Positions 1 through 64,000 of a DNA stretch of 64,000 bases are shown here, one piece after another. Under the pieces are notes generated by a model that did not search any database, was not told the DNA's origin, and saw only the letters and a list, made by a program, of their open reading frames with translations. A program made the translations under genes and the position numbers. The DNA comes from Acidobacteriota bacterium (GTDB taxonomy: Bacteria; Acidobacteriota; UBA890; WLXD01): NCBI GenBank assembly GCA_012103255.1, contig WLXD01000001.1, forward strand, positions 1,067,501 through 1,131,500. Direction: 5' to 3'. Numbering within the stretch: the stretch's first letter is position 1; each line of letters starts with the position of its first letter.

Positions 1-755
<755 letters not shown>

Positions 756-855
756 ATCTCATTCACCGCGCGCAGAAGTGTGCGGTGACCGGAAGCTTGC
801 TCTAAAGAGCAACAAGCGCACGCGCACAACGCACATATCCTGTCTATTCGAATTT
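756..855 (+). other. 23S-5S rRNA internal spacer with processing hairpin
   Basis: This 100-base spacer holds no tRNA that I can recognise. It contains a near-palindromic hairpin TTGCTC-TAAA-GAGCAA at 797-812, flanked by alternating GTGCG/CGCAC segments that could pair around it. Such stems in rrn spacers are normally parts of RNase III processing structures; that role here is inference. Confidence 0.6.
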
Positions 856-973
<118 letters not shown>

Positions 974-981
974 CTATTTTG

Positions 982-1024
982 GAAGCCCCGGGCCGCTTTT
1001 GCGGCTCGGGGCTTCAGCCGTTTT
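982..1024 (+). terminator. rRNA operon hairpin terminator
   Basis: A 15-bp stem (982-996 with 1001-1015, one G-U wobble) closes a TTTT loop just downstream of 5S rRNA. A short TTTT follows at 1021-1024 after five intervening bases. Position and stem strength support a terminator. The 3' U-tract is short and displaced, so it is not a textbook intrinsic terminator. The 200 bases after it, up to 1220, hold nothing else recognisable apart from a weak inverted repeat CCGGTT/AACCGG near 1097-1121. Confidence 0.8.
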
Positions 1025-1220
1025 GGGGCGTTCGGCGGGTCACCCCCAGGCGGCGACCGTGTTAGCGGGCGGCACGCGCAGCCGTCTCGGAGCCACCGGT
1101 TCGCCACGAAATCAACCGGAACCACTATCCGAGCTGGCTCGGCTGGGAGCGTGTTCTCGACGTGGATGCTCGCGAGCCGGCCCTGGAGCCTCTCGTCACA
1201 AGCTTGAGAGTTGTACGGCG

Positions 1221-1925
1221 CTAGGCCGAGCTGGCCGATCCTGGCTCACGAGGCTCGCACGCGAAACAACACCTCACGGGCAGGGGGCGGCCTGGAGCGA
1301 ATGCCTCATGCCGAATCTTGAATTGGCTATCAAGCAGCGTTCGCATCTGACCGAGGTTCCATGCATGTAGGTGGAATTCATCTCCACCCCAGGCGTGCCG
1401 TCTTAGTCCGGGAAGGAATCCCAGTCCGCTCAGCCGAACCACCTTCTTCAAAGCCTCGATCAGGCCGTCATTCGGGATGGTGATGACTACGAGTCCGCCC
1501 GGCTTCACAACTTCGCGAATATCGGCGATGACTTCGGCCGGATCGACAACATGCTCGAGCACTTCAGTGCAGATCACGACGTCGAACGACGCAGATGGGA
1601 GCTCCGCGGTGCGGAGTTCGCCCTGGATCAGGACGACGGACTCATCAGCGAGCTTCCGAGCTGCCTTCTCGAGCATCGCTCCCGAGGGGTCGACGCCGAC
1701 CCTCTCAGCCTCAGGGAATAACTGCAGCACGTCGCCGCCACAGCCGACCTCCAGGACGCGCGACCCTTTTGCGGACCCGATCATCTGGCGGATTATCCGG
1801 AGACGCCGCCTCTCGATGGCGCGGATGAGCGGGTTAGCGTCTGCGTAGTAGGCGTCGATGTCGTGTTCCGTGGCGAGACGATCATTCCACGCCTCCACGT
1901 CCGTCGGCGCTTCGTTCGGCGTCAA
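1221..1925 (-). CDS. Class I SAM-dependent methyltransferase
   Basis: A 234-residue protein with the Rossmann-fold methyltransferase pattern: motif I VLEVGCGG at residues 57-64 (SAM binding), an acidic residue ending strand 2 (VGVDPSG, about 76-82), and the post-motif DVVICTEVLEHVVDP typical of Methyltransf_11 enzymes. The substrate cannot be read from the sequence. It is the last gene of a four-gene minus-strand operon (GT-C transferase, epimerase, GT2-CapK fusion, this gene), and its start overlaps the upstream stop by 4 bases. The context suggests methylation of a glycan or lipid-linked sugar, but a quinone or other small-molecule substrate cannot be excluded. Confidence 0.9.
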   Translation of the reverse strand: MTPNEAPTDVEAWNDRLATEHDIDAYYADANPLIRAIERRRLRIIRQMIGSAKGSRVLEVGCGGDVLQLFPEAERVGVDPSGAMLEKAARKLADESVVLIQGELRTAELPSASFDVVICTEVLEHVVDPAEVIADIREVVKPGGLVVITIPNDGLIEALKKVVRLSGLGFLPGLRRHAWGGDEFHLHAWNLGQMRTLLDSQFKIRHEAFAPGRPLPVRCCFACEPREPGSASSA

Positions 1926-4132
1926 GACTCATCCTCCGGCGCGTCGCTAGCCATTTCTTGGAAGTCCAGGTTCAATCGCGACACCACGCCGGTACGCTTG
2001 CCGGTGCGAACCAGCGGGATTTCTTCTACCAGCTCAAGATCGATCCGCATCTCGTCTGAGACGTAGTGTCGTAATCCGTCGACGATCGCCTTGAGCGAAG
2101 CTTCGCTGTAGGCGAGCGCCGGGACAAGCTTGATCGTGATCGCCGCTCGATTTTCCTGAATGACTTGGAAGTGCCGAATTACCTGATCGTGTTCCTTGAA
2201 GTAGTGCGCGAAGAACGTGCCTGGCAACCAGGTCCCGTCCGGGCACATCACGATCGCTTGAGTGCGGCCTTCGATGCGTCCGATCCGGGGGAATGCACTG
2301 CCTGACGCAGTTGTGCCGGAGTCGGCGAGGGTTTCCGCCAAGTCCCCGATTCGATACCTGATGATGGGCACGTGCATGTTGTGGAGGTCAGTGACAACGA
2401 TCTCACCTACCTCGCCGGCCTCGGTCGTTCGCCCGTCTTTCAAAATTTCGACGATGTAGCTCTCGGCCATTACTAGGTGCCCGTCGTGTCCGCTGTCTTC
2501 GTAGGCGATGCCAGAAAACTCCCGGCTACCGTACTTGTCGAACACCTCGGTCTTGAATACGTCCTCTAAGGTGGATCGAGTTTGCGCCGGCAGAATCTGA
2601 GCTGACGACATGATGGCTCGCGGCCGGATGCCAGCGATTCCATGCGACCGTGCATAAAGTGCCAGGAAGTTGAACGATTCCGCGTATCCGTCGAGGAGCA
2701 CGGGACGGTGCCGTGCGATCCGCTCGAAGAGTCCCTTGATGTTGTCTTCTCGGATCTCGTATGCCGGCACAAAGAGACGACGCATGAACACTGCGTCGAG
2801 GCGTTCCTTGAAGGCCTGGCCCCGGCTGAGGCCGATGGTTTGATGCCAGAGCCGAGCTTGCCTGTCGCCGAATCTCCAGCCGGCCCACTCCGCAGCGCGC
2901 AGGGTGGTGGCCGCTCGAGTCTCCAGCTGCGCTCGATCGGCGTAGATGACGAACGGTTCGCCGGTGGATCCTGACGTTGCGACACGCAGCATCTCTCGTT
3001 TGACATGGTTCGAAGCGAACATGCCGAAGTGGAGATTCTTGCGAACGTCCTCCTTTGACAGCATCGGTAGCTTGCACAGATCCGACAGCGTTTGAATGTC
3101 GTCGGGCGTGACGCCCAGATCGTCCATGCGCTTGCGGTAGAACTCTGTGTTTGCGTAGGCGTGTCGGACGATCCGTTGGAGTTTGTAGAGCCGGTACCGA
3201 TCGAGATCCTCGCGGCTCAGATACTGAGACCGCCGGAGGGCCAGGTACCTCGCGCGAGTGGCGCGCGTGAGCATCCATTTGTGGAGCGGGAAGGTCAGGA
3301 AATACACCTCCATCCACGCCCTGCGCCAGCCAGCGATCCGCTCCGGCTCGCGCTGGGGCGGGCTCGCGCGCAAGAAACGGGCAATCTCGTCTTCGCGACG
3401 TCCGAGCCCAAATTCGGCGACTCCGGCCAGGAGATCTAGAAGTACGGCGGCGATCGTCCTGAACGGGAAAGCAGTCAGGAACGACTTGCCCGATACGCGG
3501 TCGACGAAGAGCGTCTCGACCTCGAGGACGTTGTAGCCTTTGCTTTCCGCAGACACCCTAATGAAGGTGTGTGGGTAGTAATAACGTCTCCGCAAGTTCA
3601 AGACGTCGGCGAGCACTTCTCTGTGCGCGACAACGAAGCCTGACTTGTTGTCAGTCGCGCGGCAGCGAAGAACGGTGTTCAGCAGGACGTTCAGGCCGCG
3701 CGAGAGAATCAAGCGACTGTCCTTGAGACGGCCAATCGAACTGCGGACGGCCTGCACCATGTCGGCAGCGCTGCTGCTGAGCTTGCGATAGAGCCTCTCG
3801 ATCTCTTCGGGAGGATTCTGGAGGTCGCTGTCGATCAGGCAGACAACTGTCCCGGAAGCAGCGTTGAGCCCCGTCAGCCAGCCCTCGAACAAGCCGCGGT
3901 TGCTCTCGTGGTCCAAGCCGACGACCCAGTCGTGCTCGGCGGCCATGTCCTCGATGCGCTGCTTGGTAGCGTCGGTACTCGCATCGTTGATAAGGATCAG
4001 TTCGCCCTGTACGTCGAGACCCTCGAAGACCTGGCCGACCCGCGTGGTGAGGGATCGGATGTTGTCCTGTTCGTTGAAACAGGGGGCAATGACCGTCAAC
4101 AAGGCTAGTCGCGCGTCCTTAGCCAGTCCCAC
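1922..4132 (-). CDS. Fusion of GT2 glycosyltransferase and CapK/PaaK-like adenylate-forming enzyme
   Basis: A 736-residue two-domain protein. Residues about 10-260 are a GT-A fold family 2 glycosyltransferase of the dolichol-phosphate-mannose-synthase type (VIAPCFNEQDN near 14-24, DASTD, metal-binding DSD at 101-103). From about 300 to the end is a phenylacetate-CoA-ligase/CapK-like adenylating enzyme, with N-terminal RIVRHAYANTEFYR, an ATP-binding loop SGSTGEP, and later EVFDKYGSREF and YRIGDLAE motifs. GT2 and CapK proteins are usually separate. A single chain suggests that sugar transfer and acyl or amino-acyl activation for the same glycan are coupled. The start overlaps the upstream epimerase gene by 28 bases; a later TTG at 4101 is possible. 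No stop or frameshift lies between the domains, so the fusion is continuous in this sequence. Confidence 0.88.
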   Translation of the reverse strand: MGLAKDARLALLTVIAPCFNEQDNIRSLTTRVGQVFEGLDVQGELILINDASTDATKQRIEDMAAEHDWVVGLDHESNRGLFEGWLTGLNAASGTVVCLIDSDLQNPPEEIERLYRKLSSSAADMVQAVRSSIGRLKDSRLILSRGLNVLLNTVLRCRATDNKSGFVVAHREVLADVLNLRRRYYYPHTFIRVSAESKGYNVLEVETLFVDRVSGKSFLTAFPFRTIAAVLLDLLAGVAEFGLGRREDEIARFLRASPPQREPERIAGWRRAWMEVYFLTFPLHKWMLTRATRARYLALRRSQYLSREDLDRYRLYKLQRIVRHAYANTEFYRKRMDDLGVTPDDIQTLSDLCKLPMLSKEDVRKNLHFGMFASNHVKREMLRVATSGSTGEPFVIYADRAQLETRAATTLRAAEWAGWRFGDRQARLWHQTIGLSRGQAFKERLDAVFMRRLFVPAYEIREDNIKGLFERIARHRPVLLDGYAESFNFLALYARSHGIAGIRPRAIMSSAQILPAQTRSTLEDVFKTEVFDKYGSREFSGIAYEDSGHDGHLVMAESYIVEILKDGRTTEAGEVGEIVVTDLHNMHVPIIRYRIGDLAETLADSGTTASGSAFPRIGRIEGRTQAIVMCPDGTWLPGTFFAHYFKEHDQVIRHFQVIQENRAAITIKLVPALAYSEASLKAIVDGLRHYVSDEMRIDLELVEEIPLVRTGKRTGVVSRLNLDFQEMASDAPEDES

Positions 4133-5064
4133 ACTTCGGACAGGCCTTCGTCGAGCGCGGTGCTGGCGGTCCAGCCTAGGACCTTCGATGCCCGAGAGGT
4201 GTCCGCAGCGCGAAACGTACCGTCTGTCCAGTCAGCTGGCGCCGACTTTGCGTCGTCGTCGGCACCGGACACGCGGCACATCGCTGCGGTGAGTTCGTTG
4301 ACCGAGATCGCGGTCCCGCTGCCAATGTTGCAAACGCCGGTGAAGTCTCCGTGCGCCGCTCGGAGGAACGCCTCTACCACGTCGGCGATGTATACGTAGT
4401 CGAGGCGTTGTTGCCCGGTGCCGTTGATTTGCGGTTGCTCTCCGCCTAGAAGTCGCTCGAAGTTGCGGACGATCACGGACGGGTAGCCGAGTCCAACATA
4501 CTGTCGGGGGCCGTAGACGAAGAAGAGTCGGAGTGACACGGTCTCGATGCCGTTGCGTGCTTGCAGGGTGCGAAGCATTCCTTCGCCTGCGAGCTTGGTC
4601 ACCCCGTAGAGCGTAGGCGGCTCGGCACGGTCGTCCTCGCGGAGCGCGGGGGCGCTGGTGCGACCGTGTGCGTACAGAGATGAGGCAAATACGATTCTGC
4701 GTACACCGGCCGAAACGGCGGCTTCGAAGAGTCGGTTCGTGGCCACCAAGTTCGTCGCAAGCAGATCGTCCGAAGACGTCGCGTTGTTCAGCTTCTGTGC
4801 CGCGAGGTGGAAGACCGTATCGATTCCGTCGAGATCCCGGGCCCAGTCCGTCGCGTCGAGGCCTCTAATGTCTGCGTCGATTGCCTGGATGTTGCCTGTC
4901 TCGCCGGTCGACCCCCACCGCCCGAACATCTCGTTGTCCACGGCGCGGACCTCCGCGCCGTCCAACTGCGCGAGCGCCCGGCACAGATGCGAGCCGATGA
5001 ATCCGGCGGCGCCTGTCACTAGGTAGCGGTGCTCCCGTACCTTGCTGGGGAGTGACTGGGTCAT
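4105..5064 (-). CDS. NAD-dependent sugar epimerase/dehydratase (extended SDR)
   Basis: A 319-residue extended short-chain dehydrogenase. The NAD-binding glycine motif GAAGFIG is at residues 18-24, a conserved FHLAAQ follows strand 4, the catalytic Ser is in FASS (126-129), and the catalytic pair is Y153-xxx-K157 (YGVTK). The domain FVYGPRQ and the length match UDP-glucose 4-epimerase-like enzymes that interconvert nucleotide sugars. The exact sugar is not predictable. The gene overlaps its upstream neighbour by 4 bases and its downstream neighbour by 28, so translation is probably coupled in the glycan operon. Confidence 0.92.
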   Translation of the reverse strand: MTQSLPSKVREHRYLVTGAAGFIGSHLCRALAQLDGAEVRAVDNEMFGRWGSTGETGNIQAIDADIRGLDATDWARDLDGIDTVFHLAAQKLNNATSSDDLLATNLVATNRLFEAAVSAGVRRIVFASSLYAHGRTSAPALREDDRAEPPTLYGVTKLAGEGMLRTLQARNGIETVSLRLFFVYGPRQYVGLGYPSVIVRNFERLLGGEQPQINGTGQQRLDYVYIADVVEAFLRAAHGDFTGVCNIGSGTAISVNELTAAMCRVSGADDDAKSAPADWTDGTFRAADTSRASKVLGWTASTALDEGLSEVWDWLRTRD

Positions 5065-6980
5065 CCGTCCTCTCTCTCTTGTGCCTCGGGCTCGTCGGCA
5101 ACATCGCCCTCTTCCACCGGCTCCGTGACGGCACGGAAGAGGACACGATAGATGTGGACGCTAGGTCCCGTTACTGCCGGAATACCGGGCGCGTCGAAAC
5201 TCTGCAAATGGACAAGTCGCCGCCGTAGTTGCTCGCGAGCCCTTCGTTCGGGCCCCTTTGTGGCTACACCGTCGTCGATCGCGCCCGACAGTGCCATGAT
5301 GTCGACACCATCGCGGCGCCATTCCCGAATGTTCCGGGCGTGCACCCCAGCTGGGTAGTCATAAAAGTCGATGCGACTGCGCGCCGCGACCATCGGCACC
5401 TCTGTTGCGACGATCGAACGCGGCGGAGCGTTCGCTTGTATCCACTCGTATGCGAGTGTGGGAGCGCTGTCGAAAGTGCGGGCTCTCGTCCAGGAGATAG
5501 CCTCGCGACCGGTAGGCCAACACGCGAGTATCGTCGCCACCGTGACGAGCAGCGTCCGCGCCGCCGTAGGCCACGCAAGCCGTTCCCGGAGCCACCATGC
5601 CAAATTCACGGTGTAGCCGCCGAACAGCAATACCAGTCCGGGCATCGCGGGGAGCCAATAGCGTGGGAACGCCTTGATATCCGCATACGTAACCTGCGCC
5701 ATAAAGGCGAGGACGTAGACAAGCAGCAGCAGCTCTCTCTTGTCGCGTCGGTGCAGAACTGCGACGGCGATTACGCACGACGCCGCCATTAGGATCGGTC
5801 CGAATCCGCTTTCCATGCCGTAGCCGATCAGCCACATCAGCCGTTCGTGAGGAATGCCGGGGGAGCCGACCGTTGTGAGATAGGCGAGGTGATCGAGAAA
5901 GGCGTCGGGGTTGAGCACGCTGTAGGGCGCTCCGGCCACGAAACCCGCAGCGAGTCCCGCTGCGCTCAGTAGTGGCCGTGAGTCGATCCAGTTCCGCGCT
6001 CTGCGACCCAGAAGATGAGCCGCAAGAATCACTACTACGATCGGCAAGGCGCTGTACTTGGCCGCTCCCGCTAGCCCGCCGGCGAAGCCTGCCAGGAAAT
6101 AGTGACGAGGTAGCCCAGATCGAAGAATACCGACACACCCGACGAGGGCGATCGACAGCAAGAACGTAAGGACCGTGTCGGTGACCGCATACTGGCTCTC
6201 GCGGACGTGAATAAACGAGAAAGTCACGAGCGCGGCGGCGACCATCCCAGCCTGGCGGCCGCGCTCGCCGTCCCACAAATTCCGCGCCGCCGCGTAGATC
6301 GGAACCAAGGTGGCGATCCCTGCGACCGCGCTCACCGTTCGCGCCGCGAGCAGGAAGCCGGGTTCAAGATGGGAAATGGTTGTCAGATCGCCAACGAGGC
6401 CGGCGCTTCGGGCCGAGATGTAGCTGAGGCCCATCAGCGGAAGAATCAGATACAGGTAGAGCGTCGGGTAGATGAACCAGTCTGGATCGAGTGTCCCGTC
6501 CCGCAGCATTCGAGCAGCAACTGCCAAGACTCCTGGTTCGTCGGGATGCGGAATCAAAGGCAGGCCGAAATCCCGCCCGACTGTTCTCAGAGCGAACCCC
6601 GCAATAGCGAGCGCGGCGAGACCCGCCGCGTAGCGATATTGACGGATGCTACGCCGCGCCGCGCCGGTCCCTTGAGAGAGAAGGCGCGCTGTTCTGGACG
6701 AATTGGCGAAGGCCCACGCCGCGATCGCCGCCAACAAGGAAAGACCTACCGAGGGGTTCTCGATCGGTGTGTCCAGGACTTCGAAGCTCCACCTGCCGCC
6801 GAGCACGACGTAGGCAAGATTAGCCAGAGCAGCCGTGACCAAGGCTCGACTCACCAGCGGGCCGATAGCGTTGGCATGCTCGGTCTGACGGTTGGTCGGG
6901 TGAGGCATGGTCCGTGCCCAGACAGGAAGCTCCAGGTACGCAAGCACGAAGGGGTCAATGCTTGGCGGCGAAGCGGTCAC
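5061..6980 (-). CDS. GT-C fold glycosyltransferase (family 39/83, ArnT-like)
   Basis: A 639-residue polytopic membrane protein with a dozen or so hydrophobic segments. The motif HPDEPG near residue 146 lies just after an early membrane helix, the position of the catalytic acidic residues in PMT/ArnT-type transferases that use lipid-phosphate sugars as donors. The C-terminal third is a less hydrophobic periplasmic-type domain. It is the first gene of the minus-strand operon 6980 to 1221, and the partner GT2 enzyme downstream is of the type that makes polyprenyl-phosphate sugars, a plausible donor supply (inference). The chosen start is GTG at 6980. ATG at 6908 (residue 25) is an alternative. 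Neither has a convincing ribosome binding site. Confidence 0.85.
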   Translation of the reverse strand: MTASPPSIDPFVLAYLELPVWARTMPHPTNRQTEHANAIGPLVSRALVTAALANLAYVVLGGRWSFEVLDTPIENPSVGLSLLAAIAAWAFANSSRTARLLSQGTGAARRSIRQYRYAAGLAALAIAGFALRTVGRDFGLPLIPHPDEPGVLAVAARMLRDGTLDPDWFIYPTLYLYLILPLMGLSYISARSAGLVGDLTTISHLEPGFLLAARTVSAVAGIATLVPIYAAARNLWDGERGRQAGMVAAALVTFSFIHVRESQYAVTDTVLTFLLSIALVGCVGILRSGLPRHYFLAGFAGGLAGAAKYSALPIVVVILAAHLLGRRARNWIDSRPLLSAAGLAAGFVAGAPYSVLNPDAFLDHLAYLTTVGSPGIPHERLMWLIGYGMESGFGPILMAASCVIAVAVLHRRDKRELLLLVYVLAFMAQVTYADIKAFPRYWLPAMPGLVLLFGGYTVNLAWWLRERLAWPTAARTLLVTVATILACWPTGREAISWTRARTFDSAPTLAYEWIQANAPPRSIVATEVPMVAARSRIDFYDYPAGVHARNIREWRRDGVDIMALSGAIDDGVATKGPERRAREQLRRRLVHLQSFDAPGIPAVTGPSVHIYRVLFRAVTEPVEEGDVADEPEAQEREDG

Positions 6981-7216
6981 TCGGTGGCGTCAGCAGGATC
7001 CTAGCACTAGGCAGGCACTACCTTTGTACAAGTTTCGTGGGCAAGGCGGGCCGACCGAGGGGCGTGAGCGATGCGCGTGAGCACCGGTGCCGGTTCACTC
7101 GGGCGAGGGTGCCCTTGACGCGTAGGTGTGTACTTCCGAGCTTCCCAGCGGTGCGTGCTCTCGAACTCGGCGCGAGCGGGCGTCGACGCCGCCGAACGCG
7201 CGCTTCCCCGTCCGGA

Positions 7217-7252
7217 GACTTGGGATCCTGTCAGGTCCCGTGGCCCCAAGTC
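7217..7252 (+). other. Alternative hairpins upstream of yebC
   Basis: GACTTGGG (7217-7224) is the exact reverse complement of CCCAAGTC (7245-7252). Inside it, GGGA-t-CCTG (7222-7230) can instead pair with CAGG-TCCC (7232-7239). The two stems share the GGG at 7222-7224, so they exclude each other. If transcribed, this would be a two-state element, although the suggested yebC promoter lies downstream of it. A DNA-binding site is equally possible. Confidence 0.3.
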
Positions 7253-7298
7253 GCTAGCTGGCCCGACCCGACTGCGACCCTGTTTTGGAGCGGCACCG

Positions 7299-7307
7299 TG
7301 GTAGCAT
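7299..7307 (+). promoter_or_regulatory. Possible extended -10 promoter element for yebC-ruvCAB
   Basis: TG-g-TAGCAT matches an extended -10 pattern (TG-n-TATAAT, 4 of 6 in the hexamer) about 110 bases before the yebC ATG. No good -35 hexamer sits at the right distance; the best is around 7280-7285. This is a weak proposal based only on motif and position. Confidence 0.3.
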
Positions 7308-7414
7308 GGCGACGTTGTTGGGGCGTCTTCTGACGTTCCCCAGAGGCGAACGTGATCGCGTGCGTCATACCCGTTTCCTTGCAAAAAAACGCTGTGATTT
7401 CGGACGAAGACCAC

Positions 7415-8167
7415 ATGGCTGGACACTCAAAATGGTCCAAGATCAAGCGCAAGAAGGGTGCGAACGACACCGCGCGTAGCAAGGTCTTCTCCCGCCTCGT
7501 CAAGGAGATCACCGTAGCCGCGCGCGAGGGCGGGGGCGACCCGACCGGAAACGCGCGCCTGCGTACCGCGATCGACGCGGCGAAGGCCGACAATCTCCCC
7601 GCCAACAACATTGACAAGGCGATCAAGCGCGGAACCGGCGAGATTCCCGGGGTTGTCTACGAAGAGGTGACGTTCGAGGGATACGGACCTGGCGGCGTCG
7701 CGATTCTGGTTCAGGCGACAACGGACAATCGTCGCCGCACCGTCCCCGAAATGCGGAAGATCTTCGAGAAGGCGGGCGGCAACATGGGCGAGCCGGGGAG
7801 CGTCGCCTGGATGTTCAAACAGGCCGGCCTTTTCGTGGTCGATGCCTCGACGATCGAAGAAGACGACCTGCTGATGGTCGCGCTGGACGCGGGGGCGGAC
7901 GATGTCAGCACGCAGGGTGACGTCTACGAGATCCTCGCGCCGCCCAACGAGTTTCACGTCGTCTCGCAGGCGCTCGACGCCGCGAGTGTCGAACTGATGA
8001 GTCGCGATCTTGCGATGTTGCCGCAGAGCACCATCGGCCTCGAGGGCAGGGAGGCTGAACGCTGCATCCGTCTGATGGAGAGTCTGGACGATCATGATGA
8101 CGTTCAGAACGTGTGGACGAATGCAGATATTTCAGAGGAAGTCGCGGAGCAGGCTGCCGCAGGGTGA
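7415..8167 (+). CDS. yebC: YebC/TACO1-family regulator (YebC)
   Basis: A 250-residue protein starting MAGHSKWSKIKRKKGANDT, the signature N-terminus of the YebC/PmpR family, followed by GGGDP, NIDKAIKRGTGE and the YEGYGPGG-type motif. Family members have been described as DNA-binding regulators and, more recently, as ribosome-associated factors that help translate difficult proline-rich stretches. The reading frame is open upstream to 7352, but the conserved N-terminus fixes the start at the ATG at 7415. It precedes ruvC by 20 bases, and yebC-ruvC-ruvA-ruvB is a widely conserved gene order. Confidence 0.96.
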   Translation: MAGHSKWSKIKRKKGANDTARSKVFSRLVKEITVAAREGGGDPTGNARLRTAIDAAKADNLPANNIDKAIKRGTGEIPGVVYEEVTFEGYGPGGVAILVQATTDNRRRTVPEMRKIFEKAGGNMGEPGSVAWMFKQAGLFVVDASTIEEDDLLMVALDAGADDVSTQGDVYEILAPPNEFHVVSQALDAASVELMSRDLAMLPQSTIGLEGREAERCIRLMESLDDHDDVQNVWTNADISEEVAEQAAAG

Positions 8168-8187
8168 GGTAGCCGAGGGGGATCCGG

Positions 8188-8700
8188 TTGGCCCGCATCT
8201 TGGGCATCGATCCGGGGTCGCGCGCCACTGGGTACGGCGTGGTCGACACCGACGGGCAGCGCTCGCGCGCTGTGCATTTTGGCGTCATTCGTGTGCCCAC
8301 CGACGCGTCGCTTTCGCGGCGGTTGAATCTTCTACATGAGGGCCTGATCGCGATCATCGATGAATACTCGCCCGACGAGGCTGCCATCGAGGAGATCTTC
8401 ACGGCGAAGAACGCACGTTCGGCGCTCGTACTGGGGCACGCTCGAGGCGTTCTGCTTCTTGCTGCTGGCCGCAGCTGCGAGGTTCACGAGTATGCGGCGC
8501 GAAAGGTCAAGAAGGCCGTGGCCGGCTATGGCCAGGCAGACAAACAGCAGGTCGGGCATATGGTGAAGACATTGCTGGGGTTGCCCAAGGTGCCTGCACA
8601 GGACGCAGCCGACGCCCTCGCAATCGCTCTCTGCCACGCCTATGCGCGGCCGATGCACGCGAGGACCCGAGCCGCACTCGACCAGGCGATGAGCCGATGA
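8188..8700 (+). CDS. ruvC: Crossover junction endodeoxyribonuclease RuvC
   Basis: A 170-residue RNase H-fold Holliday junction resolvase. The four acidic catalytic residues are visible: D8 in LGIDPG, E68 in AIEEIF, and D139 and D142 in DAADALA. It cleaves four-way junctions in complex with RuvAB during recombinational repair. The start is TTG at 8188 with a good Shine-Dalgarno AGGGGGA-like stretch at 8175-8182. The gene overlaps ruvA by 4 bases (ATGA). Confidence 0.97.
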   Translation: MARILGIDPGSRATGYGVVDTDGQRSRAVHFGVIRVPTDASLSRRLNLLHEGLIAIIDEYSPDEAAIEEIFTAKNARSALVLGHARGVLLLAAGRSCEVHEYAARKVKKAVAGYGQADKQQVGHMVKTLLGLPKVPAQDAADALAIALCHAYARPMHARTRAALDQAMSR

Positions 8701-9272
8701 TTGGCGCGCTACGCGGACAGCTGCGGCGCAAGGACACCGACGTGCTCATTGTTGACGTCGGCGGTGTCGGCTATCGGGTGAGTGTGCCGCTCTCCACGTA
8801 CTACAGCCTGCCGGAGGCTGGCGGTGAAGTGGATTTGCGGATTTACACACACGTGCGCGACGTGGCGATCGAGCTGTACGGGTTTGGTTCACAGTCGGAG
8901 CAGGCGCTCTTCGAGGCTTTGATCGGTGTGTCGGGAATCGGTCCCAAGCTCGCCGTGACCATTCTGTCGGGCATGGAAGCCGACACATTGGTGCGCGCCA
9001 TCGCCAACGCTGATATCCCTCGACTCACATCGATTCCCGGCGTGGGCAAGAAGACGGCAGAGCGGGTCGCGCTCGAGTTGAAGGATCGGGCAACCAAGAT
9101 TGTCCCCACGGCCCCTGTTGGACCGGCCGGTACGCGCGAAGATGTGCTGTCCGCGTTGCTCAACCTCGGATACAAGCGCCGGGACGCCGAGGCCGCTCTG
9201 GGGCAGGTTGGTGACGAGGCGGATTCCTTCGAGGACGTCCTGCGACTCAGCCTGCGGGAGTTGGCGCGATGA
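8697..9272 (+). CDS. ruvA: Holliday junction branch migration protein RuvA
   Basis: A 191-residue protein with the RuvA layout: an N-terminal OB-fold (MIGALRGQL...[10 protein letters not shown]), two helix-hairpin-helix motifs (VSGIGPKLA and [12 protein letters not shown]) that bind junction DNA, and a C-terminal domain ([15 protein letters not shown]) that contacts RuvB. It forms tetramers that hold Holliday junctions. It is translationally coupled by 4-base overlaps to both ruvC and ruvB. Confidence 0.97.
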
Positions 9273-10297
9273 ACGACGATCGTCTTGTGACACCTGATGT
9301 CGTGTCCGGCGATGACCGGCTCGATGCCGCGCTGCGGCCGCGGACGCTCGACCGCTATGTCGGCCAGAAGCGGATCGTCGACAATCTGCGCGTGTTCATC
9401 GAGGCGGCACGGAAGCGCGACGAGCCACTGGATCACGTGCTCTTGTTTGGCCCCCCTGGCCTGGGCAAGACCACGTTGGCGAACATCATCGCCAACGAGA
9501 TGAGTGCGACGCTGCGTTCAACCGCTGGGCCCGTCATCGAGAAAGTAGGCGACCTGGCCGCGATTCTCACGAACCTGGAACCTGAGGCGCTGCTGTTCAT
9601 CGACGAGATCCACCGGATGTCGGCTTCCATTGAGGAGGTCCTCTATCCGGCGATGGAGGATTACCAGATCGACATCGTGATCGGCGAGGGCCCAGGGGCC
9701 CGGTCGGTGAAGCTGCCGTTGCCCCGCTTCACGCTGGTCGGGGCGACAACTCGCGCAGCGCTCCTGACCTCGCCTCTTCGCGGCCGTTTCGGAATCGTGT
9801 TCCGGCTCGATTTCTACACTGTCGAAGAGTTGACCCAGATCGTCGTGAACTCCGCCGAGATTCTGGCTGTGCCAATCGACGCTGGCGGTGCGAACGAGAT
9901 CGCCAGGCGTTCGCGTGGGACTCCGCGTGTCGCCAACCGGTTGCTGCGTCGTGTTCGTGACTACGCGGAGGTCGAGGGCGACGGGAGCATCGACGAAGAG
10001 GGCGCCCGCGCGGCGCTGCAGCGCCTCGAAGTTGACGAGGTGGGCTTTGATGAGATCGATCGGCGACTCTTGCTCACGGTGATCAACGATTTCTCTGGAG
10101 GGCCCGTCGGTCTCAACACCATCGCCGCCGCGATCGGCGAAGATCGCGCAGCCATCGAAGATATCTACGAGCCGTACTTGATCCAACTGGGGTTCCTACA
10201 GCGGACCCATCGCGGACGAATCGCCACTGATAGGGCGTACCGGCACTTCGGCCTGAAACGTCGCACTGGCGGCACCGGCCAACCCGGACTCTGGTAG
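9269..10297 (+). CDS. ruvB: Holliday junction branch migration ATPase RuvB
   Basis: A 342-residue AAA+ motor. Walker A is GPPGLGKT at 61-68, Walker B is FIDEIH around 110-115, sensor 1 is GATTRAA, and the arginine-finger/sensor region is SPLRGRFG. The C-terminal winged helix is present ([16 protein letters not shown] and [15 protein letters not shown]). Hexamers drive branch migration with RuvA. Length and motifs are normal. The stop is 7 bases before the queA start, so the operon continues. Confidence 0.98.
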
Positions 10298-10304
10298 GCG
10301 ATTC

Positions 10305-11369
10305 GTGCGGCTGGCCGACTTCGACTACGCGCTGCCGCCGGAGCTCGTGGCGCAGGAGCCGGCCGCTGATCGCGATGCGTCTCGACTGATGGTCGTATCG
10401 CCAGGCGCGGGAATCGAACATAGGCGGTTTAGCGATCTGGCAGAACTTCTACGCCCCGGAGATCTCCTGGTTCTCAACAACACGCGCGTCCTCGCCGCTC
10501 GCGTTCGCGCGCAGCGATCGAGCGGAGGTGCGGTTGAGCTGTTGTTCATCGAGCCGACTTCGTCGATCGGAACGAGTGGACCGGTCTGGCGGGCGATGGC
10601 GAAGCCAGCGAAGCGCGTCAGGCCCGGCGACCGCTTGACGGTCGGGGACACGGTCTTGGAAGTACAAGAGGCGTTGGTCGACGGAAGCAGGATCCTCCGG
10701 TTCCCCGACGCGCACGATGTTCGCGCGTGGTTGGACGAAGTCGGACAGATGCCGCTGCCGCCCTATATCAAGCCGAGCACGGACAATGGGCGCGCCGCGA
10801 TGGATCGCGAGCGCTACCAGACTGTCTACGCGGAGGTTCCCGGGGCCGTTGCCGCGCCAACCGCGGGTCTACACTTCACCGACCAACTCTTCGCTCGCCT
10901 CCGTGAGTACGGGATCGAGACAGCCTTCGTTACCCTGGATGTGGGGCCCGGCACGTTCCGCCCCGTGACTGCCGAACGCGTTGAAGAACACCGCATGGAC
11001 GGCGAGCGCTACCGATTGACGCAGGACGTGGCAGATCAGGTGAATCGAGCCCGCGCCGAAGGTCGCAGGGTGGTTGCCGTCGGCACGACATCCGTGCGGG
11101 CCCTGGAGCATGCGGCCTCGCGGATGGGATCGCGCTTCGCAACGGAGGGGTTAGGCGCCATCGAGGCGATCGCCGACATCTTCATTACGCCGGGCTATCG
11201 GTTCCACATCGTCGATGCGATGATCACCAACCTTCACTTGCCGCGCTCAACACCACTCCTCATGGCGGCGGCGATGGCAGGGAAAGAGTTGCTCTTGGAC
11301 GCCTACGATGCCGCGATCCGCGAGCGCTACCGGTTCTATTCCTACGGCGACGCGATGCTACTTCAATGA
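10305..11369 (+). CDS. queA: tRNA preQ1(34) S-adenosylmethionine ribosyltransferase-isomerase QueA
   Basis: A 354-residue protein matching QueA throughout: N-terminal DFDYALPPELVAQEP, DLLVLNNTRVLAAR, MPLPPYI, AVAAPTAGLHFT, VTLDVGPGTFRPV and the C-terminal TNLHLPRSTPLLMAAA. It transfers the ribose moiety of SAM to preQ1 in the tRNA wobble position to make epoxyqueuosine. The start is GTG at 10305, the only choice that preserves the conserved N-terminus. Linkage to ruvB is common in bacteria. The stop overlaps the next start by 4 bases. Confidence 0.97.
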   Translation: MRLADFDYALPPELVAQEPAADRDASRLMVVSPGAGIEHRRFSDLAELLRPGDLLVLNNTRVLAARVRAQRSSGGAVELLFIEPTSSIGTSGPVWRAMAKPAKRVRPGDRLTVGDTVLEVQEALVDGSRILRFPDAHDVRAWLDEVGQMPLPPYIKPSTDNGRAAMDRERYQTVYAEVPGAVAAPTAGLHFTDQLFARLREYGIETAFVTLDVGPGTFRPVTAERVEEHRMDGERYRLTQDVADQVNRARAEGRRVVAVGTTSVRALEHAASRMGSRFATEGLGAIEAIADIFITPGYRFHIVDAMITNLHLPRSTPLLMAAAMAGKELLLDAYDAAIRERYRFYSYGDAMLLQ

Positions 11370-11677
11370 GTTTCACTCGGATGGGCGACGGACTTGATGC
11401 CGTCGTGCGGGATTTCGCCCAGGACCCAGAGTTTCGTTGGAGTCTGATCGAGCGCGCCTGGCATCGGGCCGCCGGCGAGGCTGTTCGGGAGCGCGCCAAA
11501 GCCGAGTCACTCGACGGCAAGACACTCAATGTACGCGTCGCGGACGCAAGTTGGTTGCCTGCGCTCGAGGAGCTCGAGACGGATCTGGTAATCGCCATCC
11601 GGCGGCGTCCCGGCGGAGATCTGGTGACCCATATCAAGTGGGTGGTGGCTGAGGCGGGCGACTCACACGAGTCGTAG
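11366..11677 (+). CDS. DUF721 (DciA-like) protein
   Basis: A 103-residue protein with the DUF721 pattern: a helical N-terminus, W-x-x-A-A-G (AWHRAAGEAVRERA, about 29-42), then DGKTLNVRVADASWLPALEEL and a late RRPGG...IKWVV. DUF721 includes DciA, the replicative helicase loader found in bacteria that lack DnaC/DnaI. Whether this short member does that job is inference. It overlaps queA by 4 bases and lies 60 bases before purH. Confidence 0.8.
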   Translation: MSFTRMGDGLDAVVRDFAQDPEFRWSLIERAWHRAAGEAVRERAKAESLDGKTLNVRVADASWLPALEELETDLVIAIRRRPGGDLVTHIKWVVAEAGDSHES

Positions 11678-11737
11678 GACAAGATCCGCCAATCGGCCCT
11701 GGGGCTGAACGAAAGTACGCATGTGCGAGGGGTTGTG

Positions 11738-13306
11738 ATGAAAGAGATTCGAAGCGCCTTGCTCTCTGTCTACGACAAGACGGGCTTGGTGGAGTTGGCG
11801 ACGGCGCTCAGCGAGCAAGGCGTGCGACTGGTTTCGACCGGTGGCACCGCGCGCCATTTGGTGGCGGCGGGCCTCGAGGTCGTGCAGATCGAGGAATACA
11901 CGGGTAGCCCGGAGATGCTCGGCGGGCGCGTGAAGACGTTGCACCCCCACGTGTTCGGCGGCATTCTTGCGCGCCGCGAAAGCGTCTCGCAACTTGAAGA
12001 GTTGTCGGCGGCGGGCCTCGACACTATCGATCTTGTCGTCGTGAACCTGTATCCGTTCGCCGAGACCGTGGCAGCGCCAGACCACACGTTGATGGACGCC
12101 CTCGAGCAGATCGACATCGGCGGGGTGAGCCTGCTGCGAGCCGCGTACAAGAACTTCTCCGGCTGCGCCGTTGTCGTCGACCCTGCGGACTATCCATCGG
12201 TGGCGGCGGGATCAGCGGGACTTTCCCTGCCAGCACGGTTGGCTCTGGCCAAGAAGGCCGTTGCTCATACCGCGGCCTATGAGGCCGCGATTTGCAACTA
12301 CATCACGTCGATCGATCAGGACGGCATCGACCTGGGCGGAGTCACGCCGCGTGCCCCTCATCCCGAGCACCTTGCATTGACGTTCACCCATCGCCAGTCG
12401 CTTCGCTACGGAGAGAATCCGCACCAGCCGGCCGCGTTCTACTCGGCCGATGGCGAAGGGTACGGCCTGGGGGCCGGCAAGCAGTTGCAGGGGAAGGAAC
12501 TGTCCTTCAACAACTACCTGGACACCGACGCTGCGTGGCAGTTGGCCTGGTCGCTTCCCGTGCCCGGCGCGGCCGTGATCAAACACGCGAACCCTTGTGG
12601 CGCCGGGACCTCCGACGCGCTCGTCAACGCGTATCGACACGCCCGAGCCACGGACCCACTGTCTGCGTTCGGAGGTATCGTCGGCCTCAACGAGGTCGTG
12701 GACGATGCAACCGCTCACGAGGTCGTCACCACGTTCATCGAAGTAGTGGTGGCACCGGGATTCAGCGCAGAGGCCCTGGAGATTCTGAAGGCCAAGCCGA
12801 ATTTGCGGCTTCTGGAGCTCCCTGCGCCGACCGCGGAGCAACGGGGCGCTCGCGAACTGCGCTGGGTGTCCGGAGGGGCGCTGCTGCAGTCTCGCGACTT
12901 CGGCGCGGAAGAGCAGTGGGTTGTCGTCAGTGAGCGGCAACCAAACCAGCAAGAGAACGCAGACCTCTTGTTCCTCTGGGATGTCGTTCCGGCGGTCAAG
13001 TCGAACGCCATCGTGATTGGTCGGAACGGGCAATTGCTCGGCGTGGGTGCCGGCCAGATGAGTCGCGTTGACTCGTGTAGGTTCGCGGCGCTCAAAGCGC
13101 AGGACGCAGGTCACGACCTTCGCGGCAGCGCTGCCGCGTCGGACGCCTTCTTCCCGTTCCCCGACGGGGTCGAGACGTTGGCGGACGCCGGCGTTACGGC
13201 GATCGTTCAGCCCGGCGGGTCGAAGCGTGATGACGAGGTCATCGCCGCTGCCAATCGCCTGGGCCTCGTCCTGGTGCACACCGGTACCCGGCACTTCCGT
13301 CACTGA
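11738..13306 (+). CDS. purH: Bifunctional AICAR formyltransferase/IMP cyclohydrolase PurH
   Basis: A 522-residue bifunctional enzyme catalysing the last two steps of IMP synthesis. The N-terminal cyclohydrolase (MGS-like) domain shows [21 protein letters not shown] and [19 protein letters not shown]. The C-terminal formyltransferase shows [29 protein letters not shown], the catalytic KHANPCGAG, and [12 protein letters not shown]. The frame is open to 11723, but [16 protein letters not shown] at 11738 fits the family, with GAGGGG at about 11726-11732 as the ribosome binding site. Confidence 0.97.
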
Positions 13307-13346
13307 ACTCTCGTCGCTGAGTTCTCGTGAAGGAGTTCTTGCCGAC

Positions 13347-15593
13347 CTAGGCCTTCACGACCCTCGTGCTCGAGAGGCGGTCGTGTAGGGCGCGGTGTTC
13401 CGGGTCTCGCACTGCCGACAGCAAGCCGAGTCCCGCCGGCAGTGCAGCGGCAGCGTAGGCGACCCCGCGCAGCGCAGCACGCCCGTATCCGACGTGGAAG
13501 GTGTCGGCGCCGATCACTCGGACTCGCATGGCCATCTTGCCCAGCGTCTGCCCACTCGTGCCGACGAAGATCACTCCGTAGACCAGCCCGAACAGCGCCC
13601 ATGCCAGCACAAACGGCAGCGGCGCCGCCTGCACGAATGGCACCACCGCCGTTCCGGCTGCGGAAGCTCCCGCGACTACCAGCACGATACCCATGGTAAG
13701 CACCACCAGGCCGTCGGCCAGTGCGGAGTACACGCGGTCCGAAAGCGGCGCCGACGAATCGGCGTGTTGTCGTTTTGCATCGGCGATCGCATCAGCCTCG
13801 GAGTCATCATCGATATCCCATGCAAGCGGCGCACCGACTTCGGGAGCGTCGGTCGACGCGACCGCGGCGTTCGACGCAGGTTCCGGCTTGGAACTGTCTT
13901 CTGATGGAACTGCTTCCGCTGCGAACCGTTCGTTCTCGGTGGTCACCGAGGTCGCCGGGGGCGGCGGCGATATCGCATCGAGATCCACGACGGCATCATC
14001 GGAGATCTGCAGGTCGATTTCATCGATCGAGGCATCCGCCTCGGCGGTGGCGTTCTCGATGTGCGACAGCGCGGCCTCCGCCAAAGCGTCCGTTTCAGGC
14101 GCGGCCGCATCGATAGGAGCTTCCGCTTCTTGCTCGCCCGTTGCATCGAAGAGTCCAGGCAGGGCCCGATCGTCGTCTTCGACGTTCAGTTCGATGCCGA
14201 GGTCCGCCGCGTCGACCAGGCTACCTGGTGGCGCGATCTCGACGTCGTTCTCTGCGAGAGCGGACAGGTCGCCGATGGAAGTGTCGAGCATCTCCGCGGT
14301 AGGCACGGGCGTCTCGGTCGCAGGTAGGTCGGTCCGTTTCTCGCTGGTCGGCGTGGTGAACTCGCCCACGATGTGGACGTCCGGAGCGGTTTCCTCCGCA
14401 GGCTCATCCCCGGCCGTTTCCCGACTCGGTTCGCGGGGGAGGGCCCAGGCCGGGATCTCCACGTCACGGAGTTCGGGGGGAATCGAGTCGAGGCGGGCGT
14501 CGCGCCCGTCCTCGTCGGCAGTCGCCGAGGCTACAGCCGGCGGGGTGGGGTCGGCATCCTCGCCGCGCGCCCAGGCGGGTACGCTGTCGTCCGGCGCGCC
14601 AAACAGTTCGGGCTCCGCACTCTCAGTTGCTTCCTCCGTCGGCTCAGCGGCATCTTCTTCCATCGAGTTGTCGATTGCTTCAAGTGCATCTTCGACCGCG
14701 GCGTCCAGCCGGTCGACGGGCGCACTCGGATCGACAGTTTGGAGCTGCTGCTCAAGTTGCTCCGAAATCGCGTCTAGCGGGTCCGCGGAGTGTTCGTCGT
14801 CGAAGAGCTCGACGGGAGGCTCGTCGGAAATCTCTGCGGCGAAGCTCTCGGCGGACGGTTCATCGGCGGTGTCTGCGATTGGCTCAGCCACGCTTGTCTC
14901 GAGGCTCTCGTCGGCGACAAACTCTGGCTCGCTTTGAAAAAGCGGCACATCGTCCAGCGGAGCCAAACGATCGTTGTCAGCTGCTGCGGATTCGAGCTCG
15001 AACTCGGGAACATCGTCGACCCGCGCAGGCTCCGGCTCCGTTTCCGGGAGGGGCGCTTCCGTTTCCGTCCACTCGAAATCGTTGTCCGGCGCGGAAGAGA
15101 CGAGATCGTCAAGTTCCTGGGGAGAGTTCACCGGCTCGAGGATCGGCTCGTTCGCGACCTCGGCGTCGGCAAAGTGCGTCTCCTCGTTCCGCTCCTCGAG
15201 TGCGCCCTCGATAGTCGCCGGCGCGCCGGCGCCTACGAGATCGTCGACGATGTCGCCAATGTCGGCGCGGCGCTCTTCGCGTGCGCGATCAACGAGCTGC
15301 ACCTGCGGCTCTTCCTCAGCTTCTGCAGCCGCGGTTTGCGCCCGTACCGCATCCAGCTTCTCCGCCGCTTCGCTGATGTGCGAGGTGTCCAGGGCCAACT
15401 CGTCGATGTCCTCACGATGTTCAGCGTGCTTCCGGGCACGGATCTCCTTGACCCGCTCCCGCAATTGCTCTCGCCAGTCGCCAAACGGCGTCGAGTCGGC
15501 GGACTCCGCCGATTCGGGGTTCGTGGGATCGGCCAACTCAGTCGTCTGTTCGTCGGAACCCGTTGGTGCCACGTGCTCCTCCTTGCTATCCAC
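13347..15593 (-). CDS. RDD-domain membrane protein with very long acidic N-terminal domain
   Basis: A 748-residue protein. Residues 1 to about 600 are low-complexity and strongly acidic (Glu, Asp, Ala, Ser, Thr, Pro) and appear disordered; a short basic/coiled stretch (WREQLRERVKEIRARKHAEHRED) lies near residues 40-62. The last 140 residues form an RDD domain with about three membrane helices and the conserved SGQTLGKMAMRVRVI turn. RDD proteins are integral membrane proteins, some linked to ion transport. The long acidic extension is unusual. The gene overlaps the upstream zinc-ribbon gene by 8 bases and converges on purH, with only a weak 6-bp hairpin (GAACTC/GAGTTC, 13305-13324) between them. 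Confidence 0.82.
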   Translation of the reverse strand: MDSKEEHVAPTGSDEQTTELADPTNPESAESADSTPFGDWREQLRERVKEIRARKHAEHREDIDELALDTSHISEAAEKLDAVRAQTAAAEAEEEPQVQLVDRAREERRADIGDIVDDLVGAGAPATIEGALEERNEETHFADAEVANEPILEPVNSPQELDDLVSSAPDNDFEWTETEAPLPETEPEPARVDDVPEFELESAAADNDRLAPLDDVPLFQSEPEFVADESLETSVAEPIADTADEPSAESFAAEISDEPPVELFDDEHSADPLDAISEQLEQQLQTVDPSAPVDRLDAAVEDALEAIDNSMEEDAAEPTEEATESAEPELFGAPDDSVPAWARGEDADPTPPAVASATADEDGRDARLDSIPPELRDVEIPAWALPREPSRETAGDEPAEETAPDVHIVGEFTTPTSEKRTDLPATETPVPTAEMLDTSIGDLSALAENDVEIAPPGSLVDAADLGIELNVEDDDRALPGLFDATGEQEAEAPIDAAAPETDALAEAALSHIENATAEADASIDEIDLQISDDAVVDLDAISPPPPATSVTTENERFAAEAVPSEDSSKPEPASNAAVASTDAPEVGAPLAWDIDDDSEADAIADAKRQHADSSAPLSDRVYSALADGLVVLTMGIVLVVAGASAAGTAVVPFVQAAPLPFVLAWALFGLVYGVIFVGTSGQTLGKMAMRVRVIGADTFHVGYGRAALRGVAYAAAALPAGLGLLSAVRDPEHRALHDRLSSTRVVKA

Positions 15594-16251
15594 GGCTCAC
15601 AGACTTGCCTTTGGAGCGCGTTGCTCCATCGGTCTCGTCTAGGTCCGGTTCATACCAGTCCGGTAGAACCGGATCGATGGCTTCGGTTACGAGATCGGGA
15701 CGTTGTTTGCGGCGCGCGCGGCTGGCGCGAACCATCTTCTCCTTGATCGTGTCGGACTCACTCACTTGCGGCGCATCGACGCGGCGTGCGGCCGCCTCGG
15801 GGTCGGCGTTCGAGGACGTCGGCGCTCCAACAGAGTCAGCGTGTTCGGTGCTCTCCACTTTCGCCGCGCGCGCAGAGACGCGCAGTGCTTTGACCGCATC
15901 GGACACGTTGACGGCAACCTCGTCTGAACGCTCGGACTCAGCGAGATCCTGCAACGTTGGAGCTGCCGTGGCGATCGGGGTCGGACTCTGCGGCGATGTT
16001 GCCAGCCGTTCGGTCACGTGCGAATTCACGGGTTCGGGTGGTGTGACGGGCGTAGGAGGTGCCTCGGCCGCGACGTCCTCGACAGGAGGCGTAGCCGATG
16101 CGCCGGCTTTCGCAGCCGGGCGGAGTTCGATTTGGCGGTGCGGATTCGCTCGCCGTCGCGTCAAACGCCGCGACAGATCGAATGATTGTTTGCACCGCGG
16201 ACACTTCGACAAGTGGTCGAACGTGACCAAACTACACTTTGGGCACTTCAT
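15586..16251 (-). CDS. Zinc-ribbon protein with disordered tail
   Basis: A 221-residue protein beginning with a four-cysteine zinc ribbon, C3-P-K-C6 and C17-P-R-C20, followed by a basic patch (LSRRLTRRRANPHR) and then a long Ala/Pro/Thr/Glu-rich region without recognisable domains. It has no membrane segment. It starts the two-gene operon with the RDD membrane protein and overlaps it by 8 bases, so the two probably act together. A zinc-ribbon followed by disorder often mediates protein contact, but no function can be assigned. Confidence 0.75.
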   Translation of the reverse strand: MKCPKCSLVTFDHLSKCPRCKQSFDLSRRLTRRRANPHRQIELRPAAKAGASATPPVEDVAAEAPPTPVTPPEPVNSHVTERLATSPQSPTPIATAAPTLQDLAESERSDEVAVNVSDAVKALRVSARAAKVESTEHADSVGAPTSSNADPEAAARRVDAPQVSESDTIKEKMVRASRARRKQRPDLVTEAIDPVLPDWYEPDLDETDGATRSKGKSVSRG

Positions 16252-16408
16252 AAGGTCGCCCCACCCTGAGCGACCGCCCCCGCCTGATTACTCATACGCC
16301 CCAGTCAGGGATGCTAGCAACGAGTGACGTCTGCGGTCAACGCAGCGCTGTGTTTTAGTGTGCAAAATTGATTCCTCCGAATTCCGGCCAGCCGAGCTCC
16401 CACTTGCC

Positions 16409-17194
16409 ATGACGGCCCTTGTCGAATGCGTTCCGAACGTTAGCGAAGGTCGCGACGAGACTGTTCTGGCAGGCCTTGCGGAGACGTTCACTGCCTACAG
16501 GGACGTGCACCTGCTGCATCGGCACTCCGATACCGACCACAATCGGACGGTGTTCACCGTGGTCGGGGAGCCGCAGCCGCTGCTAGACGCGGTGTTTGAA
16601 CTCTACGAGCGAGCGGTTGAGACGATTGATCTCCGTCTGCACCGCGGCGTACATCCGAGACTGGGCGCGGTGGACGTGTGTCCGTTCATCCCGCTAACGG
16701 ACCACGGGAGCACGATGGATGACTGTCGAGGGTTGGCCCGCCGGCTGGGCCTCGCAGTCTCGGCTCGCTTCGGCCTTCCGGTGTTCCTTTATCGCGAGTC
16801 CGCCACCCGTGACGGGCGTCGCGCTCTGGCCGCGATTCGACACGGACAGTTCGAACAACTTGATGCGAAACTGAGCACACCAGAATGGGTGCCGGATTTC
16901 GGTCCTACCGAACGCCACCCCACCGCCGGTGTGACGATCGTGGGCGCTCGGCCGATCCTGGTGGCTTTCAACGTCGTGCTTGCCACGGGCGACGTCGAAA
17001 TCGCTCGCGCGATCGCCGGGGAGCTTCGGGAATCTGGCGGCGGGCTCTACGGGCTGCGCGCGATGGGCGTTTGCCTTGGGTCGCGAGGCCTCGTGCAAGT
17101 TTCGATGAACGTCGAAGACTACCGCCGAACCCCTCTTCAGGAGGTTGTCCAGTTGATCGATTCCGGCGCGCGCGCGCGGCACCGCGGCGCTTGA
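16409..17194 (+). CDS. ftcD: Glutamate formimidoyltransferase, apparently frameshifted near its 3' end
   Basis: The frame gives 261 residues matching formiminotransferase: VECVPNVSEGRD at the N-terminus, HSDTDHNRTVFTVVG, HRGVHPRLGAVDVCPFIPL (catalytic His region) and GVTIVGARPILVAFNV. The enzyme transfers the formimino group of N-formiminoglutamate to tetrahydrofolate in histidine breakdown. Family members run to about 300 residues and end with an ELVGLxPxxAL segment. Here the frame stops at 17194, while the +1 frame from 17163 continues with TAALDCELVGLAPRAALGDARW-like sequence to a TAG at 17316-17318. The switch falls in a (CG)6 tract (17167-17178); adding one CG unit restores about 302 residues. 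The start is ATG at 16409, chosen for the conserved N-terminus. Confidence 0.88.
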   Translation: MTALVECVPNVSEGRDETVLAGLAETFTAYRDVHLLHRHSDTDHNRTVFTVVGEPQPLLDAVFELYERAVETIDLRLHRGVHPRLGAVDVCPFIPLTDHGSTMDDCRGLARRLGLAVSARFGLPVFLYRESATRDGRRALAAIRHGQFEQLDAKLSTPEWVPDFGPTERHPTAGVTIVGARPILVAFNVVLATGDVEIARAIAGELRESGGGLYGLRAMGVCLGSRGLVQVSMNVEDYRRTPLQEVVQLIDSGARARHRGA

Positions 17195-17318
17195 CTGCGA
17201 GCTCGTTGGATTGGCGCCCCGCGCGGCTCTCGGCGACGCGCGGTGGGTCAATCGTTGGCTGCCGGATCTTCGTGTGATCGATCAGCTGGAAGATGCCATC
17301 GAGGCCGCCGTGCCCTAG
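17163..17318 (+). pseudogene. Out-of-frame C-terminal end of ftcD
   Basis: The frame +1 relative to ftcD encodes ELVGLAPRAAL, then DARWVNRWLPDL, and ends VPLED-free at ...EDAIEAAVP before TAG at 17316. This matches what is expected of the missing C-terminal tail of formiminotransferases. It ends 2 bases before the stop of the convergent ntrX gene, so the space is fully used, as expected for a real gene end. It supports a 2-base contraction (or 1-base insertion) in the CG tract, real or from sequencing. Confidence 0.75.
17167..17178 (+). repeat. (CG)6 dinucleotide tract at the ftcD frameshift
   Basis: Six consecutive CG units, extended to a 13-base alternating GC run from 17166. Such tracts are prone to replication slippage and to sequencing error. 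One additional unit would join the two ftcD frames. Confidence 0.8.
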
Positions 17319-17320
17319 GG

Positions 17321-18709
17321 CTATTCGCCGGGCTCGGGCTTGCCTGCGGCCTCGGCCGGGTCGATACCGTAGGCCTTTAGCTTGCGGTACAGATTGCTCC
17401 GCTCGGTATCCAGGGCCTGTGCCGTCTGACGGACATTGCCCCCGAATTCGCGCAGCTTCGTCATGATGAGTCGCCGCTCGAAGATCTCGCGGGCCTCGCG
17501 TAGAGACATGTCCTGGTCGAGCGCGGCATCGGCGGTAAGAGACGCATCGACCATCGGCTCCACTTCAGGCGCCTCGATGACGTCGCTGGCGGCCATGATG
17601 GCGAGTCGCTCGCAGACGTTGCGTAGCTCGCGTACGTTGCCCGGCCAGCGATGCGAGACCAGAAGGGCAAGTGCTTCGTGACTCAAGCGCTTCGTGGTTT
17701 GGCCGTATTCTTCGGAGTACTCCGCGAGGAAACGGTCTGCCAGGAGCGGGATGTCGTCCCGGCGCGCTCGAAGGGGCGGCACTCTGAACGGAATGACGTT
17801 CAGTCGGTAGTACAGGTCTTCGCGGAATCGCCCTCCACGGATTTCCTCTTCGAGATCCTTGTTGGTGGCCGCGATCACCCGCACGTCGACCTCGCGCGTG
17901 TCGTTTGAGCCGACAGGCTCGAAGCGCTGTTCCTCGAGCACGCGGAGAACCTTTGCCTGCGTCTTCAGACTCATGTCGCCGACTTCATCGAGGAAGAGGG
18001 TTCCGCCGTCCGCCAACTCGAACTTGCCCGACTTGTCGGTCACCGCTCCGGTGAACGCACCGGTTACGTGGCCGAAGAGTTCCGACTCGATCAAGTCCTC
18101 GGGGATCGCGGCGCAGTTGACCTCGACGAATGTCGCGTCGTGTCGTCGTGACAGCGCGTGGATCCGTCGTGCTACTAACTCCTTGCCGGTGCCGTTTTCG
18201 CCGAAGATGAGCACACGGCCGTTGCTCGGCGCAGCTCGATCAACCTGCCCGCGCAGCGCGGCGATGATGTCGCTGTCTCCGACGATGTCGACACCGTGAC
18301 TGACCTCGGCGCGGAGGCGCAGGTTCTCGTGCTCCAAAGCCCGCTTTCGCAGCGCATTCGCGACGACGAGCAGCACGCGGTCGAGCGACAACGGCTTCTC
18401 GATGAAGTCGAAGGCCCCGAGCTTGGTGGCTTTCACCGCGGAGTCGATGCTGCCGTGGCCGGAGATCATGACGATCTCGCTGCCGACGGCCTGTTTGCCG
18501 AGCTCGGCGAGCACGTCCAGGCCATCGATTCCCGGCAGCCAGATATCGAGCAGAACAACATCGAAGTCCTCACGCGTGAGTCGTTCGATGGCTGCTTCGC
18601 CACTCTCCACGGCGTCCACACGGTGGCCCTCGTCGGTGAGAACGCTGGTCAGCGACGATCGCACATTGCGTTCGTCGTCGACGATGAGGATCTTGCCGCG
18701 ACTGCTCAA
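17321..18709 (-). CDS. ntrX: NtrX-like sigma-54-dependent response regulator
   Basis: A 462-residue NtrC-family regulator. The receiver domain (about 1-120) has the acidic pair D11/D12 and phospho-acceptor D55 in VVLLDIWLPG. The AAA+ domain has Walker A GENGTGKE, the sigma-54-contacting loop GAFTGA, Walker B GGTLFLDEVGDM, and the arginine-finger region YYRLNVIPFRVPPLRARRDD in pieces. A Fis-type helix-turn-helix ends the protein (NVRQTAQALDTERSNLYRKL). It follows ntrY by 7 bases, so the two form a two-component pair. NtrYX systems respond to nitrogen or redox and envelope cues in proteobacteria; the signal here is unknown. Confidence 0.93.
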   Translation of the reverse strand: MSSRGKILIVDDERNVRSSLTSVLTDEGHRVDAVESGEAAIERLTREDFDVVLLDIWLPGIDGLDVLAELGKQAVGSEIVMISGHGSIDSAVKATKLGAFDFIEKPLSLDRVLLVVANALRKRALEHENLRLRAEVSHGVDIVGDSDIIAALRGQVDRAAPSNGRVLIFGENGTGKELVARRIHALSRRHDATFVEVNCAAIPEDLIESELFGHVTGAFTGAVTDKSGKFELADGGTLFLDEVGDMSLKTQAKVLRVLEEQRFEPVGSNDTREVDVRVIAATNKDLEEEIRGGRFREDLYYRLNVIPFRVPPLRARRDDIPLLADRFLAEYSEEYGQTTKRLSHEALALLVSHRWPGNVRELRNVCERLAIMAASDVIEAPEVEPMVDASLTADAALDQDMSLREAREIFERRLIMTKLREFGGNVRQTAQALDTERSNLYRKLKAYGIDPAEAAGKPEPGE

Positions 18710-18716
18710 AGTTTCG

Positions 18717-20945
18717 TTAGCCAGTCGGTAGTTCGATAACGAACGTGGCGCCGCGCGGCACGTTGTCGACCACCCGGATATAGCCGCGGTGGTCTGAGAC
18801 GATTTGACGCACGATGGCGAGACCCAGGCCCGTTCCGTCGCGGTCGCGCGAGAAGTAGGGGACGAAGAGCTGTTCCTTGTCTTCTGCCCGAATGCCCGGC
18901 CCGTTGTCTGTCACGGCGATGCGCACGACCTCGAGGTCATCATCGAATACGGTGCTGACGGCGAGCTTGCCGGTGCCATCCATGGCTTTCATTGCGTTGT
19001 CGAACAGATTCGTGAAGGCGCGACGCATCTGGTCCGGATCGAGCTCGAGGCGCGGCAGGTCGCGCCCGTAGTGGCGTGTGATTTCGATGCCTGGGTGCGT
19101 GTCCGGATATGGGCGCAGGCTGTCGTCCAATAGCTGGTGCAGGTCCATGGCCACGGGCTGGGCGGAGGGCATACGCGCGAACCGGGTGAACTCTTCAACC
19201 AGCGATTTCAGCGTAGCCACTTCCTGCAGAATCGTTCGCGTGCCTTCCTCGATCACGGCGTACTCGGCTTCGGCGCCCGCAGCGCGTTGATAGCGCCGGG
19301 CGATGCGCTGGGCAGAGAGCTGGATCGGTGTGAGGGGGTTGCGAATCTCGTGTGCCACTCGGCGTGCCACTTCACGCCAGGCAGCCGCCTTTTGCGCGCC
19401 GATCAGGCCGGTGAGATCGTCCAGCACCGTCACGGTGCCGAGGTAATCACCGGACTTGTCGCGCAAGCTCGAGCAGTGCGCCGCGAGGGTGAGCCGCCGT
19501 CCGTTGGCGTCAAGCGAGAGTTCCTCTTCAAGTGCCGCCAGCCGGGGTCTCGCATGCTGCATCAGTGTGCGCAGCGGAGCCATGTTCTCGCCGGCAAACA
19601 CCGTGTCGTATGGCGCCCCTACCGCGTCAGCCTGTTCGATTCCCAGCATCTCAGAAGCGGCCGGGTTGATCGTCGTGATGTGTCCGTGCGCGTTCACCGA
19701 GACCACGCCGGTGGCGATGTTGGCGAGCACCGATTCCATGTAGCTGCGGCGCTCCTCCAACTCGGCAATCGTCTGTTCGAGGTCGATCCGGGATTGTTCG
19801 AGACTCCGCTGACCCACGCCCAGGTCGCTGGTCATCCGGTTGAACGACTCAACCAGCACGCCAAGTTCGTCGTTAGTGACTGCGTCCACTCGATAGTCGA
19901 GATTGCCTGCTGCGACCGCCCGCGTGCCTTCCGACAGCTTACGAATGGGCACCGTGACCCCGCGCGCGAGGTACAGGCCAAGCCAAACCGCGCCGAAGAT
20001 GATCAGAAGACTGATCAGCAGGAAGACCAGCAGGTACGCGTTCGTTATGGGCTCCTTGCCCTGCACGCCCTGCTCGTAGTTGCCGTAGAGCTGCTCGATT
20101 GCCGCGGCTTCCGCGGCGAGCGCCGCGTCCACCATGCGGCCAACGATCAGCACGCCTTCCACTTCCTGGGTGCCGATGGCGAACACCGGGGAGCCGATAA
20201 TCAACAGGCGGTTGCGACCCTCCACGTCGATCGTGCGCCTGAATTGCTGACCGCTCTGCGCCAACTGGAGCAGGTCGGCATCAACGGCAAGATGGTGCTC
20301 TCGCCCCTGCAGGAAACTGCCCTCGCGAACCACGGCGTTGATTTGGGATTCGCCGTTCCGATAGAAGGTGGCGATGTCGAGATCGTAGTGCGACTCAGCG
20401 AGTCGGTACCCGAGGTCTCGCTCCAGCACCTGCCAGGCCTCGTTGCCCACGTAGACGCCGTCGGTGACCTGCTCGGCGAGCATCACGCCGATATCCAATA
20501 CCTCGTCCTCTTCGGCAAGAATCGCGAGGCGTGACAGCTCGCGAGCCCTCTCGTACATCGCCGTGACGTCAGACGAGAACCAGCGATCGACGCTCTTCTG
20601 GATGAAGTCGCTCGCGACCAGGAACAGGAGGATTGACGGCACGAGTGCGAGGCCGACGTACGTCGCCATCAGCTTGGTCTGGAACTTGGACCCGAGCTTG
20701 CGATGTCGCCGATCGACGTAGAGCTTGATGAGATTGCGGCCCAGCACGAACAACAGCGTCAGCAAAAGGACGATGTTGAGCACCGTGATCGAGTGCAGCA
20801 GCACAGCGGGCACACCGGCATCGATCGACTGCTGGAGCGCAATCTCGATGGCGACGAACGACACCACCAGAAACGCTAGTCCGGCAATGACGAGCCGCCG
20901 ATGGCGGGCGCGGCGCTGATACTCGGAGGGTGGTGCGGTGCTCAT
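18717..20945 (-). CDS. ntrY: NtrY-like sensor histidine kinase
   Basis: A 742-residue membrane kinase with the NtrY layout: N-terminal hydrophobic helices (about 18-38, 48-68, 90-112), a periplasmic sensor region of about 200 residues, another helix (LLVFLLISLLIIFGAVWLG), a HAMP linker (RGVTVPIRKLSEGTRAVA), a PAS domain (ESVLANIATGVVSVNAHG), the phospho-acceptor H box HEIRNPLTPIQLSAQR, and a HATPase_c domain with N box NLFDNAMKAM and DNGPGI and GTGLGLAIV glycine motifs. It should phosphorylate the NtrX protein encoded 7 bases downstream. It lies 125 bases downstream of lpxC on the same strand. Confidence 0.93.
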   Translation of the reverse strand: MSTAPPSEYQRRARHRRLVIAGLAFLVVSFVAIEIALQQSIDAGVPAVLLHSITVLNIVLLLTLLFVLGRNLIKLYVDRRHRKLGSKFQTKLMATYVGLALVPSILLFLVASDFIQKSVDRWFSSDVTAMYERARELSRLAILAEEDEVLDIGVMLAEQVTDGVYVGNEAWQVLERDLGYRLAESHYDLDIATFYRNGESQINAVVREGSFLQGREHHLAVDADLLQLAQSGQQFRRTIDVEGRNRLLIIGSPVFAIGTQEVEGVLIVGRMVDAALAAEAAAIEQLYGNYEQGVQGKEPITNAYLLVFLLISLLIIFGAVWLGLYLARGVTVPIRKLSEGTRAVAAGNLDYRVDAVTNDELGVLVESFNRMTSDLGVGQRSLEQSRIDLEQTIAELEERRSYMESVLANIATGVVSVNAHGHITTINPAASEMLGIEQADAVGAPYDTVFAGENMAPLRTLMQHARPRLAALEEELSLDANGRRLTLAAHCSSLRDKSGDYLGTVTVLDDLTGLIGAQKAAAWREVARRVAHEIRNPLTPIQLSAQRIARRYQRAAGAEAEYAVIEEGTRTILQEVATLKSLVEEFTRFARMPSAQPVAMDLHQLLDDSLRPYPDTHPGIEITRHYGRDLPRLELDPDQMRRAFTNLFDNAMKAMDGTGKLAVSTVFDDDLEVVRIAVTDNGPGIRAEDKEQLFVPYFSRDRDGTGLGLAIVRQIVSDHRGYIRVVDNVPRGATFVIELPTG

Positions 20946-21070
20946 GGGCCGTGGGCGGAAACTCCGGCGAGGGATGTCTCGCAGGGAATCGGACTATTCC
21001 CGCAATGCTAGCAGGCCCAAACCGATAAGCGGGCGGGTCGCGGAGGTGTTCCGCGCGCTCCGTCTCGCGG

Positions 21071-21979
21071 TCAGATCGACGCCGGGACCGCGACGGTGCG
21101 CCGCGAGGCGATCTCGTAGACGATGTCGTCCCACGTCACCGCCTCCCACGCCTCGGGCGTGTCGCGGATCTTCTCGACCAGACCGGCGTGCAGCCCATGT
21201 CCCGCACGGTAGGCAACGACGTGCCCCAGGAGCGGCGCGCCAAGAAGCGTGAGGTCGCCAATCGCGTCCATGATCTTGTGGCGCACGAACTCGTCCGGGA
21301 ACCGCAGCTGAGGGTTCAGGATCGAGTTTTCTCCGACGACGATCGCGTTCTCCATTGATCCACCAAGGGCAAGCCCAAGGGACCGCATGGTCTCGACGTC
21401 GCGCAAGAAACCGAAGGTACGAGCGGGCGCCAACTGTTCGGTGTAGGCACGCGGCGTTACCAGAAAGGTCTCGCGTTGGATGCCGATCAGCGGATGATCG
21501 AAGTCGATCGTGTACGAGATCTTGAGTCGCTCCGCCGGATAGACGGCGATGAACTTGTCGTCTTCATCGACGCGAAGCGGTTCGACGATCTTGATGAATG
21601 TGCGCGCGGCTTGCTGGCGCTTGAGTCCAGCCTCGTGCAACAGGTAGACGAACGGCGTCGCCGAGCCGTCCATGATCGGTACTTCGGGGCCCTCCAGCTC
21701 GATCAGGAGGTTGTCGACTCCGAGGCCCGAAGCCGCCGACAGTACGTGCTCGACCGTGCTGATCGAAGCTTCCCCGTCGGTGAGCTGCGTGGCGAAGCTC
21801 GTCTGATGCAGGTTCTCGATCGCGACGGCGATCTCTCGCCCGCCCAGATCGACGCGGCGGAAACGAATCCCGGTGCCGGGAGCTGCCGGTAGCAGGCGCA
21901 TCTTGACGCGCTCACCGGAGTGCAGCCCAATCCCCGCGCAACTCACTTCGCGGCGGATCGTCTTCTGTGTCAGAGTCAT
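21071..21979 (-). CDS. lpxC: UDP-3-O-acyl-N-acetylglucosamine deacetylase LpxC
   Basis: A 302-residue zinc enzyme catalysing the committed step of lipid A synthesis, evidence for an LPS-bearing outer membrane. Zinc ligands are visible in the first domain (STVEHVLSA) and the second (VRHKIMDAIGDL, His and Asp). SGERVKMRLLPA near the start and GAPLLGHVVAYRAGH near the end also fit. The frame is open to 22045, but MTLTQKTIRREVSCAGIGLHSGE at 21979 fits the family and has a GGAAG ribosome binding site just upstream. Confidence 0.96.
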   Translation of the reverse strand: MTLTQKTIRREVSCAGIGLHSGERVKMRLLPAAPGTGIRFRRVDLGGREIAVAIENLHQTSFATQLTDGEASISTVEHVLSAASGLGVDNLLIELEGPEVPIMDGSATPFVYLLHEAGLKRQQAARTFIKIVEPLRVDEDDKFIAVYPAERLKISYTIDFDHPLIGIQRETFLVTPRAYTEQLAPARTFGFLRDVETMRSLGLALGGSMENAIVVGENSILNPQLRFPDEFVRHKIMDAIGDLTLLGAPLLGHVVAYRAGHGLHAGLVEKIRDTPEAWEAVTWDDIVYEIASRRTVAVPASI

Positions 21980-22141
21980 CGCAACTTCCGGGAAGATGGA
22001 ACCTGTGTACCCTGAAAGCAAAACCCATGCCGGGCGTCGACTCAATCGGAAAAGTCTTTTGCTACAGGTAACTTACGGCGATCTGAGGTGCTGGTGCCGA
22101 TCGTTCCTGTGGGGTTTTTGCATCAATCTCCGCCCGGAAGG

Positions 22142-22159
22142 TGTTGCATTTCTGCAACA
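22142..22159. promoter_or_regulatory. Inverted repeat TGTTGCA-N4-TGCAACA between lpxC and a glycosyltransferase gene
   Basis: A perfect 7-bp inverted repeat with a 4-base spacer in the 281-base divergent gap between lpxC and the glycosyltransferase gene at 22261. It could be an operator for a dimeric regulator or a small hairpin. No flanking promoter is convincing. Elsewhere in the gap I see nothing else definite. Confidence 0.4.
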
Positions 22160-22260
22160 ATCCGCACGGATCGAGCAGCGTGCCTCTGCCGAGGGGCGTT
22201 GGCCACCGACCAGCCCGGCGACCGGTACGGCGCGGGCGATAGTTTCGAGGGTATAGGACC

Positions 22261-23289
22261 GTGCGCGTTTTGGTGGTCACGTCAGACGTCCCCCTGGTCG
22301 AGGGCGGCCATCGTGTGATTGCGCGCTCGCTCGTGCAGGCGCTCCGTGATGAGGGGCACCAGGCGGAGATCTTCACCACGCCGCAGAACAGGCTAGGGCG
22401 GCAGCTGTCCGCCTACTGGGCAACGTGGCTCACCGATGTCGGCGAAACGGGCGATGGGCATCCGGTGGACGCCGTGATCAGCCTTCGCTATCCGTCCTAT
22501 GCGGTGCGCCATCCACGCCATGTCGTCTGGCTGAATCACAGGCTGCGCGAGTACTACGATTTGTGGCCGACCTTTCGGGCGACCCTAGGGCCTCGTGGCC
22601 GTCTCGTGCAGGGGGTGCGTCGGCAGGTTCTCCATGCGCTTGATCGACGGATTCTGAAGTCGCGCGTCGTGTTCGCGCAGTCCGACACGATTCGCCAGCG
22701 ACTCGACCGGTGGGGCGCGTTGCCCTCGCAGGTGTTGCACCCGCCGCCACCTCAGCGGCCGTATCGATGCGACGGCTATGACGGCGCCATTCTCTCGGTC
22801 GCTCGACTGCAACCGCTGAAACGGACGTCACTCCTGGTGGAGTCTGTGGCCGCTGTGCCCGGGGCACGGGCGCGGATCGCAGGTGAGGGACCCGAATTGG
22901 AGCACCTGCAGGTGCTTGCTGAGTCGTTGCAGGCGAGCGATCGGATTGCGTTTCTCGGACGGCTCAGCGAAGAGTCGCTGGTCGAGGAATATGGACGGTG
23001 TTCTGCGGTGTGGTACGGCGCGCGCGCAGAGGACTACGGGCTCGTGACGCTCGAGGCGTTCAACTCCTCCAAGCCGGTGATCACTTGCGACGACTCGGGC
23101 GGTCCAGCGGAACTGGTCGAAGACGACGTCACGGGGCTGGTGGTGGCGCCCGACATCGACGCTGTGAGCGCCGCCGTCCGTAGGCTCCAGGACCCGGACT
23201 ACGCCGCCGAACTGGGCACGGCCGCGCTAAATGTGGCCGCGCGCCACAGCTGGAAGCACGCCGTCGACACGTTGCTCGGCGCGATCTGA
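22261..23289 (+). CDS. GT4-family glycosyltransferase (GT-B fold)
   Basis: A 342-residue GT-B enzyme. The N-terminal half is the acceptor domain (VLVVTSDVPLVEGGHRVIARSLVQAL, glycine-rich loop). The C-terminal half shows the donor-binding GT4 signature EDYGLVTLEAFNSSKPVI with the E-x7-E pattern and GGPAELVEDDVTGLVV. It probably transfers a hexose from a nucleotide sugar at the inner face of the cytoplasmic membrane. The start is GTG at 22261, after AGGGTATAGG. It is not clearly part of the downstream EPS operon; a sigma-54 activator gene follows after 142 bases. Confidence 0.88.
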   Translation: MRVLVVTSDVPLVEGGHRVIARSLVQALRDEGHQAEIFTTPQNRLGRQLSAYWATWLTDVGETGDGHPVDAVISLRYPSYAVRHPRHVVWLNHRLREYYDLWPTFRATLGPRGRLVQGVRRQVLHALDRRILKSRVVFAQSDTIRQRLDRWGALPSQVLHPPPPQRPYRCDGYDGAILSVARLQPLKRTSLLVESVAAVPGARARIAGEGPELEHLQVLAESLQASDRIAFLGRLSEESLVEEYGRCSAVWYGARAEDYGLVTLEAFNSSKPVITCDDSGGPAELVEDDVTGLVVAPDIDAVSAAVRRLQDPDYAAELGTAALNVAARHSWKHAVDTLLGAI

Positions 23290-23361
23290 CGCGCACTCCT
23301 GCGCAGCAGACGCAACTCCTGGCCGGTAGCTGCGCGCTTCGATTTGCGTGAGAAACCTTTT

Positions 23362-23380
23362 GGATTGCTGTGGGTAATCC
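23362..23380. promoter_or_regulatory. Inverted repeat upstream of the sigma-54 activator gene
   Basis: GGATT-N9-AATCC at 23362-23380 lies 52-70 bases before the chosen start of the activator gene. It may be a regulatory site for that gene. No sigma-54 or sigma-70 promoter of normal spacing is evident beside it. Confidence 0.25.
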
Positions 23381-23431
23381 GTTTCCCATACGTTGCGACA
23401 AGTCTTTCCTAGCCGCTCCCTGGAGCTTCTC

Positions 23432-24775
23432 TTGTCGCAAAACGCTGTTTTTCCACGCCGCGTTCTCGTCCTCGATTCGCATCCGGATCGAGGTCGCGTG
23501 CGTGCTGCGCTCGTTGGCAGCGGGTTCGACGTGGTGATGGCGGGGAGCCTCGACGAGGTCAGCGAGATCCTGCGCGGTCGCTACGAGGCCGATCTCCTCG
23601 TTCTCGGTCAGGGCGATGGCGCCGCCATGCCAGAGACCATTGCTGTCGCACGGACGGTACGACCTACGCTACCGGTCGTAGTGATTGCAGACGCACAGGA
23701 CGATGCGGACTCCGTGCAGGGCGGCGTGGGCGTGGTGCAGCGAGATCGACTCGAGGCCGAGTTCGATCGCGTCGTCGTGGACGTGCTCGCAGCCTCCGAT
23801 GTGGAAGACGAGACGTTTATTGCGGTCTCCGAGCCGATGCGCGCCGTCCGAAGTCTGGTGGAGCGCGTTGCCGACACCGACGTTCCGGTGTTGATCACGG
23901 GTGACAGTGGGGTTGGCAAAGAGGTGGTGGCGCGATCGCTGCACTGCGAGTCCCGGCGCGCGTCGATGCCCTTCGTGAAGGTCAATTGCGCCGCACTGCC
24001 CGATCAGCTTCTCGAATCTGAGCTCTTCGGCTACGAACGAGGCGCTTTCACGGGTGCCGATCGCGATAAGCCCGGCAAGTTTGAAATCGCCAACGGCGGG
24101 ACGATCTTCCTCGATGAGATTGGCGAGATTGCCGCCGGCACGCAGGCCAAGCTTCTGCAGGTGCTCCAGGACGGACGCTACTACCGCCTCGGAGGCAATC
24201 GGGAGGTCGGTGTGGACGCGAGAGTCGTCGCGTCGACGAACGTAGACCTGGAAGCTGCGATCGACGGCGGCAGCTTCCGCAAGGACCTCTTCTATCGGCT
24301 CAACGTGGTGCGGGTAGAGGTGCCACGGTTGCGGGAACGACGAGATGAGATCCCGCATCTCGCCGATCACTTCCGACGGCGCTATGAGGCCGAGTGCGAG
24401 CGACAGATCGGGCCGCTCGACGCCAACACTCTCGCGGTACTAGCGGCCCACGATTGGCCGGGCAACGTCCGCGAACTCGAGAACGTCATCCGCAGAATGG
24501 TCGTGCTCGAGGATGTCGCGTCGGTGGTTGCAGACCTGCGTCGGACAGAGGCACCGGCCGGCACGGTGGCCGTCGACGAGCTACTCGGCGCCGATGGCGC
24601 GCTACCACCTTTGAAAGACGCCTCGCGACTCGCGGCGCTGGAAATCGAGGGCGTGTTGATTCGCCGTGCCCTGGACGAGACCGGCTGGAACCGCCGCCGC
24701 GCGGCCGAGCTACTTCAGATCAGCTACAAGGCGCTTCTCTACAAGATGCGCGACTGTGGCATTCGGGCCGCCTGA
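23432..24775 (+). CDS. Sigma-54-dependent activator with degenerate receiver domain (EPS regulator candidate)
   Basis: About 447 residues. The N-terminal 110 residues are receiver-like (RVLVLDSHPDRGRVRAALVGSGFDV...) but, where an Asp is expected at the end of strand 3, the sequence reads LLVLGQGDG, so the phospho-acceptor is missing. The AAA+ domain is complete: Walker A GDSGVGKE, GAFTGA for sigma-54 contact, Walker B GGTIFLDEIGEI, and R-finger region FYRLNVVRVEVPRLRERRDE. A Fis-type helix-turn-helix (WNRRRAAELLQISYKALLYKM) binds DNA. The start TTG at 23432 has GGAG 6 bases upstream; the frame opens at 23393. It lies directly before a consensus sigma-54 promoter and the EPS operon, so it is the likely activator. 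Confidence 0.92.
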   Translation: MSQNAVFPRRVLVLDSHPDRGRVRAALVGSGFDVVMAGSLDEVSEILRGRYEADLLVLGQGDGAAMPETIAVARTVRPTLPVVVIADAQDDADSVQGGVGVVQRDRLEAEFDRVVVDVLAASDVEDETFIAVSEPMRAVRSLVERVADTDVPVLITGDSGVGKEVVARSLHCESRRASMPFVKVNCAALPDQLLESELFGYERGAFTGADRDKPGKFEIANGGTIFLDEIGEIAAGTQAKLLQVLQDGRYYRLGGNREVGVDARVVASTNVDLEAAIDGGSFRKDLFYRLNVVRVEVPRLRERRDEIPHLADHFRRRYEAECERQIGPLDANTLAVLAAHDWPGNVRELENVIRRMVVLEDVASVVADLRRTEAPAGTVAVDELLGADGALPPLKDASRLAALEIEGVLIRRALDETGWNRRRAAELLQISYKALLYKMRDCGIRAA

Positions 24776-24798
24776 AGGGCCAAGGCAGAAGTTTTCCT

Positions 24799-24812
24799 CA
24801 TGTGGGCACATG
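24799..24812. promoter_or_regulatory. Perfect inverted repeat CATGTG-GG-CACATG, candidate activator binding site
   Basis: The repeat starts 24 bases after the sigma-54 activator gene and lies about 135-150 bases upstream of the -24/-12 promoter at 24946. That is the usual position of enhancer sites for NtrC-type activators, and a dyad suits a Fis-type dimer. Binding by the adjacent activator is inference. Confidence 0.55.
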
Positions 24813-24945
24813 TTTTCACAACGCCACGCGACCGTACGGGACGGGAGCAGACAAGGCGTGACAGCCGCGCCGTCCACAGCGTCGCGGAAACGGCCAGGAC
24901 CGGCCTGCGCAAACGGAACGGCGTCGCGGCCGAGCGCGCTGGGTG

Positions 24946-24961
24946 TGGCACGCCAATTGCT
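24946..24961 (+). promoter_or_regulatory. Sigma-54 (-24/-12) promoter of the EPS operon
   Basis: TGGCACG-CCAA-TTGCT matches the sigma-54 consensus TGGCAC-N5-TTGC(A/T) at every position, with the required 10 bases between the GG (24947-24948) and GC (24959-24960). Transcription would start around 24972, leaving a 60-base leader before the export gene at 25034. It sits just downstream of a gene for a GAFTGA-containing activator, which strengthens the assignment. Confidence 0.88.
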
Positions 24962-25033
24962 CCTTCTTGCGTGAGCGATCAGCGACGGTCGCGCCGCACC
25001 GACAGCCTCTCGTCACATCGACAGGACGAAAAG

Positions 25034-26098
25034 ATGATCACGAACAGTTCGCATCTACGGCGATCCATGGGTTCGCTGACGTCTTTGGGGCTGGTTCTCT
25101 GCCTGGCGGCCACAGCGTTCGTCTCGGCGGGTGTGGAGGCCCAGGAAGCAAAGCGCAAGAAGACCAAGCCACCGACACTCCGGGTGCGTGTGGTGGGGGG
25201 CGGGAACGGTCTTCCTGTTGTGGTCACGAACTCCGCCGGCGAGCTTGTTGAGGGCGGAGTCGCCGACGGGCAACTCGAGCCTGAGGTCGAAAACTGGCTG
25301 GTGGATGGGCCGCCGGTGACCGAGTCGTGGCTTGAAGGCGCGGCGCCCATGTCCGCGCCCGCCCCTGCTGCGACGTCCGAACTTCCACGGTCCGCGACGC
25401 CGGTCGGGCAAACGCCTCCGGCTGGCGGATCGTCAGAGCTCGTCGGCGTGCAGCACTACATGGAATCGGTTGGCGAAGCCGCCCCCGCGACACCTACATC
25501 CTCACCGACAACGACATCGGCTCCGCGCCTTCCTGCATCCGCGACCTCGTCGGCATCGCTCCGTGAAAACAGCGGCGATGCGTCCGTGATGACGAGTTCG
25601 AATCCGGCCGCCGAGGGGAGATACCGCCTCGGCCCGGGTGATCAGATTGACATCCATGTCTGGCGAAACCCGGAACTCACGCGCAACGTGCCCGTGCGGC
25701 CGGACGGACTGATCTCTCTGCCTCTGGCAGGGGAGCTGATGGCCTCCGGGAAGACGGTTGCCGAACTGGAAGCCGAAATCACAGCTGTGCTTGGCGAGTT
25801 CGTGCAGTACCCGACCGTCACCGTGTCGGTAACCGAAGTTCACGGGATGGTCGTTTACGTCGTGGGTCGCGTTGCGAGTCCCGGCACCTTGCAACTCGAT
25901 CGCCCGATCAACGTGATTCAGGCGATCGCGATGGCAGGTGGGCTGCAGGAATTCGCAGATCGCAACGGCGTGGTCGTGATTCGCACCGTCAACGGGCAGG
26001 AAACGCGCCTGCCGTTTCCTTATGGCGACGCGTTGAAGGGGAAAAGCGCTGCCGCACCATTCACCCTCCAATCGGGAGACGTTATCTATGTTCCGTAG
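25034..26098 (+). CDS. Polysaccharide export protein (Wza/XrtA-type, Poly_export + SLBB)
   Basis: About 354 residues. The N-terminus has a basic stretch and a hydrophobic signal segment (LGLVLCLAATAFVSAGVEAQ) but no clear lipobox, unlike classical Wza. A Pro/Ala/Thr-rich linker covers roughly 100-190. The polysaccharide export domain follows (YRLGPGDQIDIHVWRNPEL, PVRPDGLISLPLAGE), then an SLBB domain (VYVVGRVASPGTLQLDRPINVIQAIAMAGG in pieces). It should form the outer-membrane/periplasmic channel for the EPS. The frame is open to 24800, but ATG at 25034 gives the signal peptide and lies after the sigma-54 promoter. It is the first gene of the operon. Confidence 0.9.
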   Translation: MITNSSHLRRSMGSLTSLGLVLCLAATAFVSAGVEAQEAKRKKTKPPTLRVRVVGGGNGLPVVVTNSAGELVEGGVADGQLEPEVENWLVDGPPVTESWLEGAAPMSAPAPAATSELPRSATPVGQTPPAGGSSELVGVQHYMESVGEAAPATPTSSPTTTSAPRLPASATSSASLRENSGDASVMTSSNPAAEGRYRLGPGDQIDIHVWRNPELTRNVPVRPDGLISLPLAGELMASGKTVAELEAEITAVLGEFVQYPTVTVSVTEVHGMVVYVVGRVASPGTLQLDRPINVIQAIAMAGGLQEFADRNGVVVIRTVNGQETRLPFPYGDALKGKSAAAPFTLQSGDVIYVP

Positions 26099-27344
26099 CC
26101 AATCCCGTCGTCACGTGGGTATGTGCGCGCGCGTCGCCGCCTTGAGTCTCGCTCTCGGCGTCGCAACTCCTCTGCTGGGTCAGCAGTCCGACTCCACTGC
26201 CGGTCGCCCGGATTTCACTCCTTCGATCACGTTCCTCGGGTCCCTCGAGACGAACCCTGAACGCCTACCTGGAGAGACCGGTCGCACGAAGTTCTTTTCG
26301 GCCAGCGGCGAACTGCCATTCCGCGTCGACTCGCCCCGTTGGACCTTCACGCTCACCTATCGTCCCGAGTACCAGTACAACCAAGACGACGATGCGCTGA
26401 CGTCGTTCGATCATTCGGGAAGCTTCGCGCTGCGCGGCAAGTTGTCGCCTCGAACGGATGTCGAGATCGAGGGCGATGCCTACGCCTCCAATGAACTGCG
26501 TGGCCTCGATGCCAACGACATCGTGGTTCCACGCTCGCGTCGAGTCCGCGGCACGGTTGATGGCGAGCTTCGCCAGCGACTCTCCACTCGGGACACGCTC
26601 CGATTTCGAGGCGGCTACGAGCGCCTCTCGTTCCCCGACGGCGATTTCATCGATAGCGATACCGGGTATGCGGGTGCGAGCTATAGCCACGCCGTTTCCG
26701 CGCGGACGAGCCTATCCCTGGGTGGGAACGTCCGGTTGGCGACTTTCGACAGCGGCACACGATCGCGCTCGATGACCACGACCGTTGGCGGCTTGTTTCA
26801 GCTCGCCGAACGCACCGACTTCGAAGTCAGTGGTGGCGCGCTCTGGATTCAGCAGGATGCAGGCGAGGGCTGGCTCGGCGTTGAGCAGCCGGGATTTACT
26901 GTCCGGGGCCGGCTGCGCCACAGACTTGAGCGTGTGTCGCTGCAGCTTCTAGGGGAGCGAGACCTCGGCACGAGCAGTGGGCTCGGTCAGGCCACTCTGC
27001 GGGACCGCATCGTGGGTTCAGTCGGGTGGTCCGACAACCGATGGGGACTCGTCGGGCTTGGCGGCTACTCGCGCAATCGCGGTTTCAGTTCAGGCGCGGT
27101 CGACGGTCCGACGATCCAGACGTTGTCTGCCTGCGGACGCACGGCGGTTCGTGTCAGCCGCGCGGTGGCCGTGGTGGGCGTGCTCGCCTACGCGCATCAG
27201 CTCGGCGAGATCGTGCAGGACACGACCGACACTTTCAGGGTCTCGCTGGGTGTGAGGCTGCAAGCGAATGGACTGCCGCTCGCGCTGGCCAGTTCGACCA
27301 ACGATTTCAGTCGAATCGGGAGGAGCGCTCGTGCTTCGTGCTGA
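26088..27344 (+). CDS. Outer-membrane beta-barrel protein of the EPS locus
   Basis: A 418-residue protein with a signal peptide (VAALSLALGVATPLLGQQ) and then alternating hydrophobic/polar strands rich in Tyr, Arg, Gly and Ser with no internal hydrophobic helix, as in outer-membrane beta-barrels. XrtA-type EPS loci commonly carry such a barrel next to the export protein; a role in passing polymer across the outer membrane is inference. It overlaps the export gene by 11 bases and the Wzz gene by 14, so all three are probably translated together. Confidence 0.75.
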   Translation: MFRSQSRRHVGMCARVAALSLALGVATPLLGQQSDSTAGRPDFTPSITFLGSLETNPERLPGETGRTKFFSASGELPFRVDSPRWTFTLTYRPEYQYNQDDDALTSFDHSGSFALRGKLSPRTDVEIEGDAYASNELRGLDANDIVVPRSRRVRGTVDGELRQRLSTRDTLRFRGGYERLSFPDGDFIDSDTGYAGASYSHAVSARTSLSLGGNVRLATFDSGTRSRSMTTTVGGLFQLAERTDFEVSGGALWIQQDAGEGWLGVEQPGFTVRGRLRHRLERVSLQLLGERDLGTSSGLGQATLRDRIVGSVGWSDNRWGLVGLGGYSRNRGFSSGAVDGPTIQTLSACGRTAVRVSRAVAVVGVLAYAHQLGEIVQDTTDTFRVSLGVRLQANGLPLALASSTNDFSRIGRSARASC

Positions 27345-28893
27345 AGAGATGACGCCGGCCGATCTGGCGCAGGTGGTCTGGGCACAACGCTGGGCCGTCG
27401 TGGCCTTGGCGCTTGTCGGCGCCGCACTCGGCTACGGCTATTCGTTGTTTGTGCCTGATCGATTCACCGCGGAGACGCTTGTGCTCGTCGAGGACTCCCA
27501 GCTCTCGCGTGACTATGTGCAGACCACGAGCACGACGAGCCTGCGGACGCGACTGGACACGATGAGCGAACAGGTACTGAGCAGGACTCGACTCGAGGGT
27601 TTGGTACGCGAGTACGATTTCGTTAGCGCTGGCGGCTCGCTCGAAGATGCGGTCGCCAAGGTTCGGCGGCGCATCACGCTAGACACCATCGGTCAGGACG
27701 GATTCAGGCTCTCGTTCTCAGACGAGGATCCGCGCATGGCAGCGCGAGTGGCGAACGCGCTCGCTGCAGGCTTTATCAACCAGAGCACCGAAGCGATTCG
27801 GGCGCAGACGCGCACCACCGCCACCGGATTGCAGCAGCAGGCTGATGATCTTCAGCGACAGCTCAGCAACAAGGAAGCGGAGATCGAGGCGTTCAAGGCC
27901 GCCAACCTTCACGCGTTGCCAACCCAACTGGGCGACAACCTGGACGAAGCGCAGCAGTTGCGCCAGCAGATTCGCGACAACACATCCCGGATGATCGTGG
28001 TGCGGGCGCAGCTCGATGCGTTGCCGGAGCCGGTGACCTCGGTCGCCGCCGCTCCGGATGAGGTCACGGCCATCGAGGTCGCGCGGCAGATTCTCGGCAC
28101 AACCTCAGCAGCGCAACTGGACGGCAAACTGGAAACAGAACACCCGCTCGTGCAGTTGGAAGCGCGGCGCTTGCAGTACGAGTCGCTCCTACGCCATTAC
28201 ACGGCCCGCCACCCCGACGTTCGCCAACTTGCGGCGGAGATCGCAGCGCTTGAGGACACGGTGGCAACGGCAGCGCCATTCGTTCCGGAGCTGAGCTCGG
28301 TGGCAATGCCGGCGGCGCCGAGTTCCACGATCGCTCGCGATCGCTCCGCGTTTGAAACAGAGATCAGCAACCTTGAGTCGTCGCGAACCGCGATGCTGGG
28401 GGACCTGGCGGAGTACGAGCGCCGCGTCGCCGCTGCTCCCGGGGTCGAGCGGCAACTCCGTGAGTTGGAGCGCGAGCGCGATGGTCTGTTGCGGTCGCAT
28501 ACCGATCTTGCGAGCCGCACCGTCGAGGCGGACCTGGCGAACGATCTGCAGACTGCTGAAATTCCGACTAGCCGGTTCCGTGTGGTGGATCCAGCAGCCG
28601 TTCCTACTCAGCCCACCTCGCCATTGCGCCTCTACTTTCTTATCGGCGGCGCTTTGGCGGGTTTCGGCCTTGTCGTTGGCGCGACTTTCCTGCGCGAGGT
28701 GACGCTCCAGCCGGTCAATAGCGCCGATGAGCTCGAGCGCTTCGGCGGCATGGACGTTCTGGCGAGTATTCCGGTGATCCAGACGCCGCAGCGTGTTCGC
28801 CGTCAGCGTCTTATCCGGGTCGCGTCGACGGCTGCCGTGGGCGCGGTGTTGGTTGTCGTGTTCGCCCTGCGCATCATGACGAGGGGCTTCTGA
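27331..28893 (+). CDS. Wzz-like polysaccharide chain-length determinant
   Basis: About 520 residues. A first membrane helix (WAVVALALVGAALGYGYSLFVP, about 18-39) is followed by the Wzz periplasmic start (RFTAETLVLVEDSQL), long coiled-coil segments through the middle, and a late helix pair (LYFLIGGALAGFGLVVGATF and AAVGAVLVVVFALRI). It should control polymer length together with the kinase encoded next. GTG at 27331 with GGGAGGAG just upstream is the likely start; the frame opens at 27268. The stop overlaps the kinase ATG. Confidence 0.87.
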   Translation: MLRAEEMTPADLAQVVWAQRWAVVALALVGAALGYGYSLFVPDRFTAETLVLVEDSQLSRDYVQTTSTTSLRTRLDTMSEQVLSRTRLEGLVREYDFVSAGGSLEDAVAKVRRRITLDTIGQDGFRLSFSDEDPRMAARVANALAAGFINQSTEAIRAQTRTTATGLQQQADDLQRQLSNKEAEIEAFKAANLHALPTQLGDNLDEAQQLRQQIRDNTSRMIVVRAQLDALPEPVTSVAAAPDEVTAIEVARQILGTTSAAQLDGKLETEHPLVQLEARRLQYESLLRHYTARHPDVRQLAAEIAALEDTVATAAPFVPELSSVAMPAAPSSTIARDRSAFETEISNLESSRTAMLGDLAEYERRVAAAPGVERQLRELERERDGLLRSHTDLASRTVEADLANDLQTAEIPTSRFRVVDPAAVPTQPTSPLRLYFLIGGALAGFGLVVGATFLREVTLQPVNSADELERFGGMDVLASIPVIQTPQRVRRQRLIRVASTAAVGAVLVVVFALRIMTRGF

Positions 28894-30308
28894 TGAACGC
28901 CAACCCTGAGACCTATACGAGGGCGGCCACTTCAGGAGTCGGCGCACCGGCCTTTGAAGTGGTCACGCGTGTCGTGGATGCCGTGCTTGAGCGACGAGGC
29001 CTCACGCGCGTGAACTGCGGCGAAGGCGCTTCCGAACTGCTCACAGCGGTGAGCGACCGACTGCCTTCCACGTTTCGCTGGCAGCAGGTAGAGAACCCCG
29101 CCAACCCCGCAGAGCTCTGGGCGGCGGTGATGGAGGGCGACGTGCCCGCCGGTGAGGAGCCGGGGCTCCGTCTGAGAGAAATTTTGTGGCACCGGTCGAG
29201 CGCCGGCGTCTTCACCGTTCTCGGAGTGGTTGCCGCACCCGATGTTGCAGATGAAGTGCTGGGTGCCCTCGAAGAGTTGGCCGGCCTCGAGCCGATGCTG
29301 CAGTTGGTGATCGTGGCCGACCAGGCAGTGCACGAACGCGCAACCGAGGCAGCGGCTCGACTCGCCATGCGCGTTCGGAATTCTTATGTCGTGGCGGAAT
29401 CACTGCAGACTCATGCAGCTCGCGAGGAGGCCGAACCGGTTCCTGTGGCTAAGCCCGCTCCCGCATCACCAGTCGCCGAGCCGGATCCGGTCACATCCGC
29501 GGAATCTGACGTCACACCGGCCTCGCGGCGGGTGCCCGTCGCGGGGTCACCCGGCTCCGGAGTCACGATGGAGGCGGCAGGACAGCGGACGTTCGATCCC
29601 TTCCGTGACAGCTTCGTCGAACCTTCGATCAACACGCCGCAACTGCTGCCGGTATTGAGCGATCCGCACGGCTCTCACGCCGAGTGGTTCAGGGTCCTTC
29701 GACTTCGTCTGGAGGACTGGGTGCGCGCGCAGGGCGGCTCGCCTCAAGCGATCGCGTTGGGCGGCGCAGAGGCTGGCGTGGGCAAGACTTTCGTGGCCGT
29801 CAACCTAGCTCTCCTATGGGCCAACAGCACTTTCGAACGGGTATGCCTCGTCGACGGCGATCTTCGTCGGCCGCAGTTCAACTCAATCTTCGAGATTCCC
29901 CAGCGTCCTGGCCTCGCGGATGTACTGGCGCGCCGAGCCGCGGCCGAGGAATGCGTGCGCTACGTCCCCGAGGTTGGGCTACACGTAATGCCTGCGGGGC
30001 GCTCCGGCAACCCCCGTCAACTCGTGAACCCGGATCGGGTTCAACGTGTGATCACGTCGCTCAAGAGTGCCTACGACGTGGTGATCCTGGATGGTCCACC
30101 TATTGCTGGCCTTGTGGATGCACATTCCTTCGCGAGCGCCTGTGACGGCACCTTGCTCGTTGTGCGGGCCGGGAAGTCACGACTTCAGGCAGTACAGAAG
30201 GCGACAGAAGACTTGGGATCGGACCGTCTTATTGGTGCTGTCGTGAACGGCGCCGAGCGTGGGGTCAAGAGTGCCTACACCCGATATCGGCGACTCCTCC
30301 GCGGATAA
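28893..30308 (+). CDS. CpsD/CapB-type bacterial tyrosine kinase of the EPS locus
   Basis: A 471-residue cytoplasmic P-loop protein. The first 270 residues are poorly conserved with a Pro/Val/Ala-rich linker. The kinase domain has Walker A GGAEAGVGKT (about 289-298), Walker A' CLVDGDLRRPQF and Walker B VVILDGPP. The C-terminal tail has only two tyrosines in YTRYRRLL, a short version of the autophosphorylated Tyr cluster. BY-kinases cycle with Wzz proteins to control EPS polymerisation and export. Its ATG overlaps the Wzz stop (TGATG). Confidence 0.88.
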   Translation: MNANPETYTRAATSGVGAPAFEVVTRVVDAVLERRGLTRVNCGEGASELLTAVSDRLPSTFRWQQVENPANPAELWAAVMEGDVPAGEEPGLRLREILWHRSSAGVFTVLGVVAAPDVADEVLGALEELAGLEPMLQLVIVADQAVHERATEAAARLAMRVRNSYVVAESLQTHAAREEAEPVPVAKPAPASPVAEPDPVTSAESDVTPASRRVPVAGSPGSGVTMEAAGQRTFDPFRDSFVEPSINTPQLLPVLSDPHGSHAEWFRVLRLRLEDWVRAQGGSPQAIALGGAEAGVGKTFVAVNLALLWANSTFERVCLVDGDLRRPQFNSIFEIPQRPGLADVLARRAAAEECVRYVPEVGLHVMPAGRSGNPRQLVNPDRVQRVITSLKSAYDVVILDGPPIAGLVDAHSFASACDGTLLVVRAGKSRLQAVQKATEDLGSDRLIGAVVNGAERGVKSAYTRYRRLLRG

Positions 30309-30342
30309 CAGCGGAGTCGACGCGCAGGCAACCCGTGCCGAC

Positions 30343-31824
30343 ATGGGACGCCTGATGAAGCACTCGTCGATCTACGTGATCGGCGGGATGCTCAACCGTG
30401 TGGGCGTGTTCCTGCTATTGCCGGTGTACACGTCGTACTTGTCGCTCGCCGAATACGGAACACTCGAGCTCTTCTACGCCACCGCCGCGGTGGCGTCTGG
30501 CTTGCTGTCGGCCGGCTTGGCACACGCCACGCTGCGCTTCTATTTCGAGTACGAGGAGGAAGCCGAGCGCAACGCGGTCGTGAGCACCAACCTCGCGCTC
30601 GGAGGTCTTCTGGGCGTCGTCGGGGCGGTCGGCATCATGGCCGCACGCGAACCTCTTGCCGCGACCGTGTTCGGGACTCCGGGTGCCTCTACGGGTCTTG
30701 TGATCATCGCGATCACGATGGCCTTGGAGATGTCGACTCAGATCTGTTTGGGATTCGTACGCGCCCGCGAGGCGTCGAAGACTTTCCTGGCCATCGTGCT
30801 CGCCCGTCTGGTCGTCCAGGTCGCGGCCAACAGCTATGCGGTCATCGGCCTTGGAGCCGGAGTGACGGGTGTCCTCACGGGCAACGCACTGGCTGTGGGC
30901 TTTGGCTGGCTCTGTGCGATCACCTACACGGTGCGCCGCTGCGGGTTGCGTGTCGATCTGTCCAAAGCAGATCCGATCCTGCGCTACAGCCTGCCGTTTC
31001 TTGCGAGCACGATCGTGGCGGTGCTGGCCGCCAATGTGGATCGACTGGTAATTCGAAAGTTGTTGAGCCTCGAGGCGCTGGGGCTGTTCGCGCTGGCCCT
31101 CAAGTTCAGCATCCTGCCGGAGCAGCTGATCGGTGAGCCATTCAATCGTGCGTACGGTGCGTTGCGCTTCTCGATCATGCGTCAGGAGAACGCCGCGCTC
31201 GTGCAGGCGAAAGTCGTTCGTCTGTTGCTCGCCGTCGCAGTGTTCACGGCGCTCGGCGTGCAGCTCTTCACGGTCGACGTATTGCGGTTCATGTCGGGTG
31301 TCGAATTCCGCGGCGCGGTGGCGTATCTGCCGTGGTTGTTGATCGCGGCGATTATCCGGATCGTGACCTATCCGCTCCAGACCGGGATCCTCGTCCGGCG
31401 GCGTACCGGGCGACTCTTCCACATCAATCTAGCCAACTCGTGCCTCTACATCGCGGGCAGTTTGCTCCTGATTCGCTACTTCGGCGTTGCAGGCGTTTGT
31501 CTTGCCATGGTCGGATCTGCGAGCTTCACGATGATCGCCACGGATCGCGCGGCGCAGGCGCACTTCCCGGTGCGGTACGAGTGGGATCGACTCGTCCGGA
31601 TCATCTTGATCGGCGCGGGGGCATTCCTTGCCGGGCTTCCGTTGGTAACCGCGGACACGTCCGCCGTGATCCCCCTGAAGATGCTGGTGCTGGCCGGATT
31701 CGCCGTGGCGCTGGTGTTCTCTGCCGCTTTTGACGCGGACGAGCGAACGATGGCTCGCGACTGGGCTTACGGGCAGCTGCAAGGCGCGTTCGGCAGGTGG
31801 CCAGCGGGCCAGGAGAGTCATTGA
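30343..31824 (+). CDS. Wzx-type oligosaccharide flippase (MATE/MOP superfamily)
   Basis: About 493 residues, almost entirely membrane helices (12-14 segments), beginning LMKHSSIYVIGGMLNRVGVFLLLPVYTSYLS, the usual N-terminus of Polysacc_synt flippases. It should move lipid-linked repeat units across the inner membrane for polymerisation by the Wzy-like protein at 43113. The start chosen is ATG at 30343 for fit to the family. The frame is open to a GTG at 30259, which would overlap the kinase gene. The stop overlaps the next ATG (TGATG). Confidence 0.88.
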   Translation: MGRLMKHSSIYVIGGMLNRVGVFLLLPVYTSYLSLAEYGTLELFYATAAVASGLLSAGLAHATLRFYFEYEEEAERNAVVSTNLALGGLLGVVGAVGIMAAREPLAATVFGTPGASTGLVIIAITMALEMSTQICLGFVRAREASKTFLAIVLARLVVQVAANSYAVIGLGAGVTGVLTGNALAVGFGWLCAITYTVRRCGLRVDLSKADPILRYSLPFLASTIVAVLAANVDRLVIRKLLSLEALGLFALALKFSILPEQLIGEPFNRAYGALRFSIMRQENAALVQAKVVRLLLAVAVFTALGVQLFTVDVLRFMSGVEFRGAVAYLPWLLIAAIIRIVTYPLQTGILVRRRTGRLFHINLANSCLYIAGSLLLIRYFGVAGVCLAMVGSASFTMIATDRAAQAHFPVRYEWDRLVRIILIGAGAFLAGLPLVTADTSAVIPLKMLVLAGFAVALVFSAAFDADERTMARDWAYGQLQGAFGRWPAGQESH

Positions 31825-32858
31825 TGCGACGCGGCAAACGCGAGCGCGTGGCGAGCGTTCTGGGCAGGCTGAACGTGCTCGAGCCGATGGGCTCGCTGGG
31901 CTCCCGGGTGCAATCGGAACTACCGATCCTGGCGTATCACCGAGTTGTCGATATCGGTGTGGAGTCTGATTTTCCCTTCGATCCCGAGCTTGTCAGCGCG
32001 AGTCCCGCGGATTTCCGCGCTCAGATGACGTACGTGCGCGATCACTTCAACGCGATCACCTTCGGCGACGTCATACGCAGCCTGGACGGCGATCACGAAT
32101 TGCCGCCGCGACCGATCATCGTCACGTTCGACGACGGGTTTCTGGACAACTACACAAACGCCTATCCGGTGCTCCGGGATCTCGAAATGCCGGCCACGAT
32201 CTTCGTCTCGACCGGCTACATCGGCTCGGTTGAAACCTATTGGTACGACCGCGTCGCCTATGCGATCTACCGCGGTCCGGCAGGACCCTTTGTTCTGGGT
32301 TCCACGCGGTTCGAACTAACCGACGTGGCGTCGCGCCGTCGCGCCACTGCCGACGCGATTCGATTCCTTCGCGGCGTGGCCGATCCCGTGCGGCGGGCAC
32401 ATCTAGGCGCCCTCGAAGAACGTATCGACTGCACGGTTCGCGAAGCGGATCGCCACTTGAGCCAGGCAATGGACTGGTCACAGGTTCGTGAACTACACGA
32501 CGCGGGCATCGAGATCGGTTCGCACACGGTGTCGCACCCCGCGCTCTCGCAGTGTGACGACGAGACCCTTGCCTTCGAATTGTGGGAGTCCCGCCGAGAA
32601 CTCGAGACTCGCCTGGGTGCGCCGACGCCTGTCGTCGCGTACCCCTTCGGCGGACCCGGCGAGTATGACGGCAGGGTGATGGCTGCTGCTACGCAGGCGG
32701 GATATCGGCTCGCCGCGTCCTACATCAGCGGTCGCAATCTCCTTGGCGCCCTTTCTTCTTTTGAACTGCGGCGCCTGCACGTTGAGCGCTACACGGATCT
32801 GGCGACGTTCGCCTCGATGCTCCAGTTGCCGCAACTCTTCGCGGGAGCTGCCCGATGA
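31824..32858 (+). CDS. NodB-type polysaccharide deacetylase
   Basis: A 344-residue carbohydrate esterase 4-like protein: LPILAYHRVVD, the catalytic/metal motif VTFDDGFLDNY, and the zinc-binding H-x3-H in SHTVSHP, followed by VVAYPFGGPGEYD. The metal ligands are intact, so it is probably active in removing acetyl groups from a lipid-linked or polymeric glycan. A GAGAG ribosome binding site precedes the ATG, which overlaps the flippase stop. It has no clear signal peptide, so it may act in the cytoplasm or need another start. Confidence 0.87.
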   Translation: MRRGKRERVASVLGRLNVLEPMGSLGSRVQSELPILAYHRVVDIGVESDFPFDPELVSASPADFRAQMTYVRDHFNAITFGDVIRSLDGDHELPPRPIIVTFDDGFLDNYTNAYPVLRDLEMPATIFVSTGYIGSVETYWYDRVAYAIYRGPAGPFVLGSTRFELTDVASRRRATADAIRFLRGVADPVRRAHLGALEERIDCTVREADRHLSQAMDWSQVRELHDAGIEIGSHTVSHPALSQCDDETLAFELWESRRELETRLGAPTPVVAYPFGGPGEYDGRVMAAATQAGYRLAASYISGRNLLGALSSFELRRLHVERYTDLATFASMLQLPQLFAGAAR

Positions 32859-34018
32859 CAGGCAATGCGTTCAGCGATGGCTTGCTGGTTGTAGGACTCG
32901 TGTTCTTGGCGTTCCATTTCATGGGCTACCCCCTGCTCGTGCGCGCCCTGGCCCGCCGCGGGACCACTGTGGAACTCGACACGGACGAGCCTTTTCTGCC
33001 GACGATTTCGCTCATTATCGCGGCCTACAACGAGGCCGCGGTCATCGCCGGCAAGCTCGAGAACTCGCTGGCGCTCGACTACCCGGCCGATCGCCTGCAG
33101 ATCGTGGTGGTTTCGGATGGCTCAACGGATGAGACAGCGGCAATCGCCGCCTCCTTTGCGGGCCGCGGCGTGGTGGCGCTCCATGACCCGCCGCGCAACG
33201 GGAAGTCGGCGGCCCTGAATCGGGGGGTCGACGCCGCGACGGGAGAGATCGTCGTCTTCTCGGACGCCAACAACGATTTCAGCGCGACGGCGCTGCGGGC
33301 GCTGGCCGCGCATTTCGTGGACCCGCAACTCGGCGGCGCATGCGGTCGCAAGTCGATCACCGCGGCGGGCGACCGCCAGGCCTCCGAAGGCGACAGCCTG
33401 TACTGGCGCTACGAGTCTGCGATCAAGAAGTGGGAGAGCGACCTCGGCATCATGACCACCGCCGACGGCGAGATCTTTGCGGTGCGACGCGAACTCTGGC
33501 AGCCCATACCGCCCGAGGTCATCAACGACGATGCCGAGATCACCTTCACGATGGTGAACGCCGGATATCGAATCGTTTATGAGCCGGACGCCGTTTCAAG
33601 CGAACTCGCTTCCGCACAGCTGGAAGAGGACTTTCGAGTCAAGGTGCGCATGATCGCTGGCGGATTCCAGACCGTGGCGCGCCACTGGCCGACCCTATTG
33701 CCGCCGCGTTCCGCGTTTGCCTGGGCGTTTCTTGCGCACAAGCTCTTGCGCTGGCTGGTACCGGTGCTGCTCGCGATGGTGGCGATCGGGTCGATCGCGA
33801 GAATCTCCACGGGCACCGGGGCGTTCCTGGTGGTTGGGCAGGTCCTCTTCTACGGGATCGCGTTGCTGGGATGGCAGGCGCGCAGCCGTGGCGAGTTGCC
33901 TCGGTGGAAGTACGTGCCGCTGTATTTCAGCCTTATGAACCTGGCGGCCCTTCTCGGATTGCGACGGTTCCTGGCCGGCGACGATGTGACGTCGATCTGG
34001 CAGAAGGCGGCGCGATGA
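32855..34018 (+). CDS. Membrane-bound GT2 glycosyltransferase
   Basis: A 387-residue processive-type family 2 transferase. An N-terminal membrane helix (about 8-28) precedes the GT-A domain: ISLIIAAYNEAAVI, VVVSDGSTDET, the FSDANND motif, TTADGEIFAVRREL and NDDAEITFTMVNAGY, which carries the catalytic acid. About three helices follow at the C-terminus. It resembles poly-N-acetylglucosamine synthase-like enzymes. It overlaps both neighbours by 4 bases (ATGA). Confidence 0.88.
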   Translation: MTGNAFSDGLLVVGLVFLAFHFMGYPLLVRALARRGTTVELDTDEPFLPTISLIIAAYNEAAVIAGKLENSLALDYPADRLQIVVVSDGSTDETAAIAASFAGRGVVALHDPPRNGKSAALNRGVDAATGEIVVFSDANNDFSATALRALAAHFVDPQLGGACGRKSITAAGDRQASEGDSLYWRYESAIKKWESDLGIMTTADGEIFAVRRELWQPIPPEVINDDAEITFTMVNAGYRIVYEPDAVSSELASAQLEEDFRVKVRMIAGGFQTVARHWPTLLPPRSAFAWAFLAHKLLRWLVPVLLAMVAIGSIARISTGTGAFLVVGQVLFYGIALLGWQARSRGELPRWKYVPLYFSLMNLAALLGLRRFLAGDDVTSIWQKAAR

Positions 34019-35075
34019 TCTCAAAAACCGCCCATCTCGGGCTCTCCGGAGTGCTCCGACACGAGATGCGCCAGCGGGCTGCAGCCGGCCATCGACAACA
34101 CCTCTACTTCTGCGTTGCGGACCACTACGAGCCGTATTGGGGCGGTGCGGGAACTGCACAGGCGCGAGCGATCGTCGCCGAGTGGGAGCGACGGTACCGC
34201 GAGATCGCGTCCGGGCACTGCGACTCGGCCGGCCGCGCGCCGCAGCATACCTACTTCTACCCGGAGGAGGAGTACGACCCGGCGATTCTCGATCGACTCG
34301 CGGCTCTGCGCGAGGCGGGACTCGGCGACGTCGAAGTGCACTTGCACCACGACGACGATCACGCCGCCGCGCTGCACGACAAGCTCAGGGGCTTCACCGA
34401 GCGACTCCACCGCGATCACGGCTTGCTGCGGCGATCGTCGGACGGCGAACTACGCTACGCCTTCATCCATGGCAACTGGGCGCTCGACAACTCGCATCCG
34501 GACGGCCGCTGGTGCGGGGTCGACAACGAGTTGCAGGTACTCGTCGACACGGGTTGCCGAGTGGACATGACGATGCCCTCGGCGCCACATGGTACTCAGA
34601 CACGTACCGTCAACTCGATCTACTTGCCCGCGGCCAAGCGGGCGCTCGGAAGTCGCACGACAGCGGTCGCCCCGTGCACGTTGGCACCTGGCGACGCGGC
34701 GATGAACTTCTGATGCTGCAGGGGCCACTGACCCTAGACTGGGGTCGTCGCAAGGCCGGTCTGTTGCCGCGGATCGAAAACGGCGAGCTGTCCGCTGACA
34801 ACCCACCTCTTGGTCGTAGAGTCGAACTCTGGCGGCGGTGCGGCATTGGCATCGCCGGTGCCGAGGACCACGTTTTCGTGAAAGTGCACACGCACGGAGC
34901 GCAGCCGCGCACGCTCGACGCGCTTCTCGGCGAAGGCTTGCCCGATGTTTGGACAGCGCTCGAACGCGACTATCGAGACACCGATGGCTGGGAGCTCCAC
35001 TACGTAACGGCGTGGCAGATGTACGAGGCTGTGAAGCGTCTGGCTACCGCGGTAGAAGTGAAGGCGGTCGCCTAA
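34015..35075 (+). pseudogene. Conserved EPS-locus protein of unknown function, apparent 1-base frameshift
   Basis: The first frame (34015-34713) encodes CVADHYEPYWGG, HTYFYPEEEYDP, VEVHLHHDDDH, FIHGNWALDNSHPDG and ends out of character after NSIYLPAAKRA. The continuation lies in the +2 frame: KSHDSGRPVHVGTW, LLMLQGPLTLDWGRRK, VFVKVHTHGAQ and LHYVTAWQMYEAVK, to TAA at 35073-35075. Joined, this is a single protein of about 353 residues. One missing base between about 34636 and 34650 explains it; adding a G to the GGG at 34640-34642 gives a smooth join. The His/Asp-rich motifs suggest a metal-dependent, deacetylase-like enzyme, but this is only a guess. The gene overlaps both neighbours. Confidence 0.72.
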
Positions 35076-37410
35076 TGCGAGTGATGCACGTGCTGGACTC
35101 GCTCGATCATGGCGGTGCAGAGGCCGTCGTCGTGGATCTGGCGAACGCTGCTGCTGCCGAGCACGAAGTGACTATCTGCTGTCTCCGGCGTGTCGGCGCT
35201 CTCACCGAGAGGCTCGACCCGGCGGTGCACGTGATTTGCCTCGGCCGACCAGAGGGCAATGACTTTACGTTGCCATGGCGGATCGCTCGGGTGGCGCGCC
35301 AGCTCGACGTGGAAGTGGTGCACTCTCACTCATGGGGCGTGTTCCTCGAAGCGACGCTGGCCGCGACGCTGGCGCGGGCGCGGAGTGTTCACACGGTTCA
35401 CGGGCCCTACCTACAGCATGGCAACAGCGGCAATCAGAGATGCCGGGCGTGGCTGCGTCGCCGTCTGGAGCATCTGGCTGCACGGAAAGTCGAGGTCATC
35501 GCCTGCGTGTCCACCTCGCTGGCCGAGCAGGTGCGCAACGAGATGGAGCTGCCCGCCCGAGTGGTGACCGTCCACAACGGGATTCCCGAGGTCGCTGTGC
35601 CGGGTGAGAAAGCCGATCTGCTCGATCGCGGGGCGGAGGCGCGCCTCGTTTCGGTAGGTCGTATGGCGCCTGTGAAGGCCTACGAGGTTCTGTTGCGTGC
35701 CTTCGCGACAACGTTGCAACGGATGCCGCGCCTGCGCCTCACGCTGATCGGGATGGCCCCGAGAGACAGCGACTCGAGGGACTGGCGGAGCGACTCTGTA
35801 TTCGGTCGAGCGTCGATTTCGTCGGCTTCCGGGACGACATCGATGCGCTGCTGAGGCAGCACGACATGTTCGTGTTGTCCTCTCGACACGAAGGAATTTC
35901 GATCGCGATCCTCGAAGCAATGCGCGCGGGACTACCGGTGGTAGCGACCCGCGTCGGCGGCGTACCGGAAACGGTGGTCGATGGTGTGACGGGGCGATTG
36001 GTCGAGCCCGATGATGCGGACGCACTCGCAGACACCATCGTCGATCTGCTCGCCACTCCAGCCAATATGCGCTCGATGGGAGACGCTGGCCGAGCAGTTC
36101 AGAACCGCCGATTTTCGATTCAACGTGCTGTCGACGCCTATGCCGAGCTCTACGGCGACGCCGCCGTTTCGGTGCCGGAGGGTCCGCTGCGAGTCCTGTA
36201 CCACCACCGCACCCAGGGGCGCGGTGCCGAGGGTGTCCACATCACACGAGTGGTTCGCGCTCTTGAGGAGATGGGGCATGACGTCACGGTGGTGGGGCCA
36301 CCAGGAATTGACGTGATGGAGACCGCGGGCGCCGCTCCGGTTGACAAGTCGACGGTCAGTACCCGCGGCGCGAGTTCGTTGTGGGAGGCCCTCAGTCGTC
36401 ACGCCCCGACATGGCTTTTCGAGTTTGCCGAGATTGCCTACAACGCGGTGGCAGCATGGCGTCTTCGGCAGGCGTGGAAGACGGGTGACTTCGATGTCAT
36501 TTATGAGCGCTACGCCTTCTTCCTGGTGGCGGGTGCCCGCTTTGCGGCTCGCCGCGACGTTCCCTTTGTGCTCGAGGCCAACGAGGTGAACGGTCTGGAG
36601 GAGCGGGCTCGCCGTCAGGCGATGCCAGTACTTTGCGGCCGCTTTGAGCAGCACCTGTTCGCGCGCTGCAACGGCATCATGGCGGTGTCGTCGTACCTGC
36701 GGAATCGCATTGTGGCGGCCGGGGTTCACCCACGGCGTGTTCAGGTCGTGCCCAACGCGATCGAGCCTGATGAGTGTATTTCCGAACCGCGTTCCGAGGC
36801 ACTGGTGGCCCGTTACGGGATCGGCGGCCGCACTGTCGTGGGATTTGCAGGTTGGTTCGATCACTGGGATCGCCTCGACCTTCTGCTGGAGTCGATCGCT
36901 GCTTTGCGCGAGCGTTTCCCGGGAGCTCTTGCCATGTTCGTGGGCGATGGTCCCATCGCACCAGCACTTCGCGATCGGGCTCGCGAGTTGGGCGTTGATG
37001 GAGACGTGATCTTCACGGGCGCGGTTCCGCGTCACGAGATGTCTGCACATCTCGGTTTGTTCGATGTTGCCGTGCTGCCGCATTCCAATCGCTTCGGATC
37101 GCCGGTGGTGCTCTTCGAGTTCTTCGCGCGCGGCTTGCCCGTGGTCGCCCCACGGTTGGCACCGATTACCGATGTCGTTCACCACGGCGTGAACGGAATG
37201 ATGTTCGAGCCGTTGGATCGCACCGGGCTCACCACGGCGCTGGCGGAGTTGCTTGGATCCCGCGAGAGTCGGATGCGCATCGGTCGGACCGGGCGTGACA
37301 TTGTTCTGAAGCGTCACACCTGGCACCACAATGCTTCGGCAATCCTTGAAACGATCGGCCATGAGGGCATGCCGGCCGGGGAATCGGAGCAAGTGACCCT
37401 TGCGAGCTGA
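35075..37410 (+). pseudogene. Tandem GT4-GT4 glycosyltransferase fusion with apparent frameshift in the first domain
   Basis: Frame 1 (35075-35854) starts MRVMHVLDSLDHGGAEAVV and runs to LTLIGMAPR, then loses homology. The +2 frame continues with GPERQRLEGLAERL, VDFVGFRDDIDALL and the GT4 donor motif HEGISIAILEAMRAGLPVV. One extra G in the GGG at 35750-35752 restores LTLIGDGPERQRLEGLA. After this first transferase the same open frame enters a second complete GT4 domain (LRVLYHHRTQGRGAEGVH...VFVGDGPIAPALRD...FGSPVVLFEFFARGLPVVAP) ending at 37410. The restored product would be about 778 residues. In related loci two separate GT4 genes are usual, so the fusion is notable. The 35866-37410 part could still be translated alone. 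Confidence 0.8.
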
Positions 37411-38671
37411 TCGAAGTCTCTGCCTCGTCACCATCGGTCTTGTGCTCAGCGCCGGGGTTGGCTCGGCCCGGGCCACAGATTCGTCGTGCGAGTCGGCCAA
37501 CGTTCTTTGTGTGGCTGCCGATGGGAGCGCCGAGTACGCGGATATCCAACACGCTGTCGACGCGGCTCGGCCTGGGTCCACCGTCTGGGTTCAGGCGGGC
37601 GACTACGCGGGCTTTCGTGTGCGCCGCGGCGGTAGCCCAGAGCACCAGCTGCGGATCGTCGCAGCGGCCGACGTTCGGATCATTGGATCCGAGCCCTACA
37701 GCCAGGAGGCGATCTACCTGGAGAACGTGTCCTGGGTGACGATCGAAGGCTTCGTGGTCGATGCGGCGGGATTGCCGGGATTCGCGCTCGGGGCACACGA
37801 CGCGCGGCCGGAAAGACCGATGCGCGGGCTACGGATAAGGAACAACGTAGTTCGCGGCGCCGGGAGCACCAACATCTATTTGTCGCAGGTCGCCGACTCG
37901 TTGATTGAAGGCAATGTGGCAGCGGGCTCGCGTACGAGTCACGGCATCTACCTGGCGAACGCAGGGTCCGACGACACGGTGCTGCGTGGCAACAACTCCT
38001 ACGACAACGCCAAGAACGGAATCCACTTCAACGGGGACCTGGCCTCGACCGGAGACGGGCTGCAGACGGGGTTGGTCATCGAGGCGAACGTTGTTCACGG
38101 AAACGCTGCGAATGGTCTCAACCTCGATGGGGTTCAAGCCAGCCGTATCCACAACAACCTCGTGTTCGGGAACCGCCGTCACGCGCTGCGTGCCTATGCG
38201 ATCGACGGCGCCGCGGGTCCGCACCGAGTCGTTGTTGTGAATAACACGTTCGTGGACAACGGCAGCTGGGCCATCAAATTCACTGATGACGACGGCGACC
38301 ATGTGTTCTTCAACAACATCCTGATCTCGGGGGCTGGCAGTATCGCGGTCGGCAACGTGTCACTCCACAGTGACTACAACCTCGCGCCGGGACCGTTCTC
38401 CTTTGATGGCGAGGCCTCCACCACCAGCCTTGCTGGCTGGCGTTCGGCAGGACTCGGTGTTCATGGAACACATCAGGAGGCCTCGGACGTATTCGTCGAC
38501 CGCGCTCTGGGTGACTTCCGACTTGCGCCGGATGCGGGCCGGAGCTTGCGAGGCGTCGCCACATTATCGGGCGAGGTCCCGCCCGCGAAGGACTTGCTCG
38601 GCCGAGATCGCGTTATGGATCCAGTTCTTGGTGCCTTCTCGGTGCCGTCCGACGCCCGACGCGGCAGATAG
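37400..38671 (+). CDS. Secreted right-handed parallel beta-helix protein (first of two paralogues)
   Basis: A 423-residue protein with a signal peptide (SLCLVTIGLVLSAGVGSARAT) and beta-helix repeats containing GNxxxxN and NNTFVDN turns, as in pectate-lyase-like or NosD-like folds. It starts like its paralogue with an IQHAVDAARPGSTVWVQAGDY segment. Such proteins in EPS loci may be lyases, epimerases or polymer-binding proteins; no catalytic residues can be named. The start is TTG at 37400 with GGAG upstream, overlapping the glycosyltransferase stop by 11 bases. Confidence 0.82.
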   Translation: MRADRSLCLVTIGLVLSAGVGSARATDSSCESANVLCVAADGSAEYADIQHAVDAARPGSTVWVQAGDYAGFRVRRGGSPEHQLRIVAAADVRIIGSEPYSQEAIYLENVSWVTIEGFVVDAAGLPGFALGAHDARPERPMRGLRIRNNVVRGAGSTNIYLSQVADSLIEGNVAAGSRTSHGIYLANAGSDDTVLRGNNSYDNAKNGIHFNGDLASTGDGLQTGLVIEANVVHGNAANGLNLDGVQASRIHNNLVFGNRRHALRAYAIDGAAGPHRVVVVNNTFVDNGSWAIKFTDDDGDHVFFNNILISGAGSIAVGNVSLHSDYNLAPGPFSFDGEASTTSLAGWRSAGLGVHGTHQEASDVFVDRALGDFRLAPDAGRSLRGVATLSGEVPPAKDLLGRDRVMDPVLGAFSVPSDARRGR

Positions 38672-38738
38672 CGTGCGGCCACGTCTGGCCACGAGCGCCC
38701 GGCAAACACTGTTTTGGGCTTCGTTCAGACCCACTAAT

Positions 38739-38773
38739 CGACGGACAATGGAGTGGGGAAGTTGTGTCCGTCG
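38739..38773. promoter_or_regulatory. 9-bp inverted repeat between the two beta-helix genes
   Basis: CGACGGACA (38739-38747) and TGTCCGTCG (38765-38773) form a perfect 9-bp dyad with a 17-base spacer, inside the only sizeable gap (129 bases) of the EPS operon. There is no T-tract, so it is not an obvious terminator. It could be an attenuating or mRNA-stabilising hairpin, or an operator for an internal promoter. Confidence 0.5.
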
Positions 38774-38800
38774 TTGGACGTTGAGGAGCCTGTGATTCCG

Positions 38801-40072
38801 ATGTTCCGAGCTCGTTCGCTATGCCTGGCCGGCGTCGGCGTGTTCTGCCTTCCGATGGGCGCGGTTGAAACCGTGTCGGGGGTAGAGTGCGGCGCGGCCC
38901 GGATCCTCTGCGTGGATGACACGCCGACGGCCGAGCGCGAGTACGAGTCGATTCAGGCTGCCGTCGACGACGCCCGTCGCGGCGACACCGTGATGGTGTT
39001 TCCGGGCCGCTACGCCGGCTTTCGCGTAACCCGGTCCGGCACCAGGAAACGCCCGATCGTGATCCAGGCATTCGGTCGCGCCCGGGTCGTGGATCCTGCG
39101 GCTGGTGATGATCGTGGGATTCATCTGAGCCGGGTTAGCTACGTGGAGATTCGTGACTTCGTGGTGAGCGCTGCCCGCATGCGCCAGGGCATCGCCGCGT
39201 CTGACGCTACCGCCAACAACCCCATGCGCGGCCTCATGATCGTTGGCAACGAGGTGTCCGGAGCCCGCTCCACTAACATCTACTTGTCGCAGGTCGCGGA
39301 TTCGCTGGTAGCCGGCAACACAGCATCAGGATCGCGCGAGAGTCACGGCATCTATCTTGCGAACGCGGGATCCGACGGCACGGAACTTCGCGGCAACCGG
39401 TGCTTCGGCAACGCCAAGAACGGTATCCACCTCAACGGCGATGCACGCGTGGGCGGCGACGGAGTTCACACCGACGTCATCGCCGACGGCAATGTCCTCC
39501 ACGACAACGCAGCCAATGGCTTCGATCTCGACGGAGTTCGAGAAAGCACGTTCGTCAACAACGTTGCCTACGACAATGGGCGGCATGGACCCCGCGCTTT
39601 CGCGATTGACGCCGCGGCCGGGCCAGCGCGGCTGGTGATCGCGAACAATACCTTTGTGGACAACGCCGGATGGGCGATCAAGCTCACTCAGGATGACGGT
39701 GGCCACCGCGTCTTCAACAACACCATGTTGTCCGACGCGGGAGGGTTGGCCGTGGATGCGGGGCTGCGCGCTGACTACAATGTCGCCGCGGTGTTCTCCC
39801 TCGATGGCGATACGACACTTCTCGATCTTGAGCAGTGGCAGGCCGCTGGCCGCGGCGCGAACTCCTTCGTCGCTTCGCGAACGGCTCTTTTCCAGCGCGC
39901 CAACAAGAGCGACTACCACCTCCGCAAGACGTCTCCTGCTCTCGACGCCGGAACACGGCGATTTGGCGGTGAGGCCGCGCCGGAACTCGACGCAGACCGG
40001 CTACCGCGGCCCGACGGCGCTGCGTACGACATCGGTGCCTACGAGCGCGACACGCAGGCGAAGTCGCGATGA
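38801..40072 (+). CDS. Secreted right-handed parallel beta-helix protein (second paralogue)
   Basis: About 423 residues with a signal peptide (RSLCLAGVGVFCLPMGAV) and the same beta-helix repeats as the gene before it. Shared blocks such as STNIYLSQVADSL, SHGIYLANAGSD and AKNGIH, NGD show a tandem duplication. It differs in its C-terminus, which ends with the DIGAYE motif common in secreted beta-helix proteins. The start is uncertain: ATG at 38801 or GTG at 38792, with GAGGAG at 38783-38788; the frame opens at 38753. The stop overlaps the CapK ATG by 4 bases. Confidence 0.82.
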   Translation: MFRARSLCLAGVGVFCLPMGAVETVSGVECGAARILCVDDTPTAEREYESIQAAVDDARRGDTVMVFPGRYAGFRVTRSGTRKRPIVIQAFGRARVVDPAAGDDRGIHLSRVSYVEIRDFVVSAARMRQGIAASDATANNPMRGLMIVGNEVSGARSTNIYLSQVADSLVAGNTASGSRESHGIYLANAGSDGTELRGNRCFGNAKNGIHLNGDARVGGDGVHTDVIADGNVLHDNAANGFDLDGVRESTFVNNVAYDNGRHGPRAFAIDAAAGPARLVIANNTFVDNAGWAIKLTQDDGGHRVFNNTMLSDAGGLAVDAGLRADYNVAAVFSLDGDTTLLDLEQWQAAGRGANSFVASRTALFQRANKSDYHLRKTSPALDAGTRRFGGEAAPELDADRLPRPDGAAYDIGAYERDTQAKSR

Positions 40073-41421
40073 ACATCTATCAGGACGTTCTATTCCGGGG
40101 CCTCGACGTTCTTCGCGGACGGCACAACGTTGAGCGCACCCGCTTCTTGCGAAAGTCGCAGTACTGGTCGGCGGATCAGTTGGCGGCCTGGCAGTTGGAG
40201 CGGCTCAACGCACTTCTTGCTCAGGCTCGCGACAACTCGCCGTTTTTCGCGCAACGCCTTGCCTCCGTGCGCTTGCCGATGACGGACGTTGCCGGCCTGG
40301 CTGATCTGCCCGTCTTGACCAAAGCCGATATCCGCGCGCATCGAGAGCGCATCCGTACGACGAATCTTGCTGCGCATCGGTACGTGCTGAATCGGACCGG
40401 GGGCTCGACCGGCGAGCCCATCCACTACTACTGGGACAAGAATGGGCAGGACTGGAATCGGGGCTCTGTGTACCGCTCCGGCGAATGGGCGGGCCTCGCG
40501 CTAGGCGACCGCGCGATCAACATGTCTGGAGCCGTGATCGATGCCTCTGAGAGTGAGCGCTGGTCGCACCGTGCTGCCAATTGGATCTTGCGCCATCGAG
40601 ACTGTCCCGTTGCAGCGGTCACGAATTCTGACCTGGTCGACTATCACCGCACGTTGATGCGATTCCGGCCGGCGAGCATCTGGGGCTACGCGAGCGCGAT
40701 CGATGCTTTCGCGGCACACATCGAACGCACCGGATCGGCCGGCGGCTACCATTTCCTACGCGCGCTCGTGACGAGTTCCGAGACGCTTCGGCCCGAACAG
40801 CGCGAGCGCATCGAACGTGTCTTCGGCACCGGCAAGGTCTTCGATCACTACGGCAGCCGCGAGGTGTATTTGGCGGCCGAGTGTGCCGCCCACGACGGTT
40901 ACCACGTGCATGCCGAGGTACTGATTGTCGAAGTGGTGGGCCCCGATGATCGGCCGTGTGCACCTGGGCAGCTCGGCCGCGTTCTCGTTACCGACCTGTC
41001 GAATCACGCATTCCCCTTCATTCGCTACGAAATCGGCGACCTGGCCGTGGCGGCGCCACCGACGCCCTGCGCTTGCGGTGTGACCCTGCCTCGGCTGACG
41101 CGGGTGGAAGGCCGGGTCGGCGATCTGGTGGTTCTGCCCGATCGCATTCTCACAGTGCCCAACTTCTGCACGTTGTTCTCGACCTTTGCCGATGGCATCG
41201 ACGCATTCCAGGTCCAGCAGGACAGCCTGGACGGATTCCGTGTCCTACTGAAAACCGGCACCGGCTACACCGAGGCGATTGAACAGCGTCTGCGCGAGGC
41301 GCTGGCGGAGCTGGGCGGCAACGCCCAGGTCGAGATCTCGACCGACCAGCCGATCCCGGTGTCGGAATCGGGCAAGCGCCGATTTGTCATTTCGGGCGTC
41401 GACCTGGATCGCGTGGCATGA
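40069..41421 (+). CDS. CapK/PaaK-like adenylate-forming enzyme
   Basis: A 450-residue phenylacetate-CoA-ligase-like protein. The ATP-binding loop GGSTGEP is near residue 111, with FDHYGSREVYLAAEC (adenine/acyl pocket), RYEIGDLAV and a C-terminal small domain (VEGRVGDLVVLPDR). CapK proteins of capsule and EPS loci are thought to activate an acyl or amino-acyl group for decoration of a sugar. It is paralogous to the CapK half of the fusion at 1922-4132. It overlaps both neighbours by 4 bases. The GNAT protein at 46014 could be a partner in substituent transfer (inference). Confidence 0.87.
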   Translation: MNIYQDVLFRGLDVLRGRHNVERTRFLRKSQYWSADQLAAWQLERLNALLAQARDNSPFFAQRLASVRLPMTDVAGLADLPVLTKADIRAHRERIRTTNLAAHRYVLNRTGGSTGEPIHYYWDKNGQDWNRGSVYRSGEWAGLALGDRAINMSGAVIDASESERWSHRAANWILRHRDCPVAAVTNSDLVDYHRTLMRFRPASIWGYASAIDAFAAHIERTGSAGGYHFLRALVTSSETLRPEQRERIERVFGTGKVFDHYGSREVYLAAECAAHDGYHVHAEVLIVEVVGPDDRPCAPGQLGRVLVTDLSNHAFPFIRYEIGDLAVAAPPTPCACGVTLPRLTRVEGRVGDLVVLPDRILTVPNFCTLFSTFADGIDAFQVQQDSLDGFRVLLKTGTGYTEAIEQRLREALAELGGNAQVEISTDQPIPVSESGKRRFVISGVDLDRVA

Positions 41422-42131
41422 GGGGCGCCCTGGGTATGCTGAAGCGAGCGGTCCAGAGCCTGATTCAGGAGCTTTTCCCATCCGTCTTGCTCTCGCGCTT
41501 GCCGCGGAGCGCCGGGAACGCGGTGAGTCTGACGTTCGATGATGGGCCGCATCCGGTGAACACTCCGCGGATTCTGGGGGTTCTCCGAGACCACGGCGTG
41601 CATGCCACCTTCTTCGTGTCTGGTGACGCCTGCGCTGAGCATCCCGACCTGGTGCGCGCCATCGCCGACGGCGGACATGAGGTCGCGAATCACGGATACG
41701 GCCACTACGCGCCCGACGAGGTTGGTACTGAGGAGTACTTGGCCGCGGTAGATCGAGGGCAGGAGTTGGTCGACGAATTCCTGGGAAGCCCGCAGCCCCG
41801 CGTCTTTCGGCCGCCATACGGGAAACTGACCGCACGCCTCTTCATTGCGCTGTGGCGGCGTGGCTATCGTCTCGTGTTGTGGAACGTCGACAGTCGGGAC
41901 AGTTACACCACAGATCCGGACGGCGTGATTCAGCAGGTATTCGACGCCGATGTCGGCCCGCGCTCGATTGTCCTCATGCACGAGGACTACGACTGGACGG
42001 TCGACGCGCTGCCCGACCTGATCCAGCGCATCGATGGGCTAGGACTCAGGTTCACCACCACCGGGCTTGGTGGCGCTGTGCCCCTGCGTGCCCGCAAGCC
42101 GGCCCCTCCTGGCGAGGAGCGGTGCGCGTGA
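41418..42131 (+). CDS. NodB-type polysaccharide deacetylase
   Basis: A compact 237-residue NodB domain: SLTFDDGPHPVNTP, HATFFVSG, zinc-binding H-x3-H in NHGYGHY, FRPPYGKLT and SIVLMHED. All usual catalytic and metal positions are present. It lacks a clear signal peptide, although a hydrophobic-basic N-terminus exists. It probably removes N- or O-acetyl groups from an EPS precursor. It overlaps the CapK gene and the next glycosyltransferase by 4 bases each. Confidence 0.9.
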   Translation: MRGALGMLKRAVQSLIQELFPSVLLSRLPRSAGNAVSLTFDDGPHPVNTPRILGVLRDHGVHATFFVSGDACAEHPDLVRAIADGGHEVANHGYGHYAPDEVGTEEYLAAVDRGQELVDEFLGSPQPRVFRPPYGKLTARLFIALWRRGYRLVLWNVDSRDSYTTDPDGVIQQVFDADVGPRSIVLMHEDYDWTVDALPDLIQRIDGLGLRFTTTGLGGAVPLRARKPAPPGEERCA

Positions 42132-43116
42132 ACACCTCCATCTCTTCCCAACCGGTAATTGGTCTTGTGGCGGAGTTCCCGCCGCCCGCGGCGGGTATGA
42201 CCGTGCAGGCCGCGACCCTGCAACGCCGACTCGAAGAGGACGGCTACCGGGTCATTGCAGTGGCAACCAACCCGCCGCTGCCGGCTCCGTTGCGCTTCCT
42301 CTCGAGGGTTCGAGGCGTGCGCGGCCTGATCGCGTGGGGGCGCTTCTTGGCTGCCTTGCCTCGATTGCGTCGTGTCGACGTCGTACATCTGTTCGCTGCG
42401 TCCTGGCTCAACTTCTTTCTCTTCGCGACGCCGACGTCGTTGACCTCCCGCGCATTGGGTCGGCCGCTGGTCATCCACTACCACGGGGGCGCCGCGGCAG
42501 CGTTCCTGGATCGTTGGGCTCGCATCGCGTTGCCGGTGCTATCCCTGGCGCGACCGATCGTGGTGCCTTCGAGCTTTCTGGCCGACGTGTTCGGCAAGTA
42601 CGGGCTTCGCACGACCGTCGTTCCGAACCCGGTCAGCGCGCGGCGCTCGAGTGTCTCGCTGGGCGCCTGGAGATCGCAGAGCACGTCGATTTCCTCGGCA
42701 ACGTGCCCCATGAGCAGATGGAACGGGTTCGCGCGGGTTGCCACGCACTTCTGAATACGTCGCGCGTGGACAATCAACCCGTCTCCTTGATCGAAGCGAT
42801 GGCCTCAGGTTTGCCGATCGTGAGCACTGATGCCGGCGGTATCCCCGATCTTGTGCAGCACGGCACTACGGCGCTCCTGGCCGACGTGGGCGATAGCCAG
42901 ACCCTTGGTCGCCACCTGCAAGAAGTGTTCACGGATGCCGACGTCTACCAGCGACTCCGGCACGCCGGACTCGAACAAGCCGAGACCTTCGCCTGGAGCC
43001 ATGTCGGCAGCGCGTGGCGCGAGATCTACGCAGGTTCTCAGCGCGACGGGACACCTGCGCGAGCGACGGAATCATCGGATGTGGCGGCTCGTCCGCGGGG
43101 CGAGGTGCGACCGTGA
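42128..43116 (+). pseudogene. GT4 glycosyltransferase with internal deletion and frameshift
   Basis: The first frame from GTG 42128 gives a normal GT4 acceptor domain (IGLVAEFPPPAAGMTVQA...VVHLFAASWLNFF...YGLRTTVVPNPV). Immediately after PNPV the homology jumps to a later part of the fold in the +2 frame (AALECLAGRLEIAEHVDFLGNVPHEQM, then NQPVSLIEAMASGLPIVSTDAGGIPDLV). The usual 60-75 residues between these blocks, including the start of the donor domain, are missing, and the net change is not a multiple of three. The breakpoint lies near 42633-42650 in a GCGCGCGGCGC stretch. It is either a real internal deletion or an assembly collapse. As written it would not make an active enzyme. Confidence 0.78.
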
Positions 43117-44363
43117 TCACCGTCTACCTCACGCTGTTGATCATTTCGCCGCAGGACTGGTGGGGCCCCATGCTCGGGCTCCCCGTCGATTACATCCTTT
43201 ACCCGATCTGGTTCGCGGTCCTGCTAGCAACCGGGCGTTCGAAGTACCTGCTGAAGTTCACCCGCCAGGACCAGCTACTGGCCGCTTTCGTGACCTGGCT
43301 CTACATCTCGTCGTTCGCCAACTATGCGAACGGGATCAACGGGTACTACCTGTACATGTACGCCAAGTGGTTCGTCCTGTACAAGATGGTCGCGGCGAGC
43401 CTGCCGAATCTCGATCGACTGCGACGAACAGCGACGGTATTCGGCGCACTCGGGATGGTCCTGGTGGTGCAGTCGATTCAGCACTTCAACAGTGCAAGTC
43501 AGACGGGCTGGGCCGGACAGTCTCTCGGTTGGATCGACCCGGCCGCGGCCGCGGCGGGGGTGCCCGGGCGCACTCAATGGGTGTCGATCTTTGATGGCCC
43601 CGGCGTGTTCTGTGTGGTCTTTACGATCACGCTGCCGTTCCTGCTCCAGTACGTGTCGGCGCCGTACGGGCTCATGCGCCGTGCCGGCGCAGCGCTATTG
43701 CTTCTGCCGCTCGGCCTCGCGATCTACTACACCGGCAGCCGCGGTGGCTTTCTCGCAACGCTCGCCGTACTGGCGCTGCACTTCCTCATGCGAACCCGTA
43801 TCTCGACCTTCCATCTGGCGGCGGTGGGCGGCGCATTGACCACGGTATTCCTCGCTGCGCCCGCCTACATGACCAGTCTGTACGACGCCAACAGCTCCGC
43901 GCAGCATCGTGTGGACATGTGGATTCAGGGTCTCGAGATGGTCCGTTACTACCCGATGTTCGGCGTCGGTCGCGGGCATTTTGCCGACTACACCGGTCGC
44001 CTGATCGCGCACAATTCGGTGATCGAGATCGCGGCAGAACTGGGCTTGCCCGGGATCTTGCTCTGGACCGCCGTGATCTACGCCGCCTTCAAGAGCCTGT
44101 TGCTGTTCGTGCAGAGCGAGCCGTCCGACCGCGACCGGGTCTTTGCCTATGCGCTCGGTATCAGCCTGGCCGGCTATCTCGTGAGCGCCATGTTCGTGAC
44201 GCTGGAATACGAGACGCTCTATTTCCTGCTCGGACTCGCCGCTGCTGTCGGGTATCAGCTCGCCGAGCCACCGCGATTCACCCGTCGTGACGCCATGGTT
44301 GTTGCCAGTGGCGTGGGTGCCTTCTTCATTGGCCTGCGGCTCTTTGTCGCCATTTACTACTGA
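43113..44363 (+). CDS. Wzy/O-antigen-ligase family membrane protein
   Basis: About 416 residues with 10-12 membrane helices and the Wzy_C hallmark region LAIYYTGSRGGFLATLAVL, followed by a periplasmic loop with HRVDMWIQGLEMVRYYPMFGVGRGHF, in which the conserved Arg and Gly/His residues of polymerases and ligases occur. It is probably the EPS polymerase, working on units flipped by the Wzx protein. Resemblance to O-ligases of XrtA loci makes a ligase role possible. The GTG start at 43113 overlaps the previous stop by 4 bases; the frame opens at 43014. Confidence 0.85.
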   Translation: MITVYLTLLIISPQDWWGPMLGLPVDYILYPIWFAVLLATGRSKYLLKFTRQDQLLAAFVTWLYISSFANYANGINGYYLYMYAKWFVLYKMVAASLPNLDRLRRTATVFGALGMVLVVQSIQHFNSASQTGWAGQSLGWIDPAAAAAGVPGRTQWVSIFDGPGVFCVVFTITLPFLLQYVSAPYGLMRRAGAALLLLPLGLAIYYTGSRGGFLATLAVLALHFLMRTRISTFHLAAVGGALTTVFLAAPAYMTSLYDANSSAQHRVDMWIQGLEMVRYYPMFGVGRGHFADYTGRLIAHNSVIEIAAELGLPGILLWTAVIYAAFKSLLLFVQSEPSDRDRVFAYALGISLAGYLVSAMFVTLEYETLYFLLGLAAAVGYQLAEPPRFTRRDAMVVASGVGAFFIGLRLFVAIYY

Positions 44364-44367
44364 TCAG

Positions 44368-46017
44368 ATGAACACCGAGACGTTCACACGCTTGTGCCGC
44401 GCGGTCGATCTGGCCGGTTGGCGGTATCTGCTGCCGGCGGGGAAGCGCCGGCGTGTGCTCTGTCTCGATCTGGGGCACGGCGCAGCGACGCTCGCGTTGG
44501 CGCAGAGCTGCGACGAGGTTCTGTCGGTTCCGCTGCACGCCGAGGACCACGAACATCTGGCCCGACGAGTCAGGGAGTCGGGAGCGAGCAACGTCCGCGT
44601 CTGCGAATCGATCGCAAGCGCGCATGCAGGCTCCGGGCGAATCGACGGATTGGTGGCGATTCTCTTCCGCTGCGACCACGCGGGACACCGGGCGCGCTAC
44701 GCGCGAAGCCGTCTCCGTCGCGCCGTCGCGAAGGCCGGCGACGGTTTCGTGCTGCTAGGACTGCCCAACGCTCTCGGCTACAACGCACGCCCGCGGCCGT
44801 GGGGCGCCGGTCTACGGGTGCATGGCGCTCGGGCGGTGGAAACTCTTGCCAGTCGCGAACGTAATCGATCGGTCAGGACATGGCCGGTGCTGCTGCATGA
44901 CGGAGCGCCCTTTGAGGTGCTTCACGGCCCCTACAGGGCAGCTGGCGGGAGTCGCCGCCGGTCCGAGCGCATCAAGCAACTTTGCCTCGGGCGACGCGGG
45001 TCGCGGTGGCTTGCTCCCGGGTTCCTTGTCCTGGCTGATTCTGATCCGGGAACCCTGGTGGTGGACGAGGCTCTACGCCAGGTCGATGCCGCAACGGGGA
45101 AGCGTTCGCGGTTGCGTCGTCAGTTGGCAATGCGTGACAAGACGATCCTCGTGACAGAGGACGACGAGCGCGGACACATCGTGGTCCTTCCGCGAACAGA
45201 AGTGGCGCTCGAGCGGCGTCGGCACGAGGCCCACGTATTGCGTAGCGCCCAGTCGCTAGCCCCGCGACTGCGTTCGCTGGTGCCTCGGGTGCAGGGCGAG
45301 GGTGATTTCGAGGGCCAGGCCTGGTTCGCGATTGAACGAGTCGGCGGCGAGTTCATTGACGAGCCGGTAGCTGACCTCGAAACGCTGAGTGAACGCGCGG
45401 CGGCGGTGCTGGTCGATTTGCACGACCAGACTCGCGAAGAGGTAACGGTGGACGCAGCCATCTACGACGCACACTTTGGACGCTTGATTGCTGCGGCCGC
45501 GGGGCGTCACCCCGATAGCGATACCGAATTCGCACGCATCGATGCCGCCCTGCGCCAGGCCTTGCTCGGTCACAAATTTCCCTTCGTATGGATGCACGGC
45601 GACTACAAGATCGAGAATGTGGGCATAGACCCGCAGCGTCGTGAGCCCGTCTCGATCATCGACTGGGAACTCAGCGAACCCACGGGCTTTCCGCTGATCG
45701 ATCTCAAGTATCTGCTCGTATACAACCGCATGATTCGCGGCCGCTGCCCGTTCGACGCAGTGCACCGGCTGGTAGCCGACGGGGTCGGTTGGACCGACTG
45801 GGAGTCGGAACTCCTGGACGAGTACTGCGTGGCGCTCAAACTCACCGATCACATGCGCCGCGTTCTGCGGGCGCTCTTCATCGTTCAGAGCGTAGGTGCG
45901 CGCCTGCAGTACAACCTCGAAGATCCCACCGAGCGCGAGCCCTTCTTCCAGTTGATCGGGTCTGCCCTGGACTTGCTCATCGAAGTCAATCAAGCCCGTG
46001 AGGAACACGCCGCATGA
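44368..46017 (+). CDS. Methyltransferase-like domain fused to APH-type kinase
   Basis: About 549 residues. Residues about 20-165 look like a Rossmann methyltransferase-type domain (RRVLCLDLGHGAATLALAQ and a following acidic turn), somewhat degenerate. From about 280 on, an aminoglycoside-phosphotransferase/choline-kinase fold appears, with the catalytic loop WMHGDYKIENVGIDP and metal-binding VSIIDWELSEPTGFPLIDL. The kinase residues H-G-D-x-K-x-x-N and D-W are intact. It may phosphorylate a sugar or polyol in EPS synthesis; antibiotic resistance is unlikely in this context. ATG at 44368 lies 4 bases after the polymerase stop; the frame opens at 44287. Confidence 0.82.
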   Translation: MNTETFTRLCRAVDLAGWRYLLPAGKRRRVLCLDLGHGAATLALAQSCDEVLSVPLHAEDHEHLARRVRESGASNVRVCESIASAHAGSGRIDGLVAILFRCDHAGHRARYARSRLRRAVAKAGDGFVLLGLPNALGYNARPRPWGAGLRVHGARAVETLASRERNRSVRTWPVLLHDGAPFEVLHGPYRAAGGSRRRSERIKQLCLGRRGSRWLAPGFLVLADSDPGTLVVDEALRQVDAATGKRSRLRRQLAMRDKTILVTEDDERGHIVVLPRTEVALERRRHEAHVLRSAQSLAPRLRSLVPRVQGEGDFEGQAWFAIERVGGEFIDEPVADLETLSERAAAVLVDLHDQTREEVTVDAAIYDAHFGRLIAAAAGRHPDSDTEFARIDAALRQALLGHKFPFVWMHGDYKIENVGIDPQRREPVSIIDWELSEPTGFPLIDLKYLLVYNRMIRGRCPFDAVHRLVADGVGWTDWESELLDEYCVALKLTDHMRRVLRALFIVQSVGARLQYNLEDPTEREPFFQLIGSALDLLIEVNQAREEHAA

Positions 46018-47207
46018 GGACACCAGCCACTGCACTGGCAACGCCGAGCCGGCAGGTCGAAGTGCGCGTCTTGCGTGGTCCGGATGCTCTCGCCGACGCG
46101 GAACACCACTATCGGTACCTGTGGTCACGCACCGACCCGATGCCTCCGATGCTCGAATACGCCTGGGCGCGTACTTGGTGGGACCTGCATGCTGACGAAG
46201 GCGAGCTGTTCCTGGTGCTTGCCGAGATCGACCGTCAGCCCGTAGGCATGGCGCCCCTCTACATCCGTGGTCGCGAGCGTGGTGTTCGCGGAGCCCTGCG
46301 CACGATGTGCTTCCTGGGTACCGGAGAACCCGCGGCCGAGGAGGTATACGGCACCAACAACGGTTGGCTCGCCGCTCCCGAACATCAGACGCTGATCAGC
46401 GATGCCGTCGTCGATGCGCTGCGGGAACATCGATCCGAGTGGGATCGAGTCTGGCTCGCCAACATCGCGCCGGACGCCCGGATCGCGAGCGACGTCGAGA
46501 CGGGCCTGCAGGACGATCTACTGAGCTCCGAGATCACCGAGACCTGTAACTGGATCGTCGACGTTCCCGCGACCCTGGATGACTACTACGCCCGGATACC
46601 CGAGACCAAGCTCCGCACGAAGCTCAGGGCCGTCCTGAAGCGTGCCGACAAGGCGGGAGTCGAGGTTGAACGGGCCCGAAGCGTCGGTCGTGCGCTGGAG
46701 ATGTTCGAGGAGTTGATCGAGATTCACACCCGGCAATGGGAGGGCCGAGGACACGCGGGAGCGTGCTCGAGTCCCGTCTTCCGTGAGTTTCATCGGCGGA
46801 TGATCGCCTACTTTGCCCAGCAGGACCTGCTCTGGATGTTGCGCTCCACGGTGGGGGAGCAGACCATCGCGGTGCGCTACGGATTCCATACCGGCCGGAC
46901 CTTCTATGACTACATCGGCGGCATCGACCAGGAACTGCGTCGACACGCGCCGGGAATCATGACGACCCTACGTCTCGTCGAGCAGGGGCCTGAGGTCGGG
47001 TTCGATGCCCTGGACCTGTTGGCCGGCGACTACGGATACAAGCACCGGGTTTCGAACCGCCAGCTGCCGCTGGTTACGCTCGAGGGGTATGGAAAGACCC
47101 CCGCCGCGCGTGCGTTTGTCGCACTGCGGACGATGCGCGACCGGGTTCGCCAGGCAATCCCCAGGAACGGCACGGCGGAAACGCCGGGCGCAGGGCAGGG
47201 CGACTAG
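46014..47207 (+). CDS. GNAT-fold acyltransferase (BioF2/CelD-like)
   Basis: A 397-residue protein of the acetyltransferase_6 (BioF2-like/CelD) type, with a FemAB-like double GNAT layout: ARTWWDLHADEGELFLVLAEID, GMAPLYI, and late FYDYIGGIDQELRRHAPGIM and LDLLAGDYGYKHRV. Such proteins transfer acyl or amino-acyl groups to glycans in EPS or cellulose loci. It is the last plus-strand gene of the EPS operon, overlaps the previous stop by 4 bases, and shares a CTAG stop overlap with the convergent deacetylase gene. Confidence 0.85.
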   Translation: MRTPATALATPSRQVEVRVLRGPDALADAEHHYRYLWSRTDPMPPMLEYAWARTWWDLHADEGELFLVLAEIDRQPVGMAPLYIRGRERGVRGALRTMCFLGTGEPAAEEVYGTNNGWLAAPEHQTLISDAVVDALREHRSEWDRVWLANIAPDARIASDVETGLQDDLLSSEITETCNWIVDVPATLDDYYARIPETKLRTKLRAVLKRADKAGVEVERARSVGRALEMFEELIEIHTRQWEGRGHAGACSSPVFREFHRRMIAYFAQQDLLWMLRSTVGEQTIAVRYGFHTGRTFYDYIGGIDQELRRHAPGIMTTLRLVEQGPEVGFDALDLLAGDYGYKHRVSNRQLPLVTLEGYGKTPAARAFVALRTMRDRVRQAIPRNGTAETPGAGQGD

Positions 47208-48097
47208 CCGAAGAGCCGCTCCGCGACGGTCGGCGGCGCCTGAACTCGTGTCGGCAGGTCGAGTAGCGCCGCGATCGAGATGAAGTCGAACTCCCGCAAC
47301 AGCGTCACGAGCTTCGATTCCGTGGTGTCGAGATTCACGTAGTGACGCCAGCGGTTGAGCCATGTGCCCGGGAGTCGCGGCTGTTCGGGGTCGATCTCCC
47401 ACGGATGCAAGTACATCACGGCTGGCCGTTCGAGCCGATCGTTCAAGCGATGCAGCGCCGCGCGCGTCACGGCGAGTGGGTAGAGGCGGAAGTACCCGCC
47501 TCCCGCAACAGGCCAGCGGCGCCCGAGCGCCGAGATGCTCGGCGGCGGAACCTCGATGAGACCGGGACTATGGTCGCCGGGGTCCAGAATCGTGTGGATG
47601 TCGGGTCGCGCGTCCGGTACGCCATAGCGGCGGCGACGGATCGGATAGACGCTCGAGTCATAGACGTAGCCGGCCTGCGCCAGCGTTTCCAACGCCCACC
47701 AGCTCCGCGGAACGATCGAGAAGCTCGGCGCGCGATAGCCATGCACGGCGCACCCGGTGAGATCTTCGAGGAAGCCTTTCGTGCGCACCACGTCTTGTTC
47801 GAACTCGGAGGGCGACTGGTCGTAAACCAGCTGGTGACTCCAGCCGTGCGAGGCAATCTCGTGCCCCGCGCCTGCGATCTCGCGGATCAGGTCCGGATAG
47901 CGCGCGGCCACCCACCCGAGAATGAAGAACGTCGCCTGAACGTCATGTTCCCCGAGCCGCGCGAGCAACCGCTGGGTGTTCGCTTCGACTCGGCCCGGTA
48001 GCGAGTTCCAGTCTTCGCGCGTCACGTGCGACTGGAGCCCATTCGCGTGGAAGTAGTCCTCCACATCGATGGTCAGCAGATTGGGGACACGCGCCAT
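47204..48097 (-). CDS. Polysaccharide deacetylase of the XrtA-associated DUF3473 type
   Basis: A 297-residue NodB-domain protein starting LLTIDVEDYFHANG, with ATFFILGWVA, zinc-binding SHGWSHQLVYDQ, GYRAPSFSI and a C-terminal MYLHPWEIDPEQPRLPG segment typical of DUF3473. This subfamily is a marker of exosortase-A (PEP-CTERM) EPS loci. The catalytic motifs are intact. Its stop shares the bases CTAG with the stop of the convergent GNAT gene, and its start is adjacent to the end of the sugar-transferase gene upstream, so these two form a short minus-strand operon. Confidence 0.9.
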   Translation of the reverse strand: MARVPNLLTIDVEDYFHANGLQSHVTREDWNSLPGRVEANTQRLLARLGEHDVQATFFILGWVAARYPDLIREIAGAGHEIASHGWSHQLVYDQSPSEFEQDVVRTKGFLEDLTGCAVHGYRAPSFSIVPRSWWALETLAQAGYVYDSSVYPIRRRRYGVPDARPDIHTILDPGDHSPGLIEVPPPSISALGRRWPVAGGGYFRLYPLAVTRAALHRLNDRLERPAVMYLHPWEIDPEQPRLPGTWLNRWRHYVNLDTTESKLVTLLREFDFISIAALLDLPTRVQAPPTVAERLFG

Positions 48098-49183
48098 CTA
48101 ACGCGCTCCCTTGCCGGTCAGCATCACTCGGGCTGTTTCGAACATGATCGTCAGGTCGAAGGCCACCGAGATGCGCTTGATGTAATAGAGGTCGAACTCG
48201 AGCTTCTCTTCGGATTCTTCCACCGAGGCGCCGTACGGGTACTTCACCTGGGCCCATCCTGTGAGGCCCGGCCGCACTGCGTGTCGCTGGTCGTAGTACG
48301 GGATCGCCTGTCGCAGCGTATTGACGAAGGTCGGCTGTTCGGGACGCGGGCCCACGAAGCTCATCTGGCCCAGAAGAATGTTCCAGAGTTGCGGCAACTC
48401 GTCGAGTCGCGACTTGCGTAGGAATTTGCCGATCGGAGTGATGCGAGAGTCATTCTCCGTAGCCCACTGCGCACCGTTGGCTTCGGACTCCTGGCACATC
48501 GTGCGGAACTTCATGATCGTGAACGGCAGACCAAGTAGTCCGACCCTGGCTTGCTTGAAGATCGCCGGACCCGGCGAGGTGGTGCGCACCGCGATGGCCA
48601 CCGCGGCCATGATCGGACTCGTCAACAGAAGCAGCACCGCGGCGAGCCCGACGTCGACAATCCGCTTCAGCGCCAGCGTAGGCCGTCCGGGCACGAAGCC
48701 ATCGGCGAAAATGATCGTGCTCGGTCGCATGCGCGAGACCAGCATTCTGCCGGTCAGTCGCTCATAGAAGTCGATCGCGTCGAAGACCTGCACGCCCCGT
48801 AGCTTTGCGTTGATCAGGGTTCCGAGGGGCAACTTTCCGCGACGGTCGGCGAGCGCGACGACCACGGTATGAATGTCGTGGTCGTTGAGTACGTCGTCGA
48901 TATCCGCCAGGCGACCCAGCGCCGGCGCGTCGAGCGTGGCGGGCGTTGGAAAGGGCAGGATCCGCGCGCTGCCGTCCGGTCCGGATGTGGGAGTCTGCGC
49001 CTCACGGTGCTCGAACTCGTCCGCAACGGGAATGTAGCCGGAGAGGCGGAAGCCCCAGGGCCGCGCGTCAGAGGTGCATGCTGCGATCTGGCGCGCCAGG
49101 CTGCCGTCGCCCAGAACCAGAACGCGTGCCGCCGTGGCCGGCTCCCTGGCCACGCTCAGGCGGAGTTTGGCCGCACCTGTCAC
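48098..49183 (-). CDS. XrtA-type initiating sugar transferase (Bac_transf) lacking N-terminal membrane region
   Basis: A 361-residue polyprenyl-phosphate sugar phosphotransferase. A central Rossmann-like domain (RVLVLGDGSLARQIAA) is followed by the membrane helix of the Bac_transf domain (VDVGLAAVLLLLTSPIMAAVAIAV), the catalytic-domain motifs SPGPAIFKQARVG and KFRTM, DELPQLWNILLGQMSFVGPRPEQP and RPGLTGWAQV. It should start EPS repeat units on undecaprenyl phosphate. Related proteins are about 100 residues longer, with four membrane helices first. Upstream of the GTG start only 72 bases separate it from moaC, with an in-frame TAG, so this region is truly absent here. Confidence 0.9.
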   Translation of the reverse strand: MTGAAKLRLSVAREPATAARVLVLGDGSLARQIAACTSDARPWGFRLSGYIPVADEFEHREAQTPTSGPDGSARILPFPTPATLDAPALGRLADIDDVLNDHDIHTVVVALADRRGKLPLGTLINAKLRGVQVFDAIDFYERLTGRMLVSRMRPSTIIFADGFVPGRPTLALKRIVDVGLAAVLLLLTSPIMAAVAIAVRTTSPGPAIFKQARVGLLGLPFTIMKFRTMCQESEANGAQWATENDSRITPIGKFLRKSRLDELPQLWNILLGQMSFVGPRPEQPTFVNTLRQAIPYYDQRHAVRPGLTGWAQVKYPYGASVEESEEKLEFDLYYIKRISVAFDLTIMFETARVMLTGKGAR

Positions 49184-49255
49184 GCGGTCAACTTTCGGGG
49201 CCCGACGCGCCGGGTCAAGAGGGTGGGAAAACTTTTTCCCTGCCGCGGTAAGGGG

Positions 49256-49756
49256 CTACCCAGACTTGCCGCGGGCGGTAGCGTCGCGCGTCCAGTCGCC
49301 GCTGCGTCCGCCGCTCTTGCTCTCGAGAGTCACGCTATCGATTCGCATGTCCCGTTGGAGCGCCTTGCACATGTCGTAGAGCGTGAGCAGTGCAACGCTG
49401 GTGCCGGTCAGCGCCTCCATCTCCACGCCAGTGCTCCCCGTGGTGGTCGCCGTAGTACAGACACGTATCCCATCATCCGCGGCCTCGATCTCGACATCGA
49501 CGCGTGCCAGCGGCAAGGGGTGACACATCGGGATCAGCTCGGAGGTTCGCTTGGCCGCCTGGATCCCGGCGATCCGCGCGACTTCGACGACGCCGCCCTT
49601 CGGCGTTTCGCCGGCCAGCACCCTCTGCCGTGTATCCGGATTCATCCGCAAGTGACCTGACGCCATGGCGGTTCGCCGCGTCGCGGGCTTGTCCCCGACG
49701 TCGACCATGCGTGCGCGGCCGGCAGAATCCAGATGGGTGAGTCCGTCGCTGTCCAT
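49256..49756 (-). CDS. moaC: Cyclic pyranopterin monophosphate synthase MoaC
   Basis: A 166-residue enzyme of molybdenum cofactor synthesis. The family pattern is clear: LTHLDSAGRARMVDVGDKPATRR at the N-terminus in pieces, AGIQAAKRTSELIPMCHPLPL, and TGVEMEALTGTSVALLTLYDMCKA with the catalytic Lys and His/Met-rich regions. It converts the cyclic GTP-derived intermediate made by MoaA to cPMP. No other Mo-cofactor gene is nearby. Its start lies 5 bases from a 12-bp palindrome, and no Shine-Dalgarno is visible. Confidence 0.95.
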   Translation of the reverse strand: MDSDGLTHLDSAGRARMVDVGDKPATRRTAMASGHLRMNPDTRQRVLAGETPKGGVVEVARIAGIQAAKRTSELIPMCHPLPLARVDVEIEAADDGIRVCTTATTTGSTGVEMEALTGTSVALLTLYDMCKALQRDMRIDSVTLESKSGGRSGDWTRDATARGKSG

Positions 49757-49761
49757 ACGGC

Positions 49762-49773
49762 CAGTCTAGACTG
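49762..49773. promoter_or_regulatory. Perfect 12-bp palindrome in the moaC/GWxTD divergent region
   Basis: CAGTCTAGACTG is an exact palindrome centred 11-12 bases upstream of the moaC start, where a ribosome binding site would be, and about 60 bases before the GWxTD gene start. It could be an operator for either gene. The rest of this 72-base gap shows no convincing promoter. Confidence 0.4.
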
Positions 49774-49828
49774 AGATGGCTGTATTCAAGTTCCCTCGAC
49801 TTCGACGCCTGCTATTCCAGGACTCGCG

Positions 49829-51994
49829 ATGAATCGGCTTTGTGTGGCCGTGACACTCCTGAGCGCGACGATCGCGCCGACCTACGCCCGGGGCCAGGCC
49901 GTACAGCTGGACGCGTTCGAGCGAGTCGATGTCGAGTCGCTGCCCGCCGAGCACCGCGACTGGCTGGAGGAGTACGTCGCAGCGATCATCACGGATGATG
50001 AGCGTGAGGTGTTCCTTCGGATGGACACTGATGCTCGCCGCGACTCGTTTATTCAGCGCTTCTGGGAGGCTCGCGACCCGAGCCCGGGTACTCCGCGCAA
50101 CGAGTATCGCGAGCTGTACGCGGAGCGCTACGAGTATGTGAAGGAGACGCTCGGGCGGACCCATATGATCGACGCTTGGCGAAGCGACATGGGTCGCGTC
50201 TATCTGCTTCTCGGGCGGCCGCAGTCTATGAATCGTCTGCCCAACACGAGTCAGGCGGTCCCAGTCGAGGTCTGGTTCTACAACGTTGACCCGGCCTTGG
50301 GTACACCTCCGTTCTTCTACTTGATCTTCTTCAAGGATCGCGGAGTAGGGGACTACCGGCTCTACAGTCCCGCTATTGACGGGCCCGACAGTTTGCTCAA
50401 CCAGTCGGGTCAGGCGGATATGCGTTCGGGCACCCCGGGCCCCGGTGGCGGGTCTTTCGCCCGTACTGACGAGCAGCGTGCAATCGAGGCCCTGCGCAAG
50501 ATCGATCCCGAGCTCGGGAACGCTGCCGCTAGCCTTGTTCCGGGCGACGCGGCTGGCGTCGTCGTCTCACCACTGCGCTCCGAGATGGTGCTGTCGCGGT
50601 TGTTCGAGATTCCCAATCGACTCATGCCTTCGGCGCCCTGGGCATACAGGTTGCTGGCAGGCGATGCCGATGCTGACGTCAGATTCGAGACACTGTCGAT
50701 GACGGCCGAGGCACATGTCCTGTTCGACCCGTCCGGGCTGCCGTTCGCGCACTTCGCGACACGCACAGTCGGCGACGAGCTCAATCTCAACAACTATGGC
50801 GACGACTACTACGTGACCTTCGAGATCGCCTCTTCGCTTCGTGACGGCGATCTCCGCGTTCTCGAGGATCGTCCTGCGAAGACGCTTCAGGCGAGTCTGG
50901 ATGAAGACGCCGCGCGGCGGTTGAGGGGCGGTCCCGTTCAGTACATCGAGCGTATGCCCCTTCTGCCGGGTAGCTATGCGCTGGACGTGATGCTTGAGAA
51001 CAACCTGTCGCGTCGGTTCGCACGGTCGACGTTCGATCTACGCGTTCCAAACCTGGAAGGCGATACGGTGGAAGCGACCCGTCCGGTGTTGGCGTTCGAA
51101 ACCAATTCGCTAGAGGGCACCTACGATCGCTTCCAGGAGCAGTACCCGTATCAGGTGGGCGAGCGCATCCTGTTGCCGGCGGTCGGTGGCGCCGTGGCGG
51201 CTGACTCCGACGTGACCCTCTATTGGCAGGTCTATGTGCCGGACGGCTACGTGGATCCGTTGCAGCTGATCGTCGCGGTGACCGACACCGATGGCAATAC
51301 GTTGCTCGAGCGTAGCGTTCGCCTGGTGGCCAGCGAGCGCGGGCCGCATGGATTGCTCACAGCCGATCCACAGATCGATCTGACCGGATTCACGGCGGGG
51401 GACTACCAGGTCGACGCTTCCATCGAAGGCACGGAGTTGCGCTACGAGCTTCCGCTCAAGGTAGTGGCCGCATCCGACTACGTTCGGCCGTTCGTTCACG
51501 GCGTGCGGTATCCACCTGCCGGAGGCGTGGACGATGCCCTGGCGCGGGCCGCTCAGCGGCGAGTGCTAGGTCAGACCGACGCGGCGATGGCGGCTCTGGG
51601 AGAGGTGCTTCGTCGCGATCCGGATCACGCCGGGGCGTTCGCGCTTCAGATCGAGTTGCTTACCGACGCGGGGCGGTTTACTGATCTCGCCGACCTGATA
51701 CGGCCGCGCCTCGTTGACCGACCCAACGACGCGGAGCTCCTGCTGCAGATGGCAGCGGTTCACGCCCAACTGGGCGAGCACTACGACGCGATCCGGTACT
51801 ACGAACGTTCGCGTTTGGCGGGCGCTGAGGAGACTCTTGAACTGCTCAACGCATTGGCGTCGGAGTACTACGCGGACGGCAACTTCGACCAGGCCCGTGA
51901 ACTGTTTGAGCGATCGCTGGAGGTCCTGCCGGATCAGCCGCAGATCCGACGGGTACTTGAAGAGGTGCTCGGACAGACGTCCGACCGGCGCTAG
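49829..51994 (+). CDS. GWxTD-domain protein with C-terminal TPRs
   Basis: A 721-residue protein with a signal peptide (CVAVTLLSATIAPTYARGQ). The N-terminal GWxTD domain has the pattern EYVAAIITDDEREVFLRM, FWEARDPSPGTPRNEY, and the name motif in the variant form AWRSD before MGRVYLLLGRPQS. The middle is beta-rich, and the last 170 residues are TPR helices (DAAMAALGEVLRRDPDHAGAF and others). GWxTD proteins are secreted or periplasmic proteins of unknown function, frequent in Acidobacteria, Gemmatimonadetes and Bacteroidetes. Its stop shares CTAG with the convergent CRTAC1 gene. A second GWxTD protein lies at 53744. Confidence 0.88.
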   Translation: MNRLCVAVTLLSATIAPTYARGQAVQLDAFERVDVESLPAEHRDWLEEYVAAIITDDEREVFLRMDTDARRDSFIQRFWEARDPSPGTPRNEYRELYAERYEYVKETLGRTHMIDAWRSDMGRVYLLLGRPQSMNRLPNTSQAVPVEVWFYNVDPALGTPPFFYLIFFKDRGVGDYRLYSPAIDGPDSLLNQSGQADMRSGTPGPGGGSFARTDEQRAIEALRKIDPELGNAAASLVPGDAAGVVVSPLRSEMVLSRLFEIPNRLMPSAPWAYRLLAGDADADVRFETLSMTAEAHVLFDPSGLPFAHFATRTVGDELNLNNYGDDYYVTFEIASSLRDGDLRVLEDRPAKTLQASLDEDAARRLRGGPVQYIERMPLLPGSYALDVMLENNLSRRFARSTFDLRVPNLEGDTVEATRPVLAFETNSLEGTYDRFQEQYPYQVGERILLPAVGGAVAADSDVTLYWQVYVPDGYVDPLQLIVAVTDTDGNTLLERSVRLVASERGPHGLLTADPQIDLTGFTAGDYQVDASIEGTELRYELPLKVVAASDYVRPFVHGVRYPPAGGVDDALARAAQRRVLGQTDAAMAALGEVLRRDPDHAGAFALQIELLTDAGRFTDLADLIRPRLVDRPNDAELLLQMAAVHAQLGEHYDAIRYYERSRLAGAEETLELLNALASEYYADGNFDQARELFERSLEVLPDQPQIRRVLEEVLGQTSDRR

Positions 51995-53667
51995 CGACTC
52001 GCCACAACACCGAGTCCTTGGCGGACGAGCGCGTGGGTGCCCGATGCGACTGCGCCCAGATGCTCCGCGTCGCCTCCCGGCCACCGGATGTCGATGGTTG
52101 CTTCGGTGGCCTCACCGAGGCCCAGGTGGACGACCGAGGGTCCCGAACTGCAGTACGACGACCCCGCGCGAAGCTCTCGCACCACGGTGGTGTCGCCGAA
52201 GGTTGCTGTGACGCGCGCGCCGGCCGGCCAGCGACTGCCGTTGCGGCCCGCCAATCGTAGCGAAATCCAATTGCCTGGGGTGGAAGAGTTGATGAGGAGT
52301 TCGGGGGAGCCGCCGTTGTTGCTCACCACCAGGTCCAGCAGCCCGTCGGCGTTCAGATCCGCGGCAACGGATCCGCGGGAGACGGTGGCTGCGCTCAGCC
52401 CGGCGGCAGCGCTGATGTCAGCGAACGCGCCATCGTCATTGCGAAATATCTGGTTGGTCTGGGCGTATGTGATGTTGTCGCGGAACTCAGCGATGTTGTC
52501 GATGATGTGACCGTTGGCGACGAAAAGATCGAGGTCGGAGTCGTTGTCGAGATCGGCCCAGTTGGTGCCGAACCCAACCTGTAGAAGGCTCGGCTCGCCC
52601 AGGCCGCTGGCGAAAGTGACCTCGGCGAAGGCGCTTTCACCGAGTCCCCGGTAGAGCGAGTTCGTCTCAAGATCCAGGTTGGTTACGAAGACGTCGAGCA
52701 ATCCATCGTTGTCGAAGTCGCCCCAGTCCGTGCCCATGCCGGCTTCTGCCTGTCCGTCGGCACTGAAAGCAACTCCGGAGAGGAGGCCGTCTTCCATGAA
52801 CGTGCCGGTGCCGTCGTTGCGGTAGAGGAAATTGCGAGTCGAATCGTTGGCGACGTAGGCGTCCGGGTCGCCGTCGTTGTCGTAGTCGCCGAAGACCACG
52901 CCGAGCCCTTTGCCGTCGAGCGTGTTCGCGATTCCGGCCTGAGCTCCGATCTCGGCGAAGGTCCCATTCCCCTCGTTCCGATAGAGCACATCGGCGGCCG
53001 CGTTGTACACGTCCGGATGACAGTAGGCGCGTAGGTTGCGTTGTGGGTTGCCGCAGAACTTGTGGTTGTTCCAGGTGAAGTCGACGTAGTTGGTGACGTA
53101 GAGATCGAGGTCTCCATCGGAGTCGATATCTGCCCACGCGGCCGATGCTCCCCAGGCGCCATCGTTCACCCGCGCATGCTCGCCAACTTCATCCCACGTG
53201 CCGTCGCCGTTGTTCCGGAACAACTGGTTGTTGCCCAGGTTGGTCACGTAAACATCAGGGAAGCCATCGTCGTCGAAGTCGGCAACCGCCACGCCCATCG
53301 ACCAACTCGTCGAATCGCCATTGCCGACCGCGGTGAAAGTGCCGTCGCCATCCGCTCGGTACAGCCGGTTCCGGGGGTCGGTGGACGCCTGCGTGCCAGG
53401 AGTCGCGGCACCCTGAGCCCAGTAGAGATCGACGTAGCCATCCTGATCAAAATCCGCGGCCGCGACTCCCGACCCCATCGTTTCCACCATGTACCGATCA
53501 CCAACGGCACCTGTCGCGTGGACGAAGTCGAGCCCGGCGGCGGACGCGCGTTCTTCGAAAGCGATGGGAGCCTGTGCCGCGGCCGTGGCGGTCGAGATCG
53601 CGCAGATGCCGACGGCAGACGCCCGCAGCGCTACGGTTCTGAAACGACGGATTGGGTCAAAGGGCAT
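51991..53667 (-). CDS. CRTAC1-family secreted protein (VCBS/FG-GAP repeats and ASPIC/UnbV domain)
   Basis: A 558-residue protein with a signal peptide (AVGICAISTATAAAQAP). It has about seven calcium-binding beta-propeller repeats with DxDxDGxxD loops, for example DFDQDGYVD, DFDDDGFPD, DIDSDGDLD, DYDNDGDPD, DFDNDGLLD and DLNADGLLD. An ASPIC/UnbV domain follows at the C-terminus (NWISLRLAGRNGSRWPAGARV, VHLGLGEA, IRWPGG). The fold is an integrin-alpha-like propeller. Such proteins are abundant in Acidobacteria and Planctomycetes, and their role, possibly adhesion or ligand binding, is unknown. It sits between two GWxTD genes and shares its stop bases with the first. Confidence 0.92.
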   Translation of the reverse strand: MPFDPIRRFRTVALRASAVGICAISTATAAAQAPIAFEERASAAGLDFVHATGAVGDRYMVETMGSGVAAADFDQDGYVDLYWAQGAATPGTQASTDPRNRLYRADGDGTFTAVGNGDSTSWSMGVAVADFDDDGFPDVYVTNLGNNQLFRNNGDGTWDEVGEHARVNDGAWGASAAWADIDSDGDLDLYVTNYVDFTWNNHKFCGNPQRNLRAYCHPDVYNAAADVLYRNEGNGTFAEIGAQAGIANTLDGKGLGVVFGDYDNDGDPDAYVANDSTRNFLYRNDGTGTFMEDGLLSGVAFSADGQAEAGMGTDWGDFDNDGLLDVFVTNLDLETNSLYRGLGESAFAEVTFASGLGEPSLLQVGFGTNWADLDNDSDLDLFVANGHIIDNIAEFRDNITYAQTNQIFRNDDGAFADISAAAGLSAATVSRGSVAADLNADGLLDLVVSNNGGSPELLINSSTPGNWISLRLAGRNGSRWPAGARVTATFGDTTVVRELRAGSSYCSSGPSVVHLGLGEATEATIDIRWPGGDAEHLGAVASGTHALVRQGLGVVASR

Positions 53668-53743
53668 GACTTATACTCGCGACGCGGGCCCTCGTCGGAG
53701 GGCGCCTGGCCGAATTCTACCGCCCGAGGTCACAGGCAATTCC

Positions 53744-55420
53744 ATGCAGCGTTCCGTAGCTTCTCGCCGCGCCCGAATTCTGGGCTTCGTAGTGATGGCG
53801 CTGGCCTCGGTGCTGCCCGCATTCGCGCAGTCCGAATCCGCGCAGACAGACGACTCCGCGATCGTCCCTGTTGCCGAGTACGGTGCGCTGCTCACGCCGC
53901 TTCTCGATGCGAGGCAACTCCGCGCCTGGGAACGCCTGTCCAACGACACGGCGAAGAGCGACTTTGTGCAGAGCTTCTGGGATCAACTCGATCCGACGCC
54001 AGGAACCGCGGCCAACGAGCGGCGCGAGATATTCGAGGCCCGCGCCCGACGCGCCATGGAGGAGTTCGGCGACGGCTCGATTCCTGGATATGCCACCGAT
54101 CGTGGTCGGGTGCTGCTTGTGTACGGCCTGCCGGACGAGCAGGAGTCCAGGGCCGTGCCGACACCGACGTTGACCTGGCGCTATACCCGGCACGCACCGC
54201 CTTTCGATGTCGTCTTCGTCGAACGCGACGGCGGGCTTGCGTTCGACGAGTCGCCGGAACTCAGCAGCGACGCCTTCCTGGCCGTGCTTGGCGACGATCT
54301 CCGGCTTCGAATGGTGAGTTCGGTCGGAGACGGCGATCGATCTCTTGCGACGCCCGAGCCGTCCGCCGATACCGGCGTAGACGTTTTCGAGGCCGAGCCG
54401 TCGCGCGGACCGCCTCCAGATCTCGCGCCGGAAGTAAAGATATGGATGGAGGCCGTTTTTGCGGGTACTCAGCGCGACGAGATCGGCCTGCGCCAACGGG
54501 TGCACTTCTTCCCCGCGTCTCAGGGAACCTACGTCGCCCTCAGCTTCGCAGTCGACTACGAGGGACTCGAGTTCGCTTTGCCAGTTGTCGAGCCCGAAGT
54601 TGCCGAGGTGTTCCTCGACCCGTCTGATTCCGCCGACCCCGACGTGCCGGATCGGCCGGGGGCGGACGAGCTTGAAGCGCAACTTGAGGAAGAAGAGGAG
54701 GATCTCGGACCCCGCGCCGATCTCCGTGTCTTCGGCGCGTTCCTGCAGGGGGAGCGGGGCGCCGAGGACACTCTGCACTCGTTCATCGTTCCGCACTCTC
54801 TCGCCGAACCAGAAGACGACGCCACCGTCAGCGGCCCACTCTCGCTCGGTGTTTCGCTATTCCCAGGGAGTTATCGCTTGGTGTGGGGAATCCTGGATGC
54901 CGGGAGCGGCAGGGCGGTGACGCGCGACGTGTCTGTCGAGGTGCCGGACCTGGCGACGGGCCCGCTGGCACTCACCGCTCCCGTGCTTGCTGCCACGGAG
55001 GTACGCGACGACACGCGCCCGATGAGCACTGAGTTCGTATACGAGGGGCTACGACTGGGCAACGTGCTGATCGCCAACTCGATTGATGGCGAATTCGATC
55101 GCACCGATACGGTCGAAGTGGTGGTCATCGCCACCGGTTGGGCTTCTGACCCCGGCTCCCCCGGGAAACCGCGGCTCGAGGTGACCTACCGCGTGCTACG
55201 CGGATTGGAGGGCGATGTGTCGGTTGCACGTCTGCCCGAGCAGTTGCTCGACTTCCACGTTCTCGGACAGCAGATCCCGCTTGCCCAGGTTAGAGATTTG
55301 CGCGGCGGCCGGTCCTACCGGATCGAGATCCGTGTCCATGATTTGGTCAACGGCGCGGAGACCGCGATCGAGGTGCCGATTCACCTGCGCCCTGAGCCAG
55401 TCGAGGAAGCCTCGAACTGA
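53744..55420 (+). CDS. Second GWxTD-domain protein
   Basis: A 558-residue protein with a signal peptide (ILGFVVMALASVLPAFAQ). The GWxTD domain shows LRAWERLSNDTAKSDFVQSFW, DPTPGTAANERREIF, and the name motif as GYATD in front of RGRVLLVYGLPDE. A Glu-rich stretch (LEAQLEEEEEDLG) lies near residue 310, and beta-rich domains follow. It has no TPR repeats, unlike the first GWxTD protein. The start chosen, ATG at 53744, gives the signal peptide directly. The frame is open far upstream, and ATG at 53666 would overlap the divergent CRTAC1 gene. Confidence 0.85.
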   Translation: MQRSVASRRARILGFVVMALASVLPAFAQSESAQTDDSAIVPVAEYGALLTPLLDARQLRAWERLSNDTAKSDFVQSFWDQLDPTPGTAANERREIFEARARRAMEEFGDGSIPGYATDRGRVLLVYGLPDEQESRAVPTPTLTWRYTRHAPPFDVVFVERDGGLAFDESPELSSDAFLAVLGDDLRLRMVSSVGDGDRSLATPEPSADTGVDVFEAEPSRGPPPDLAPEVKIWMEAVFAGTQRDEIGLRQRVHFFPASQGTYVALSFAVDYEGLEFALPVVEPEVAEVFLDPSDSADPDVPDRPGADELEAQLEEEEEDLGPRADLRVFGAFLQGERGAEDTLHSFIVPHSLAEPEDDATVSGPLSLGVSLFPGSYRLVWGILDAGSGRAVTRDVSVEVPDLATGPLALTAPVLAATEVRDDTRPMSTEFVYEGLRLGNVLIANSIDGEFDRTDTVEVVVIATGWASDPGSPGKPRLEVTYRVLRGLEGDVSVARLPEQLLDFHVLGQQIPLAQVRDLRGGRSYRIEIRVHDLVNGAETAIEVPIHLRPEPVEEASN

Positions 55421-55563
55421 CGACCGTCCGCCTCCAACGGGCGACGCACGCCCGGGCACGGGATCGCGCATTTCTGTCATAGCGGCGGTCGTCAGAGGTT
55501 CGTTACTCTGACTTTACGTTTCTTTACAGAAAGACGCGTGCTCGGACCCTTACCCCCACAAGC

Positions 55564-56682
55564 GTGCGTACACCGATGATTCCTCGTGAACCTCTGCTCA
55601 CCAAAGTTCCGGTTCGCTTCGCCACACTTGCCGTGGCCGTCGCCGTAGGCACCGGCTGTGCTTCCGCCGATCGCGTGGCGTTTTCGCCCCACGAACTACG
55701 GAGTGCCGTCGCCAACCGGATACCCGCCGCGCAGGCCGGCCAGATCGTGGTGCCCTATGAAGCCACACCCGAGATGGTGGCTTTGGCTCGCGAGTACGCT
55801 GGCGGAGAGTCCTCCGACTACGCTCGCGCGGATGCGCTTGTGCGTGCGATCACGGCATCGCACCAGTTCGACGTGCAGTGGGTGCCGGTGGCTACGACCG
55901 TCGCCGCAGAAACACTGACCAACGGTCACGGCAACTGTCTTTCGATGACGTCGTTGTTTGTCGGACTCGCGCGGGAACTCGGGCTGACCGCGTTCTACAT
56001 CGACGCGTCCGATCGGATCAACGATGTTCAGCGCGACAGCGAACTGATCGTAGACACCGGCCATATTGCGGCGTCGGTGCGGACCGAACGTGGGTGGCGT
56101 CTTGTTGATTTCACCGGTGGAATCTCGGACTACCGGACGTTCCGGATGATCGACGACATCGAAGCCCTCGCGCACTTTTACAACAACCGCGGCTATGAAC
56201 AGATCAGTCTGGCCTCGAACGAGGGACGCGAAGTCGACTGGACCGACGCCCTCAACGACTTCCAACTGGCCACGTATATCAAATCCGATTTCGCGCGTGC
56301 GCAGAACAACCTCGGGGTGGCCCATGCGCGACTTGGCGACGACGACGCTGCGAAGATCGCGTATACGTTGGCTGTGCGCACCGACGAGGATTTTGCCGCG
56401 CCGCGCCACAACCTCGGCAACCTGAGTTTGCGGCGCGAAGACCCCTCCACGGCGGCCTACTGGTACACCCTTGCAATCAAATTGCAGAAGGACAATCCTT
56501 ACGCGCACTATCACCTGGGAATCGCACTTTCCCAGGCGGGAGATATCGAGGGTTCGATCAAAGCGTTCGAAAAGGCGATTGCCTTGAAACGTGACTACGC
56601 TGAGCCTCGGGTACTGCTGGCAGCGGCTTTTCGCCGGCAGGGCCGCATGGAGGAAGCGGAGCGCGTACGAACGCGACAGTAG
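55564..56682 (+). CDS. Transglutaminase-like/TPR lipoprotein
   Basis: A 372-residue protein with an N-terminal signal ending in VGTGCAS, a possible though imperfect lipobox. Residues about 75-200 form a transglutaminase-like cysteine-protease-fold domain: GNCLSMTSLFVGLARELGL carries the Cys, and DTGHIAASVRTERGWRLVDFTG carries His and Asp in the right order, so the triad appears intact. TPR helices fill the rest (ARAQNNLGVAHARLGDDDAAKIAY and similar). GTG at 55564 or ATG at 55576 may be the start, and neither has a clear ribosome binding site. Confidence 0.83.
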   Translation: MRTPMIPREPLLTKVPVRFATLAVAVAVGTGCASADRVAFSPHELRSAVANRIPAAQAGQIVVPYEATPEMVALAREYAGGESSDYARADALVRAITASHQFDVQWVPVATTVAAETLTNGHGNCLSMTSLFVGLARELGLTAFYIDASDRINDVQRDSELIVDTGHIAASVRTERGWRLVDFTGGISDYRTFRMIDDIEALAHFYNNRGYEQISLASNEGREVDWTDALNDFQLATYIKSDFARAQNNLGVAHARLGDDDAAKIAYTLAVRTDEDFAAPRHNLGNLSLRREDPSTAAYWYTLAIKLQKDNPYAHYHLGIALSQAGDIEGSIKAFEKAIALKRDYAEPRVLLAAAFRRQGRMEEAERVRTRQ

Positions 56683-56736
56683 ACAGACGGCGCGTTTCAA
56701 GTCGCATGAAAGCGCTGTCGGGAGGAAGAGCGCGAC

Positions 56737-57927
56737 TTGCCAGCCACGACGCCACGTCGGAACCGGTTGGCCGCTGCTACAGCGTTCGTGCTCCTCGTCC
56801 CCGTCTCCGCTCTCGCGCAGGACTCTCCGACCGCCCCATCCGAGCCACTTCGTGTCGAACTGATTTCGCCGCGGGTCGGCGATTTCGTGAGCGGCCGTGT
56901 GGAAATGCGGGCGGAGGTGGCGACCACGCAAGGCGCGCAGGTTCTCTTCGTCGAGTTCGAGGTGGATGGGCGAGTGCTATTCGCTGACGCGCAACCGCCC
57001 TACGAACTGGTGTGGAACACACCGGAAGTCGCGGCTCATACCATCGTGGTGAGGGCCTTTGGCGCTCGCGGCGAAGTGGCGGAGCACGTGGTGAAGACCG
57101 AGGCCCCACCGGACGTCACCGAAACGTTCCGGTCGCGCGTCGATCAGGTCGAGATCTTCGTGCATGTGGACGGAACGCGCGAGGTGGATCCTGGAGGCTT
57201 TCGCGTGCTGGAAGGCGGCATCGAGCAGCCGATCAGCGCGATCGATCACAGCGAAGATCTACCGGTGGCAATCGGGTTCATGCTGGACAGTTCGGGCAGC
57301 ATGGTGCGGCAGTTGGGGCGCGCAATCGACACCGCCGGCTCGTTCATCGACGGCATCATGCAGCAGGAGCAGGACAAGGCGTTCGTGATGTCATTCGCCG
57401 ATCTTCCGTCGGTGTTGCAACAGTTCACCAATGACCCAGACCGATTGGTGACGTCGCTGGAGCTCATCGATTCGGGACGCTATACGCGGCTCTACGATTC
57501 GATCGTGGCGGCTGCGCATCAATTCGACGGCCACGAGGGGCGTCGCGCGCTGATCGTCCTGAGTGACGGTCGCGACTCGGACAGTGACGCGAAGTTGGCC
57601 GAGGCGATCGCTGCCGCGCAACGCTACGACGTGGCGGTGTACCCGGTGGCAGTCGGCCTGAGCAGTCGGTACTTCCGCGAGCGCAGGGTGCTGTCACGCA
57701 TCGCGAAAGAGACGGGCGGAGAACTGTTGGATCTTTCGGGGCGCGACAATCCGCGGCGCGTGTACGAGCGCATCGCGCGCGATCTACGAGAACAATTCCG
57801 CATCACTTACACTCCGCTCCATCCTGGTGGAGACGGGGAGTGGCGGCCAATCGAGATCCACCTCGCCGACGCAGAACGTAACAAGCAAAGGAAGTTGCGC
57901 ACGCGCGCTGGATATTGGGCGCAATGA
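56737..57927 (+). CDS. Secreted VWFA-related protein (acidobacterial type)
   Basis: A 396-residue protein: a signal peptide (ATAFVLLVPVSALAQ), an Ig-like beta domain (VELISPRVGDFVSGRVEMRA, about 29-125), then a von Willebrand A domain with intact MIDAS DSSGSM, a later Thr site, and ALIVLSDGRDSDSD. The C-terminus (REQFRITYTPLHPGGDGEWRPIEIHL) matches the VWFA-related family described mainly from Acidobacteria. It probably binds a protein ligand through Mg2+ outside the cytoplasm. The start is TTG at 56737 with a good GGAGGAAG 8 bases upstream. Confidence 0.9.
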   Translation: MPATTPRRNRLAAATAFVLLVPVSALAQDSPTAPSEPLRVELISPRVGDFVSGRVEMRAEVATTQGAQVLFVEFEVDGRVLFADAQPPYELVWNTPEVAAHTIVVRAFGARGEVAEHVVKTEAPPDVTETFRSRVDQVEIFVHVDGTREVDPGGFRVLEGGIEQPISAIDHSEDLPVAIGFMLDSSGSMVRQLGRAIDTAGSFIDGIMQQEQDKAFVMSFADLPSVLQQFTNDPDRLVTSLELIDSGRYTRLYDSIVAAAHQFDGHEGRRALIVLSDGRDSDSDAKLAEAIAAAQRYDVAVYPVAVGLSSRYFRERRVLSRIAKETGGELLDLSGRDNPRRVYERIARDLREQFRITYTPLHPGGDGEWRPIEIHLADAERNKQRKLRTRAGYWAQ

Positions 57928-57965
57928 GAGACGCCCAGTCGGATTGTCAACGCTTTGTCACGCGT

Positions 57966-57995
57966 TTGACCCTGGCGGTCCGCGATCCCTATAAT
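57966..57995 (+). promoter_or_regulatory. Sigma-70-type promoter of the exb-ton operon
   Basis: TTGACC (57966-57971) and TATAAT (57990-57995) are separated by 18 bases. This is five of six and six of six to consensus. Transcription would start near 58002, giving a leader of about 215 bases before the exbB GTG. The leader contains a short inverted repeat CCGTC/GACGG (about 58098-58122) but no recognised riboswitch. Confidence 0.85.
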
Positions 57996-58217
57996 CGCCC
58001 TTCCTTGTCCCCTCTCCGGGACCTCGGTTTGTTGAAAGCTGCGGCACAGCGTGCTAAAAGCTGCCGGCCAACCGAGTCGCATGAGTCCAATACCAGGCCG
58101 TCAAAGGGAGGCGCTTCGACGGTCATGCGAATAGTCCTCGGATCGAATTTTTGAGGCAGCTCAACCCCTGATCTCCAGACCGCTGCCCCGTGTGTGTTCT
58201 AACGGGAGGAACCTGAC

Positions 58218-58859
58218 GTGAGTTTCACAGCCGGATCGATTTTCCGCCTCTACAACGATGGCGGCCCCTTCATGCACGTGCTGCTGCTCTTCTCGCTCGT
58301 GGGCCTCGTGTTCATCATCGAGCGCTTCTACGCCATGTGGAAGGCCCGGGTTAACACCCAGGAGTTCATCGGCCGCGTGCGCACAGCTCTCCTGAAGCGG
58401 CGCAACGTCAAGGAAGCGATCACGGTCTGCGAGGAATACCAGGGCCCGATCGCGAACATCATGAAGGCCGGCCTCATCAAGTACGGCCGTCCCCAGGAAG
58501 AGATCGAGCGCACCATCGAGGCCGCTTCGGGTCACGAGTTGGCGCGCCTCGAGCGTGGTCTCGGCGTTCTCGCGACCGTCGCGAACACCGCCCCGCTCGT
58601 CGGTTTCCTCGGTACCGTTTCGGGCATGATCAACTCGTTCGACGCTCTGGCCCGCGCCGGTCTGTCGAACCCGGGTCTGGTCGCGAAGGGTATTTCGGAA
58701 GCGCTGATCACCACCGCTGGTGGCCTGGTCGTCGCGGTTCCGACGCTGATCGCGTTCAACTACTTCACAGCTCAGGTCGGCAAGTTCGTCCTCGAGATGG
58801 AGACTGCGGCGAACGTTCTCCTCGAGACGTACGCCGAGATGGACACGGACCAGAGCTAG
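58218..58859 (+). CDS. exbB: MotA/TolQ/ExbB proton channel protein
   Basis: A 213-residue inner-membrane protein with three helices (about 18-36, 115-140, 160-180) and the family motif TVANTAPLVGFLGTVSGMINSF in pieces. It forms the pentameric proton channel that, with ExbD, drives TonB. The start is GTG at 58218 with GGGAGGA 8 bases upstream. It is the first gene of a five-gene operon behind a strong promoter. TolQ is the alternative, but the tonB gene downstream favours ExbB. Confidence 0.93.
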   Translation: MSFTAGSIFRLYNDGGPFMHVLLLFSLVGLVFIIERFYAMWKARVNTQEFIGRVRTALLKRRNVKEAITVCEEYQGPIANIMKAGLIKYGRPQEEIERTIEAASGHELARLERGLGVLATVANTAPLVGFLGTVSGMINSFDALARAGLSNPGLVAKGISEALITTAGGLVVAVPTLIAFNYFTAQVGKFVLEMETAANVLLETYAEMDTDQS

Positions 58860-58895
58860 GTCAGTCCCCCACCAACTTCCTCGGGGGGAGATGCC

Positions 58896-59315
58896 ATGAA
58901 TATCAGAAAACCCCAACGCGCTGAGTCGTACATCCCGACGGCGTCTATGGCGGATATCGCGTTCCTTCTGATCGTCTTCTTCATGGTGACGACGACGATC
59001 ACCGTGGACCGCACGCGAGTTGCTCTGCCTACCAGCCTCGAGCGCACCGAAGTCCCGAAGGACGCCGCGGTGATTGCTATCGAGGAGGGCGGAGTCGTTC
59101 ACTTCTCGGACGGCGAAGAACAGAGCCGTGTAATCAACATGGGCGACGTCCTTCCGGCGGCCGCCTTCGTGATCGAGAAGAACTCGCTCAAATGGTTCGT
59201 GATCAAGGCCGATGGCAACGCTGAATACCAGCACGTAGATCGTGTGATGGAGCAGTTGCGCCAGGCGAGCGTTCGCAATATTGCGATGCTTACCGGTCAG
59301 GAAAGCGTGAGCTAA
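58896..59315 (+). CDS. exbD: ExbD/TolR-family protein (first)
   Basis: A 139-residue protein with one N-terminal membrane helix carrying the conserved proton-path Asp (SMADIAFLLIVFFMVTTTITV) and a small periplasmic domain. It should pair with ExbB to convert proton motive force into TonB movement. A second exbD follows after 9 bases; such pairs are common in TonB systems of this type. A GGGGGGAG ribosome binding site precedes the ATG. Confidence 0.93.
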   Translation: MNIRKPQRAESYIPTASMADIAFLLIVFFMVTTTITVDRTRVALPTSLERTEVPKDAAVIAIEEGGVVHFSDGEEQSRVINMGDVLPAAAFVIEKNSLKWFVIKADGNAEYQHVDRVMEQLRQASVRNIAMLTGQESVS

Positions 59316-59324
59316 GGGGGCAAT

Positions 59325-59762
59325 ATGAAGGTTGAAAAGAAAAGGACGGAACCTGAGATTCCGACCGCATCGATGGCCGACATCGCCTTCCTGCTGATCG
59401 TGTTCTTCATGATCACTTCGGTGTTCTCGGTTACGCGCGGTATCGAGTTTTCGCTGCCCAAGAACGATACGAACGAGACGCCGCCTGACAGTCAGGAAGA
59501 GGCGATTCACGTTCACATCGTTCCGGCTGGCGGCGATTGTGTTTTTGAAGTCGACAAGCAGCAGATGGCTCTGTCCGACATTCAGATCTACATCGAACCG
59601 AAGCTGGCGCGGAACCCGAACAAGTTCGTCATCATTGATCCCGATCCCACGGCGCCTTACCGCTGCATGGTGGATGCCTTCGATGAGCTCAAGCAGGCTC
59701 AGGTGAAGAACATCTCCATCCCGACAGCGGCAGAGAAGGCGGCCTGGGGCGGCGTGATCTAG
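59325..59762 (+). CDS. exbD: ExbD/TolR-family protein (second)
   Basis: A 145-residue paralogue of the preceding gene product with the same single helix and Asp (SMADIAFLLIVFFMITSVFSV). The periplasmic part differs and includes one Cys (GGDCVFEVDKQQM). Two ExbD subunits may form a heterodimer in the ExbB channel (inference). It follows the first exbD by 9 bases with an AAGGGGG ribosome binding site. Confidence 0.93.
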   Translation: MKVEKKRTEPEIPTASMADIAFLLIVFFMITSVFSVTRGIEFSLPKNDTNETPPDSQEEAIHVHIVPAGGDCVFEVDKQQMALSDIQIYIEPKLARNPNKFVIIDPDPTAPYRCMVDAFDELKQAQVKNISIPTAAEKAAWGGVI

Positions 59763-59774
59763 CCGGAGGACACG

Positions 59775-60491
59775 ATGGCTGACGAGAACAAGACACCGAC
59801 GCCGGAAAGAACAGACGACACCCTCGATTCGCTTGCCCTGCAGGCATCGATTTCGGACGAAGGCGGTTCGGAAATGAAAGTGGCCTGGTTGGCCGCAATC
59901 ATCTTCCACTTCGCACTCTTCGTAGTGGTGTTCCCGGAGTTCGGCAGCACCGATACCTTCGAGGAAACGAAGGAAACGGTGGTGATCAAGCGGTACAAGC
60001 CGCCCGAGCCGCCCAAGGAACAGCCCAAGAAGAAAGTCGTCAAGAAAAAGACGGCCCGCGTGCCGATTCCCGATCCGACGCCCGATGATCCGGAGCCGAT
60101 CGTCGAAGAGGATGTCGAATACATCGAGATGGAGGAAGAAGTCGCCGACACCGACTTCATGATGGGAGGGCCCGTGGGCGGCCCGCCTGTTATCGACACC
60201 GGCCCGATGCGGGTTGGCGGTGACATCACGGCACCCGAGCGCATCCACTACGTTGCGCCGGAGTATCCCGAACTGGCCCGCCGCGCGCGCCTCGGAGGGA
60301 TCGTGATTCTCCAGGCGACAATTGATCGCGAGGGCGCGGTCACGAACGTGGAACTGCTGCGCGGTCTGGGCCTTGGCCTCGATGAAGCCGCGATCACTGC
60401 GGTGACGCAGTGGATGTACACGCCGACGTTCTATAACGGACGTCCCGTGGAAATCCTGCTCACTGTCACTGTTCAGTTCCAGCTGCAATAG
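59775..60491 (+). CDS. tonB: TonB-family energy transducer
   Basis: A 238-residue protein: a helix near residues 38-55 (AWLAAIIFHFALFVVVFPEF), a Pro/Lys then Pro/Asp/Glu-rich periplasm-spanning linker (KPPEPPKEQPKKKVVKKK), and the C-terminal TonB domain (PEYPELARRARLGGIVILQATIDREG, ALDEAAI-type helix, VTQWMYTPTFYNGRPVEI, in pieces). It transmits ExbBD energy to outer-membrane TonB-dependent receptors, none of which are in this window. The N-terminal cytoplasmic part of about 37 residues is longer than in E. coli TonB. Confidence 0.93.
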   Translation: MADENKTPTPERTDDTLDSLALQASISDEGGSEMKVAWLAAIIFHFALFVVVFPEFGSTDTFEETKETVVIKRYKPPEPPKEQPKKKVVKKKTARVPIPDPTPDDPEPIVEEDVEYIEMEEEVADTDFMMGGPVGGPPVIDTGPMRVGGDITAPERIHYVAPEYPELARRARLGGIVILQATIDREGAVTNVELLRGLGLGLDEAAITAVTQWMYTPTFYNGRPVEILLTVTVQFQLQ

Positions 60492-60523
60492 CGGCTTCGG
60501 CAAGCAAAACTGGTCAAGGAAAC

Positions 60524-60558
60524 GGGCTCCCCGCTACAATTGAGTGAGTGGGGAGCCC
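60524..60558 (+). promoter_or_regulatory. Hairpin with embedded -10-like TACAAT between tonB and TPR gene
   Basis: GGGCTCCCC (60524-60532) and GGGGAGCCC (60550-60558) form a perfect 9-bp stem. The loop contains TACAAT (60535-60540), a good -10 hexamer, without a good -35. No T-tract follows, so it is not a standard terminator. It may reduce or separate expression of the last gene of the operon. Confidence 0.4.
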
Positions 60559-60583
60559 GAAACCTACACAGGCAAGTATCACC

Positions 60584-61699
60584 ATGAACACCAAGACGAT
60601 TCGCGTTCTTGCCGTCGCCACGCTGGCGGTGGCATTTGCCGTTCCCCGGCCCGCGCTGGCCCAGGATCCCGACGCTCTGTGGCGTGCGGGTGCCCAGGCC
60701 GCGCAAAGCGGTAATTCGCAGGGCTGCGTCGACAATCTCCGCGCGGCTCTCCAGGCCGGTGGCGAAGCCTACGAGATGTGGGGCTGGCTCCACTTGACCC
60801 TCGGCATGTGCCTGGCGCAGCGGAACCAGCGCGACGAGGCCATTTCCGAGCTGCAGCTCGCCAAGGATCTGGTGCAGGAAGACTCAGAGCACTTCCGGGT
60901 CAACAACACGCTCGCCCAGGTATATATCTCGCGCGGAGCCGCTGGTGACTACGACCGCGCGATCGCTGCGGAGAACGAGGCAGGGCAGTTCGCCGGTGAT
61001 GCGGCTATGCGGGGCCTCCATTCCAAGACGCTGGGTCAGGCCTATTACTTCAAGGAAGATTGGAGCAGCGCTGTCCGTCACCTCGGCGACGCTGCTGGCG
61101 TGCGAGGCACCGACGTAGATGTTGCCCAGAAGCTGGGTCGGGCGCACTTCGAGTCGGGCAACACCACGCAGGCCAAGGACTGGTTCGAGAAGACGCTGTC
61201 GCTCGATCGCAACAACACTGCGGCGATCACGAACCTCGGCCGTCTTGCCCTCGATCAGCAGGATTACGCCGCCGCGGTGAACTTCCTCGGTCGTGCGGTG
61301 CAGGCTGACCCACAGAATATGCAGGTCCGCAACATGCTCGGCCGTGCCTTCTTGGGTCAGCGTGACTACGACAACGCGATTTCTCAGTTGAGCCAGGTCG
61401 TACAGGCGCGCCCCAGCGACGGCAACGCGCACTATAACCTCGGCCAGGCACACCAGGCTGCGGGGAATGATGCGCAGGCCATCTCTGCATACCAGGACGC
61501 CTTGCAGCACCTGAGCGCCGGCAGTCCGGCGCGCGCAGGCGCCCTCTACGACATCGGCTTCGTGTACGAGAAGGTCGGCAACTACGAGGATGCCCTCGCG
61601 GCACTCGAAGACGCCGCCGCGATCAACGCGGATTCCAAGACGACCGACGCCATCGAGCGCGTCAAAGAGCGGATCCGCCGCGAGAAGTCAGGAAGCTAG
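60584..61699 (+). CDS. Periplasmic TPR-repeat protein of the ton operon
   Basis: A 371-residue protein with a signal peptide (VLAVATLAVAFAVPRPALAQ) and then TPR repeats through almost its whole length (for example DWFEKTLSLDRNNTAAITNLG and NYEDALAALEDAAAINADSK). It has no membrane anchor. TPR proteins are often encoded with duplicated exbD-tonB genes and may link the transducer to the envelope; this is inference. ATG at 60584 is preferred to the upstream frame start at 60548. A strong terminator follows. Confidence 0.87.
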   Translation: MNTKTIRVLAVATLAVAFAVPRPALAQDPDALWRAGAQAAQSGNSQGCVDNLRAALQAGGEAYEMWGWLHLTLGMCLAQRNQRDEAISELQLAKDLVQEDSEHFRVNNTLAQVYISRGAAGDYDRAIAAENEAGQFAGDAAMRGLHSKTLGQAYYFKEDWSSAVRHLGDAAGVRGTDVDVAQKLGRAHFESGNTTQAKDWFEKTLSLDRNNTAAITNLGRLALDQQDYAAAVNFLGRAVQADPQNMQVRNMLGRAFLGQRDYDNAISQLSQVVQARPSDGNAHYNLGQAHQAAGNDAQAISAYQDALQHLSAGSPARAGALYDIGFVYEKVGNYEDALAALEDAAAINADSKTTDAIERVKERIRREKSGS

Positions 61700-61731
61700 G
61701 CGCGACTGACGCTTCAGTTTCCAGAAGATCG

Positions 61732-61762
61732 AAAGGGCCGCCCTCGATGGGCGGCCCTTTTT
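61732..61762 (+). terminator. Rho-independent terminator of the exb-ton operon
   Basis: AAAGGGCCGCCC (61732-61743) pairs perfectly with GGGCGGCCCTTT (61749-61760) around a 5-base loop, with five T residues at 61758-61762. This is a textbook intrinsic terminator 32 bases after the TPR gene. Confidence 0.95.
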
Positions 61763-61853
61763 CTTGCCTCGGCGTGGAACTCTGCGAAACTGGTGCACAG
61801 ATCTTTCCGGTACGTCGCCGCGCAGGCCGTACGCAGTTCAGTTGAGAGGGAAC

Positions 61854-62324
61854 ATGTCCGAGTACACAGCGCGAGTCAGGTGGGTTCGGCAGGCGGATGA
61901 GGCCTACACGGACAATCGATACAGCCGCGGCCACGAGTGGTCGTTCGATGGTGGCGCGGTGATTGCGGCGTCCTCGTTCCCGCACGTCGTTCCCCCGCCA
62001 TATTCGGTTGAAACGTATGTCGATCCGGAAGAGGCGTTCGTGGCCTCGCTGTCCAGTTGCCACATGTTGTTCTTCCTCTCGATCGCCGGGAAGAAACGCT
62101 TCGTAGTGGACGAATACGTGGACGATGCGATTGGCGTAATGGAAGAAGACGATCGCGGGAAGGTGGCAATGACGCGCGTGACGCTCTGCCCGGACGTGAC
62201 CTTTTCGGGGGAGCGCCGCCCGTCGGCAGCGGACGTCGAACGGATCCACCACCTGGCCCACGAAAGCTGCTTCATCGCCAACTCCGTGAGAACGGCTGTG
62301 GCGATTGAACCTGTCGTGAGATAG
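61854..62324 (+). CDS. OsmC-family protein
   Basis: A 156-residue OsmC/Ohr-fold protein. The two conserved cysteines are visible: the first in SLSSCHMLFFL and the second in HESCFIANSV, and the N-terminal domain includes SFPHVVPPPYS. Family members reduce organic hydroperoxides with these Cys residues; whether this one does is inference. ATG at 61854 has a GAGAGGG ribosome binding site. It is monocistronic or the first gene of a short group with the next two. Confidence 0.88.
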   Translation: MSEYTARVRWVRQADEAYTDNRYSRGHEWSFDGGAVIAASSFPHVVPPPYSVETYVDPEEAFVASLSSCHMLFFLSIAGKKRFVVDEYVDDAIGVMEEDDRGKVAMTRVTLCPDVTFSGERRPSAADVERIHHLAHESCFIANSVRTAVAIEPVVR

Positions 62325-62373
62325 GGCGCGAACTGCTGATGCAGGCGCATTGGCGAGCCGATAGAGTTCGCGG

Positions 62374-63123
62374 ATGATTCGCGAGCATCTATTCGACAAG
62401 AGAGCTCCCGCGGACCCGCTGTTTCGTTGGCGGGGCGGTCAGGTGTCGCGCCTGGAGGGTTTGGCCGATGGCGTTTTCGGCCTGACGATCACACTCGTTG
62501 TCGTTTCGACGGGCGTGCCCACGACGTTCTATGAGCTCTGGCTCGTTGTTCGGGATCTACCCATCTTCCTGGCCAGCTTCGGGCTGCTGTTGATGGCCTG
62601 GCAATATCACTACCAGTTCTTCCGACGCTACGGACTCGAGGACGGGTGGACTGCGTTCCTGAACGCGTGCTTCCTATTCCTCGTGCTCTTCTACGCGTAT
62701 CCCATGAAGTTCATGGCCACCTTCCTGTGGCGACTGATCCTCGGCGAGAGCACACGCCCGATGTTCGAGATCCCGGCGGGCGTTGAGCTCGGGCTGGACC
62801 CTCGCGTCGGGATGATGATCTTTTACGGCGTAGGGATCGTCGGCGTGTTCGGCGTGCGAGCTCTGATGACTGGGCACGCGTACCGGCTCCGCGACACGCT
62901 CGATCTGGACCAGATCGAACGTGTGCTGACAATGGCGGCAATCCGAGCGCACCTCATCACGGTTGCGATAGCGTGCCTGTCCTTGTCCTTCGTGCTCCTG
63001 GGCTTTCAGCCGGGTTGGGCCGGGATCGCATATTTCCTCATGGCCCCGGCGCACACTGTGAACGGGTTCTACGGGCGCTCGAAAGCAGAACGACTCCGCG
63101 CAGAGATGGACCTTCACGAATAG
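62374..63123 (+). CDS. TMEM175/DUF1211-family membrane protein
   Basis: A 249-residue protein with about six membrane helices. The first carries RLEGLADGVFGLTITLVV, the signature of the TMEM175 family (R-x3-F/L-x-D-G-V-F-A/G), whose bacterial members are potassium channels. The Phe to Leu change in the signature (GFSDG to GLADG) is within the variation I know of. A potassium-channel role here is inference. The next gene begins 2 bases after its stop. Confidence 0.85.
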   Translation: MIREHLFDKRAPADPLFRWRGGQVSRLEGLADGVFGLTITLVVVSTGVPTTFYELWLVVRDLPIFLASFGLLLMAWQYHYQFFRRYGLEDGWTAFLNACFLFLVLFYAYPMKFMATFLWRLILGESTRPMFEIPAGVELGLDPRVGMMIFYGVGIVGVFGVRALMTGHAYRLRDTLDLDQIERVLTMAAIRAHLITVAIACLSLSFVLLGFQPGWAGIAYFLMAPAHTVNGFYGRSKAERLRAEMDLHE

Positions 63124-63125
63124 CT

Positions 63126-63515
63126 ATGCAGGACGAACAAGTCATGAACGCGACCGGAACCTTCGACGTGCAACTCACGCCCCAGGAAGACAGAGACGCG
63201 CCGGCAGGGCGAATGTTGATCGACAAGACATACGACGGCGATGCCGTCGGGGCGGGTCGGGGCCAGATGCTGAGTAAGCGGACGGAGGCGGGAACCGCTG
63301 CGTACTGCGCCGTCGAGGAGTTCGTCGGAGCTCTCGACGGGCGTGAAGGTGGATTCACTCTCGTTCACAACGGCCGCATGAGCGCGGAGGCCCAATCGCT
63401 CGACGTTCTGATTCTGGAAGGGTCCGGCACGGGTGAACTCGCAGGCATCACCGGATCGATGCGCATCCTCCAGGACGACGCCGGACACCGGTACGAGCTC
63501 GACTACGCCATCTAG
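63126..63515 (+). CDS. DUF3224 family protein
   Basis: A 129-residue soluble protein with an all-beta pattern: LIDKTYDGDAVGAGRGQMLS, AYCAVEEFVGALDGREGGFTLVHNG, and GSGTGELAGITGSMRI. This matches DUF3224, small proteins with an avidin-like barrel and unknown function. The start is ATG at 63126 or 63144 (MNATGTF). It follows the TMEM175-like gene by 2 bases. Confidence 0.8.
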   Translation: MQDEQVMNATGTFDVQLTPQEDRDAPAGRMLIDKTYDGDAVGAGRGQMLSKRTEAGTAAYCAVEEFVGALDGREGGFTLVHNGRMSAEAQSLDVLILEGSGTGELAGITGSMRILQDDAGHRYELDYAI

Positions 63516-63541
63516 CAGTCGACCGCGAGGATGCCCTGCCG

Positions 63542-64000
63542 CTACAACGAGCGCAGGAAGCCCTCGTAGCGATCCGCCACGGCGTCCCACGAATACGTCG
63601 CTCGTGCATACGCTCGTCCGGACGCGGCCATCGCATCGCGCAGCGAGGCGTCGCCGAGTAGCAGCCCGAGTGTTTCCGCAAACTCGCGGTAGCCCTCGTA
63701 GAAAAGACCGCCGTTTCCGGCGCGGCAAAGCTCGACGTAGGCTTGCGATCCCGCATTGGCCAGCACCGGTGTGCCGGCGGCGTTGGCCTCCATCAGCACG
63801 ATGCCGAAGCTCTCCAGGGCGGACGGTGCCGCCAGTACAGTCGCCGCCGCCAGACGGTCGCGTTTCTCTTCTTCAGAGACGTAGCCAAGAGCTTCGATCC
63901 AAGCATCCTGCGGGAGTTCCATCGCCAGTTCGCCCATGAGCCAGAGCCGCACCTCGAGGCCGCTTTCGGCGCGCGCGCGTCGAAGCCACTCGATGAGTTG
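63542..64000 (-). CDS. GT4-family glycosyltransferase, C-terminal part
   Basis: The 153 codons present belong to the donor-binding half of a GT-B glycosyltransferase: ALGYVSEEEKRDRLAAA and APSALESFGIVLMEANAAGTPVLA, with the E-x7-E type motif, ending in WDAVADRYEGFLRSL. The frame is open to the right edge (upstream codons QLIEWLRRARAESGLE read through), so the gene starts beyond the window; the GTG at 63952 is not the true start. No neighbours on its upstream side can be seen. Confidence 0.87.
   Translation of the reverse strand, partial: QLIEWLRRARAESGLEVRLWLMGELAMELPQDAWIEALGYVSEEEKRDRLAAATVLAAPSALESFGIVLMEANAAGTPVLANAGSQAYVELCRAGNGGLFYEGYREFAETLGLLLGDASLRDAMAASGRAYARATYSWDAVADRYEGFLRSL

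Follow-up and report, generated by a model that had tools for sequence, protein, structure and literature searches.

Control of exopolysaccharide (EPS) genes by sigma-54 activators encoded at the same locus is established, with SypG, BerB, EpsI/Nla24 and PrsR as described cases. SypG acts on several sigma-54 promoters of the syp polysaccharide cluster of Vibrio fischeri and requires a phosphorelay that phosphorylates its receiver aspartate (PMC10162802). BerB, a GAFTGA activator encoded beside the Bep exopolysaccharide cluster of Burkholderia cenocepacia, works with RpoN. It is a c-di-GMP-binding protein that lacks an N-terminal input domain, and its target is a second regulator, berA (PMC5552954). 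EpsI/Nla24, the NtrC-like protein encoded at the eps locus of Myxococcus xanthus and needed for EPS, binds c-di-GMP although some FleQ binding motifs are absent from it (PMC4877007). PrsR, with its partner kinase PrsK, targets PEP-CTERM genes through a sigma-54 box and an upstream activator motif, near exopolysaccharide genes (PMC1569441), and expression of pepA is RpoN-dependent (PMC9850573). More broadly, one survey casts sigma-54 as a controller of the cell exterior (PMC3162934), and the predicted Myxococcia targets of sigma-54 are enriched in both COG1596 (polysaccharide export) and COG0774 (LpxC) (PMC12316311); the string 'Acidobacteri' is absent from the main text of these last two papers.

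Here we describe an EPS locus in a 64-kb stretch of DNA (the window) and compare it with two genomes of the same genus (G001 and G002) and one of the same family (G003); the genome of the window is G000. We estimate a probability of about 0.8 that positions 24946–24961 are a working sigma-54 promoter of a wza-led EPS operon, run by the product of the adjacent gene through a palindromic enhancer.

A −24/−12 site between an activator gene and wza

The activator gene, the predicted promoter and the EPS genes are arranged as follows.

23432–24775, + strand: sigma-54 activator (enhancer-binding protein) with a degenerate receiver, an AAA+ domain with GAFTGA, and a Fis-type HTH
24946–24961, + strand: predicted sigma-54 −24/−12 promoter, TGGCAC-GCCAA-TTGCT (TGGCACGCCAATTGCT), an exact match conserved in G001 and G002
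25034–26098, + strand: wza-type exopolysaccharide export protein, first gene of the operon (PF02563, SLBB; TIGR03027 at 142 bits against a cut-off of 180)
26088–27344, + strand: outer-membrane protein (weak TIGR03016 match)
27349–28893, + strand: polysaccharide chain-length determinant Wzz (TIGR03007 below cut-off)
28893–30308, + strand: tyrosine autokinase (TIGR03018/TIGR01007-like; TIGR03018 below cut-off)
30271–47207, + strand: remaining EPS run, with flippase, deacetylases, glycosyltransferases, beta-helix proteins, Wzy-like ligase/polymerase and FemAB-like acetyltransferase; collinear with G001

A first-pass annotation had read a full-consensus promoter with exact GG/GC spacing in the gap between a GAFTGA activator gene and an EPS export gene, ahead of a 22-kb operon, and each of these points held. 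The −24 GG lies at 24947–24948 and the −12 GC at 24959–24960, the activator gene ends at 24775, wza begins at 25034 (a start set by comparison with the congeners), and the EPS gene run on the + strand spans 22.2 kb (25034–47207). The predicted +1, near 24972, would leave a 62-nt leader before the wza ATG. Relative to G001, reading frames within the run are broken near 34.62 kb and 35.76 kb, and a glycosyltransferase frame is disrupted at 42.1–43.1 kb; comparable genes at 7.4–24.8 kb are intact. These breaks may reflect either an assembly error or decay of the locus in G000.

The same annotation had named two observations that would speak against sigma-54 control, a genome without rpoN and a sigma-70 promoter serving the operon. 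The genome of the window encodes RpoN (PF04552, E 5e-63), and neither a sigma-70-like promoter nor a terminator was found between the activator gene and wza. The genome-wide motif scan that it had proposed as a check found eight exact TGGCAC-N5-TTGCW sites in 4.81 Mb. All eight end in TTGCT, a form for which Markov models of order 1–4 give an expectation of 1.5–2.6, and all are intergenic according to a codon-usage gene finder, compared with ~10.5% of sampled sequence, and four lie within ~2 kb of one of nine strong Sigma54_activat genes. These statistics combine pattern searches with ~216 kb of sampled sequence.

Could TGGCACGCCAATTGCT be a chance match, and could the operon be transcribed from further upstream or from a promoter that escaped detection? 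It is the single exact match in the window, and the 1.5–2.6 exact sites predicted for the genome allow for an occasional fortuitous one. Matches with up to two mismatches are likewise at chance level in the window (26 observed, 22.95 expected), and since counts in that class are no higher than chance, only the exact class is informative; mismatch counts were therefore rejected as a measure of chance, and a reversed-pattern control was set aside because its CpG content differs. Against a chance origin stand the intergenic position of every exact site and the persistence of this one in both congeners, where the spacer around it is just 52–64% identical yet the −24/−12 site keeps its position and full consensus (TGGCATGACGCTTGCA in G001, TGGCACAGCGATTGCA in G002). 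We consider such a coincidence extremely improbable and favor a sigma-54 promoter.

The remaining exact sites in this genome (L084–L092) include some upstream of a STAS-like gene, a GWxTD protein, an FG-GAP protein, small unknown genes and prepilin-like genes beside activators. A further site, TGGCATGAGCATTGCT (L091), precedes a prepilin-like gene and adjoins a response-regulator-type activator.

A palindrome at fixed distance and the activator that may bind it

The order activator-promoter-wza is kept in G001 and G002, with activators that are 72–73% identical, and the EPS genes of G000 and G001 follow the same order in the stretches compared. Alignment of the intergenic regions contained a second conserved block, the palindrome GGGNAAACNGTTTNCCC, best kept in G001 and G002. 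The elements discussed below are these.

23372–23387: palindrome copy GGGTAATCCGTTTCCC, 45–60 bp upstream of the activator start codon
24783–24798: possible second enhancer copy AGGCAGAAGTTTTCCT, weak, 21 bp (about two turns) upstream of the first
24799–24812: dyad CATGTGGGCACATG of the first-pass annotation, overlapping the putative enhancer
24804–24819: putative enhancer GGGCACATGTTTTCAC, a degenerate GGGNAAACNGTTTNCCC copy centered 135.5 bp from the −24 GG

The copy upstream of wza in the window is degenerate and matches 10 of 14 defined positions. Scored with a matrix trained solely on two sequences, the wza enhancers of G001 and G002, GGGCACATGTTTTCAC is nonetheless the best hit in the 330 bp upstream (score 13.4; background 0.023 per kb). 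Promoter, palindrome and neighboring activator are conserved together in two congeners, and the spacing from the center of the palindrome to the −24 GG is constant to 1 bp (134.5 bp in G001 and G002, 135.5 bp in G000). At the epsB promoter of G001 the best matrix hit lies 135.5–136.5 bp away (score 11.2). By comparison, the matrix peaked at 9.4 or below, and at other distances, on 12 control sigma-54 promoters, consisting of lpxC in the three genomes and nine promoters elsewhere in G000. The palindrome pattern was noted by eye in the wza alignment ahead of the genome scan. Allowing one mismatch or none, that scan located 9 copies in G000, and two of these fall inside the window, which makes up 1.3% of the genome and would be expected to hold 0.12. 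One of the two precedes the activator gene and the other precedes epsB. The former, GGGTAATCCGTTTCCC, is kept in related form in G001 and G002, and autoregulation of the activator gene is a possible reading of it. AGGCAGAAGTTTTCCT is the second-best hit in G000 (7.0, 156.5 bp) and the third-best in G001 (11.4, 155.5 bp), and is possibly a second enhancer copy. In noting that promoter, enhancer-like dyad and activator are adjacent, the first-pass annotation was right about what is present at the locus but not about the conserved element: CATGTGGGCACATG itself is not conserved in G002, and the overlapping 16-mer at 24804–24819 is better supported.

With a palindrome at fixed distance from both the wza promoters and the epsB promoter of G001, and the same motif in front of the activator gene, the neighboring activator is likely to be the regulator, and two EPS units are probably under its control. 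We infer from linkage and the shared motif that it is the cognate activator of the wza promoter. Its gene is taken to start at the TTG at 23432 since the congeners begin at an equivalent place. The protein has a Sigma54_activat domain with an intact GAFTGA and a C-terminal Fis-type HTH. Structure prediction gives the first 120 residues an alternating beta/alpha fold that resembles a receiver, in which the fourth helix is shortened; the full-length model best matches the folds of NtrX, FleQ and NtrC-family activators. VLDSH stands where receivers have VDD, LVLGQGDG where they have LLD, and there is no KPF; the activators of G001 and G002 are degenerate in the same way (LVLGQG, VLDSH, no KPF). 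An NtrC-type receiver would have a phospho-acceptor aspartate, a second acidic residue and a conserved lysine, and all three are thereby missing here. Given the loss of these residues, switching by a histidine kinase is unlikely, and the signal is probably of another kind, candidates being a ligand, for example c-di-GMP, a partner protein, and the amount of the activator itself. Input by c-di-GMP is plausible, given that this nucleotide is bound by both BerB and EpsI/Nla24, which are likewise EPS activators linked to their loci. LFRS, a c-di-GMP-related motif of FleQ, was not seen in the stretch beside the FleQ-aligned region of the activator. Binding is compatible with this absence; EpsI/Nla24 and VpsR both bind c-di-GMP though they do not have the full set of FleQ motifs (PMC4877007).

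The EPS regulator VpsR is among the sequence and structure matches of the activator. If the protein behaved like VpsR at sigma-70 promoters, or served mainly as a repressor, the −24/−12 site would be fortuitous. VpsR works independently of sigma-54, and its receiver is degenerate. The intact GAFTGA of the activator, the fixed distance between enhancer and −24/−12 site in three genomes, and the lack of a visible sigma-70-like promoter between the activator gene and wza all point the other way, and we judge this explanation very unlikely.

We next consider whether a different activator serves the wza promoter. Sigma-54 activators are able to act on distant promoters, and one is encoded ~6 kb away, in line with lpxC.

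17321–18709, − strand: NtrX-like activator, matching whole receiver-type activator models
18717–20945, − strand: histidine kinase, following lpxC
21071–21979, − strand: lpxC, identified by reading its sequence
22017–22032, − strand: sigma-54-like site CGGCATGGGTTTTGCT before lpxC (CGGCAYGAAAGTTGCT in G001 and G002)
22144–22157: lpxC dyad TTGCAGAAATGCAA, centered 119.5 bp from the −24 GG in all three genomes

The NtrX-like protein, with its match to whole receiver-type models and its adjoining kinase, could in principle drive a sigma-54-dependent wza promoter from a distance. The lpxC promoter, in line with this pair, however carries a different element. The dyad TTGCAGAAATGCAA is perfectly conserved in the three genomes and sits at its own spacing, the wza-type matrix scores low at the lpxC promoter, and the wza-type palindrome instead precedes the adjacent activator gene and epsB. 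Control of wza by this or another non-adjacent activator is unlikely, and lpxC, the kinase and the NtrX-like activator likely form a second sigma-54 circuit, for lipid A. In Desulfovibrio, lpxC is the single mapped target of the activator DVU2934 (PMC3333781).

Under the favored reading, that of a sigma-54 promoter run by the adjacent activator, the protein encoded at 23432–24775 would bind the GGGNAAACNGTTTNCCC-type palindrome ~135 bp upstream of the −24 element, and perhaps also the weaker copy two helical turns further up. By homology, DNA looping and ATP hydrolysis through the GAFTGA loop would then open the RpoN-polymerase complex and lead to EPS synthesis. Within the genus, the same activator would probably drive the separate unit of epsB and deacetylase too, and the palindrome preceding its gene may allow it to regulate itself. 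A non-kinase signal of the sort considered above would switch it.

The epsB unit and related loci

After the EPS run comes a second unit, encoded in the opposite direction.

47204–48097, − strand: XrtA-type polysaccharide deacetylase, second gene of the epsB unit (TIGR03006 above cut-off)
48098–49183, − strand: EpsB-type polyprenyl glycosylphosphotransferase (TIGR03013 above cut-off)
49225–49240: enhancer palindrome GGGAAAACTTTTTCCC, ~40 bp before the truncated epsB frame

The earlier proposal that sigma-54 and this activator switch the whole EPS operon is favored by the co-conservation of promoter, palindrome and activator in two congeners. The wza run may be a single transcript, while epsB and the deacetylase gene form a separate unit of opposite strand. 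In G001 an exact sigma-54 site, TGGCACGACGTTTGCT, lies just upstream of epsB, on the opposite strand of the locus. EpsB of G001 has 487 residues, and the match of the window's epsB starts at residue 126, leaving the first 125 residues absent. The promoter found in G001 is missing at epsB in the window and palindrome GGGAAAACTTTTTCCC is still there, suggesting that the epsB unit in G000 has probably lost its sigma-54 promoter; the loss of the 5′ end of the gene looks like a deletion. A candidate site at 49391–49406 (− strand) was rejected because it is inside the neighboring gene 49256–49756 (MoaC-like by eye).

Within the XrtA-type EPS gene set, TIGR03013 and TIGR03006 score above cut-off, and TIGR03027, TIGR03007 and TIGR03018 below. 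No match to exosortase (PF09721) was found in the genome, which is 95% complete. The activator reaches 295 bits with TIGR02915, against a cut-off of 502.6, and matches only from residue 136 of the ORF, so it was rejected as a PrsR; on this score and the missing exosortase, membership of a PEP-CTERM system was rejected as well.

In G003 (L046) the gene after the activator is not wza but another activator-like one. An exact sigma-54 site is present there, as is a palindrome, at 148.5 bp, and the contig then ends. A wider survey of the class, covering few genomes, gave no further wza-activator pairs, and most of 80 distant relatives have no EPS neighbors. Two loci in Rokubacteria (L116 and L117) encode activators that apparently lack the receiver aspartate near EpsB-like genes, with one-mismatch sigma-54 sites 30–35 bp before the latter and a Wza-like gene in L116. 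In L075, from the same phylum as the window, two tandem activators are followed by an exact sigma-54 site and then wza, wzz, kinase and epsB in a row. These arrangements suggest that linkage of an activator to EPS genes may recur. In three other genomes of the phylum (L079, L080, L081), an NtrC-like activator and an exact sigma-54 site precede a 233-aa gene common to all three (MLQGAVSHK...).

A wider reading can be offered tentatively. A pseudo-receiver activator that works independently of phosphorylation, by way of an undescribed operator, GGGNAAACNGTTTNCCC, ~135 bp from the −24 element, might coordinate two EPS units and its own gene, and through the Rokubacteria loci L116 and L117 might represent a recurring EPS switch. 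The evidence leaves this somewhat short of an even chance.

Comparison with described EPS activators

Our analysis would add a poorly sampled bacterial class to those in which exopolysaccharide is controlled by sigma-54 activators encoded at the locus. A motif first spotted by eye becomes a testable unit with a promoter, an operator, a distance between the two, a regulator and likely targets; with the operator motif, the regulon can be predicted in related genomes by sequence, and the activator points to a switching signal other than the usual phosphorylation.

The two statistical surveys cited above (PMC3162934, PMC12316311) predict polysaccharide export and LpxC genes as sigma-54 targets, as we do here. 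Among individual systems, SypG is a cluster-encoded sigma-54 activator of several sigma-54 polysaccharide promoters, as the present activator would be; it differs in clade and in its need for a receiver aspartate, a residue that the activator described here is without. In PrsK/PrsR, as here, a sigma-54 box and an upstream activator motif are found near exopolysaccharide genes. PrsR, however, has a receiver, a partner kinase, PEP-CTERM targets and a spacer of ~63 nt, compared with ~135 bp and no exosortase at the present locus. EpsI/Nla24 can be likened by description, as an NtrC-like, locus-encoded protein needed for EPS. BerB, like the activator here, is a GAFTGA protein encoded beside an EPS cluster, and it is independent of receiver phosphorylation, as the present activator probably is. 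Where BerB lacks an N-terminal input domain and works through berA, the present activator has a degenerate receiver, and the predicted promoter lies directly on the EPS operon.
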